From the IMG/VR virus record IMGVR_UViG_3300033429_000012, positions 1 to 35,320 of that record: 35,320 nucleotides of DNA; one strand, 5' to 3'. The position numbers and the translations under genes are program-made. The DNA comes from a virus. Below the pieces are notes generated by a model. That model was given only the letters and a program-made list of their open reading frames with translations, ran no database searches and was not told where the DNA came from. Positions 1 through 35,320 of the stretch are shown piece by piece (within the stretch, counting starts at the first letter, position 1; each line of letters starts with the position of its first letter).

Positions 1-14
1 TGTCTGAGCACCTA

Positions 15-58
15 GCTCCCTAAGCCCCTTTCTTCGGATTGGGGCTTTTGTATTTATT
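15..58 (+). terminator. possible hairpin terminator or leader hairpin
   Basis: AAGCCCC and GGGGCTT (about 22-47) form a 7-bp stem around a 12-base loop, followed on the plus strand by TTTTGTATTTATT. On the minus strand, where the flanking genes are read, no T tract follows. It may stop antisense transcription or be part of the leader of the replication gene. Its function is uncertain. Confidence 0.35.
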
Positions 59-118
59 CGAACAACAGATGATAATGTTTCGCGTTTATTATTCGAACAA
101 TGAATAAGAATGTTTCGC
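54..118. repeat. two iteron-like direct repeats upstream of the replication gene
   Basis: TTATTCGAACAA-N9-ATGTTTCGC occurs at 54-83 and again at 89-118, a 35-bp period with both half-motifs exact and both gaps nine bases. Within a unit, CGAACA and TGTTTCG are roughly inverted. The segment is AT-rich and, on the circle, lies about 80-150 bp upstream of the replication initiator. Initiator-binding iterons at an origin are the simplest reading; repressor operators are the main alternative. The second physical copy at 35247-35311 comes from the assembly overlap. Confidence 0.5.
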
Positions 119-148
119 ATTAATCACCTCTTAGGTCGGGGCTTTCTA

Positions 149-328
149 TTAATACCTGCTGAAACCATCTTCTTCTGCCAAGCGCCGTCTTTCGTCTTCA
201 TCAGCTCGATGTGCGTAGTCAGCTTCTCTAGCGCATTCTCGTTTACCGCAATGGTCATACGGATCATAAAAATCATCTACGCCCAATTCTTCGCCACACC
301 AAAAACAATATCTCATTTTCTTTTTCAT
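149..328 (-). CDS. small Cys-containing phage protein (59 aa)
   Basis: Small acidic protein with a short zinc-finger-like array: CFWC near the N terminus, then DHCGKREC. A charged C-terminal helix rich in Glu, Asp and Arg follows. ATG at 328 follows GGGAGAGG; a TTG one codon upstream is possible. It is the last gene before the replication initiator in the leftward early unit. Four Cys residues in two pairs suggest one bound metal. I do not recognise a function; similar tiny zinc-knuckle proteins are common in phage early regions. Confidence 0.65.
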   Translation of the reverse strand: MKKKMRYCFWCGEELGVDDFYDPYDHCGKRECAREADYAHRADEDERRRLAEEDGFSRY

Positions 329-371
329 CAACCTCTCCCAAGGCCCCTATTATTCATTGGGGTGTTTATGT

Positions 372-587
372 TCATTTGAAAGTACAATTTCGTATTTCCC
401 CCGATTCGGGCTTAAAGTTTTCATCGTCATTTAGCGGCTGTTTTGGGTCAGTATGGACAATGAATTTAGGAAATTCTGAATTAGTGGGGGCATAATTTTC
501 TTCTCCCCACTTATTTAAGGCATAGCCTTCTAGCTCAGTTTCAACCCATATCACCAGATATCCCGCTCGATCAATTGTTGCTTTCAT
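372..587 (-). CDS. hypothetical early protein (71 aa)
   Basis: Unrecognised small acidic protein without membrane segments or Cys clusters. The middle (ALNKWGEENYAPT) looks like a small globular domain. The ATG at 587 has a strong ribosome-binding site, GGAGGAA, three bases before an alternative GTG at 590. It belongs to the leftward early unit. Codon use and spacing match its neighbours, so it is probably a real gene, but no role can be proposed. Confidence 0.6.
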   Translation of the reverse strand: MKATIDRAGYLVIWVETELEGYALNKWGEENYAPTNSEFPKFIVHTDPKQPLNDDENFKPESGEIRNCTFK

Positions 588-646
588 CACTTCCTCCGCT
601 ATTCATTTAGACCTTAAGTGTTAGGTGGCAATCTGGTTGGCTGGCC

Positions 647-700
647 TCAGTCTTTCTGTTGATGGAACGGTCGCAACCACACCAGACTGCCATTACTCAT
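647..700 (-). CDS. possible 17-codon ORF coupled to the upstream gene
   Basis: The stop of the 697-897 gene overlaps an ATG in an ATGA arrangement. The resulting reading frame encodes 17 residues starting MSNGSLVW and ends at 647. There is no independent support beyond the coupled start, and the peptide is not recognised. Listed as a possibility only. Confidence 0.2.
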   Translation of the reverse strand: MSNGSLVWLRPFHQQKD

Positions 701-897
701 GCGCCTATAAAGGCGTCTATCGTATCGTCCGAATGCAAAATAAACTTATCATGGCAATTAGGGCATTCGATAATTCTTTCTTCCCTACACGCTTGTAGTT
801 CAGCATTAAGGCGGGTTATTTCTGCTCGTAATATTGCAGCCTGACAACAACCATTTCGGCACTCTGGGTCTTGTGTTGGACTATAAATATCACTCAT
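697..897 (-). CDS. coiled-coil zinc-ribbon protein (66 aa)
   Basis: The N-terminal part has a CRNGCC cluster, followed by a heptad-like helix (ILRAEITRLNAELQACREE) and a C-terminal CPNCHDKF knuckle. The start at 897 is chosen because GGGAGCAGGGCA precedes it; a longer frame to 933 would overlap the upstream gene further. The same 15-base start context occurs at the next upstream gene (start 1093). Such proteins may bind nucleic acid or dimerise, but the function is unknown. Confidence 0.6.
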   Translation of the reverse strand: MSDIYSPTQDPECRNGCCQAAILRAEITRLNAELQACREERIIECPNCHDKFILHSDDTIDAFIGA

Positions 898-1093
898 TGC
901 CCTGCTCCCCAATAAATACAGCGAGTGCTTCACGCGCTATCTTTCCAGCAGGGCCAAAACCTGCACCATTTCTTGCTAGTCTATTTAATGCGATTTCATA
1001 TACCTCTATTTTCTTTTGCATTAATTTTAGTTCTGTAATCGCTATCGGCTGATAAATCTGCTTAAATTCTGTCTTGTCCTGTTCAGTTCTCAT
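890..1093 (-). CDS. hypothetical helical early protein (67 aa)
   Basis: Predicted mostly helical, with a middle rich in Leu, Ile, Lys and Glu and a Gly-containing turn (NGAGFGPAG) before a final helix. The start at 1093 follows GGGAGCAGGGCA, the same ribosome-binding context as the next gene downstream, with which it overlaps by 8 bases. No known family recognised. It is second in the leftward unit after the Cro-like regulator. Confidence 0.6.
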   Translation of the reverse strand: MRTEQDKTEFKQIYQPIAITELKLMQKKIEVYEIALNRLARNGAGFGPAGKIAREALAVFIGEQGNE

Positions 1094-1137
1094 TGCCCTG
1101 CTCCCTTGCGACGACTTTCCGCATCTTATCCATACCA

Positions 1138-1326
1138 TTAACTCCCGTTCATCCTGGCCAATGCGTTTAGCATTAACCTGACCTTGCGCCTGGCGGCCTT
1201 CAGTAAAGGCTTATGGTATTGCTCGGGTACTTTATTGGGCATCCGGCTCACAATAGACTGATCCTTCCCAATCGCCTTGGCCGCTTCCTCTTGTTTCAAT
1301 ATTTTTAGTGCGTCTTTCTTAAGCAT
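1138..1326 (-). CDS. Cro-like repressor (helix-turn-helix, 62 aa)
   Basis: The sequence starts MLKKDALKIL and has a helix-turn-helix of the P22-Cro type: EEAAKAIGKDQSIVSRM at about residues 14-30, followed by VPEQYHKPLL. Length and layout match Cro proteins, which bind operators in divergent early promoters and turn down early transcription. The ATG at 1326 has AGGAGG upstream; a longer frame to 1389 would run through the promoter. It is the first gene of the leftward unit, directly behind the promoter at 1349-1377. No CI-type partner is visible, so this may be the main early regulator. Confidence 0.72.
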   Translation of the reverse strand: MLKKDALKILKQEEAAKAIGKDQSIVSRMPNKVPEQYHKPLLKAARRKVRLMLNALARMNGS

Positions 1327-1348
1327 AGAAACCCCTCCTAGTCCTGTT

Positions 1349-1377
1349 ATAGTAGTGTATGCTGGAGACAGAATCAA
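1349..1377 (-). promoter_or_regulatory. leftward early promoter
   Basis: On the minus strand, TTGATT (1372-1377) and TACTAT (1349-1354) are separated by exactly 17 bases, a good sigma-70 promoter. It would drive the Cro-like gene and the whole leftward unit. The start codon of the Cro-like gene lies about 20 bases past the -10 box, leaving a short leader with AGGAGG. Confidence 0.65.
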
Positions 1378-1384
1378 GTTATTA

Positions 1385-1402
1385 TGCACATATTTCCTTG
1401 CA
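1385..1402. promoter_or_regulatory. candidate early operator between divergent promoters
   Basis: TGCA-N10-TGCA forms an 18-bp dyad lying between the two divergent -35 boxes and overlapping the rightward one. Its spacing suits a small helix-turn-helix dimer such as the Cro-like protein encoded alongside. Only the 4-base ends are symmetric, so this is tentative. Confidence 0.3.
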
Positions 1403-1426
1403 ATGGTGAAAATACTTTGCTATTGT
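1398..1426 (+). promoter_or_regulatory. rightward early promoter
   Basis: TTGCAA (1398-1403) and TATTGT (1421-1426) are separated by 17 bases, each matching four of six consensus positions. It faces away from the leftward promoter, with the two -35 boxes only 20 bases apart. It would drive the 15-codon leader ORF and the recombination operon. Confidence 0.5.
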
Positions 1427-1475
1427 TACTAGGCGTTAGACGTTTATTACAAACTAAGGCGAGGAGGTGATTATC

Positions 1476-1523
1476 ATGCACGGGGTTCTGTGGAGCAGTA
1501 CAGACAAAGCCCGTTACCAATAA
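1476..1523 (+). CDS. 15-codon leader ORF within a hairpin
   Basis: A near-perfect Shine-Dalgarno, GAGGAGGTGAT, precedes ATG at 1476. The frame encodes MHGVLWSSTDKARYQ and stops at TAA 1521-1523. The coding bases fold on themselves: ACGGG (1480-1484) pairs with CCCGT (1510-1514), and TCTGT (1487-1491) with ACAGA (1500-1504). It is the first translatable frame of the rightward unit and is followed by about 150 bases without a convincing gene. A regulatory leader peptide or a functional mini-protein are both possible. The peptide is not recognised. Confidence 0.4.
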   Translation: MHGVLWSSTDKARYQ

Positions 1524-1670
1524 GCCACCACTAATATTCAGTATTTAATTAAATAGATGATACGAAGCACCGGACTTGGATCAAAGTCGTTGAGACTGAC
1601 AACAGACAAAGCGGCTGGCCCGGCCAATCAGTTCAGGGCACCTACTTTATGATTAATTGAGGGGAATGAG
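1524..1670 (+). other. leader region of the rightward operon
   Basis: No convincing gene lies between the 15-codon ORF and the gene at 1671. The stretch contains an AT-rich patch (about 1530-1556), a second copy of ACAGACAAAGC (1602-1612; the first is at 1500-1510), and the palindrome TGGCC-C-GGCCA at 1616-1626. A 31-codon frame at 1557-1652 has no ribosome-binding site. The region could hold an antitermination or attenuation signal. Confidence 0.35.
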
Positions 1671-1871
1671 ATGAAGCCGCACTACTTTAATCAAGAATCA
1701 GCCGACACCGATGATCTGATGCTTGAGTTGGCAAAGATGCAGGGTTATGTGCCTGATACTTGTTTATTAAGCGGCATGGTCGTGATGGACGAAATCAACA
1801 AAGGCAAGAGTCCATGCTGGGAGTGCGAAGGGCCGAGAGACAAATGCCAAGGCAAGCCAAAACAGGATTAA
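1671..1871 (+). CDS. small Cys-containing early protein (66 aa)
   Basis: Acidic N-terminal half, then a Cys-bearing C-terminal tail with CWEC followed by KCQ. Three clustered Cys could bind a metal. ATG at 1671 follows GAGGGGAATGAG. It is the first ordinary gene of the rightward operon. I do not recognise a function. Confidence 0.6.
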   Translation: MKPHYFNQESADTDDLMLELAKMQGYVPDTCLLSGMVVMDEINKGKSPCWECEGPRDKCQGKPKQD

Positions 1872-1910
1872 CCATGCCTGACAACACCCATTTAGAGGAA
1901 ATATAAGTAA

Positions 1911-2264
1911 ATGAGTTATGACCGCCACCTGGCCAGTCAGGAATTAAAAGAGGAGCTTGAAATGGAAGCTGAGGAAGTGAGAGAGGCCAAGATGGATGCC
2001 AAGGTGGATGATTATATCAGGTTTGCATTGTCGGCCCGCAGACTTGAAACATACCGAGGTACTGAGGTTCCGCAATGGGCATATGAATTTGAATGGGAAA
2101 TATGGCCAGATTGGCTGGACACTATCGACTCTAACCTCATAAACCTTGTCAGGCTTAACCTGCTGGCCGGTGAGCCTGAGAAAGCAGGTCAGGCTATGGT
2201 TGAGTCACTACAGGAATACATGCGTGAGATCGCTTTACAGGCGGTCAGGGATAAGGAGGGTTGA
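1911..2264 (+). CDS. hypothetical acidic protein (117 aa)
   Basis: A highly charged helical N-terminal part (about 1-35, Glu/Lys/Asp-rich, likely coiled coil) is followed by a Trp-rich middle (WAYEFEWEIWPDW) and a helical C terminus. A ribosome-binding site (AGAGGAAATATAAGTAA) precedes the ATG. The end lies just before the next start at 2267. No family recognised; early and small, so possibly host-directed. Confidence 0.65.
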   Translation: MSYDRHLASQELKEELEMEAEEVREAKMDAKVDDYIRFALSARRLETYRGTEVPQWAYEFEWEIWPDWLDTIDSNLINLVRLNLLAGEPEKAGQAMVESLQEYMREIALQAVRDKEG

Positions 2265-2266
2265 GG

Positions 2267-2491
2267 ATGGGCGGACCGAGAGATTTTAATTTTATCACGC
2301 CAGAGGAAGCCGCCGAATTGATGGCTCATGATGGGGTTAAGGATGTGGAATATTATAAACACTTAGCAAATAACAAGGGGATTTGTGAGTGCGGCGAACC
2401 TGTATGGAAACTAGGTGACAACGGGATGTGCTTCTCTTGTACTACTGGCGAAGCTGATGCTTCTGATGATTATGAACTGTCTAATGATTAA
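2267..2491 (+). CDS. zinc-ribbon protein (74 aa)
   Basis: Starts MGGPRDFNFITPEEAAELM. The middle contains CECGEPVWKLGDNGMCFSC, a compact zinc-ribbon with two CxC/CxxC knuckles about 14 residues apart. The tail is acidic. ATG at 2267 is preferred because GGAGG precedes it; a TTG two codons upstream is the alternative. Stand-alone zinc ribbons of this type are frequent in phage early operons; the partner is unknown. Confidence 0.6.
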   Translation: MGGPRDFNFITPEEAAELMAHDGVKDVEYYKHLANNKGICECGEPVWKLGDNGMCFSCTTGEADASDDYELSND

Positions 2492-2600
2492 ACCCCACCA
2501 CAGGCTACCCCTCATCATCCTGGCTCTCTTACTGGCCTGGTCATTGGGATATATCGTGAGCGGGATATTACATGAGATAGCACTGAGGAATGCGTTATGA
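2484..2600 (+). CDS. single-pass small membrane protein (38 aa)
   Basis: Starts MIKPHHRLPL, then has one hydrophobic segment of about 20 residues (LIILALLLAWSLGYIVSGIL) and a short polar tail. The basic N terminus suggests an N-in orientation. The ATG overlaps the end of the preceding gene, and its TGA overlaps the next ATG (ATGA at 2597), which indicates translational coupling. An upstream ATG at 2472 is possible. It lies far from the lysis genes, so a role at the host membrane is only a guess. Confidence 0.45.
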   Translation: MIKPHHRLPLIILALLLAWSLGYIVSGILHEIALRNAL

Positions 2601-2788
2601 GTGAGTGGTACGAGGCAGATAATCATGAAATCGACATTGATATGGAAGACAAAGAGGTCAGCATATTCGTGAAGGCTAATGATTGGGGCAGAGTGTACCT
2701 GACTTTATCCTTTGACCAGATTAGAGACATTAACGCAAAGATACTGGCCACAGATGCCCTACAGGAGAGTAGTGATGAGGGAGATTAA
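2597..2788 (+). CDS. hypothetical acidic protein (63 aa)
   Basis: Acidic protein with an alternating pattern typical of beta strands (HEIDIDMEDKEVSIFVKAN), then a helix. Its ATG is coupled to the stop of the small membrane protein, and its 3' end overlaps the start of the YopX-like gene (2775). No family is recognised. Confidence 0.6.
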   Translation: MSEWYEADNHEIDIDMEDKEVSIFVKANDWGRVYLTLSFDQIRDINAKILATDALQESSDEGD

Positions 2789-3209
2789 ATTCAGGGCGTG
2801 GGACAAAGATAACCATGCATGGGTTACTGATTACGATACTGGCGAAGACTCAACTATTGAATTTTACAATGGTGTTGCTCGCGCTATATCAATTGAACTT
2901 GAGTGTCATTGCGGGCCGCCTGGGTGTGGTGGTTGTGTAGATATGCCGGTTGTCCATGAAGATATAGAGGTCATGCAATACACCGGATTACACGATAAGA
3001 ACGGTAAAGAGATATATGAGGGGGATATTGTAAGGCACTCAAGACAAGCCTCGGTGGTTGGGGAAATTAAATATTATGAGGGGGCTTTTGTTGTGGGCGA
3101 ATGCCTTACCGATTTCGCGATGATAGAGTTTAATGCTCCTAAATATCTTGAAATCATCGGCAACATATACGAAAACCCTGAATTATTAGCGGAGAGTAGT
3201 GATGACTGA
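2775..3209 (+). CDS. YopX-family protein (144 aa)
   Basis: The start MREIKFRAWD, the central MQYTGLHDKNGKEIYEGDIV (about 95-114) and the C-terminal EIIGNIYENPELL are the hallmark segments of the YopX family, common in phages and prophages of unknown biochemical role. An extra loop at about 52-67 carries CHCGPPGCGGC, a Cys cluster not typical of the family. The ATG at 2775 has AGGAGAGTAGTG upstream; the same GGAGAGTAGTGATGA context starts the next gene. Overlaps 2597-2788 by 14 bases. Confidence 0.85.
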   Translation: MREIKFRAWDKDNHAWVTDYDTGEDSTIEFYNGVARAISIELECHCGPPGCGGCVDMPVVHEDIEVMQYTGLHDKNGKEIYEGDIVRHSRQASVVGEIKYYEGAFVVGECLTDFAMIEFNAPKYLEIIGNIYENPELLAESSDD

Positions 3210-3399
3210 GAAAACCTTATTAGCAGTAGCCGTACAGTGCAAGCAACTCTATGAAGGGATATTAATGGGTGAGGTCAGAACGCCCAACAATGTCAATGTG
3301 GGGCTTGAGAAGATCCACCGGGCGAATGCCGAATTTCAGAAAGTGGACTTTGAAAACAGGACAAAGGCAGCGGGGGAATGTGGAGGGTGTGGGGAATGA
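3202..3399 (+). CDS. hypothetical protein with C-terminal Cys cluster (65 aa)
   Basis: A mainly helical small protein ending CGGCGE. ATG at 3202 sits in GGAGAGTAGTGATGA, the same start context as the YopX gene, which it overlaps by 8 bases; GTG at 3199 is the alternative. The reused start context suggests past duplication of a gene boundary. No function recognised. Confidence 0.55.
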   Translation: MTEKTLLAVAVQCKQLYEGILMGEVRTPNNVNVGLEKIHRANAEFQKVDFENRTKAAGECGGCGE

Positions 3400-3656
3400 A
3401 TGAACAAGATATTGAGATATTGGAAGCAACAACCAAATCAGTTCTGGCATCCTGGTGGAGTCAATTAAACCGCTTTGAGTGGCCTGATGATCTGCCTAAT
3501 CCGGAGCCAAGCGAATATATCCGAAATGGAAGGCGGTCTGAGATTATGCGTTGGATTAGTGAGCGCATTGGCGTCAAGGAGTGTCTTCGTGATTGGAATA
3601 AAAAAGGAATGACGGACGAAGAATTTGAGGCTTGGTGGAAGGATGGCAGATTATGA
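3396..3656 (+). CDS. hypothetical protein (86 aa)
   Basis: Starts MNEQDIEILEATT; helical and Trp-rich, with an arginine-bearing middle (RNGRRSEIMRWI). The start overlaps the previous TGA in an ATGA arrangement and follows GGAGGGTGTGGGG. It ends overlapping the next start at 3653. No family recognised. Its position directly before the recombination genes suggests early expression. Confidence 0.6.
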   Translation: MNEQDIEILEATTKSVLASWWSQLNRFEWPDDLPNPEPSEYIRNGRRSEIMRWISERIGVKECLRDWNKKGMTDEEFEAWWKDGRL

Positions 3657-3856
3657 GTAAAGCCCATAACCGTACTCAAGAGGAAAGGGACGATCAGTTT
3701 ATGAGGGAAACTTTTGAGCACATGGCTAATAAAATTAAAAAGTCAGGCGGTTATATGAATTTTGGCGGCAAAACCTTCTATGCGGTTACTTTAAGCAGTG
3801 ATCATAAAGAAGACATAGACCGCTGCATCAAGATATTAGAGGAGAGGAAGAAATGA
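3653..3856 (+). CDS. hypothetical protein (67 aa)
   Basis: Starts MSKAHNRTQEE; basic and helical at the N terminus, then a short beta-rich part (GGYMNFGGKTFYAVTLSS) and a helical tail ending in Lys. ATGA overlaps at both ends couple it to its neighbours, the last of which is the Erf gene. A role linked to recombination is possible from position only. Confidence 0.6.
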   Translation: MSKAHNRTQEERDDQFMRETFEHMANKIKKSGGYMNFGGKTFYAVTLSSDHKEDIDRCIKILEERKK

Positions 3857-4620
3857 CAACTGAAGTGAAAGTAATACCGGAAACCAAGCCATTAGCAAAG
3901 GCTGATATTACACCGATGGACATGCTTAACATGGCGGTCCAGCAAAATGCCGATCTGGATAAACTTGAAAAGCTGATGGCACTACAGGAGCGGTGGGAAG
4001 CTAACGAGGCGAAGAAAGCCTATGTTCGCGCCATGACAGAGTTCAAAGCTAACCCGCCTGAATTATTCAAGAATAAGCATGTACGCTACGAAACCAGCAA
4101 GGGAGTGACAGAATACAGCCATCCATCCCTTGATCATGTCGCTAACACATTAGCAGAGGCAATGAGTAAACATGGCCTGAGTTTTACATGGGAGACAGAA
4201 CAAGGCGAGGGGGGTTTGATTAAAGTCTCCTGCATCATTACCCATGAGCAAGGGCATAGTGAGCGCGTCTCGCTTCAATCATCTCCCGATCAATCTGGTG
4301 GAAAGAACAATATCCAGGCCGTAGGTTCTGCCGTGAAGTATCTACAGCGTTATACCCTGGAAGCCGCCGCAGGAGTTGCCACCAAGGATAGAACTGATGA
4401 TGACGGGCAAGCAGCGGAGCCGGTTGAGTTCATTACTGAAGAACAGGTTAATACCCTGCATTCATCGGCAACGGAAACGGGAACGTTGAAAGGGTTTGAG
4501 AAATGGCTGAAAACCATCAAAATTGATTCTATCGGCCAAATCCGGGCTGACAAGTATGAATATTGTCTTGAGCGGTTGAATAACGCCATTGCTGCGAGAA
4601 AACAAAATGCCAAAGATTGA
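3853..4620 (+). CDS. erf: Erf-family single-strand annealing protein (255 aa)
   Basis: Annealing recombinase that pairs complementary single strands during phage recombination and genome circularisation. The ERF signature is at about 147-176: GGKNNIQAVGSAVKYLQRYTL and then EAAAGVA. Upstream, HPSLDHVANTLAEAMSKHGL matches the conserved N-terminal half of the family. The C-terminal part (about 190-255) is a variable charged domain. The length is normal. It directly precedes a YqaJ exonuclease, forming a two-component Red-like system in which the nuclease makes single strands that this protein anneals. The start is coupled to the previous gene by ATGA. Confidence 0.9.
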   Translation: MTTEVKVIPETKPLAKADITPMDMLNMAVQQNADLDKLEKLMALQERWEANEAKKAYVRAMTEFKANPPELFKNKHVRYETSKGVTEYSHPSLDHVANTLAEAMSKHGLSFTWETEQGEGGLIKVSCIITHEQGHSERVSLQSSPDQSGGKNNIQAVGSAVKYLQRYTLEAAAGVATKDRTDDDGQAAEPVEFITEEQVNTLHSSATETGTLKGFEKWLKTIKIDSIGQIRADKYEYCLERLNNAIAARKQNAKD

Positions 4621-5227
4621 AAGAAATATAGCTCAACAAACGCCGGAATGGTTCGCCGCGAAAATCGGCAAGCCATCAGCGAGCAATGCGTCAAAGCTGA
4701 TAACGTCAACTGGTGAGCCGTCAAAGAGCATGAAAGGCTATGCTAAGTTTCTTGCAAAGGAGATATTTACAGGAAAGCCAGCAAACGATTGGGGCGGGAA
4801 TAATAGCACAGATTACGGGAACGCGATGGAGGATGAGTCAAGGGCGGCTTACGAGCTATTAACTGGCTACGAAGTAGAACAGGTAGCGTTTATAGTTGAC
4901 GACGGAGACCGCTATCTGTGTTCGCCGGACGGCCTTATTAGTGACGACGGAGGTTTCGAGGCAAAAAACAAGCCGAAACTGCATCTGGATACACTGCTTT
5001 ATTGGTATAAATATAAAAAACTTGAACCGGACTACATCCCACAACTTCAAATGAGCCTGTTTATTTCTAAACGGGATTGGTGGGATATTTACTATCACAA
5101 TCCGGATCTTCCGTGCCTGAAAGTAAGAGTAGAGCCTGATCTAAAACTACACCGAACTCTTGGAATGCAACTAGCAGAAGTAATTCATGAAAGAGACAAA
5201 ATCGTAAAAATATTAGAGGAATTCTAA
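4607..5227 (+). CDS. YqaJ-like phage exonuclease (206 aa)
   Basis: Lambda Exo/YqaJ-type exonuclease (PD-(D/E)XK fold) that resects double-stranded DNA ends. Visible core motifs are: an early QQTPEWFAAKIGKPSAS, the helix GNAMEDESRAAYE (about 71-83), the catalytic CSPDGLI (D108), GGFEAKNK with E118 and K120, and PQLQMSLF with a conserved Gln. The ATG at 4607 overlaps the end of erf by 14 bases, which suggests coupled synthesis of exonuclease and annealing protein. An upstream in-frame ATG at 4589 is possible but has a poorer context. Confidence 0.9.
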   Translation: MPKIERNIAQQTPEWFAAKIGKPSASNASKLITSTGEPSKSMKGYAKFLAKEIFTGKPANDWGGNNSTDYGNAMEDESRAAYELLTGYEVEQVAFIVDDGDRYLCSPDGLISDDGGFEAKNKPKLHLDTLLYWYKYKKLEPDYIPQLQMSLFISKRDWWDIYYHNPDLPCLKVRVEPDLKLHRTLGMQLAEVIHERDKIVKILEEF

Positions 5228-5228
5228 G

Positions 5229-6236
5229 ATGGAAACCCAAATTGCCGAGTACAGCGAATTTGAAGCCAAGATGGCTGAGTTCAAAGAGACCTATGATAAC
5301 GTGGTTTATGATCTGACCGATCCGGTACATGAGAAGAAAGCCCGGTCTGACAAGTATTCAATCGGCAAAGTCATCAGCGCCTTGGATAAGAAACACGATG
5401 AACTCAAGGCACCATTAAAGGCGCAAGTTGACTTGATTGATGGCGAGCGCAAACGGATCAAGGATGAATTGCTCGAAGTTCAGGGTAAGATCAAAGACCA
5501 GATCAAGGCCCACGACGACGCGATCCGCGAACATGCTGAAATGCTACAGGGAAAGGTGGATGAGATTTATGGGTTAGTACAGTTTGGGGAATTTGAAACT
5601 CCGACATCCGAGCAACTCATGACCCGCATTATCACACTGGAAGCCCTGGAGGTTGATGATGCGTTTGAAACCCGCAAGGCCGATGCGACTCTGGCCAAGG
5701 TCGATACCCTCAAAATTCTCAAGGCGCTGCATGAGAAGCAGAAAAAGCATGAGGACGAACAGGCCGAACTGGAGCGACTGAGAAAGGAAAAGGAAGAACG
5801 AGACCGGCTGGAGCGGGAAGAACAGATCAGGAAAGAGGCGGCTGAAAAGGCCAAACAGGAAGCTGAGGAAAAGGCCGAGCGGGATCGCCAACATGCTGCC
5901 GAGGTAGCCGAGCGCATCAGAAAGGAAGCCGAAGCCAAGGCAAAACAGGCTGAAGCTGCCGCCCAGGCGGAGGCTGACAGGAAAGTGAGGGAGGCCGAGG
6001 AACGTGGGCGCCAAGCGGTTATCGAAGAACGGGCCAAACAGGAAGCCGAAGCAAAGAAAAAGCGCGAAGCTGAAGCGGCAGAAGCAAAGAAAAAGGCCGC
6101 CCAGTCGCATCGGGCCAAGATCCACAAAGCGGCCAAGGACTCATTCATCAAGGAAGGAATCGGCAATAGCGAAGCTACCCTGATCGTTGAGTTAATCCGG
6201 GACGGTAAGATCGCTCATGTGGTGATTGAGTATTAG
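5229..6236 (+). CDS. coiled-coil recombination-associated protein, DUF1351-like (335 aa)
   Basis: The N-terminal part (about 1-150) resembles the DUF1351-type proteins that accompany phage recombinases; it includes DLTDPVHEKKARSDKYSIGK. A long, very highly charged coiled coil of Glu, Lys, Ala and Arg repeats covers about 165-295. A short globular tail follows (SFIKEGIGNSEATLIVELI), similar to the end of many phage recombination accessory proteins. It starts one base after the exonuclease stop. Long ORFs on the opposite strand (5567-6166) are shadows of the repetitive coiled coil. Confidence 0.75.
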   Translation: METQIAEYSEFEAKMAEFKETYDNVVYDLTDPVHEKKARSDKYSIGKVISALDKKHDELKAPLKAQVDLIDGERKRIKDELLEVQGKIKDQIKAHDDAIREHAEMLQGKVDEIYGLVQFGEFETPTSEQLMTRIITLEALEVDDAFETRKADATLAKVDTLKILKALHEKQKKHEDEQAELERLRKEKEERDRLEREEQIRKEAAEKAKQEAEEKAERDRQHAAEVAERIRKEAEAKAKQAEAAAQAEADRKVREAEERGRQAVIEERAKQEAEAKKKREAEAAEAKKKAAQSHRAKIHKAAKDSFIKEGIGNSEATLIVELIRDGKIAHVVIEY

Positions 6237-6238
6237 CC

Positions 6239-6490
6239 ATGAAAAAGTGCAGCAACCCCGAGTGTGAGACAAAAGGCGAACTCCTGCCGGATAGCGCCTT
6301 CTACTCTTACCATAATGCAGCCAAGGGGAGAATGTGCTTATCCTCACGGTGTCGGGTATGCGAGCGTAAAAGACGAATGAAGTACATGGGCGGGGGCGAG
6401 TCTCGGGTGAACAGGAAGAGGCCGGCGACTCTAGCTCATGATCAAGCATGGATTAACGAAGTGATGAAAATACGGTTAGTAAGAGGTTAA
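6239..6490 (+). CDS. small zinc-finger protein, HNH-leader-like (83 aa)
   Basis: Starts MKKCSNPECETKGELLPDS and continues with CRVCERKRR, a four-Cys treble-clef-like pattern (C4, C9, C38, C41 approximately) that resembles the zinc-binding N-terminal part of phage HNH-like proteins. No His-Asn-His catalytic triad is visible, so it is probably a DNA- or protein-binding zinc finger. A basic stretch follows the fingers. It starts two bases after the preceding stop with no clear ribosome-binding site, so reinitiation is likely. Confidence 0.6.
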   Translation: MKKCSNPECETKGELLPDSAFYSYHNAAKGRMCLSSRCRVCERKRRMKYMGGGESRVNRKRPATLAHDQAWINEVMKIRLVRG

Positions 6491-6491
6491 T

Positions 6492-6594
6492 AGGCAGGTG
6501 GCGGAATTGGTAGACGCTATGGGACGGGGAAAGTTAACGTGTGCCCAAGATCGGCGGGGTTAACGTGCAGGTTCAAATCCTGCTCTGCCTACCA
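6492..6594 (+). tRNA. tRNA-Leu-like gene with an anomalous centre
   Basis: The acceptor stem AGGCAGG (6492-6498) pairs with TCTGCCT (6584-6590), followed by A and an encoded CCA. The T arm GCAGG-TTCAAAT-CCTGC (6567-6583) is perfect. The D arm TGGCGGAATTGGTAGACGC is the class II leucine type, matching gammaproteobacterial tRNA-Leu. Between D arm and T arm there are 49 bases instead of about 32. They contain GTTAACGTG twice (6533-6541 and 6559-6567). TGGG/CCCA could form an anticodon stem, but around a 20-base loop, so no normal 7-base anticodon loop can be assigned. It may be a damaged tRNA, a decoy or a tRNA with a small insertion. Confidence 0.6.
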
Positions 6595-6655
6595 AATTAG
6601 TAAGTGGTTAAACGATTAATGAGAACCCGCATCATCCCACCCAAGGGGCAAGACA

Positions 6656-6886
6656 ATGAAATTAACCGGTGATAAATGCCAATGTTCGGCCTGCGATGAG
6701 CTATTTAACTCTACCTTTGCCTTCGATAAGCACAGAAGGGGCCGACACGGGGTGAATAGGCGCTGCCTGACCCCAGATGACATGTTAGCCGTGGGCATGG
6801 CGCTAAATCAGCGTGGTTTCTGGATTAGCGCTGGTCATAAGTGGGGTAGAGAGAAGGGCGCTGAGAGAGCGCCTACACAGGCTTAG
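6656..6886 (+). CDS. phage zinc-finger protein (76 aa)
   Basis: CQCSACDELFNSTFAFDKHRRGRHG near the N terminus resembles a C2H2-type finger. The downstream NRRCLTPDDMLAVGMALNQRG matches a small protein family seen in many phages of Proteobacteria, of unknown function. ATG at 6656 follows AAGGGGCAAGACA. It lies just after the tRNA-like gene. The C-terminal tail (GREKGAERAPTQA) is probably disordered. Confidence 0.75.
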   Translation: MKLTGDKCQCSACDELFNSTFAFDKHRRGRHGVNRRCLTPDDMLAVGMALNQRGFWISAGHKWGREKGAERAPTQA

Positions 6887-6911
6887 AATAGAATTAGAGA
6901 GGGCTAATATT

Positions 6912-7109
6912 ATGGGAAGGTATCTGAGAATAAGGAAACATTGGGGGATAGAGCCGGGGCAGACTGTCGCGGTTCCGAAGAACCTGGAAACCTTCATCTA
7001 TATCCGTGGTTATGATTCTCATGGCGATAAGGGCAGGCTCTATATTGCCGAGGAGGATATAACAGGGCTGGTCCTGGCCCTGCTGGATGTCCAGAGGCGC
7101 AAGGGATGA
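6912..7109 (+). CDS. hypothetical protein (65 aa)
   Basis: Starts MGRYLRIRKHWG; basic N terminus, then a beta-rich part and a helical end (ITGLVLALLDVQRRKG). GAGAGGG lies about 10 bases before the ATG. The open frame extends back to GTG 6813, with a helical Arg-rich segment (RRALRERLHRLRIELERA) that could be part of a longer protein overlapping the zinc-finger gene. The start is uncertain. No family recognised. Confidence 0.5.
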   Translation: MGRYLRIRKHWGIEPGQTVAVPKNLETFIYIRGYDSHGDKGRLYIAEEDITGLVLALLDVQRRKG

Positions 7110-7309
7110 GCCTGATTATCTCTGACCAAGCCTGTATCGAGATCCGGTTCTGGCTGAAACTCGTCCAGTTCGTCCTCATAGGGGCTGCTATCGCCCTTAC
7201 CGCCATGTTGATTGATGCGTCCACGCTAGATCATGCCGCCCACCTGCTGCTCTGGTGCTGTCTGACGGGGTATGTAGTGTGCCATTATTTTCTATCATTA
7301 ATCCCTTGA
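7106..7309 (+). CDS. two-pass membrane protein (67 aa)
   Basis: Two hydrophobic segments are evident: LVQFVLIGAAIALTAMLI (about 19-36) and LLLWCCLTGYVVCHYFLSLI (about 47-66), separated by a short polar turn with Asp and His. The layout resembles a small class II holin, but it lies in the early rightward unit, away from the lysis genes. An inner-membrane exclusion or host-modifying role is equally possible. The ATG overlaps the previous stop (ATGA). Confidence 0.55.
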   Translation: MSLIISDQACIEIRFWLKLVQFVLIGAAIALTAMLIDASTLDHAAHLLLWCCLTGYVVCHYFLSLIP

Positions 7310-7334
7310 TATATTACTAGTAAGATACTATCTT
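7306..7334 (+). promoter_or_regulatory. promoter with an operator-like palindrome
   Basis: TTGATA (7306-7311) and TATCTT (7329-7334) are 17 bases apart and form a good sigma-70 promoter between the membrane-protein gene and the outer-membrane cassette. The perfect 13-base palindrome AAGATA-C-TATCTT (7322-7334) overlaps the -10 box exactly, where a bound repressor would block polymerase. The regulator is unknown. Confidence 0.5.
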
Positions 7335-7350
7335 GTGTATAGAGGCTGAG

Positions 7351-7554
7351 ATGAAACCCAATACTAAATACCAAGCCACGTTTAAGGCAAAGCAAAAAGC
7401 CGATGGTTGGGTTCAGTTTAATGATTGGTGTCATCCCGACGATAAGCCTTACCTGCACCAGGTCTGCAAAGACCGGCGCGACCAACACAAGAGGGAAGAC
7501 GATGAAAATACTACTGATAGCACTGATGATGATCGGGACGGTTCAAGCGTCTGA
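7351..7554 (+). CDS. hypothetical protein (67 aa)
   Basis: Starts MKPNTKYQATFKAKQKADGW; the first part looks globular, with a Cys-His pair (WCHPDDKPYLHQVC). The end is a Ser/Asp/Thr-rich, probably disordered tail that overlaps the start of the outer-membrane gene by 53 bases. It is first behind the promoter at 7306-7334. No family recognised. Confidence 0.5.
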   Translation: MKPNTKYQATFKAKQKADGWVQFNDWCHPDDKPYLHQVCKDRRDQHKREDDENTTDSTDDDRDGSSV

Positions 7555-8155
7555 AGTTGAAGTTATGTTGACCCAGTGGAACCGGATCGCAGACGAAGAA
7601 CGCTACCAAGTCGGAAACTGGCAGGGGATCCAGGTCAATTACAAAAATGACAATGGGGCTTATGTGTTTCTAAGCCATGAAATTGCCCAAGTCATCCCAT
7701 TATGGGGCATCGGTGATTTATCGATGACGGGTATTGGATTTGGATTAACCCATAAAGTAACGCCAAAACTATCAATATTCGGCCATCTAGGTTATTACTT
7801 GGTTTCACATGAGAATGAAGGTAGACACCGCGATGATGTCGCGCTTGAGGGCATGAAATACTATTTCAATGATAAGTTTGATTTTATTCCCGGCGAATAC
7901 CATCAATTCGAGGAATATGAAATAAATTATGAAAACACCATAGCAGGTATTATCGGTATCCAGTTTATCCAGCCAATCACAAAACATTCAGATATTGGCT
8001 TTGCTTTAAGCTATAAATCAATGAAGATATCAGAGGAACTTATTGTTTACCTTGATGATTGGGATTACGAAACAACCGGATGGAGATGGGAACAATCAAT
8101 AACCCGTAACTATAGCGCCATTGGCTTTAGTGCGGTTTATAATTACCGGTTTTAG
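7502..8155 (+). CDS. secreted outer-membrane beta-barrel-like protein (217 aa)
   Basis: A clear signal peptide (MKILLIALMMIGTVQA, probable cleavage after residue 16) leads into alternating polar/aromatic strands across the protein, including SIFGHLGYYLVS and SDIGFALSYKSM. It ends in YNYRF, the aromatic C-terminal residue typical of outer-membrane beta-barrels. Phage proteins of this type (lambda Lom, for example) alter the host surface or block superinfection; the exact role here is unknown. The ATG at 7502 follows GAGGGAAGACG. A longer frame to 7403 lacks a signal peptide. It has its own promoter (7306-7334) and a terminator 170 bases downstream. Confidence 0.75.
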   Translation: MKILLIALMMIGTVQASEVEVMLTQWNRIADEERYQVGNWQGIQVNYKNDNGAYVFLSHEIAQVIPLWGIGDLSMTGIGFGLTHKVTPKLSIFGHLGYYLVSHENEGRHRDDVALEGMKYYFNDKFDFIPGEYHQFEEYEINYENTIAGIIGIQFIQPITKHSDIGFALSYKSMKISEELIVYLDDWDYETTGWRWEQSITRNYSAIGFSAVYNYRF

Positions 8156-8165
8156 GGGGTGGGTT

Positions 8166-8315
8166 ATGGGTTACAGAAAAGAAGTATGCCGAGGGTGTGA
8201 GCATCTTTCAGACTTAAAACAAATGCGATGCCACCGCTATCCGCCGCCGTGGCGCAAAGTGAAGCTAACTGACTGGTGCGGTGAATACATGAAAAGTCAA
8301 GGCAGACCACAATAA
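8166..8315 (+). CDS. small Cys-rich protein (49 aa)
   Basis: Starts MGYRKEVCRGCEHLSDLK, then CHRYPPPW and DWCGEYM. Four Cys with two His/Cys pairs suggest a single bound zinc, as in a phage family of tiny Cys-rich proteins. ATG at 8166 follows GGGGGTGGGTT, shortly after the beta-barrel gene. It is the last gene of the rightward unit before the terminator. Confidence 0.65.
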   Translation: MGYRKEVCRGCEHLSDLKQMRCHRYPPPWRKVKLTDWCGEYMKSQGRPQ

Positions 8316-8326
8316 TAAGAAACTTT

Positions 8327-8349
8327 GGGGGCTTCGGCCCCCTTTTTTT
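8327..8349 (+). terminator. rho-independent terminator of the rightward unit
   Basis: A 6-bp GGGGGC/GCCCCC stem (8327-8332 and 8337-8342) with a TTCG loop is followed by seven T. On the minus strand only AAAGTTTC follows, so it mainly stops rightward transcription and separates the converging rightward and late units. Confidence 0.9.
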
Positions 8350-8719
8350 AATATCCCGCCGTATCTAAAGCCAGCTTATAGGCTTCCAGGCTATCCCCGT
8401 TCACAATAGCATCAGCTTCCATAATCAAGATCGCGGACATAATGTCATGCTTTGCCCTGAAGTCATCTTTTAGTGCGATTTGCTCGGGTGTTAATTCCTT
8501 ATCTTTCTTGATGTACAGATCATCAATCCCGGCATTAAGCATTAGCATTCTAAGGTATGCGAATATGGTATCGATCAATGATTTGAGACTATCGATATCC
8601 ACTGCCCCGCCATCGGTAGCAATGCCAAACAATCGGATCTTGGTTTCACCTTTGATGGCCTTAATTCGGTCAAGGTTGTCAATTTCCTCGACGGTAAACA
8701 GATTAACAACGACAGGCAT
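8348..8719 (-). CDS. hypothetical late protein (123 aa)
   Basis: Starts MPVVVNLFTVEEIDNLDRI; mostly helical. It is the last gene of the late unit, behind the short tail-fibre-associated gene, with its start overlapping that gene's stop (TAATG). The GGGAGTGGGGCTA before the ATG acts as ribosome-binding site. It is probably a tail-fibre assembly or structural accessory protein, from position only. The frame extends to 8734 but the internal ATG is better supported. Confidence 0.6.
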   Translation of the reverse strand: MPVVVNLFTVEEIDNLDRIKAIKGETKIRLFGIATDGGAVDIDSLKSLIDTIFAYLRMLMLNAGIDDLYIKKDKELTPEQIALKDDFRAKHDIMSAILIMEADAIVNGDSLEAYKLALDTAGY

Positions 8720-8901
8720 TAGCCCCACTCCCACGCGTCACGCGGCTGATCCCACGGCAGAGAGTCATGGTCAACTATCTCGAAGACCGTATCTGGCGTT
8801 AACAAGGTTGCTGCTGCAGTCTGTAAGTCAATCCCTGACCTGGGATCAATAGATAGCACCTTCACAATGCCGGTCTCGTCTGGGTAGATAATCACATCCA
8901 T
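8719..8901 (-). CDS. small tail-fibre-associated protein (60 aa)
   Basis: Starts MDVIIYPDETGIVKVLS and ends SLPWDQPRDAWEWG. The VIVDxxxLPxDRxxRxAWEW-type ending is a recurring motif of small proteins next to phage tail-fibre genes. ATG at 8901 follows GGTGATTAAT; the frame also extends four codons upstream. Likely an accessory of the tail tip or fibres; no biochemical role known. Confidence 0.7.
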   Translation of the reverse strand: MDVIIYPDETGIVKVLSIDPRSGIDLQTAAATLLTPDTVFEIVDHDSLPWDQPRDAWEWG

Positions 8902-8902
8902 A

Positions 8903-9235
8903 TTAATCACCATTAAAAATTAACGTAACTTCGCCAGCATTCATAGGTCTACACTGATCGTCTTCAATGGCAAATTCGAAGATCCGATCTGTTTTCTTGT
9001 GAGTGCCTGGAATATGCACGAAAAAGGCCTGGCTTAAACTGTGGGCAAGCCGTGACGCTGTCCCGTAATAGGAATAATTCGCATTACCCATAGGATGACT
9101 GAAAGCCACTGTATACCGGTTCTGGCCGCTTTCTGTAATGGCGGCTATGTTGTAGCCATTTACTATTTTAAGTGGCTGCATGGGGCTAATAATCGCCCAG
9201 GCGCGAGATAGTCCGGTATTTGAAGATATTGTCAT
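8903..9235 (-). CDS. tail-fibre C-terminal-type domain protein (110 aa)
   Basis: The pattern RAWAIISP, YNIAAITESGQNRYTVAFSH, PMGNANYSYYGTAS resembles the C-terminal domain of many tail-fibre proteins (AW..., YNVSSIT..GxGxYTVxF, NANYxxxG). Here it stands alone as a 110-residue protein, perhaps an exchangeable fibre tip. No convincing ribosome-binding site precedes the ATG. It sits behind the holin-like gene, outside the main tail block, which fits a fibre-tip module shuffled between phages. Confidence 0.65.
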   Translation of the reverse strand: MTISSNTGLSRAWAIISPMQPLKIVNGYNIAAITESGQNRYTVAFSHPMGNANYSYYGTASRLAHSLSQAFFVHIPGTHKKTDRIFEFAIEDDQCRPMNAGEVTLIFNGD

Positions 9236-9254
9236 CGCTATTTGATGCTGTCGA

Positions 9255-9680
9255 TTAGCTGTGGGCGTTTATGGATTTAATGGCCTTTTCAACTTTATTC
9301 TGAAACAGCCATTTAAGCCCGAAGGTTGCGGCAACGATACCGAATATCACCATCCAATATCCCCAAGGTACTTTTGCCATATTTGCGAATCCTACCAGCG
9401 CATAGTTCTGTAGCCCAGGAAAGAACAGCATGATAATCGGGGTAAACCAGATAACCATGATAAACTCGTCTTTCCAAGTGGTCTTCATGTTCTTAAGCGC
9501 CGTCATATCATATTCATGCGTCTGCGCGGTTCCCTCGCGGTGTGCCTTTGCTTCTGCCTCAAACTTGGCCACGTCACGATCTAGCCTGGCCTTCCCAAGG
9601 ATTGTCTTCCTTTCCTGCCTTGAAGCATAAGCATCTGATATCGGCTTAACGAGTCCGCCCAATATGTTGTACCATGCCAT
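9255..9680 (-). CDS. holin-like membrane protein (141 aa)
   Basis: An N-terminal helical, charged region (about 1-65) is followed by two strong membrane segments: FIMVIWFTPIIMLFF and YWMVIFGIVAATFGLKWLF, with a hydrophobic stretch between them. This resembles the three-TM holin of gene-transfer-agent type (GTA_holin_3TM). It would form inner-membrane holes that release or activate the lysin. Next to the amidase gene; the ribosome-binding site GAGGCGAAATAAA precedes the ATG. Confidence 0.7.
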   Translation of the reverse strand: MAWYNILGGLVKPISDAYASRQERKTILGKARLDRDVAKFEAEAKAHREGTAQTHEYDMTALKNMKTTWKDEFIMVIWFTPIIMLFFPGLQNYALVGFANMAKVPWGYWMVIFGIVAATFGLKWLFQNKVEKAIKSINAHS

Positions 9681-9695
9681 TTTATTTCGCCTCTT

Positions 9696-10103
9696 TTAAT
9701 TGTGGGAATACCATTCTTTAACATCGAAACAAGGACATTCCTTATTCACGCCCGGAAAGTCTCGATGCCCCTCAAGGATTGAATCTGGGAATGCCGCCTT
9801 TAATGCGTTGATCAGACTTCTAAGGCTAGTGAATTGATAGCTTGAAAAGTTGTTAGATGCCTGCCCGTGGTCATTCAGTCCGCCAGCCATACAGATCCCA
9901 ATACTATTAGCGTTGAACCCTTTGACATGTGCCCCAGCCGTTTCCAGTTTCCTGCCTTCCTCAATCGTGCCGTTTTCTCGTACCACGTAATGGTATCCAA
10001 TACCTGACCATCCGCGCTCTCTGTGCCATGAATCAATCGTCTTAGCTGATACGTCGCCTTTGGTAGCCGAGCAGTGAACAACGATATAATCAATTCTACG
10101 CAT
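9696..10103 (-). CDS. N-acetylmuramoyl-L-alanine amidase, endolysin (135 aa)
   Basis: Amidase_2/T7-lysozyme-type endolysin. It would cut the bond between N-acetylmuramic acid and L-alanine in peptidoglycan during lysis. Zinc ligands expected for the family are visible: H10 (VVHCSATK), H113 (EGHRDFPG) and C123 (KECPCFD). GYHYVVRENG at 36-45 is the conserved tyrosine region. No signal peptide, so release depends on the holin. ATG follows GAGGTGATCT. It lies in a cassette with the holin-like gene and two coiled-coil membrane proteins. Confidence 0.92.
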   Translation of the reverse strand: MRRIDYIVVHCSATKGDVSAKTIDSWHRERGWSGIGYHYVVRENGTIEEGRKLETAGAHVKGFNANSIGICMAGGLNDHGQASNNFSSYQFTSLRSLINALKAAFPDSILEGHRDFPGVNKECPCFDVKEWYSHN

Positions 10104-10111
10104 AGATCACC

Positions 10112-10519
10112 TCAATGTGGATGGTCTTTGGTTATATGAATTTTCTCGTCTTCCCTGTGCTTTCTATCGGCGGCCCAATTACGATGCAGTCCTTGCTCTA
10201 TGGCGGTCATGCGTTTGTCATTCTGCTCGAATAGTAGCCTTACTTCAGGGGGCGGTATTTCGAGGTTAAGAATCATCTCTCGTATTTCGTTCTGCCTTTC
10301 CCTTACGGAGTTCAAATCTTCTTTTCTCTGAACTTTGTCCTCAAGTCGAAGCCTTTCAAAGGCATCAAGTTGACGGTTCAGGTTCTCGGCCTGGGCGCTT
10401 GTGGCGGGCTTGTCGATGAGCTTCACAATAATTGAGGTCCCGGCAGTCGAGATTGATGCTACCAATGCGATCAATCCCGCGATTATTGTTAATTGTGTTT
10501 TAGATCGGTGATCAACCAC
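10112..10519 (-). CDS. membrane-anchored coiled-coil lysis protein (135 aa)
   Basis: One membrane segment near the N terminus (TIIAGLIALVASISTAGTSIIV, about 11-32) is followed by a Pro-containing link and a charged coiled coil to the end. This resembles an inner-membrane spanin (Rz-like) or a structural accessory of the lysis cassette. No embedded lipoprotein partner (Rz1) was found. It starts with GTG directly after the previous stop (TAAGTG) with GGCGGAAAG upstream. Confidence 0.55.
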   Translation of the reverse strand: MVDHRSKTQLTIIAGLIALVASISTAGTSIIVKLIDKPATSAQAENLNRQLDAFERLRLEDKVQRKEDLNSVRERQNEIREMILNLEIPPPEVRLLFEQNDKRMTAIEQGLHRNWAADRKHREDEKIHITKDHPH

Positions 10520-10903
10520 TTACTTTCCGCCTTTTGTCCTGATCCCATTAAGTCTATTTTCCCTGATGTATTCCCTGGCCTCATCAATGGTGGCCTCGCG
10601 CTTGTTTTGCCATTCCTTCATTGCTCTGGTGTCGGCGGCAATCTCGCTTTGCTTCCTGAGTATGCCTTCCATCAGTGTCGCCATTCTGGTCAGGGTTTCA
10701 TTGACCTTATCAAACCCGCTGATCTCACCTTCATGACGGCCAACGACTGAGTGAAGATATTGCATCTCGGTTGTAACAGTCGCGTTTATGGATGATTGTG
10801 ACATCCACCCGGCGATAATGGCCAGAAATACACCCGTTATGAGCGCATACATCAACCCCGGCCAGTGTTTATCCATTTTCCGCGCTCCGCGTTCATTTTT
10901 CAT
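10520..10903 (-). CDS. single-TM coiled-coil membrane protein with two starts (127 aa)
   Basis: A membrane segment (GLMYALITGVFLAIIAGWM, about 16-34) precedes a long charged, helical C-terminal part. Two starts are plausible, each with its own ribosome-binding site: ATG at 10903 behind AGGGAGACAGATAT, and ATG at 10876 behind GGAGCGCGGAAA. The longer form adds nine residues with a net positive charge. Dual starts of this kind regulate lambda holin timing. Location in the lysis block suggests a holin, antiholin or spanin role. Confidence 0.55.
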   Translation of the reverse strand: MKNERGARKMDKHWPGLMYALITGVFLAIIAGWMSQSSINATVTTEMQYLHSVVGRHEGEISGFDKVNETLTRMATLMEGILRKQSEIAADTRAMKEWQNKREATIDEAREYIRENRLNGIRTKGGK

Positions 10904-10969
10904 ATATCTGTCTCCCTGATTGTTTACCGCCTCTGTCCTGGAGGGGGATCCAGCTATTACCTATCGGTA

Positions 10970-11962
10970 CTATTTACGTTTACTGTTTTTCCATGACGCA
11001 TCAACCACAATCACCCCATCCGGGGTTGTTCTGGTTAGCGGGGTGTTATCGAGATTAATGTATGAGCGGTGGAGCAACTCATTAATGTCTTCCCCGCACT
11101 TCTGCATTTCGCCAAGTTGCCAAGCCAAATCGGAAACAGGGTCAAGCATCACGATCACTTTACCGGTCATATCATTCCCTTGGAAGGGGTGCGGGACAAG
11201 CCCCATGTCTTTATTCTTAATGTCTTGCGTGATCTCTAATTCGACACAAGCCTGATCTGAGTACTTTGATATGGCTTCGTCACGGGTGATCGGGTTGCTA
11301 TACATGGATACGATATCAGTGTTATTCACAATCTTATCGTATTCCATCAAGGAAACTTTCCGGCAAGGGATTTTATTATCCCTGTAATACGCAGCCGCAA
11401 TGTTAGTCGGACCGTTGTAATGCCATGGGGCTTCGAGTGCGGCATAGACGAATTCAACCGCGCCTGTTGCTGTGTCAACTACCGCAAAAATGGTCCGTCC
11501 GACCTGACCGTCGCCGTAATCATAAGGGGGGGATGCATTAAAATAGCGGGTCTGCATCGCAGCCGTGAAGGAGGCGTTATTGGTGGCGAGATAAGCCCGC
11601 GCTAAATACGTGGTAGAAGGATTAGTTGCAGCTTCAACACCCAAGCCAGAAGAATATTTGTACCCCCATGCCGCGATTCCTGATGAGTTGGAGATTCTGA
11701 TATTCGGATAAAAGCCGTATTCGCCGCCCGGCAAGGTTTGGCTACCACCAGTCGTCGAGGTGGTTGAAATATTGCCAATGGTTGTATTTAAATCAGCCTG
11801 CCCCCACGGATGGGAAGCGAGCGCGGCATTAGCTACTTTGTTTGTTGAATTGCCCTCAAAGCCCGCGATCCAATTATAAGTCCATGCAGACGCCAGGGTA
11901 ACATCAAGCGCGCTGTCGGCATCAATTTGTCCGGCTGTTATTACTGATTCGGTTGTCATCAT
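10970..11962 (-). CDS. tail or receptor-binding protein (330 aa)
   Basis: The first third has beta-rich repeats with Thr/Ser/Gly (TTIGNISTTSTTGGSQTLPGG). The middle and end look like an alpha/beta domain (GRTIFAVVDTATGAVEFVYAALEAPWHYN; KVIVMLDPVSDLAW). It directly follows the tail hub gene, where receptor-recognition proteins usually lie. The close Tyr/Trp-rich loops suit a surface adhesin. No known family is recognised. Start 11962 (ATGATG; either could be used) follows GGCGGTAA. Confidence 0.6.
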   Translation of the reverse strand: MMTTESVITAGQIDADSALDVTLASAWTYNWIAGFEGNSTNKVANAALASHPWGQADLNTTIGNISTTSTTGGSQTLPGGEYGFYPNIRISNSSGIAAWGYKYSSGLGVEAATNPSTTYLARAYLATNNASFTAAMQTRYFNASPPYDYGDGQVGRTIFAVVDTATGAVEFVYAALEAPWHYNGPTNIAAAYYRDNKIPCRKVSLMEYDKIVNNTDIVSMYSNPITRDEAISKYSDQACVELEITQDIKNKDMGLVPHPFQGNDMTGKVIVMLDPVSDLAWQLGEMQKCGEDINELLHRSYINLDNTPLTRTTPDGVIVVDASWKNSKRK

Positions 11963-11998
11963 TTACCGCCATATTCGTCAAGTGTTGATATATCGGGA

Positions 11999-14797
11999 TC
12001 ATAAGATGGCATAAAAACCTCCCCCGTCGCTGAATTTTCTCTCGCCTGTTGCAATAATAAATCCATATTTTCGTTTCTGTTCATCGGTTGCCGATCCATA
12101 ATCAGGCGTTCCAGCTGGCGCTATGAAGGCATAACGATGCAAGAAGACGCTAGTTATTGCTTTATATGTATATAGATGGCCTGCCTTAACTTCGCGCTTC
12201 TCGATTATTTGGATCTGAGTCGGCGCGCTTTCACCAGTTGTTGATTGCAATAACGGGTGTCTTGATGTGATTTCTGCTAAATACCCAATTTTAATGGCGT
12301 CATCTTTCGCATCAAGATCAAAACTTACTTCTTTTGGTGCTATTGCATACCTATTGACCAATCTATTAACCGTTGCACCAGGGACCGCTGATGATGTGTA
12401 ATAGCGTGCAAATAGTTCCTTGATCCTACTTGTCCCGGTCTCGTTTTCCCCTTCGGAATCAGTATCAATCCTGGCGGTGTGGCCCGCATAATTTGTCTTT
12501 TTATCGTCCTCATTCGGGTTGATCCGGTTATAATGCGCCCACGCTTGAGAGATCCGCTTGCTAGGTAATACCTTGACTTTTACACTATCTTTTATCAGGT
12601 GTGAGTTTTGAGTGATGTCAGTTACTGCAGCATTGCTGGCCGGCGGCATATTCGCCTTTAGTTTAACTTCCTGATCGACTTCCTCCCACCACAAAAAAGC
12701 CTGGTCATTCTCGGTGATATTTTTTAGGTATTCATTAACGCCAATAGGCTCGGTGATCATGCCGCCCAAAGTATGCCCGCTGAACCACAAATCTTTTTCA
12801 AGATCCCACTCGTCATCTACCCCCGTCGGGGTGTCTTGCTTCGCGTCGTATGGGAGGTAGCTTTTAGGGATTCCGCCATAAATATGCAGAGCGTCAAATA
12901 TCTCATCGACGATGTTTTGGCTCGGGATATAGGCGTGCTGTACAGAATCGTCCGCTTCATGGTCGCTGGCTTCTGTATTATACCCGCCACGGTTTGACAG
13001 GGTGAGGCTTGTAGCTGGAGTCCCAACCTTGACGTAATCCATTGTTTCATCGCCAATGGTTATCACGCCTGAATCATCAGGGAGTTGGTCGTAATCATCT
13101 AATGTGCAAGATACCGCTGCTGCTGTGATATCAGCTAATAAGGCGGCCTCACTAATAGTTGGGATCTTGGTCCTATCGCTATCAACCAGCTTTAGAACAT
13201 CCTTACCCTTGATGGCAATCGTTTCACCGTTACTGGATATTGAATCAATAATATAGGCGCGGGTTTGGATCACTATGCCTGAGTCGGTGTGATACCCGGT
13301 ATTTACTAATAATGTCCGACTTTCCCAATATGGGTTACGGGCTAACCACTTCCCCCAGTAAGTACCTTGGGTTGATGGGTTATAGGTTCTTCCTGATACG
13401 TATGGATCGACGCCGCGATCATGGTGAGTGAAATCTTTTAGGGTTATATTAACTTGTGACCTTACGCCCAAACCCTTATCCGGTTCGGCCCTGGCTGATG
13501 TGAATCGAGGCTCACCAACTATGCAGGGGATTGTTCCTGGGGCTATCGGATGGGTAGGCTGTGAATGCCGGTAGCCTTTCAGATGTTTTTTATAATCTGC
13601 CTGTACTTCGCAGGTGGCCCATGTGTTACAGCACTCTATTCCAATTGATCCGGTGTGGGCGGTGGCTTCTGTTTTATAATAATTGCCAGGGATGTCACCC
13701 TCGACAAGTTGCGCGCCCCATATAAACTGGTATTCTCCTGCAGATGGGGCGGGCGGCCCATCAAATCGAAAATTGACTGCGGTGGAACTTGCGGATGCCG
13801 GGAATGTTGTTGATATGGAATATCGTTTCCAGCTTGTTGTTAGCGTTATATTTTTTTGTTCTTTCGACTCAAGAGCACTGTTACCATAAATATATAATTG
13901 TGCTTCTTTTGGTTGTGATGCAGGAGCATAGGCCCATACCGATATCGTGTAGGTTTTACCGGACGGGTCTAATGTGCCGGAAGATTGCTGCATGTAAGGA
14001 TCAGCTACGCCTGTAAATACTAACTGATCTGCGGTTAAGCTTCCATCGGGCGCGCCCGCGACGTTATGGGTCACACTCAGTCTTACTTTACCCCAATTTA
14101 CGTGATCGAACTGCTCTGAATACGTGATTAAATTGGCTTTTGCATTAGATGCCGAGCACCCGGCTGTCGCGGCAGCTGAAGTGGTTTTCACATAATGGCC
14201 GGGCTTGTTGCTTTCGACTGCTTGGCCGCCCCACTGATACCAGTACCCCGTTTCTGTTTCCCCCCAGTTTTTACCCTGCACACGCAAGGAAAATCGATCA
14301 TTCGTTGCGTCGTTTTGGATAGATGCCCATACCCTAAACCAGCCATCTGTTATGTATTCAATTTGTACTGCTTCCCCGACATGGGGGATAATGATACCCA
14401 AATCGAAATCGATCCACCCACTCGTGCTATCGTAGGCAGCACCATCATAATAACTGAACCAGAAAAATATTCTGCTCAAATCCCCCTTTTTCACATAGAC
14501 TGAGGCGGTTCTCTCAATCCAATCGGGTGTAAATGTGGGTGTAGTTTGAACAATATATTGAGGCGAGACAGCATTGATGTCTTCAACTTTATCCCCTGTG
14601 AGCGTTCCATCAGGGGCTAAAATTACATTTTCTGTGACCGTGACTGTTTTACTCCATGCGGCATTACTGAATTCTTCTGAATACATTAAAAGGTTTTCAT
14701 AACTCTGCCCATACTCAAACGCGCAAAAATCCTGAACCAGTTCACAACTGGAAACGGGCTTACGGCCCGCCTTTAACTTTTCTAGGTCATAGCTCAT
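11999..14797 (-). CDS. tail hub protein with two inserted carbohydrate-binding-like domains (932 aa)
   Basis: Residues 1-30 (LVQDFCAFEYG) and about 383-932 look like a tail-tip hub: SIGIECCNTWATCEVQADY resumes the start typical of such proteins, and the region at 550-700 resembles baseplate hub domains. Between them lie two tandem domains of about 165 residues each (about 34-208 and 220-380). Each opens with N-L-x-x-Y-S-E-x-F...W and closes with WGxQxVExxxPGxYxKT, the pattern of CBM_4_9-like carbohydrate-binding modules in phage tail proteins. The insert probably binds host surface glycans. Translation starts at ATG 14797, overlapping the previous TGA (ATGA). Confidence 0.75.
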   Translation of the reverse strand: MSYDLEKLKAGRKPVSSCELVQDFCAFEYGQSYENLLMYSEEFSNAAWSKTVTVTENVILAPDGTLTGDKVEDINAVSPQYIVQTTPTFTPDWIERTASVYVKKGDLSRIFFWFSYYDGAAYDSTSGWIDFDLGIIIPHVGEAVQIEYITDGWFRVWASIQNDATNDRFSLRVQGKNWGETETGYWYQWGGQAVESNKPGHYVKTTSAAATAGCSASNAKANLITYSEQFDHVNWGKVRLSVTHNVAGAPDGSLTADQLVFTGVADPYMQQSSGTLDPSGKTYTISVWAYAPASQPKEAQLYIYGNSALESKEQKNITLTTSWKRYSISTTFPASASSTAVNFRFDGPPAPSAGEYQFIWGAQLVEGDIPGNYYKTEATAHTGSIGIECCNTWATCEVQADYKKHLKGYRHSQPTHPIAPGTIPCIVGEPRFTSARAEPDKGLGVRSQVNITLKDFTHHDRGVDPYVSGRTYNPSTQGTYWGKWLARNPYWESRTLLVNTGYHTDSGIVIQTRAYIIDSISSNGETIAIKGKDVLKLVDSDRTKIPTISEAALLADITAAAVSCTLDDYDQLPDDSGVITIGDETMDYVKVGTPATSLTLSNRGGYNTEASDHEADDSVQHAYIPSQNIVDEIFDALHIYGGIPKSYLPYDAKQDTPTGVDDEWDLEKDLWFSGHTLGGMITEPIGVNEYLKNITENDQAFLWWEEVDQEVKLKANMPPASNAAVTDITQNSHLIKDSVKVKVLPSKRISQAWAHYNRINPNEDDKKTNYAGHTARIDTDSEGENETGTSRIKELFARYYTSSAVPGATVNRLVNRYAIAPKEVSFDLDAKDDAIKIGYLAEITSRHPLLQSTTGESAPTQIQIIEKREVKAGHLYTYKAITSVFLHRYAFIAPAGTPDYGSATDEQKRKYGFIIATGERKFSDGGGFYAIL

Positions 14798-15573
14798 TCA
14801 ATTATGCCACGGCAAGGGATAGAAAAACTCATCAATGGATCGGCTGCGTTGGCTTCTATAGATGGCTTTTTGATCTTGCCATCAGTCCAGCAGAACGCCG
14901 CTTTGGTTGGGTTGTTTTCCTGATCCTCGACATAAAAGAAGGCATGAGATCGAATAGCTTCATAAAGCGTGGCCCAATTTGAGTCTACCCAGCTTTTAGC
15001 TACTTTCGATTGTGAAATGGTGAATTTGACGCCCTCGGAGTAAACCGACCGCCCAAGATTAAAACCGCCATCACTCATATTATTGAGGATCTCATCTTCA
15101 AAGCTATCATGTGGTGACGTTGATCCAATACGCGGACCGTATGGAAGGGCTAAAGCATCACCTAAAAAGAGCTGGGCTGCCTGGTATGGTCCGCCCGTTC
15201 CGGTGTAAGCGATCCGCCAATACCTTGCGGTGATCGGGGTTGATAAAATGTTAAATATAACGGCATCGGCATAAACGGTACCATAATTGTCGGCTGTGAG
15301 TTGTTCCCCTGCCCATGCGCCGGTAGCTGAATATTGCAAAAACCCTGGGCCTGTTCCGTCTCCCCAATTCATGCCAGCCACACCCCAGGACTGGACCTCA
15401 ACTGATGCCCCTAGATCAATGTCAAATATAATTGTTCCTGTTGCGGATGCCTTCCACCAATCATATAAAAACCAATCATAAGCGTTTTCTTTCTCGAATC
15501 CGGTAGCCTCGCTAGTGACCGTGATACTGGTGGCGTCTTCTATCTTGTTAGTGTGGCCGATGTACGATGTCAT
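14794..15573 (-). CDS. distal tail protein with discoidin-like domain (259 aa)
   Basis: The N-terminal 150 residues resemble an F5/8 type C (discoidin-like) galactose-binding fold, including GASVEVQSWGVAGMNWG and ARYWRIAYTGTGGPYQAAQLFLG. The C-terminal part (about 165-259) has a tail-protein pattern ending FSIPCRGIIE. Position between tape measure and hub suggests the distal tail protein. The ATG overlaps the stop of the tape measure gene (ATGA). Confidence 0.65.
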   Translation of the reverse strand: MTSYIGHTNKIEDATSITVTSEATGFEKENAYDWFLYDWWKASATGTIIFDIDLGASVEVQSWGVAGMNWGDGTGPGFLQYSATGAWAGEQLTADNYGTVYADAVIFNILSTPITARYWRIAYTGTGGPYQAAQLFLGDALALPYGPRIGSTSPHDSFEDEILNNMSDGGFNLGRSVYSEGVKFTISQSKVAKSWVDSNWATLYEAIRSHAFFYVEDQENNPTKAAFCWTDGKIKKPSIEANAADPLMSFSIPCRGIIE

Positions 15574-17354
15574 ACTAAATTAACCTCTGCCGTGTACCCG
15601 TCGCCAAGCTGTTCAAATAGGCCATCCAGTAAATCGCGCATTGTTTCAGGGGTAGTTAAGCCGGAAACATTGAAAGTAAAATCTTGTGTGGGGGTTGATT
15701 GTTCTGCGGTTTGGCCATTTACTCCGACAGTATTGACAGTGTCAGAGCCGCCGCCCAATCCAACCAGAGATGGGGCAGTCCCGCCGCCGCCCCCGAATGT
15801 TGTAGATTTGATCGCGCTAACTTGTGCCAGCCCTGCGCCTAGCTGTGCCGCAGCCATTGCAAACGATAAAGGCGGTGGATATGCTGCAAGTGCCTGCGTA
15901 ACGCCTGTATAGGTGTTTACAATTGCGTTTGCAATACCGGCAGCCTGGTTTAGCTTAAACATTGTTTTATTAGAATTTGCCACGCCTGCTGTCATATTAG
16001 CAAGCTCACCAATAACGGTTTTCGATTGTTTCTTGTATGACATCGACGTGAACTGCTCAAGCGCGGACAAGCCTTTGATGCGTTCTTCATTGATTCTGGC
16101 CCAATGTTCGTTCTCCTGCTGGGTCAGCTTGTCTTTTTCTTCCTGATCAAGCTCAACAACGGATTTCTCCTCTAATCCGAGTGCCGGCGCGCCTAATGCA
16201 GTCGCTCCGCTTTCCGGTGTTGCTCCCTCCTCACCTGGCGCTAATAGTCGTGTGCGGATTTCTGCTTGACGCTCCAGGGTTCCATTTAGCGCATCTATTC
16301 TCGCTTTCGCTTCGCTGATTTCTTCAGGAGTTGATCCACCTAACCCGAAAAACCCCTTGTCCTCAATAACCGCGTTTTGTTCTTCGATTAACCGGGTAGT
16401 TTCTGCCATGCGCTGATCGAGAAGCTGCAGCGCGTCAATCGATGGGGTGATGGTATTGGAAAGATTGACCCCGAATTTGTCTCCGAATTCAGCTAAGGCC
16501 GTAACCCCTTTAGCCAGGGCTGAGGTCATTGAGACGATGCCGGAGGTGATCGTTGAAAAAGCCTTAACTGTGCCAGGGTCTTTCATGACCGCAGTCAATT
16601 CTTCGATTGACTCTTTTGCGTCAGTCAGACTCCCGCCCTTGCCTTCCAGCAAGTCACCCATTGCATTAGATAACCCCTTGATGGCCCCGCCGAACGTGTC
16701 TCGTGCAGCTTTAGCGGACCCGCCAAACTGGGTTTCTAATTCCTTGAGAATAATAGTTTGAGCATCTGCCAGCCGTCCCGATTCAGCCAGCGATTTAATC
16801 ATGGCCTTCTGATCAACTGAGAATTGGATCCCCGACCGGCTTAGAGCGCCTAGATTAGCAACCGGATCATTTAATGCCTTACCCAGCATCAGGGCTGAGG
16901 AGGTGAGGTCTTGCCCCATGCGGGCGGAGAGGTCTAAAACGGCCTGGGTGGTCTTGGGAAGAATATCCCCCTTTAAGCTGGTGAAGGTCAACAGGATAGA
17001 CTGCATCCCGATAATAGCCTCGTCCCCGAATGTGGTCACATCTTGGAGGGAACCGGCCATGTCCTGCAGTTCACGAGAAGTAAACCCGGCCCCCGCCCCG
17101 GTTGAGCGTATGGCCGCGTCTAATTGGGCCACAACCCGCTCCTGTTCAGCGGTGGCCCTGACTACCTTCATGATGCCGGCGGCCAGACCCAGCGCACCGA
17201 TAGCTGTACCCAGCCCGGTGAATGAGCTTCTTAGCTTCTTATTCGCGGAGACGTTTTCTTTGGACTGTTTTTCAAGGCGATCTAACTCACGTCGCGCCTT
17301 AACAATATCGCCGGATTTGATCTCAATGCCAAGTTTTGCGATATCATCAGCCAT
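15570..17354 (-). CDS. tape measure protein (594 aa)
   Basis: Long helical protein that sets tail length: N-terminal coiled coil (about 15-60), then a TMP-core-like middle with repeated Ala/Gly/Ser helices (for example DLTSSALMLGKALNDPVANL), hydrophobic stretches near 255-285 and 455-515, and a Gly-rich C-terminal hinge (TTFGGGGGTAPSLVGLGGG). At about 0.15 nm per residue, 594 residues predict a tail near 90 nm. It starts eight bases inside the GT frameshift product. Short for a siphovirus tape measure. Confidence 0.93.
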   Translation of the reverse strand: MADDIAKLGIEIKSGDIVKARRELDRLEKQSKENVSANKKLRSSFTGLGTAIGALGLAAGIMKVVRATAEQERVVAQLDAAIRSTGAGAGFTSRELQDMAGSLQDVTTFGDEAIIGMQSILLTFTSLKGDILPKTTQAVLDLSARMGQDLTSSALMLGKALNDPVANLGALSRSGIQFSVDQKAMIKSLAESGRLADAQTIILKELETQFGGSAKAARDTFGGAIKGLSNAMGDLLEGKGGSLTDAKESIEELTAVMKDPGTVKAFSTITSGIVSMTSALAKGVTALAEFGDKFGVNLSNTITPSIDALQLLDQRMAETTRLIEEQNAVIEDKGFFGLGGSTPEEISEAKARIDALNGTLERQAEIRTRLLAPGEEGATPESGATALGAPALGLEEKSVVELDQEEKDKLTQQENEHWARINEERIKGLSALEQFTSMSYKKQSKTVIGELANMTAGVANSNKTMFKLNQAAGIANAIVNTYTGVTQALAAYPPPLSFAMAAAQLGAGLAQVSAIKSTTFGGGGGTAPSLVGLGGGSDTVNTVGVNGQTAEQSTPTQDFTFNVSGLTTPETMRDLLDGLFEQLGDGYTAEVNLV

Positions 17355-18020
17355 TAGCTTTCCTAACCTTATCGAGTTCTAATATCATGGAAGCTTCCCA
17401 CGGCGTAAAATCAACACCCGCAACCCGTTGAAAAGCATCTATTTCTAAATAGCCCACGGTATCGCAGCCCTTTTTGATGTCCAGGTAATAGTCCCAGATA
17501 TAGACCAGATTGCTATCAAGGACGGGTTGAGACTCCAATTCTTTGACAACCTTGCCGGTGTCCTTTTTGATCCTGCCCCATGCCTCTATTCGCGGAATAT
17601 CCCAGCCTTTATCGTACCCATAAGCGTGGAAAGTCCACTCAGCAAACTTTATCAGGTCGTTTGCTAACCCTGCGTAAAATTTGACCGGGAAGTGATGAAG
17701 GCGTCAGCCTGGTCTTTCACATACGGAGCATTCATATATAATTGTTTGACCGCATCGAAAGAAAACGGGATTTCTTTTCCGTTGTCCTCGAACCCACGCC
17801 ATCCAAGACTCGCCTTGGCATAGCCTTCGGCCTCTGTCTCGATAGGATCGCCGCCCAGCAATGTTTCCCGGCGTGATTCATTGAGAATGGCCCGCCATGC
17901 TCTCGAATCAACGCCCACTAAAGTGATATACATATCAAGGGGCTTACCATCCGGCCCCTTAACCTGCATTTCTGCGCCTTTTTCGTGAGCTTCAGCGGTA
18001 AATAAGTCTTTATAATTCAT
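17347..18020 (-). CDS. tail assembly chaperone G-T fusion, -1 frameshift product (224 aa)
   Basis: Extended chaperone made when ribosomes slip -1 at 17676-17682. Residues 1-115 equal the G protein; residues 116-224 are read from the -1 frame (YAGLANDLIKFAEWTF ... ELDKVRKANG), which is open with no stop down to 17347. In lambda-type phages the G and G-T proteins hold the tape measure protein while the tail tube assembles around it. The -1 frame has no ribosome-binding site of its own and lies exactly between chaperone and tape measure, as in other siphophages. The 3' end overlaps the tape measure start by eight bases. Confidence 0.85.
17639..17682 (-). promoter_or_regulatory. programmed -1 frameshift signal: slip site and hairpin
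   Basis: On the minus strand the heptamer A-AAT-TTT (17682-17676) fits X-XXY-YYZ in the zero frame. Eight bases later, TTAGCAAAC (17667-17659) pairs with GTTTGCTGA (17647-17639), a 9-bp stem with one wobble pair and an 11-base loop. Spacing and stem are typical of stimulatory hairpins behind slip sites. Confidence 0.85.
17664..18020 (-). CDS. tail assembly chaperone G (118 aa)
   Basis: Zero-frame chaperone product, ending ADAFITSRSNFTQG just after the slip site. The region with TLVGVDSRAWRAIL and TASLGWRGFEDNG-like residues resembles tail assembly chaperones of siphophages, found between tail tube and tape measure genes. It assists tail assembly and is absent from the finished virion. ATG at 18020 follows AGGGGGTTTA. 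Confidence 0.85.
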   Translation of the reverse strand: MNYKDLFTAEAHEKGAEMQVKGPDGKPLDMYITLVGVDSRAWRAILNESRRETLLGGDPIETEAEGYAKASLGWRGFEDNGKEIPFSFDAVKQLYMNAPYVKDQADAFITSRSNFTQG

Positions 18021-18029
18021 TAAACCCCC

Positions 18030-18422
18030 TTATGCGAGCACAGAACGAATTAATGCGCCATTGCCGGTGAATGAAAAATTCGCGGTCACGATGGAATTGT
18101 TTGCGGTAGATCGCTCGATGCTGTTGATCGTGGCGGTGCCATTAAAATCAATGTCGCCCGTGGTTGCGCCATCCGGCAACAGATGGAGCTCAACCGATGC
18201 GCCGATGGTCATCGCTTCCTGGCCCGTGGTATCAGTTTCATCCCAATAGCAGTTCACAGAACCGCTCCAGTTGGTAGTCCCGGACTGGTGGGTATCCGAT
18301 GCGTCACCCGCAACAGTGTCATCGATAATATTGACGCCCTCGGTGAGTGACCACGTCAGAAATTCTGCGACTGTATTCGCGCCAATTTTGGCTATTCCGC
18401 CATTACCTGTATGAGTTGCCAT
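18030..18422 (-). CDS. major tail tube protein (130 aa)
   Basis: Beta-rich protein (GGIAKIGANTVAEFLTWSLTEG; TATINSIERSTANNSIVTANFSFTGNGALI) with the pattern of a siphovirus tail tube subunit. It forms the stacked hexameric tube around the tape measure. Located directly before the assembly chaperone. ATG at 18422 follows CAGGAGAAAAAGC. Confidence 0.85.
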   Translation of the reverse strand: MATHTGNGGIAKIGANTVAEFLTWSLTEGVNIIDDTVAGDASDTHQSGTTNWSGSVNCYWDETDTTGQEAMTIGASVELHLLPDGATTGDIDFNGTATINSIERSTANNSIVTANFSFTGNGALIRSVLA

Positions 18423-18552
18423 GCTTTTTCTCCTGCTTGGGTTGTTTCAGTGTTTCGCGTGTCCACCCCTTGTCTTCCATTTCTTTGAGTTTGGAAGGGT
18501 GCGGGATGATGGGGGTTCCGCCCCCTGGCGGGTATAATTTGATTGGTTTCAT
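18403..18552 (-). CDS. small tail-region protein (49 aa)
   Basis: Starts MKPIKLYPPGGGTPIIPHPS and ends KKHGNSYR. It is basic, Pro-rich at the front and helical at the end. A good ribosome-binding site (GGAGATAGC) precedes the ATG, and its 3' end overlaps the tail tube gene by 20 bases. It fills the gap between the tail terminator and tail tube genes, where small conserved proteins sometimes lie. Function unknown. Confidence 0.65.
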   Translation of the reverse strand: MKPIKLYPPGGGTPIIPHPSKLKEMEDKGWTRETLKQPKQEKKHGNSYR

Positions 18553-18553
18553 G

Positions 18554-18970
18554 CTATCTCCGTGTGCTGTAAGCGTCGTATGTGATTAAAACGGGAACCT
18601 GATACCAGCCATCCGGGTTGTTGATAGCCGCCCCCCGGCTTGCGCTCCGCACTCTCACAAGTGCCGTACCTGAGCTAATCTCGGTGTCCATTTTGAATTG
18701 GATAGCGACTTTGTCAGCCATCACAAGGGCATCATTACGCCCGGATCCGGCCTCGGCAAATACGTCAATTTGATAGATCCCAATAGTCAAATCATCATTA
18801 ACTGACCCCTGGGTAAACGCCTGAGTATCCCCCTGGATATTCGTTACCCTGAGATATAACGTCCCGATTTCTGGATCATAGGCCTTGTTTTCCCACGCAA
18901 CGGGCGGTAATCCGGCCATTGCGTTCAGTCGCCCGCTAAGTGCGTTATTAATATCCACAAACATAGTCAT
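18554..18970 (-). CDS. tail terminator-like protein (138 aa)
   Basis: The layout FVDINNALSGRLNAMAG, YLRVTNIQGDTQAFTQG, YQIDVFAEAGSGRNDALVMADKVAIQF matches tail terminator proteins of the DUF4128 type, which cap the tail tube and interact with the head. Position between the HK97-gp10-like protein and the tail tube supports this. Start overlaps the preceding gene (ATG at 18970). Confidence 0.75.
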   Translation of the reverse strand: MTMFVDINNALSGRLNAMAGLPPVAWENKAYDPEIGTLYLRVTNIQGDTQAFTQGSVNDDLTIGIYQIDVFAEAGSGRNDALVMADKVAIQFKMDTEISSGTALVRVRSASRGAAINNPDGWYQVPVLITYDAYSTRR

Positions 18971-19416
18971 ACTTTATGTTTCCTGGCCCTGGCCGAGACT
19001 ACGGATTTGAATTCTGCAACAGTGACTTCAACCATGCCTTGTGGGGCTTGCCTTTGGCTATGGCCTTCCTCGACAGCCTGCGCATAAGGAAGGTTATTAA
19101 CTAAAAATACTGTATCCCCGATCCTGGCTCTTGCTGTCGTTGCTGCCGCTGCAGCTATTGTTTTAGCGCCTGATTTGTCTTTTATCCCCGGAATTCCTGT
19201 GGGGACCGTGTTGATCTTGACAATCCAGCTACCCCGCAGCGCCCCGCCAGCATAGCCTTCCGGCGCTGAATTCGGGCTCTTCCAGTCCCCTGGGTTGCCA
19301 ACTGGTGTGCGTCTGATGACCTTACTGGCTAAATCTAAAGCCGTTCCCCGGAATATGGCAGAAGCGGCCCTGTCCACCTTGTCATTAAATCGTTTGATGT
19401 CGCTGGAAAAGCTCAT
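18967..19416 (-). CDS. HK97 gp10-like neck protein (149 aa)
   Basis: N-terminal helix (DIKRFNDKVDRAASAIF), then TPVGNPGDWKSPNSAP and a hallmark C-terminal LVNNLPYAQAVEEGHSQRQAPQGMVEVTV. This pattern is typical of the HK97-gp10 family of head-tail neck proteins, which sit between connector and tail. Overlaps both neighbours by a few bases. Confidence 0.85.
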   Translation of the reverse strand: MSFSSDIKRFNDKVDRAASAIFRGTALDLASKVIRRTPVGNPGDWKSPNSAPEGYAGGALRGSWIVKINTVPTGIPGIKDKSGAKTIAAAAATTARARIGDTVFLVNNLPYAQAVEEGHSQRQAPQGMVEVTVAEFKSVVSARARKHKV

Positions 19417-19772
19417 TTTCTCAACTGCAATATGTAGATAACCGGTGTGCCGGCCGGTGAGATAGTATTCACGTCTTCCGCCCGGTAGGTAATGCTATCA
19501 ATTGGAACCGTGTCGCCCTTCTCAGGTGCCGTATCAGTGGCTTCCAGGACTAACTTGATATCCCCGTTTTGAACTAAAGTGCCATCAATCTCCCCGGCCA
19601 TATAGTTAAACGCGGCCCCATATCCTGTGTAGGTAGTTGCGATACCCGGCGTGGTAATTCCGGTTGCCGGATCATAACTACTATCTACAGCGCGCGTAAG
19701 TGTTAGACTTTGCCCCTTGTCTTTCAGTAATTGGGATGCAACGCCGGCTAATCCTGTATAGAAACTAGACAC
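19413..19772 (-). CDS. head-tail stopper/connector-like protein (119 aa)
   Basis: Beta-rich protein with LTLTRAVDSSYDPATGITT and KGDTVPIDSITYRAEDVNTISPAGTPVIYILQLRK, resembling head-closure proteins of siphophages. It would plug the portal after DNA packaging. Position between the DnaT-like connector and neck gene supports this. Start overlaps the previous gene by eight bases. Confidence 0.7.
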   Translation of the reverse strand: MSSFYTGLAGVASQLLKDKGQSLTLTRAVDSSYDPATGITTPGIATTYTGYGAAFNYMAGEIDGTLVQNGDIKLVLEATDTAPEKGDTVPIDSITYRAEDVNTISPAGTPVIYILQLRK

Positions 19773-20241
19773 GGATCACCTTCAACGCACCATTATTCTT
19801 GAGTAATTTTCTCAACTTTGTATGGACGGCCTGCAAATAGGTCTGGCTCCTGGCCCCATCCATATATTCAACTTCTAAAACGTCCACCTTCTCTTTCTTG
19901 GTTTCCCGTGGAACATTTGCCAGCGGATTCACTCCGCCATCGATACCGATGCAGGTTTCCATCTGGGCTTGTTTTAATAATGTGGGGATTTCGTCACCGT
20001 CTACGTAATACCCATCAATCACTACGTAATCACGCGGCCACTGTAAGGCTTGAGACTCCGATCCTTTATTCCCCTTGAAATCCTGGGCCTCGATGAAGTC
20101 CATCGCCTGAATAAGTAGCACTGATGTAGTACCTGTTAGGGTAACGCCTCGGTCTGTGGCATAAGTAGTTAATTCGGCCTCTGACGCATAACTGTTGCTG
20201 TTGGTCAGCCCGCTCCCGTCTTCTACTACAATGGTTGCCAT
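19765..20241 (-). CDS. head-tail adaptor, 'DnaT-like' family (158 aa)
   Basis: MATIVVEDGSGLTNSNSYASEAELTTYATDRG is the start of a common phage structural family named from a DnaT-like annotation. Its conserved order in genomes (after the capsid, before the stopper) marks it as a head completion/adaptor protein. QALQWPRDYVVIDGYYVDGDEIP in the middle is characteristic. The ATG at 20241 has a better ribosome-binding site (AGGACACGAGCA) than an in-frame ATG at 20259. Confidence 0.8.
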   Translation of the reverse strand: MATIVVEDGSGLTNSNSYASEAELTTYATDRGVTLTGTTSVLLIQAMDFIEAQDFKGNKGSESQALQWPRDYVVIDGYYVDGDEIPTLLKQAQMETCIGIDGGVNPLANVPRETKKEKVDVLEVEYMDGARSQTYLQAVHTKLRKLLKNNGALKVIRV

Positions 20242-20298
20242 TGCTCGTGTCCTATGCAATTAAAAATAAAGCGCCCCCAGTTAAGAGGGCGCATTATA

Positions 20299-20499
20299 TT
20301 ACTTAGCAGGTTTTGCCCGTCCTGATGAAATCAGACTTTCTGCGGTATCACCATCAACGTTCGCCACATAGCGGGCCTTTTCGCCCTCGCCCTCTGCAGT
20401 AAAGTCAACGCCCCACAGGGTCTTATTCGCATCAGAAACAGGGTAGTCAGCCTCTATTTTCTTTGGCTGCGCCTGCTTTGGTTTGCTTTCATTAGCCAT
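20299..20499 (-). CDS. small head-associated protein (66 aa)
   Basis: Lys- and Pro-rich N terminus (MANESKPKQAQPKKIEADYP), then a short domain ending in SLISSGRAKPAK. Directly behind the major capsid gene, with AAGGGGATCAGTA before the ATG. Small proteins here are often capsid decoration or head-completion factors; none can be identified by sequence. Confidence 0.65.
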   Translation of the reverse strand: MANESKPKQAQPKKIEADYPVSDANKTLWGVDFTAEGEGEKARYVANVDGDTAESLISSGRAKPAK

Positions 20500-20510
20500 T
20501 ACTGATCCCC

Positions 20511-21449
20511 TTAGTTGTTGATTGAGGTCAGGCGGGCAGTCCCGCGACGGTTGAATTGAACAAAGTTCGAGTATGATTTAACACGAACGATGGATTCATC
20601 CTTGGTTTCCGCCATGCCCACATTCTCAACCGCGATACCAACAGGGGTTCCGGCCGGGTGAATCATTGATACGCCCACTTTCTGAGTGCCGTCATCCCAA
20701 CAGCCCGCATATACGGAGGTAAGCGCCCCGGTAGTCAGTGCAGCACCGTTCGCGGTTTCAGTGACAGACAGATAGTCGTTCTGGAATACCGGTATGCCTT
20801 CATAAACCGACACATTCCGAGTGGTGCCATTCGGCATGGTAAAGGTCATGACTTCATTAACTCCACCCAGCGCCCTGACTAAAGCCTTGTATGATCGCAG
20901 AGTGCGGCCAGGCATCATGACCCAATCAACCTCACCATCTTTGGCCTTGACCAGATTCAGAAGCTCATCAAGCAAAGCGAAAGACAATGCCTGACCAGCC
21001 GACGCGGTGGTGTATTGGGTCGCGTCCACCAGGGTATGCAATGAATGAAGTTCGGGGGATACGCCCGTCCCAGTTGCGATACCGGTCTGGAGTAAGCGAC
21101 CTACCGACTTAGCTTTTGAGCTGATTTCAACCGCCATCTGATCAACACCGGCAGAGCCGGACTGAGCAGCAACCAAGCCGTTTAATTCCGCGTCGCCAAT
21201 AGTAGTGACTGCGGTGTATGGCGTTTGGGTGAAGGTTGCAGCTGTTTTTGCCGTGATGGTGCCGCCGACTGCGAGATGTTCTGCGTCACCGAGTGCGTTT
21301 TCGCGATTGACGAGAATGGCCTGGCCGTCATAAGGCGTCCAGGGCATAACCTGCCAGATCGGGGATGTAGTTATGATGTCCTCAGCAACGCCAGAAATAA
21401 TCTGGTTATTGATGAGTTTCTGCGCTTCCGCAAGTGTTTGTGTAGCCAT
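20511..21449 (-). CDS. major capsid protein (312 aa)
   Basis: Starts MATQTLAEAQKLINNQIISG. The layout (VAEDIITTSPIWQVMPW near the N terminus; GEVDWVMMPGRTLRSYKALVRALGG in the middle; EGIPVFQNDYL; SYSNFVQFNRRGTARLTSI at the end) fits HK97-fold phage major capsid proteins. It lies directly after the scaffold gene. The ATG follows AGGAGCACACA. Confidence 0.88.
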   Translation of the reverse strand: MATQTLAEAQKLINNQIISGVAEDIITTSPIWQVMPWTPYDGQAILVNRENALGDAEHLAVGGTITAKTAATFTQTPYTAVTTIGDAELNGLVAAQSGSAGVDQMAVEISSKAKSVGRLLQTGIATGTGVSPELHSLHTLVDATQYTTASAGQALSFALLDELLNLVKAKDGEVDWVMMPGRTLRSYKALVRALGGVNEVMTFTMPNGTTRNVSVYEGIPVFQNDYLSVTETANGAALTTGALTSVYAGCWDDGTQKVGVSMIHPAGTPVGIAVENVGMAETKDESIVRVKSYSNFVQFNRRGTARLTSINN

Positions 21450-21465
21450 TGTGTGCTCCTAACTA

Positions 21466-22125
21466 TTAAAGTTCTTTAAGGCCCTCAGCGATTTTCTGAG
21501 TGCTTGTGAGTGGTTTATTGCCATTCGCAGCACCGCTGCCATTAGAGCCGCCGGTAGCACTACCACCAGAGGATTGATTACCTTTCAGGAGCGCCGCATA
21601 ACGAGCGTCGTTCCTGAACTCATTCTCTAGATCGTCTAGGCTTGACACGGTCAAGGCTCCTGTCTGGTCTAGTACTTTTATCTGATCTTCGGAATACCCA
21701 ACCCGTTTTAAGATAAATTCGGCTAGTAATTCCGCATTGGTTCCATCCGCTAACTGATGAGCAATCTTATCAGCCGCGACTTTACGCTTACCGTCGGCAA
21801 TATCGGCCTTGAGCTTTTCATGGTCCGCTTGAAGAGCCAATCGAGCGGCCTCGCTGGATTTGTACAGTTGTTCATGATCGCCATCAGCTTTAGCTTTGGC
21901 TTCCGCCTGGGCTGCTGCTTCAGCTTCCGCCTTGCGCTTTGCTTCCTTGGCCTGTTTTGCCTCGGTCAGCAATTCTTCATTTTTACTCTTTACCTTACCG
22001 AATTGGGACTGGATATCTTCAAGCTGCTTTTGAAGTTCCTCAACAGATGGGGCAGTCTTTCCGCTATCATCGCCACCTTCTCCGCTGCTTTCTTCCCGAT
22101 ATTTTCTTGCCTGATACTTAAACAT
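21466..22125 (-). CDS. scaffolding protein (219 aa)
   Basis: Starts MFKYQARKYREESS; acidic linker, then a long coiled coil of Glu, Lys, Ala and Gln (about 35-125), an Ala-rich helix and a small domain, with a Gly/Ser-rich stretch before a Lys-rich tail. The layout is that of phage capsid scaffolds, removed before DNA packaging. The ATG at 22125 has CAGGAGACATATC upstream; a longer frame to 22155 is possible. Confidence 0.8.
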   Translation of the reverse strand: MFKYQARKYREESSGEGGDDSGKTAPSVEELQKQLEDIQSQFGKVKSKNEELLTEAKQAKEAKRKAEAEAAAQAEAKAKADGDHEQLYKSSEAARLALQADHEKLKADIADGKRKVAADKIAHQLADGTNAELLAEFILKRVGYSEDQIKVLDQTGALTVSSLDDLENEFRNDARYAALLKGNQSSGGSATGGSNGSGAANGNKPLTSTQKIAEGLKEL

Positions 22126-22165
22126 GATATGTCTCCTGGTCACAGACCTGGCCACTGGCCGTTAG

Positions 22166-23215
22166 TTAAATAATTCCTGCTCGTTCAAATGCTTGAGGCT
22201 CCAGCCCCTTTAGTTGGTCGAGGGTGTACGTTATGCCCCGATCATCCGTAAACTTATCGATGGACAGCCCACCATTCCTGAATAGTTTTGCCCGTTCTGG
22301 CCCCAGTGCCTCATCCTGAAAGGCTGCTGGTTGCTTTCTCAGCCACCCGCCATAAGTAGACTGGGCTGATACCACTTGGCCCCCATCGGCTCCGACAGAT
22401 GGCCGCGCACCCTTCAAACCACCTACAACAAACGCATCATTAACTACAGGGACACGAATACTGCGGCAGTTGAAGTGCAGTGCGGGCTCCGGGCCTTCAT
22501 TCAGTGCAAATCGCTTTCCGTCATGGCCACCGCATACTAAGGTGGTACGGTCATCGAGTGTGGCGATAAACTCCTCACCGTCCATAACGTCTGAATTCTC
22601 TTGGTATACCTGCTTTCTGGCAACCGTACCGGTATGATTCGCGGCAGTTCTAATCACCGCGCTTGCCTGGGCGCGTGTGCGATGGGTGACAATTCGGGTC
22701 ACTTCCCGACTAATTTGGTCAGTTGTCTTACCTTCTGCAATGCCCATTTGGATTGATCGGGTTATATTGCTGGTCGTGGTTCCGGCTAAATGCTTCACGG
22801 CCTGGTCAACAGTGAGTTTCTGTGTTGACTTCCCGCTGATCAGGGTCATCGGCGTATTATTAATAGCCGCAGTAAGTTGGTCAATCGTGACCCCTGCTGA
22901 CTCAATGGTTATCATCTTGTTTAATAGCCGCTGGGTGAAGCTCGCCTCATATTCCCCCAGGTCAACCAGATCAAGCGATAACTGACCGCTTAACTTGGTC
23001 ATAGACTCATTAATCAGGATGGATAGATCCTGCTGTAATACTGCCAGCCGCCCCATCTGAAACTCTGTAAAAGACTCTTGCAATATCCGCCGGTTTACGT
23101 CGTTCAACATATCCTTGAGAAAGGGCAAGAGCTTTTTAATCTCTCCGGACCCGTACCGGTGCAGATAAACCTGATGCCGAGTAAGGGCATCGACCGCGTA
23201 CGTCGTCGCGCTCAT
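22166..23215 (-). CDS. MuF/SPP1 gp7-like minor head protein (349 aa)
   Basis: Minor head protein of the MuF domain family. N-terminal helical part (about 1-170), then the hallmark TRAQASAVIRTAANHTGTVARKQVY (about 179-203), and the Cys-His segment EFIATLDDRTTLVCGGHDGKRF with EPALHFNCRSIRVPVV (about 213-260). The family is packaged or attached to the portal, and some members carry C-terminal effector domains; the last 80 residues here look non-enzymatic. ATG overlaps the end of the portal gene (ATGA). Confidence 0.85.
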   Translation of the reverse strand: MSATTYAVDALTRHQVYLHRYGSGEIKKLLPFLKDMLNDVNRRILQESFTEFQMGRLAVLQQDLSILINESMTKLSGQLSLDLVDLGEYEASFTQRLLNKMITIESAGVTIDQLTAAINNTPMTLISGKSTQKLTVDQAVKHLAGTTTSNITRSIQMGIAEGKTTDQISREVTRIVTHRTRAQASAVIRTAANHTGTVARKQVYQENSDVMDGEEFIATLDDRTTLVCGGHDGKRFALNEGPEPALHFNCRSIRVPVVNDAFVVGGLKGARPSVGADGGQVVSAQSTYGGWLRKQPAAFQDEALGPERAKLFRNGGLSIDKFTDDRGITYTLDQLKGLEPQAFERAGII

Positions 23216-24603
23216 AGGATAGTCGCGGGGTTACTCAGGTTTTCTTCGTCAATCTCCTCATCGGTCTTGTCTGACCTTAACCAGCCTGTTTTCCTGAGGT
23301 TGTCCCTGACATCGGTCTTCGCAATATCGCCACGGTCTGCTAGTTGGATCATCGCCATAACCTGTTGCGCATCCAATGTCACATCATAAAAGTGGGTGTT
23401 AATTTCAAGCTCAAATCCAGATTCTCCGCCCATAAACTCGAATATCCAGCCAATACACTTAGCAAGCGCATCAGTGATATTGCCGACAATTGAAGCAAGC
23501 TGCGAATTCTGGCCGGCAAATCGTATTTTGGCCGCCTCTGCGGTCTCGTTCCCCGTGTTGTCCTGAATGATACGCGCCCCGATCTTGATCATCTGGGCTT
23601 CTTTATCTTTCATGCCTTCAGCTGGCATCTGGTTGGGGTTAGCTTGTAACAGTTTTGCGTCACCGCCAACAGGCAAGGGGATTATGCCCCTGGAACCAAG
23701 ATTGACAGTTCCGCCTAGCACATCTTTTACCCACGTCTCATTTAGGCCGGCAACGGTCAAGACAGGCTGACCCACCATGAATGAGCTTTCTTCATAATCG
23801 GCGCTATTCCGATAATGCGCCAGGTTGATTTCGGCCATGTCATACAGTGGCGCTTCGTCAACTGTTTCGTCGTTATTCTCAGCACCCACGAAGATAAAGG
23901 GGATTTCACTCCACAATGACCCATCGGCCTTGCGTGGCACAAACTCAGTCACCGGGTTGTAATCCTCATCAAACAGGCTTTGCATGTAGGAACCGTTGGG
24001 TTTCCACAGTACGCGGTACCACGTCACTTGCTCATAACTGAAGCCGTCTTCAGCGTATTTCTTATGGGGCTCCTTGAGGACTACCAGTGACAGCTTGCGG
24101 ACCCCGTTGATTACCTCTGTATCCCAATTGATAATCGACTCAGCAGGGTAATTGAGAATATTGGCCCTTAGATCCATATCACGCACTTGGGCCGCTGTAA
24201 GCCCTTCTTCTGCTGCAGGGTAGTCAACCAGCAATCCGTCGCGTCCGGTTTCTAAAATACCGCCTAGAACACTCTTAACTAGCTGTTCTAGCGATAGCCC
24301 GCCCCCTGTGGCGTCATCCTTTAGATATTCGATGTTAGACGGCAGCTCGGATTTCATCGGTTTCCGGAATACAAGCCCAACCATCCCGGTTTTGGTATGT
24401 TTCGTAAAGTTGACGAAATTGGCCCGCGCCTTATACGCGTTATAACGGGACTTGTTTTCATTACTCTGATCATCCGGGTTCGGCATGGGCAAATAAGTAA
24501 CGCCTCTAGCCTTAACCGCTGACGGCCCTTCCACGCAGTCCCGCGTTTTCTGCCATTGCGGTTCATACTTTTCAAATTCTGGATGCTGATCACTGACCGG
24601 CAT
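23212..24603 (-). CDS. portal protein, DUF4055-like (463 aa)
   Basis: Portal ring protein through which DNA enters and leaves the capsid. The DUF4055 pattern is visible: VEGPSAVKARGVTYLPMPN near the N terminus, RYNAYKARANFVNFTKHTKTGMVGLVFRKP (about 53-82), GRDGLLVDYP (about 122), WYRVLWKPNGS, and the helical C-terminal half. Located between terminase and the MuF-like protein as expected. ATG at 24603 follows GAGGTTACATT. Confidence 0.9.
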   Translation of the reverse strand: MPVSDQHPEFEKYEPQWQKTRDCVEGPSAVKARGVTYLPMPNPDDQSNENKSRYNAYKARANFVNFTKHTKTGMVGLVFRKPMKSELPSNIEYLKDDATGGGLSLEQLVKSVLGGILETGRDGLLVDYPAAEEGLTAAQVRDMDLRANILNYPAESIINWDTEVINGVRKLSLVVLKEPHKKYAEDGFSYEQVTWYRVLWKPNGSYMQSLFDEDYNPVTEFVPRKADGSLWSEIPFIFVGAENNDETVDEAPLYDMAEINLAHYRNSADYEESSFMVGQPVLTVAGLNETWVKDVLGGTVNLGSRGIIPLPVGGDAKLLQANPNQMPAEGMKDKEAQMIKIGARIIQDNTGNETAEAAKIRFAGQNSQLASIVGNITDALAKCIGWIFEFMGGESGFELEINTHFYDVTLDAQQVMAMIQLADRGDIAKTDVRDNLRKTGWLRSDKTDEEIDEENLSNPATIL

Positions 24604-24656
24604 AATGTAACCTCATTGAGTCGATGGCCACCGGCCTGGATTCCATCACAGATGGG

Positions 24657-25964
24657 TTAACGTGCAAATCTTACGCTGATATCAAATGCCGGGTTATTCA
24701 CCGGATAATCATAATCAATCATGTAGCCGATAGCTGTGCTGATATGTTGGTATTGGTTGGTCTGGTCTTCCTGGAATGAAGATCCTTTCTGTAGTTGCAC
24801 AGTGGCCAGCCCCTTATCACACCAGGGCGCATTGCTTGGGTTTACGAATAGCGTCCTATGGCCATCGGCTGTACATATCTTAGCCCTGACCGCATTTTGT
24901 CTGTCCTTAATAGCAGGATGGGCGGCCTTGATTCGTCTCGAATACTTCCATCCGTGTTCTTTAAGAACTTCCTCGATCTGGGTATAATCCGATTCGTGGG
25001 CATGCTTCTCGCCTGCTTTGCCTGCTGGATCGCCATATAACAGGACGTTCTTGTTGTCGTGATCTTTGTACTTCTCCACAAACTCTAAAGCTGATTGCCT
25101 GGATACCGCAGAAGTTAACACAATCTCATCAAGCAAATAGACGTCATCTTCATCCTTGATTCCTATCGCGCTTGATAGCGGGGTGTAGTTCTGATCGTGC
25201 ATCCACAGCAATTGTTCATGCTTCTGTATTACTCGATCAGTATGGTTCGCGGTTGAATAATCCTCATAAATGCGCCCGACTGCGGTCTCGAAGCTGGCCT
25301 CAAACTCCTGCCGGTACTGTTTTGCGCTCATCTGCCGCTTTGCGGCTGCAATTACATCAGGCGGTAATATATCCGCGCTTATCCAGTGATAGAAGCCCCA
25401 ATCCGGGTCATTGGCTGATTGTGCGTATTGGGCTAAATCGTAATAGTGGTTTAACCCTTCCGGGACCCCGAACAGCCAGCACCAGGCGCGATAATCAGGG
25501 CGCGTCGGATCTACCGTATTCAGTGCCGGAAAGATGTTTGATTCCCATGCTTCAGGCTTACAGTCGGCAATCTCATCAATCCCGCCGCCCGTCCAGTTAA
25601 TCCCCTCAAATCTGGCCGGTTTATCCAGGCCGATTAAGTGGATCTCAGTGCCATTAGGCATGAATATAATCTTGTCAGTCTCACTAGGCTGCTTCGGGTG
25701 TTTAGAGGAAAAAGTCAGCGCCTTGATATCATCCCAGAATATCTTTTTAGCCTGGTTATGCGTTGGCGCGCCCATGAAGTATTTTTCATTAGGGTTTTTC
25801 ATGGCCTCTTTGGCAATCTTGCGCTTAAAGCGTTCTGTTTTGCCAGATCGACGGCCTGCCGGTATTACCTTAATCCGCCTATCTTCGGTGATTAGCCTGA
25901 TTTGTTCAGGGATATCTTTTAATTCATACCACCGGGCAAGCTCTCTATTGAGCCGAACACTCAT
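24657..25964 (-). CDS. terL: terminase large subunit (435 aa)
   Basis: ATP-driven packaging motor and nuclease. The Walker A-type loop GRRSGKT is at 37-43; the Walker B motif GGGIDEIAD is at about 126-134, with catalytic E131. The C-terminal nuclease part contains YGDPAGKAG (D312) and SDYTQI (D326), likely metal-binding residues. Length is normal. Its start overlaps the stop of the small subunit (ATGA), so both subunits are probably translated together. Confidence 0.93.
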   Translation of the reverse strand: MSVRLNRELARWYELKDIPEQIRLITEDRRIKVIPAGRRSGKTERFKRKIAKEAMKNPNEKYFMGAPTHNQAKKIFWDDIKALTFSSKHPKQPSETDKIIFMPNGTEIHLIGLDKPARFEGINWTGGGIDEIADCKPEAWESNIFPALNTVDPTRPDYRAWCWLFGVPEGLNHYYDLAQYAQSANDPDWGFYHWISADILPPDVIAAAKRQMSAKQYRQEFEASFETAVGRIYEDYSTANHTDRVIQKHEQLLWMHDQNYTPLSSAIGIKDEDDVYLLDEIVLTSAVSRQSALEFVEKYKDHDNKNVLLYGDPAGKAGEKHAHESDYTQIEEVLKEHGWKYSRRIKAAHPAIKDRQNAVRAKICTADGHRTLFVNPSNAPWCDKGLATVQLQKGSSFQEDQTNQYQHISTAIGYMIDYDYPVNNPAFDISVRFAR

Positions 25965-26395
25965 CCCGGCAACTTGTCAGCCATCTTATCGAATAACGCA
26001 ATAAGGTCGGCATGCCCCCCTGAGTCGTCTTTATTCTCGCGCCAATTCTCCGGGTCGCGGTTCTTAAGCCAGAATATGCAAGATGTAGCATCAGGCGGGT
26101 AATGCTTGATTGTGGGCACTACAAGCCCTTCATCGGTGCCATTGTTAAATATCTTGTCCTCTGGGTGCGAATAGCCTATCGCTCTATGGTAAAGCGCCTG
26201 CTTAACCCTTGTATCCGCTTCGTCCTTGCCTTGTTTTAAGGACTGTAAGAATTCAGGAAAGTTTTTTTTCCAATTATTGATAGTCTTCTCGCTAACTTCA
26301 AAGAAATCAGCCAGTTCTATATCAATAGCCCCTAGCTTGGTTAGCTTTGCGGCCTGTAATGCGTACTCTGGTTTATAACTGCTTTTCCTGGCCAC
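25961..26395 (-). CDS. terS: terminase small subunit (144 aa)
   Basis: DNA-recognition subunit of the packaging enzyme. A helix-turn-helix lies near the N terminus (AIDIELADFFEVSEKTINNWKKNF, about 23-46). The C-terminal half carries ALYHRAIGYSHPED and KHYPPDATSCIFWLKNRDPENWR, typical of the family. The GTG start at 26395 follows GAGGATGGGCTT. It binds the packaging site, probably in the noncoding stretch upstream (26396-26559), and passes DNA to the large subunit. Confidence 0.93.
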   Translation of the reverse strand: MARKSSYKPEYALQAAKLTKLGAIDIELADFFEVSEKTINNWKKNFPEFLQSLKQGKDEADTRVKQALYHRAIGYSHPEDKIFNNGTDEGLVVPTIKHYPPDATSCIFWLKNRDPENWRENKDDSGGHADLIALFDKMADKLPG

Positions 26396-26559
26396 AAGCC
26401 CATCCTCATATTCACAGAATATTTGTAATGCTATTCAGATTGTGCATTGGATCCACCGGATCCCGGTCTTCATGGTATTAGCTCCCCTGGTCCACTGATG
26501 CCGCGCGCCCGTAATGAACCATAGGATCGTACGCTGTGCAGTGGTAGGGTGAGGTTGAT
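26396..26559. other. noncoding stretch upstream of terminase; candidate packaging site
   Basis: No convincing gene is seen; two mini-frames of 12 and 14 codons on the minus strand are too short to support. The segment includes GGATCC-ACC-GGATCC (about 26449-26463, on a GC-rich background) and GC-rich GCCGCGCGCCCG. In lambda- and HK97-type phages the cos or pac site lies directly upstream of the small terminase gene, so this is the most likely packaging site, but no specific sequence is confirmed. Confidence 0.35.
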
Positions 26560-26727
26560 TCACTTATCGATTAAATTAACTATAGTTTTACCCGATATAC
26601 CAACCCCGGATAATGCTCGCATAGCCTTGTTTTCCTTGAATAAATAATGCTTACCTTTAATACAAAGCATTACAGAACCATCCTTATTGCGCACACTATC
26701 ACCGCGAATAGGAATTATATCGGCCAT
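26560..26727 (-). CDS. hypothetical small late protein (55 aa)
   Basis: Starts MADIIPIRGDSVRNKDGS and ends GISGKTIVNLIDK; basic, with strand- and helix-like parts. The start overlaps the region of the preceding stop (26730) in a tight late-operon arrangement. No family recognised. It lies between the late terminator and the terminase genes. Confidence 0.55.
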   Translation of the reverse strand: MADIIPIRGDSVRNKDGSVMLCIKGKHYLFKENKAMRALSGVGISGKTIVNLIDK

Positions 26728-26729
26728 AA

Positions 26730-26873
26730 TTATTCGCCATCCTCATTGGCCATATATTGATCGGCCATCAGCCCTTCCAATTCTTCCAATTCTTCCTCGC
26801 TGATCTGCTTGTCATCAACGTAAGCGCCCAATACTAAGGCGTCTGCGGCTTCCTGATATTCTTTCTCGTTCAT
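26730..26873 (-). CDS. hypothetical acidic late protein (47 aa)
   Basis: Starts MNEKEYQEAADALVLGAY; strongly acidic, Glu-rich helix (EEELEELEGLMADQYMANE). ATG at 26873 follows GGGTGAGCT, twelve bases beyond the terminator hairpin at 26885-26909. It is the first gene of the late unit after the terminator, so it is expressed only if transcription reads through. Function unknown. Confidence 0.6.
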   Translation of the reverse strand: MNEKEYQEAADALVLGAYVDDKQISEEELEELEGLMADQYMANEDGE

Positions 26874-26884
26874 AGCTCACCCAT

Positions 26885-26909
26885 AAAAAAGCCCCGAATA
26901 GGTCGGGGC
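26885..26909 (-). terminator. terminator between regulator Q and the late genes
   Basis: On the minus strand, GCCCCGA (26909-26903) and TCGGGGC (26897-26891) form a 7-bp stem with a 5-base loop followed by six T. It lies immediately behind the Q-like gene and a candidate promoter, the same order as tR' in lambda. Late gene expression would require antitermination here. Confidence 0.85.
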
Positions 26910-26965
26910 AAGATGTCACGGAGGAATGTGACTAGATTCATTTACTGCAGGGGCATAATACGACC

Positions 26966-26994
26966 CTAATACTATTCTACCATAACCGTAACAA
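26966..26994 (-). promoter_or_regulatory. candidate late promoter
   Basis: On the minus strand TTGTTA (26994-26989) and TATTAG (26971-26966) are 17 bases apart, each matching four of six consensus bases. It lies just downstream of the Q-like gene and about 55 bases ahead of the terminator. This matches the pR' position of lambdoid phages. Confidence 0.4.
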
Positions 26995-26997
26995 AGA

Positions 26998-27405
26998 TCA
27001 AACCAGCGCATCGATAATTGTATTGATTTTCCGACACACATACATTTTGTATTTGCCGATACGGATCGCCGTTTCCCCGTAAGAGCACCCGGCAACATAG
27101 TAATATACTAATATATCCTTATCCTCATCGGGCAGTTTAACAATCCGCCGGTGCAGGTCTGTGACCTCATGATCGGGATAATAGGAGGGTGCAAAATCAC
27201 GGGCGCCGCTACTAACTGCCGTTCGATATTCTATGAAATCATTCAATACTGACTTTCCGGATGAGAAAATATCATCCTCAAGCCGACTACACCAGATCCC
27301 CCACTTTTTCAGAATATCGGTAATGTGGTGCCTGTCGCGCTTTCTGGGCCGCTTTACAGACGGCACAAGGGCAACGTGCGATCTCACCAGGCGCCACCCA
27401 GACAA
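26998..27405 (-). CDS. Q-like late antiterminator / late regulator (135 aa)
   Basis: The C-terminal half (HEVTDLHRRIVKLPDEDKDILVYYYVAG, then CSYGETAIRIGKYKMYVCRKINTIIDAL) has the helix-turn-helix pattern of sigma-region-4-like phage late regulators (antiterminator Q / ArpU-like). It lies at the end of the early leftward unit, directly before a promoter and terminator, exactly where Q-type genes lie. It would let RNA polymerase read through 26885-26909 into the late genes. The start is uncertain: TTG 27405 and GTG 27387 are possible and both overlap the previous gene. Confidence 0.65.
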   Translation of the reverse strand: MSGWRLVRSHVALVPSVKRPRKRDRHHITDILKKWGIWCSRLEDDIFSSGKSVLNDFIEYRTAVSSGARDFAPSYYPDHEVTDLHRRIVKLPDEDKDILVYYYVAGCSYGETAIRIGKYKMYVCRKINTIIDALV

Positions 27406-27472
27406 GACGAGGGAAGCCCTGCGCGCAATATAGCCGCACCTGGTAGGCTTTCTGGTTGGTCTGAGCGTTCAT
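27287..27472 (-). CDS. small Cys-containing protein (61 aa)
   Basis: Starts MNAQTNQKAYQVRLYC and contains CPCAVCK, so probably a small zinc-binding protein. It overlaps the Q-like gene by about 120 bases. A different frame in the same region (27384-27506) starts with a better ribosome-binding site (AAGGGGAATCT) and encodes a 40-residue peptide (MNHLDRIEMYGHERS...). Only one of the two is likely real. The Cys motif favours this frame, the start context the other. Confidence 0.4.
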   Translation of the reverse strand: MNAQTNQKAYQVRLYCAQGFPRLVWVAPGEIARCPCAVCKAAQKARQAPHYRYSEKVGDLV

Positions 27473-27520
27473 GTCCGTACATTTCTATTCTGTCCAAATG
27501 GTTCATAGATTCCCCTTATG

Positions 27521-27548
27521 ATTATAGTTGATTATTTCTATATGTCAT
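27521..27548 (-). promoter_or_regulatory. promoter ahead of the Q region
   Basis: On the minus strand ATGACA (27548-27543) and TATAAT (27526-27521) are 16 bases apart; the -10 box is a perfect match and the -35 box matches five of six. It lies at the end of the 27538-27819 gene and would drive the small ORF and Q-like gene. Confidence 0.55.
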
Positions 27549-27819
27549 CTTTTCGCATGAGTTCAGAATATTTCCCTAAGCTGCTGGGGATATGGCCATT
27601 TGTGATCAGGCTGTCGATGTGGCCCTTTAGCCTGGACAGTATCTTGGCATCATCCATCCACTTGTCATAAGTCCCCATCGCCTGCAATCCACCGCTGCAG
27701 TAAATTTTATCCTTAACCACGATATCTTGCCCGTCGTAGTAAACAAACACCCGCGTTTTGCCCCATAGGTAAGCCCGGATTTTAGCGGCCTCCTGCTCAA
27801 TCTCTTTTAGTATGTTCAT
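27538..27819 (-). CDS. hypothetical protein (93 aa)
   Basis: Starts MNILKEIEQEAAKIRAYLWG; the middle (TRVFVYYDGQDIVVKDKIYC) is beta-like, followed by helical stretches. AAGGGGGAAGT precedes the ATG. It lies between the methyltransferase and the Q region. No family recognised. Confidence 0.6.
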   Translation of the reverse strand: MNILKEIEQEAAKIRAYLWGKTRVFVYYDGQDIVVKDKIYCSGGLQAMGTYDKWMDDAKILSRLKGHIDSLITNGHIPSSLGKYSELMRKDDI

Positions 27820-27835
27820 ACTTCCCCCTTAATGC

Positions 27836-28462
27836 CTATAAAAAGCTCTGCTGTCTGGTTTCTCGGTCAAACCGATCCATTGCAGCTTGGTAGTAATCGG
27901 GATCTATCTCACAGCCTACAAAATCACAGCCGAAGTAATGAGCGGCGATGGCGCTAGACCCGCTGCCAAGATGGGTATCAAGGATTCTTTGTCCGGGGTT
28001 TGCGTAATTTGCCAATAACCAGTCATACAACTCTATAGGCTTCTGCGAAATATGTATTTTTTTGTCGGCTGAAGTTAATCCTTGTAAATTACCGTAGTAT
28101 TTGAATGGAAAACATTTTGCCGGTTCGCTAAACGAAGTCCACGCAAGCTCTCCATCTGAAAAATTAGGTACAGGATTTTGCTTATACCAGAAAACAAAAC
28201 ACTGGGTTGGAGGTAATGGAAAGTAATTCCCGCCCCATATAATTTGGTTTTTGCTAACCCTTCTAACCTGATCAAAATACTCTTTTTCTGGAATTTCCTT
28301 ATCCCAATTTTTAGGAACATTTCCTGCGAAACGACCGTCTTTTCTTGGTCTTTCACTTGCCATATCCAGCCCATACGGAGGATCGCAAATAGCAAGATCA
28401 AAAGCATTATCAGGCTGGGTGGCCATGTATTCCATGCAGTCGATGTTGAGCAGTTCAATCAT
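27836..28462 (-). CDS. DNA methyltransferase, beta class (208 aa)
   Basis: Adds a methyl group from S-adenosylmethionine to DNA, probably at adenine N6 or cytosine N4. The catalytic motif IV DPPYG is at 27-31 and precedes the cofactor motif I (ILDTHLGSGSSAIAA, 160-174), the order of beta-class enzymes of the N6_N4_Mtase family. HISQKP (137-142) is also typical. No restriction partner is seen. It could protect phage DNA from host restriction or regulate it; the target sequence cannot be told from the gene. Start overlaps ninG by eight bases. Confidence 0.9.
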   Translation of the reverse strand: MIELLNIDCMEYMATQPDNAFDLAICDPPYGLDMASERPRKDGRFAGNVPKNWDKEIPEKEYFDQVRRVSKNQIIWGGNYFPLPPTQCFVFWYKQNPVPNFSDGELAWTSFSEPAKCFPFKYYGNLQGLTSADKKIHISQKPIELYDWLLANYANPGQRILDTHLGSGSSAIAAHYFGCDFVGCEIDPDYYQAAMDRFDRETRQQSFL

Positions 28463-28985
28463 GTATTAATGCCTTGGTTTTATCCTTGTAATATTGCTTG
28501 ATGTTCCGGATGTCCTCCCGGCTTAGGTGTTGGGGTTTATGGGGGCCTTCGAGCCACTTTAGTACACTGCTTCCCAATATTTCACTAAGCCGTATCCGAT
28601 AATTCGTGATGTTCCCGGATAAGTGATTATTGCAGGGGGCGCACTGCTTCCAGCAATTAAGCGGATGGAAACGGAGTTCTGGATTTGCTCCCACCGTTCG
28701 ATAATGTCCCGCGTGGTATTGCCCGGCATGGTGTCTGCCGCAGGAGATACAAGGAAGGCCCTTATCTCGCAATCGGATATATTTGTTAAACTCATATTGT
28801 GCTTCCTTCAATAGTTGGCTCTTGGTCTTTGCCGCCTCCCGCATCTTGCGGGTTTCCTTCCTGCGTTCCTTCTTTTCCTTGTGCCTGACTAATTCTATCG
28901 CGCACTTGGGCGAGCAAGCCTTCTGAAACGGCTTTGGCTCCGGTATTTCTGTTTTGCAGTGGGCGCATTTCTTTACTCTAGGCAT
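28455..28985 (-). CDS. ninG: NinG/Rap recombination protein (176 aa)
   Basis: Phage Holliday-junction nuclease of the NinG/Rap family, acting with the Erf/YqaJ recombination system. Zinc-binding Cys pairs near the N terminus (CAHC at 7-10, C24, C28) and the C-terminal block CISCGR (79-84), GQYHAGHYRTVGANPELRFH and LNCWKQCAPCNNHLSGN (about 109-125) are the family signature. The start (ATGCCTAGAGTAAAGAAATG) is repeated exactly twice upstream. Its start overlaps the end of the ASCH gene. Confidence 0.92.
   Translation of the reverse strand: MPRVKKCAHCKTEIPEPKPFQKACSPKCAIELVRHKEKKERRKETRKMREAAKTKSQLLKEAQYEFNKYIRLRDKGLPCISCGRHHAGQYHAGHYRTVGANPELRFHPLNCWKQCAPCNNHLSGNITNYRIRLSEILGSSVLKWLEGPHKPQHLSREDIRNIKQYYKDKTKALIHD
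28966..28985. repeat. 20-bp repeat, copy 1 (ninG start)
   Basis: CATTTCTTTACTCTAGGCAT, on the minus strand the first 20 bases of ninG. Identical copies lie at 29257-29276 and 29707-29726. This copy also holds the stop codon of the ASCH gene. Confidence 0.9.
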
Positions 28986-29259
28986 GGGGCCTTAACTGAA
29001 TAGCAAACACCGATTTTTCTTCACCATTCCACTCATCAGATATGACGTGTTTTATATAATATCCATTCCAGGGAAAGATGATTTGTTTCCCTTTGTCTTC
29101 TTTTTTTGGATATCCGAGCTTGATAATCACCCTGTCGTATTCTTTGCCTTCAAGGCGTTTCGCCCAATATGGCTTTAATTCCCGATATTCTTCAGTTTTA
29201 ATGCCTGATTCAATATCCCTGAACCATCGCTCTCTGACATTTAATATTAAATCCTTCAT
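28978..29259 (-). CDS. ASCH-domain-like protein (93 aa)
   Basis: MKDLILNVRERWFRDIESGIKTEEYRELKPYWAKRL matches the start of ASCH-domain proteins (WFxDIxxGxKTxEYRExKPYW), small RNA- or nucleotide-binding-like domains found in many phages. The frame begins with the last ATG of repeat copy 2 and ends with TAG inside copy 1, so it is exactly framed by the repeats. This suggests it was inserted as a cassette in front of ninG. Possible RNA modification or regulatory role; unproven. Confidence 0.8.
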   Translation of the reverse strand: MKDLILNVRERWFRDIESGIKTEEYRELKPYWAKRLEGKEYDRVIIKLGYPKKEDKGKQIIFPWNGYYIKHVISDEWNGEEKSVFAIQLRPHA

Positions 29260-29276
29260 TTCTTTACTCTAGGCAT
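29257..29276. repeat. 20-bp repeat, copy 2
   Basis: Exact copy of the ninG start. On the minus strand it reads six ninG codons (MPRVKK) and then runs into the ASCH start at 29259, giving a stop in the ninG frame. Marks a junction of inserted cargo. Confidence 0.9.
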
Positions 29277-29409
29277 AATTCTCGTTTCGTTTGACTCTGC
29301 GTTTTAAGTGTCAAGAATTATTTTCACTCAATTCTAAGCCAGCCTCATAACCTCTCATCCGTTTTACCCTTGTATTATAGTGTTTTTGTGAAGTTCGCAA
29401 AATCCCGTT

Positions 29410-29418
29410 TGTTATACT
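29410..29418 (+). promoter_or_regulatory. extended -10 promoter of the inverted moron
   Basis: TG-T-TATACT matches the extended -10 promoter (TGnTATAAT) at all but one position. No good -35 box is seen. The downstream leader contains a boxA-like element (29441-29452) and a plus-strand gene at 29466. Confidence 0.5.
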
Positions 29419-29440
29419 TGCTATGCTTAAGTAGTAAATC

Positions 29441-29452
29441 GTTCTTTAACAA
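29441..29452 (+). promoter_or_regulatory. boxA-like antitermination element
   Basis: GTTCTTTAACAA differs in one base from the rRNA-operon boxA core GCTCTTTAACAA, which recruits NusB and S10. It lies in the leader of the inverted gene, thirteen bases before its start codon. It may protect this short transcript from termination or be fortuitous. Confidence 0.4.
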
Positions 29453-29465
29453 ATCGGAGACAACT

Positions 29466-29672
29466 ATGGAACTGTATCTTAATAGCAGTAGCGATTACTC
29501 CATCACTGATGATAAAGGTAACACTTATAGTTTAGACCAAGCCCGTGATCTCTATGATGAGATCGCCAAAAACAAAAAACCTTTTGACTGCAATCTAGCC
29601 TTTGGCCGGTTGGTCGCATATAACTTTGACCTCGATGCCGTTAAGCAATTTCATCAAAACATGCGATCTTAG
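29466..29672 (+). CDS. inverted cargo gene (moron), acidic protein (68 aa)
   Basis: The only plus-strand gene in the 8.3-35 kb leftward block. Starts MELYLNSSSDYSITDDKGNT; acidic at first, then helical (DLYDEIAKNKK; FDLDAVKQFHQNMRS). ATG at 29466 follows CGGAGACAACT. It has its own promoter, boxA-like leader and terminator and sits between copies 2 and 3 of the ninG-start repeat. That is the layout of a moron: an independently expressed cargo gene, often for anti-defence, lysogenic conversion or host modulation. The protein is not recognised; size and acidity would fit an anti-CRISPR or anti-defence inhibitor, but that is a guess. Confidence 0.65.
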   Translation: MELYLNSSSDYSITDDKGNTYSLDQARDLYDEIAKNKKPFDCNLAFGRLVAYNFDLDAVKQFHQNMRS

Positions 29673-29679
29673 TCCTTCT

Positions 29680-29700
29680 CCCCGCTTCGGCGGGGGTTCC
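29680..29700 (+). terminator. terminator of the inverted moron
   Basis: CCCCGC (29680-29685), TTCG loop and GCGGGG (29690-29695) form a 6-bp UUCG-type hairpin, followed by TTCCTTCC on the plus strand, eight bases after the stop of the inverted gene. Confidence 0.65.
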
Positions 29701-29706
29701 TTCCCA

Positions 29707-29726
29707 CATTTCTTTACTCTAGGCAT
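29707..29726. repeat. 20-bp repeat, copy 3
   Basis: Exact copy of the ninG start. On the minus strand it lies directly after the stop of the 29730-29930 gene with a good ribosome-binding site (GGGTGATTG). This is probably the original position of the ninG start before cargo insertion. Confidence 0.9.
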
Positions 29727-29729
29727 CAA

Positions 29730-29930
29730 TCACCCATAAATAGACTTTGATTTATTGATATATAATTTATACCCACCTATCGGCTTTTGAAACAATCCCA
29801 GCTCATAGCGCCATAATTGAAACCATTCTTTTTTTGGTATTTGATGCTTATAGTTATAGTCGCCTGATGTGTGAATCTTAATAAAAAATAGCTTGTTGCA
29901 TGCAATTAAATTATGTGGGCAATACATCAT
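29730..29930 (-). CDS. hypothetical protein (66 aa)
   Basis: Starts MMYCPHNLIACNKLFFIKIH; aromatic and basic, with GGYKLYINKSKSIYG at the end. The ATG overlaps the stop of the previous gene behind AGGAGAAAA. The AT-rich codon use matches the glycosyltransferase neighbourhood and suggests the same acquired block. Function unknown. Confidence 0.55.
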   Translation of the reverse strand: MMYCPHNLIACNKLFFIKIHTSGDYNYKHQIPKKEWFQLWRYELGLFQKPIGGYKLYINKSKSIYG

Positions 29931-30097
29931 TTTTCTCCTTGCTTGCCAATTTCGATATAATCACGCTTTTCTAGTGGTCGCTTATTGAAGTCTGTGTCTA
30001 CTTTGTATCGCATATTTTCAGGCACAGATAAATACCCTTTAGCATATAACGCCCACCGATAACCGTCCCGCCTTGCTCTTGTTCTCATTACTAACAT
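29927..30097 (-). CDS. hypothetical basic protein (56 aa)
   Basis: Starts MLVMRTRARRDGYRWALYAKG; strongly basic. ATG at 30097 follows GAGGGTATACGT; the frame also starts seven codons upstream at 30118 (ATGCCTAGTGAG), sharing ATGCCTAG with ninG. It lies behind the glycosyltransferase. Function unknown. Confidence 0.5.
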   Translation of the reverse strand: MLVMRTRARRDGYRWALYAKGYLSVPENMRYKVDTDFNKRPLEKRDYIEIGKQGEK

Positions 30098-30147
30098 ACG
30101 TATACCCTCACTAGGCATTATTTACTATGGCTTTATGGTGCATTTTC

Positions 30148-31005
30148 CTACAATGATCGCCACGAATTATTTATTTTTTCTTGCAATATCATGCCAAAAT
30201 TATTTTCTGTATCCGGGATGATTACGTCCCCTTTTCTTTTCAATTGTTGTCTAAATCCTGAATAATCAACGTGGTGATGCCACCTTCCCCACTTCTCAGT
30301 AATCTTGACAACATCGGGGTGGTTTTTTTGTAATTCTTCTACAAACTCTAGCCGTTTCTCTGTCTCGTCGTAATAGTCTGAATTACCGCCTTTCATTGTC
30401 ATAGTAGTTTGCTTCTCGATTAGAAAGGCATTAAAAAGAACAGTACACCATCCGTCTTTTAACATTCTCAGGCTTAAGTCGGTATCCTCATTATAAAATG
30501 TATTCCACCTATAATCATTACCATTTCTGTCTTTTGCAAAAGTGCGGATAAGATTAGCTGAGTATATCCGCGTATTAAGAATATATGGAGGAATAACATA
30601 TTTTCTTTTTACAAACATAAAATAGTTAGGCCCTGTCATCGCTAAATTATCATATCTCTGAGCAAAGTCTTCTATGACGGCGAGAATAGTAGCGTCCCCA
30701 CACGGCGTTTTAAGATTATGATTGAATCTATATAGACCGTTTATGTTGTCATCAAAAGTCCAATACCATTCATGGCCTTGTTCTGCCGCATAATCCCAAA
30801 TATAATTTCTAGTAACCGTTACCCCTTTGTTTTTGTGCGGTAATATATGGATGTTATTTTTATCAACATGCTTTGCATAGGCGTCGTAATCTTGTTCCTC
30901 TATAAATATCGTATAAGGAACATTTAATTTATCGAACATTTTAATCGTCATGCGTGTTTCGGCTCTACCCTTAGTAGGGATGAATATAGGGAATTTAGGA
31001 TTCAT
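30148..31005 (-). CDS. TAGT-like DNA glycosyltransferase (285 aa)
   Basis: MNPKFPIFIPTKGR, HILPHKNKGVTVTRNYIWDYAAEQG, WYWTFDDNINGLYRFN (DD at 85-86), FAQRYDNLAMTGPNYFMFV, YILNTRIYSANLI, FYNEDTDLSLRML (about 170-182) and TMTMKGGNSD (about 200-209) match the TET-associated glycosyltransferases (TAGT) described in phage base-modification systems. DD and NED-TDL are the expected nucleotide-sugar and metal-binding residues of a GT-A fold. It would add a sugar to a modified base in phage DNA. No TET/JBP dioxygenase or hydroxymethylation pathway is visible, so its substrate is open. The gene is AT-rich and was probably acquired. Confidence 0.7.
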   Translation of the reverse strand: MNPKFPIFIPTKGRAETRMTIKMFDKLNVPYTIFIEEQDYDAYAKHVDKNNIHILPHKNKGVTVTRNYIWDYAAEQGHEWYWTFDDNINGLYRFNHNLKTPCGDATILAVIEDFAQRYDNLAMTGPNYFMFVKRKYVIPPYILNTRIYSANLIRTFAKDRNGNDYRWNTFYNEDTDLSLRMLKDGWCTVLFNAFLIEKQTTMTMKGGNSDYYDETEKRLEFVEELQKNHPDVVKITEKWGRWHHHVDYSGFRQQLKRKGDVIIPDTENNFGMILQEKINNSWRSL

Positions 31006-31270
31006 CTTTCACCTCAATATATCGCTTATTCATCATTCTGCCTATCTCTTGCTCAGGGAACCAAATACTCTGCAATTGCTTTGATCCGTTTGCTTTGATA
31101 TTTCGATCTAGCAGTCGGTTAAAGTCCTCAATATCTGCTAAACATGCGAAATTAACAATTAATTGATATTTAGGCGCTAAATCTTCAATGCTATATTCCG
31201 GCATGTTTTTCCATTCTTTGCGCCATGGAATAACCTCATCTAAGCTAAACAACTCGTCTTGTTCTGCCAT
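30995..31270 (-). CDS. partner of the glycosyltransferase (91 aa)
   Basis: Starts MAEQDELFSLDEVIPWRKEW; ends SIWFPEQEIGRMMNKRYIEVKDES. It overlaps the glycosyltransferase start and has AGGAAC upstream, so both are probably made together. No enzyme motif is seen; acidic and helical. Perhaps a regulator, substrate-specifier or inhibitor of the glycosyltransferase. An in-frame ATG at 31285 is possible. Confidence 0.55.
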   Translation of the reverse strand: MAEQDELFSLDEVIPWRKEWKNMPEYSIEDLAPKYQLIVNFACLADIEDFNRLLDRNIKANGSKQLQSIWFPEQEIGRMMNKRYIEVKDES

Positions 31271-31305
31271 ATCAAAGTTCCTCATTAGTACATTTATACA
31301 GTAAA

Positions 31306-31350
31306 ATAATGACCGGGGGTTATGTCTAGACCATTCCCCCGGACCATTAT
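31306..31350 (-). terminator. large hairpin, possible terminator before the glycosyltransferase pair
   Basis: On the minus strand ATAATG and CATTAT plus CCGGGGG and CCCCCGG make a 13-bp interrupted stem closing a 16-base loop that contains TCTAGA, followed by TTTTACTG. It separates the 31503-31823 gene from the glycosyltransferase pair. It could be a terminator or regulatory structure. Confidence 0.5.
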
Positions 31351-31502
31351 CCCGCTATCTCTAGTTGGGCTCCATCAGCTTCCACTCTACAAACGCTTAC
31401 CCCTAGCGGGAAAGGTATTGATTTGCAGGTTTTCACTGACTTCAACGCCCTCTCTGGGTGTATCCTATTTTCCTATTGCGTTAATCTCGCCTAGTATGGT
31501 GG
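31351..31502 (-). other. intergenic region with possible tiny ORF
   Basis: No convincing gene. The minus strand holds a TTG- or GTG-started frame of about 30 codons ending in TAATGG (peptide ending VEADGAQLEIAG) behind GAGAGGG, and a 13-codon frame coupled to the previous stop. Neither is well supported. Confidence 0.25.
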
Positions 31503-31823
31503 TCACATCGCCAGTTTGCGGGCAGTGGCCTCATTCGTTCTCACATTATCCTGGAACCGGCAAACCTGATCATACTTAAGTTTAGCAATTCTGAATTCCT
31601 TTACTGCGTCCCGCCAGGTTCTTACAAGTTCCTTGTATCTTGGGTCGGCCTTGATTAATGTACCGATAATCGTCACCGGCTCGCCTTTCCCCTTGTACTC
31701 TGCCACCAGTACGCCTTTGAGGGCATCCAGGGCGTCTTCCAAGACTCCCGCGGCATGTTCCTTGTCTGCGTAGTCCTCGGCGGATTCCATTGCTTTGGTG
31801 AATAGGTCTTTTGGATCTAGCAT
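31503..31823 (-). CDS. hypothetical helical protein (106 aa)
   Basis: Starts MLDPKDLFTKAMESAEDYAD; helical throughout, ending NVRTNEATARKLAM. No good ribosome-binding site lies before the ATG at 31823; translation may be coupled to the preceding gene (stop at 31841). The frame extends upstream to 31922 over that gene, which is less likely. Function unknown. Confidence 0.55.
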   Translation of the reverse strand: MLDPKDLFTKAMESAEDYADKEHAAGVLEDALDALKGVLVAEYKGKGEPVTIIGTLIKADPRYKELVRTWRDAVKEFRIAKLKYDQVCRFQDNVRTNEATARKLAM

Positions 31824-31840
31824 CGTGTTAGTCTTTGTTG

Positions 31841-32101
31841 TTAAGCATCTTCTAAGTCGGCAAAACAGCAGTCTGAAACATAGTGCCCGGTGTGGTGTGT
31901 TCCAGTATTGCCATGAGTACAATGTGTACCTGCATAATCGAATGTTTCCTCTACTGCTTTACATGGCTCGTGGCATTCTGAGCATTTAGGCTGAGTTTCT
32001 TCTTCTGGAGCATTCACTTGATGCCGCCTGCATGGTTGTTTTTTAATGCCACAAGTGCATATATATCTCAAATCCCAAACAGATGTTTGCTTGTTAGACA
32101 T
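31841..32101 (-). CDS. zinc-ribbon protein (86 aa)
   Basis: Contains CTCGIKKQPC, KCSECHEPCK and a C-terminal HCTHGNTGTHHTGHYVSDCC, several Cys/His groups suggesting two zinc sites. ATG at 32101 follows GAGGATATAGTT, a ribosome-binding element shared by the next two genes upstream. Function unknown. Confidence 0.6.
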   Translation of the reverse strand: MSNKQTSVWDLRYICTCGIKKQPCRRHQVNAPEEETQPKCSECHEPCKAVEETFDYAGTHCTHGNTGTHHTGHYVSDCCFADLEDA

Positions 32102-32103
32102 AT

Positions 32104-32115
32104 AACTATATCCTC
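32104..32115 (-). promoter_or_regulatory. shared ribosome-binding element, copy 1
   Basis: On the minus strand GAGGATATAGTT precedes the start codon at 32101. Exact copies at 32451-32462 and 32655-32666 precede two other genes, and a partial one (GAGGATATA) lies at 33441-33449. The repeated start element suggests modular gene replacement at fixed boundaries. Confidence 0.6.
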
Positions 32116-32126
32116 ATTGTTAGGGA

Positions 32127-32450
32127 TTAGGGGTTATCCTCAAAATAGTACCAAGGGCTCGAAACTATGCCCGGCTCCACCTTTGTTATAATCACCGAGC
32201 GGTTATGTTTCAGGTCACTCCATCCGAGCATAAGTTTGTCGCCCGCTTCCAAGCCATAATCGAAATAAGGATATGCCAGCTTAACCCTGTTATTTTCTCG
32301 ATCAACCCAACCATCATTAGGGTGTGCAGCTTTATATCCTTCCGCTTTTAACTGGTTGATCCACGTTTCCTTGCTTTCCCTGTATTCGTCACAGATCCTT
32401 GCAAATTCCGCGACAAACTTCGGTTTCCCGCTTACAGTGCCTGTAGGCAT
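32127..32450 (-). CDS. hypothetical protein (107 aa)
   Basis: Starts MPTGTVSGKPKFVAEFARIC; N-terminal helical part, then a beta-rich C-terminal part (NRSVIITKVEPGIVSSPWYYFEDNP). Preceded by the shared GAGGATATAGTT element. The sequence order of helix then barrel-like strands suggests a small binding domain. No family recognised. Confidence 0.6.
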   Translation of the reverse strand: MPTGTVSGKPKFVAEFARICDEYRESKETWINQLKAEGYKAAHPNDGWVDRENNRVKLAYPYFDYGLEAGDKLMLGWSDLKHNRSVIITKVEPGIVSSPWYYFEDNP

Positions 32451-32462
32451 AACTATATCCTC
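32451..32462 (-). promoter_or_regulatory. shared ribosome-binding element, copy 2
   Basis: GAGGATATAGTT directly before the ATG at 32450, an exact copy of 32104-32115 and 32655-32666. Confidence 0.6.
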
Positions 32463-32468
32463 TATGGG

Positions 32469-32654
32469 TTAATCATAGGTATTTTCTGGATCGTCCAGTT
32501 CATCCCATGAATCGCAGCCACACATATCATCACAAAGGCCGCCAGCCCTTACGCCATCACAAGGTATTTGCTGATTGCAGATAGGGCAACAATTACATTG
32601 CTTAATCCACGCCTTAACAACGCTCATGGGCGGGCTATAGTCTTGGCTATCCAT
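32469..32654 (-). CDS. Cys-rich zinc-ribbon protein (61 aa)
   Basis: CNCCPICNQQIPC, then LCDDMCGC: nine Cys in a 30-residue centre, ending in an acidic tail (DSWDELDDPENTYD). Probably binds one or two zinc ions. ATG at 32654 follows GAGGATATAGTT. Function unknown. Confidence 0.6.
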   Translation of the reverse strand: MDSQDYSPPMSVVKAWIKQCNCCPICNQQIPCDGVRAGGLCDDMCGCDSWDELDDPENTYD

Positions 32655-32666
32655 AACTATATCCTC
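32655..32666 (-). promoter_or_regulatory. shared ribosome-binding element, copy 3
   Basis: GAGGATATAGTT directly before the ATG at 32654, an exact copy of 32104-32115 and 32451-32462. Confidence 0.6.
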
Positions 32667-32687
32667 TTATTGTCCTATCCATAATCA

Positions 32688-33335
32688 TTAACTCTGTAAC
32701 CGCTCGCCTATAACAGTAGTTGAGTATCTGACTTCGTACTCAACCTCTAAAGAATATTTGCCGCCGCATATCTCGCACTCTTTTTCCTCGCTGCTCTCTG
32801 GATCGTCTGGCGAATACGCGGTTTCGCAATGCGGGCAGACAACCCTCCCTCGATTCATATAGTCGTATTCGTCATATTCTTTTTCAGCAACAGCCAACAA
32901 CCTTTCCCGTTTTAACGCCTCTCTTTCCGCGTCAGCGCAAGGCTTACACTGCCAACCGTTCGCCCCGCCCCAAGGAGGCTCTTTAAGTTCTGCTCGCGGG
33001 ATTTCGCATGTCCTACAAACGTTATGTTTTTCGCATTCAATATAGGTGGACCAGCTTCGCGGCTCACCGTTACATTCCCCGCAGCCGTTTAGCCACCACC
33101 ATTCGCCGTCTATCAATTCTGCGTACCAGTGTCGCTCTGGTGGCTCCAGCCTTATTACGTCCGGCTTGTCGTGCATTTCGACAGCAACGCCAGTGCCGCC
33201 GCCCTCTGCTTTGTACCTAGCAAAATCCCGATTATCTGTACCAGTATAAAATACTTGTATTCTGCCGGAGCGGGTTCGCTGCGTATATTCGGATAGCCTT
33301 GGGTCGCCAATTTTAGATATTTTTTTGTCTGTCAT
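32688..33335 (-). CDS. multi-zinc-ribbon protein (215 aa)
   Basis: Two zinc-binding regions: CGECNGEP, CEKHNVCRTC and WQCKPC in the middle (about 84-130), then CPHC and CEICGG in the C-terminal part (about 165-190). Between and around are Glu-rich helices. The N-terminal part is basic with RTRSGRIQVFYTG. It resembles stand-alone zinc-ribbon proteins of phage early regions; a nucleic-acid role is likely but unproven. AGGAGGTAAT precedes the ATG. Confidence 0.65.
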   Translation of the reverse strand: MTDKKISKIGDPRLSEYTQRTRSGRIQVFYTGTDNRDFARYKAEGGGTGVAVEMHDKPDVIRLEPPERHWYAELIDGEWWWLNGCGECNGEPRSWSTYIECEKHNVCRTCEIPRAELKEPPWGGANGWQCKPCADAEREALKRERLLAVAEKEYDEYDYMNRGRVVCPHCETAYSPDDPESSEEKECEICGGKYSLEVEYEVRYSTTVIGERLQS

Positions 33336-33355
33336 ATTACCTCCTGTCTATTAGG

Positions 33356-33436
33356 GTGGGCAGTACGGGCGCGACCCGTGTTCTCTATGGCGTTTTACCG
33401 CCGCAGGGAGCTACCACTGCATTTCCCTGCCCATTG
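33356..33436 (-). ncRNA. cloverleaf-like structured RNA (tRNA-like)
   Basis: On the minus strand TGGGCAG and CTGCCCA make a perfect 7-bp outer stem. Inside lie GCAG/CTGC around TGGTAGCTCC, GGCG/CGCC around GTAAAA, and ACGGG/CCCGT around TCGCG, giving a four-arm cloverleaf of about 80 bases. The first arm resembles a tRNA D loop (AGTGGTAG). An alternative is GCAGGGA/TCCCTGC, a 7-bp hairpin that excludes the outer stem. No proper anticodon or T loop is present, so it is tRNA-like rather than a tRNA. A ribosome-binding element (33441-33449) lies just before it. Confidence 0.4.
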
Positions 33437-33449
33437 ATCTTATATCCTC

Positions 33450-33875
33450 TTAATGTCCATTCCATGCCTTAATCCATAGCGCTAGTTTTTTCCACCACGG
33501 CAGTTCTAGATATTCAATTCGTTCCGCTTGGCTGAAATTCTCCGCCAGCAAATCCACCCTTATTCTATCCAGCGTTTCGTTGGCGCGTTCCAGTTGTCTG
33601 AACTCCGCGTCTCTGACGTAAGGCATCCAGATTTGAGCATCTACGAAATTCTCATGCAGGTTCGTGGTTAAATGTACAAATTGCTCTAATCCGTCCAACA
33701 GCGTACGTTTAGCAAGATATTCGGATCTATCAGCTAAGATTTTTAGCTGCTCCTGTGAGGCATATCCACGATGGTTAGGTTCTTCAATGTATTTCCTGAC
33801 ATGATAATCCCGCACAGAGATAACGACTTGCTTCACTTCCTCTGCTAATCCATCACAGCTATATTGTGTAAACAT
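33450..33875 (-). CDS. hypothetical helical protein (141 aa)
   Basis: Starts MFTQYSCDGLAEEVKQVV; helical, with many charged residues and a Trp-rich end (LPWWKKLALWIKAWNGH) that could be an amphipathic membrane-contacting helix. TGGAGGAAGTG precedes the ATG. Function unknown. Confidence 0.6.
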   Translation of the reverse strand: MFTQYSCDGLAEEVKQVVISVRDYHVRKYIEEPNHRGYASQEQLKILADRSEYLAKRTLLDGLEQFVHLTTNLHENFVDAQIWMPYVRDAEFRQLERANETLDRIRVDLLAENFSQAERIEYLELPWWKKLALWIKAWNGH

Positions 33876-33901
33876 CACTTCCTCCAGACAATAGTTGCCC
33901 C

Positions 33902-34120
33902 CTACAATAATCCCAGTTTCCTCAAAGTGACATCACTCGGATTCTGTTTCTCTCCATTTGCCAGCCGGTGCAGATAGGCATGATCAATATTCAGGGCTTT
34001 GCCGACTGCGCGGACTGATCCATAAACCTCAACAAGCTCATTCACCCTGACCTTGATCATTAAGGCCCTGAGTTGTGCTGCCCTTTCGTGGATCTCTGTT
34101 AATGATAATTCGCCGCTCAT
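33902..34120 (-). CDS. helix-turn-helix DNA-binding protein (72 aa)
   Basis: A Cro/CI-like helix-turn-helix is visible (GSVRAVGKALNIDHAYLHRLANGEKQNPS, about 34-62), preceded by an N-terminal helix and followed by VTLRKLGLL. It may be a second early regulator, perhaps for the operators near 1.4 kb or the palindrome at 7322. It lies close to the replication gene in the early leftward unit. ATG at 34120 follows TAGGAGAAAGTG. Confidence 0.7.
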   Translation of the reverse strand: MSGELSLTEIHERAAQLRALMIKVRVNELVEVYGSVRAVGKALNIDHAYLHRLANGEKQNPSDVTLRKLGLL

Positions 34121-34160
34121 CACTTTCTCCTAGACATAGTTGTCCCCCGATCTTCACCAG

Positions 34161-34364
34161 TTAATCATGCAGCGGTTCTGATAGCCCACGGATCTCAACG
34201 CTCTCAACACTGAATCCGCGTGAGTTTTCTTCGACCCATTGCCAAACCTCTTTCAAAGTAATACCCGGCATGAATTCTCTCGCCAGCCTTGGGCGTATCG
34301 CCTTTGTCTCAATCGGCGGTTGACCATGTAGCTGCATAATTACTGAAAATCCTGATTCTTCCAT
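34161..34364 (-). CDS. hypothetical protein (67 aa)
   Basis: Starts MEESGFSVIMQLHG; strand- and helix-like, with GITLKEVWQWVEENSRG. The ATG overlaps the stop of the replication gene (TAATG), so translation is coupled. Perhaps a replication partner, from position only. Confidence 0.55.
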   Translation of the reverse strand: MEESGFSVIMQLHGQPPIETKAIRPRLAREFMPGITLKEVWQWVEENSRGFSVESVEIRGLSEPLHD

Positions 34365-35095
34365 TATCGAACCTCCATCTGCTTACGTCTTTGGTAGGCG
34401 TCCCAGGTTTCCCCCGGCTTCGCGTCGGAACCATCAAACTTTCCTTTCTGGAAGCTCTTGGGTTCGGCAGTGCGTTCTCGTTTCTCCCACGTGCGTATAC
34501 AAGCCTGCCAGTCCTTGATCTTCTTGTTGCCGCTCTGTACCCATCCGTTTGCGGTATAGAAATCAACGAAGGTTTCTGGGTCTACAGAGTTCTTTCTTTC
34601 CCGACAATATTGCTCAACTTCTTGGAGAGAGGGAGGCGTGAAACGCCGATTTCCCCCCTTGTTATTATTATTGTTATTATTATTGTTATTCGGGTTAACG
34701 TCCTTTACTACCTTGAGGGTCGAATTTAACCACCTTTGGTTAAGGATTTTACTACCTTCATCGGGGTGGTTAATCTGGTTAACTACCTTTTGAGGGATGT
34801 TGAGGTCGTAGTGATTGACCGCCTGAAGACCGCCTTTTGACTGAACTGGCACGGATTGGCGGGTTATTGCGATCCACTCGGAATCTTCCAGAACCTTCAG
34901 GTATTTAATTACCGTAGGTTTCGTCAGGCCGGTTTCAGTGACGATTCTGGATAACGAGGGGAAACACGTCTGCTGACGTGGGTTCATGAATGATGCGAAA
35001 TAGAAGCCGATGAATTTGGCGGTGGCGGGTAACTTTTGCACAGCAAAGAGGTTCACCCAGTTATAAGCATCGAGGTTGATTTTAGACGGTTTCAC
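34364..35095 (-). CDS. phage replication initiator (O/DnaD-like, 243 aa)
   Basis: N-terminal winged-helix part (TCFPSLSRIVTETGLTKPTVIKYLKVLEDSEW, about 43-75) resembles phage replication proteins of the lambda O/DnaD type. Then a linker with ten consecutive Asn (136-145), encoded by an AAT/AAC repeat, and a C-terminal domain (SLQEVEQYCRERKNSVDPETFVDFYTANGW ... KDWQACIRTWEKRE) typical of DnaD-like replisome organisers. It would bind the origin, probably the iterons at 54-118, and load the host helicase. The GTG at 35095 has ACAGGAG upstream; an in-frame ATG at 35164 is an alternative, extending the protein to 266 residues. Confidence 0.82.
   Translation of the reverse strand: MKPSKINLDAYNWVNLFAVQKLPATAKFIGFYFASFMNPRQQTCFPSLSRIVTETGLTKPTVIKYLKVLEDSEWIAITRQSVPVQSKGGLQAVNHYDLNIPQKVVNQINHPDEGSKILNQRWLNSTLKVVKDVNPNNNNNNNNNNKGGNRRFTPPSLQEVEQYCRERKNSVDPETFVDFYTANGWVQSGNKKIKDWQACIRTWEKRERTAEPKSFQKGKFDGSDAKPGETWDAYQRRKQMEVR
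34661..34690. repeat. trinucleotide microsatellite coding poly-Asn
   Basis: Thirty bases of (A/G)TT on the plus strand (AAT/AAC on the coding strand) encode ten Asn within the replication initiator. Its length can change by replication slippage, which would alter the linker between the DNA-binding and C-terminal domains. Confidence 0.85.
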
Positions 35096-35193
35096 AATGG
35101 CTCCTGTGTTGACAGGTAGACCATTAGTCTTTATCTTATAACCTGTCATTGACGTGACTATCATCTTACACCTGCTTCCGGGCAACCGCAAGA

Positions 35194-35320
35194 TGTCTGA
35201 GCACCTAGCTCCCTAAGCCCCTTTCTTCGGATTGGGGCTTTTGTATTTATTCGAACAACAGATGATAATGTTTCGCGTTTATTATTCGAACAATGAATAA
35301 GAATGTTTCGCATTAATCAC
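35194..35320. repeat. 127-bp exact terminal overlap, right copy
   Basis: Identical to 1-127. Contains the second physical copy of the iteron-like repeats (35247-35311). Evidence that the contig is circular. Confidence 0.93.

Follow-up and report, generated by a model that had tools for sequence, protein, structure and literature searches.

The window analysed here is the whole of virus record IMGVR_UViG_3300033429_000012 (35,320 bases). Its minus strand carries a gene for a 285-aa TAGT-family glycosyltransferase (PF20691) at 30148..31005, assigned by Pfam, PHROG, motifs and GT-A fold prediction, and at 30995..31270 a gene for a 91-aa acidic protein (pI 4.6), hereafter X, assigned by its conserved domain and by purifying selection. 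The ORF of X opens at 31285, which would give 96 aa; the ATG at 31270 is favoured as the start because a Shine-Dalgarno-like GAGGAA shortly precedes it. The TAGT start has a GAGGTG of its own. The stop of X and the start of TAGT overlap by 11 nt (30995..31005, minus strand, within AAAGATGAATCCTAA), an arrangement consistent with translational coupling. Promoter scores in the X/TAGT region were no better than those of shuffled sequences. The original prediction had described a 285-residue protein with TAGT-like motifs and a 91-residue partner overlapping its start, and both parts of this description hold, the partner being a real, conserved gene.

The larger protein matches PF20691 (TET-associated glycosyltransferase) over the full profile (positions 1-205; E 4.2e-35, 122 bits with a cut-off of 27.5) and PHROG 842 (E 7e-41). 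All the motifs named beforehand are present in it: FIPTKGR, DD at 85-86 (DDN, 85-87), NEDTDL and MKGGNSD. DDN and NEDTD are likely the metal/sugar-nucleotide and catalytic motifs of TAGT, and D-D-N is invariant in 59 of the 59 aligned relatives. The DxD-type position reads DDN in the clade of the window, whereas it reads DDD in T6, TET-linked and ParB-linked TAGTs. The AlphaFold2 model, calculated from an alignment with the 59 relatives, has a pLDDT of 94.4 and a pTM of 0.91. Its best Foldseek match in the PDB is TarP (E 3.4e-6), and VIA-align superimposes it on GalNAc-T2 (Z 14.8, 221 residues, rmsd 4.1) and on many further GT-A enzymes, so that a GT-A fold, which PMC13216743 describes for TAGTs, is confidently predicted for the window protein as well; the original prediction had named a fold lacking a GT-A core as a refuting outcome, and this outcome did not arise. 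The top structural neighbours include protein and teichoic-acid glycosyltransferases; at 8-15% identity such a likeness gives no information on the substrate.

The window is bounded by a direct terminal repeat of 127 bp (1..127, identical to 35194-35320). This repeat indicates that the window is a complete genome, hence the absence of TET/JBP is a statement on the complete genome, and truncation of a contig was rejected as its cause. The gene content is siphophage-like (portal, capsid, tape-measure, terminase, NinG, Erf, YqaJ), with many genes of no known function. Six-frame searches of the window found neither Tet_JBP nor a thymidylate-synthase-type protein (PF00303, Thymidylat_synt), the plausible gene ORFs gave no Pfam match to a dioxygenase, AGT (alpha-GT) or BGT (beta-GT), and the scanned ORFs no detectable match to a ParB_N protein. 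Positive controls were recovered, namely Tet_JBP in P12024L and both td and gp42 in T6. The lack of a TET/JBP or hydroxymethylation gene described in the original prediction is thereby confirmed. As neither a TET dioxygenase nor a hydroxymethylase is encoded, the acceptor should not be a phage-made 5-hydroxymethylpyrimidine. With no recognisable hydroxylated base being made, the acceptor may be a canonical base, the base may be made by an unrecognised enzyme, or the target may not be DNA. Elsewhere in the genome, the predicted replication initiator (34364-35191) contains a low-complexity coding stretch with a run of at least 10 asparagines. Two small conserved function-unassigned proteins flank the modification region at 28978-29259 (phrog_625) and 32127-32450 (phrog_9621, with a weak match to phrog_625 too).

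Among the characterised systems, the TAGT of T2/T6 puts glucose on glucosylated hmC of phage DNA (PMC13216743). T6 ggt (the T2/T6 beta-glucosyl-HMC-alpha-glucosyltransferase) resembles the window TAGT in being a phage-encoded GT-A protein of PF20691 and of the same PHROG family. It differs in that it lies beside the gp42 dCMP hydroxymethylase, needs alpha-glucosylated hmC, has 261 aa and no adjoining X; the window, in turn, has no gp42 and no alpha-GT, has X, and shows DDN instead of DDD. Nonlabens phage P12024L, with its TET/JBP-TAGT operon, is like the window a small tailed phage with a TAGT and a nearby DNA methyltransferase, but its Tet_JBP stands directly upstream of TAGT, X is missing, and the window TAGT is only 24% identical to its counterpart.

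The lack of TET/JBP had led to the label "orphan", which describes the locus correctly without marking an oddity. Tet_JBP is absent from all 36 IMG/VR records (the window and 35 related ones), P12024L is the only one of nine phage records to contain it, and a 2026 study gives solitary TAGTs, i.e. those without alpha-GT and beta-GT, in 288 of 753 phage genomes, their function being undefined there (PMC13216743). The label is explained by membership of the window TAGT in a widespread lineage, described below, in which X is the common element. Glycosylated cytosine has been described in phages carrying thymidylate-synthase-type enzymes (PMC13390438; PMC12838424). No thymidylate synthase occurs in any of the 36 IMG/VR records or in either Vibrio siphophage. 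The large X-TAGT phages do have thymidylate-synthase matches, PTm1 with one additional weak one (E 1.5e-10); a homologue of T6 gp42 was not found in them. Neither the TET nor the thymidylate synthase family occurs among the neighbour clusters of the X/TAGT cassettes.

The X domain was first recognised through a weak tblastn match directly upstream of the TAGT domain, within a single ORF, in Tenacibaculum phage PTm1. It comprises ~75 conserved residues with the pattern WxxMPE[FY]...F...TKSIWFP. X matches no Pfam or PHROG family and has no credible match among PDB sequences (best E 0.63, collagen adhesin); a match to PADLOC GajB (E 0.0096) was taken as chance. The TAGT ORFs compared number 124 (phages, IMG/VR and genomes). 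X directly adjoins TAGT in 101 of them, as the C-terminus of a ParB-like protein (63), solo (27), fused to TAGT (10) or with an N-terminal extension (1). When X and TAGT are separate, they overlap or lie no more than 20 nt apart in 88 of 91 pairs. Nine of the 23 ORFs without an adjoining X have less than 600 nt of upstream sequence; the other 14 include several second copies of tandem TAGTs, the TET-linked P12024L, cases with X further upstream (L081, L093, L108) and cases with a diverged fused X (L060, L063). The reciprocal search, with the X domains of L105 and L097 as queries, fetched 39 loci, some of them near-duplicates of one another or of earlier loci, and TAGT stands next to X in every one. 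X of the window alone, used as a query against viral contigs, gave no matches. In Enterobacterales X was found in 1 of 296 genomes, again adjoining TAGT, this genome being the one used as centre, and plasmids gave no match to X or to TAGT. The search for the partner beside TAGTs of other genomes, which had been suggested along with the original prediction, thus supports X as an obligate genetic partner of TAGT.

PTm1, Vibrio 1.076.O and 1.124.O, Aeromonas Aeh1 and 65, Pectobacterium POP12, Kuja and L005 encode X as an N-terminal fusion to TAGT, and in the window and in L002-L004 the two are separate ORFs that overlap or abut. The fusions of Aeh1, 65, POP12, PTm1 and Kuja contain the same X domain and belong to the same TAGT clade as the window, differing in being single-chain enzymes of 148-235-kb phages while X and TAGT of the window are separate overlapping ORFs. 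Most relatives have X at the C-terminal end of a ParB_N-like protein, whose usual length is about 190-290 aa. As 27 TAGT ORFs of other loci have a solo X like that of the window, the window is classed with the solo-X members of the X-TAGT lineage and not as a ParB-X cassette. Cassettes occur across many bacterial phyla and in an archaeal virus; the lineage is widespread and works without TET or hydroxymethylase.

Comparison with the closest relative, L002, gives pS of 0.84/0.91 against pN of 0.18/0.18 for the two genes: synonymous divergence is saturated and non-synonymous divergence is low, a pattern of strong purifying selection on both. X as a chance ORF was rejected in view of this selection and of its position beside TAGT in the 101 and 39 loci. 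It could also be supposed that the pair is a non-functional, decaying relic of a once-fused two-domain enzyme split in two ORFs, since the fused form exists in the large phages and in L005. This is barely credible: the split form, with intact and coupled frames, is found in L002-L004 and many others, selection is strong and the catalytic residues are invariant in the 59 relatives, and decay was rejected on these grounds. The predicted model of the fused X-TAGT of L005 (pLDDT 88.6, pTM 0.87) is compatible with X packing on TAGT in a fixed arrangement. A fold search with this model in BFVD returned matches dominated by the GT domain. Taken together, it is very probable that TAGT is catalytically active as a glycosyltransferase and that X works with it as a functional partner.

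According to the clustering, the commonest neighbours of the cassettes are ParB-X, the large terminase (43 loci), the small terminase and the portal. In most relatives the X/TAGT cassette is directly upstream of the terminase. In the window it lies ~4 kb upstream of the terminase region (24657..26395), which is formed on the minus strand by the large terminase gene (24657-25964) and the small terminase gene (25961-26395, assigned by position). The methyltransferase noticed near TAGT in the original prediction is indeed an N6/N4 DNA methyltransferase (27836..28462, minus strand; PF01555, 2e-14), ~1.7 kb from TAGT. It is probably incidental, because such genes are sporadic among the relatives: only 7 of 27 related records have an N6/N4 and 4 of 27 a C5 methyltransferase, and a role as functional partner of TAGT was rejected for this reason. 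The X-TAGT pair of L002 is surrounded (453-4247) by two ORFs that look MT-A70-like by eye, with ADPPW/DPPW motifs, and by one N6/N4 methyltransferase confirmed with Pfam.

A different link to methyltransferases is given by the ParB part of ParB-X. That of Erwinia cassette L103 matches PADLOC MTase_II with E 9e-35, and that of L006 matches phrog_498 with E 9e-47; the module is the N-terminal module of phage ParB-methyltransferases. The latter (phrog_498 / PADLOC MTase_II) share ParB_N with ParB-X of the relatives of the window and differ in that their effector is a methyltransferase; the window phage itself has no detectable ParB_N. The expectation of a two-gene system is therefore borne out in so far as X is a genuine partner, but elsewhere X is fused to TAGT or to ParB_N, and judging by the sequences a ParB-like subunit, missing from the window phage, belongs to the wider system. 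Neither the X domain nor a ParB-TAGT link was found in the searched literature, which covered openly accessible papers and not the original TAGT description; ParB and TAGT came up together there only in two unrelated B. subtilis papers, and the chemistry of X-TAGT phages did not come up at all.

A search with the ParB part of L103 led to a sister cassette in E. coli. In a prophage of E. coli W the gene order is ParB protein, 310-aa "hypothetical protein", small ORF, terminase small subunit and terminase. The 310-aa protein is a TAGT (PF20691, E 3.6e-34), and the ParB of this cassette matches PADLOC MTase_II with E 1e-38. The pair (L122:5028-6741, NC_017664.1) is upstream of the terminase in a Rac-like prophage, is found also in Rac-like E. 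coli phages, and is intact (at least 80% of 1,714 bases) in 885 of 5,426 complete E. coli genomes (~16%). The E. coli copies are annotated as hypothetical or, in some cases, as "GREB1-related". K-12 retains only a remnant of the ParB gene (ynaK). TAGTs with a preceding partner gene occur likewise in Lactobacillus phage jlb1, haloarchaeal virus HHTV-2 and Nocardia phage NTR1. These sister cassettes are like the window in having a partner gene, a TAGT, a terminase directly or further downstream and, in all four searched (E. coli, jlb1, HHTV-2, NTR1), no thymidylate-synthase-type enzyme. They are unlike it in that their ParB proteins end in another C-terminal domain, not X, and their TAGTs form a separate, distant clade of the tree, in which the branches of T6 and P12024L are very long, their placement and the deep order are unsure, and the mistranslated PTm1 row is to be disregarded.

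The sister cassette bears on the suggestion that the acceptor of TAGT is an unusual base, supplied by the host or by a phage enzyme that was not recognised. No characterised PF20691 DNA enzyme is known to work without a base that is hydroxylated or glycosylated beforehand, and the many window genes of no known function could hide such an enzyme. However, no candidate recurs among the neighbours of the lineage, the cassettes are spread over the many phyla and the archaeal virus mentioned above, and E. coli, a host in which the sister cassette is common, is not known to make 5-hydroxymethyl bases, an argument that is indirect because the E. coli type is only distantly related. We therefore consider this explanation improbable, and a host-made base unlikely at least for the sister cassette.

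The original prediction also left room for a different target, and a non-DNA target is indeed possible. TAGT could glycosylate a protein of the virion, the packaging machinery, the host or its defence, with X (together with ParB_N in the relatives) as a substrate adaptor. The cassette adjoins terminase, portal and head genes, the phage appears unable to make an acceptor base by recognised enzymes, the GT-A matches of TAGT include protein O-glycosyltransferases, and human GREB1, whose name some of the E. coli copies bear, has a TAGT domain reported to act on a protein. The uninformative nature of the fold likeness weakens this argument, the ParB module is common with DNA methyltransferases, and the characterised phage member, that of T2/T6, acts on DNA (PMC13216743). 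A protein target is a possibility to be kept in mind, though a doubtful one. The versatility of GT-A enzymes makes it conceivable that TAGT modifies RNA or a small molecule (e.g. tRNA, a nucleotide or a cell-surface precursor) during infection, and the L006 cassette (4957-7879), with a cytidylyltransferase-like gene on its upstream side and a radical-SAM/SPASM gene on its downstream side, would fit such chemistry. These neighbours are not conserved at other loci and no membrane or cell-envelope genes recur, which makes this explanation quite improbable; the flanking genes of L006 may possibly have to do with a donor or an acceptor peculiar to that phage.

The best explanation, to which we give an even chance, is that the enzyme glycosylates phage DNA under the guidance of ParB/X and without using 5-hydroxymethyl bases. 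The choice of DNA as the target is itself inferred and evenly balanced. The main new argument for it, drawn from sequence comparison, is the ParB module common with DNA methyltransferases, and the characterised T2/T6 enzyme of PF20691 points the same way; counted against it are the lack of a hydroxylated-base enzyme and of ParB_N in the genome, the acidic nature of X, which makes X unlikely to bind DNA itself, and the protein and teichoic-acid glycosyltransferases among the structural neighbours. Under this explanation X and TAGT would together make up one glycosyltransferase, TAGT as its catalytic GT-A subunit and X as a small subunit dedicated to it; the two presumably bind each other, and the arrangement of their genes fits coupled translation. 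The enzyme would probably be expressed before and around packaging and would add a sugar to the phage's own DNA around that stage, which may protect this DNA from host nucleases. In the relatives ParB_N-X would bring TAGT to the DNA, a role that ParB_N may also have for methyltransferases. The most specific form of the proposal, that the X/ParB-TAGT lineage glycosylates canonical, non-hydroxylated DNA at ParB/X-chosen positions at packaging, seems unlikely to us.

For one lineage of solitary TAGTs these results add a partner domain that appears to be obligate and has no family in Pfam or PHROGs, a link to a ParB module that DNA methyltransferases carry too, a location that is typically upstream of the terminase and the lack of a 5-hydroxymethyl route. 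If the target is DNA, glycosylation would proceed without a hydroxylated base; otherwise a family assumed to be DNA-modifying would act on something else, and both outcomes are informative. The occurrence of the sister cassette in a sizeable part of complete E. coli genomes, including that of the laboratory strain W, makes its function testable in a standard host.

Several loci have tandem, fused or double TAGTs (L071:693-2414, L086:692-2425, L025, L053, L133, L013 and Kuja), which suggests, by analogy with T6, a stepwise addition of sugars. Two cassettes (L068:1269-2759 and L091:6485-7999) hold two glycosyltransferases each: upstream of the normal TAGT, their ParB-like-X protein bears a further, diverged TAGT domain fused to its N-terminus. 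At L074:1901-4234 TAGT forms a fusion with an SNF2-type helicase, which recalls human GREB1, where a TAGT domain is joined to an SF2 helicase (PMC6163654).
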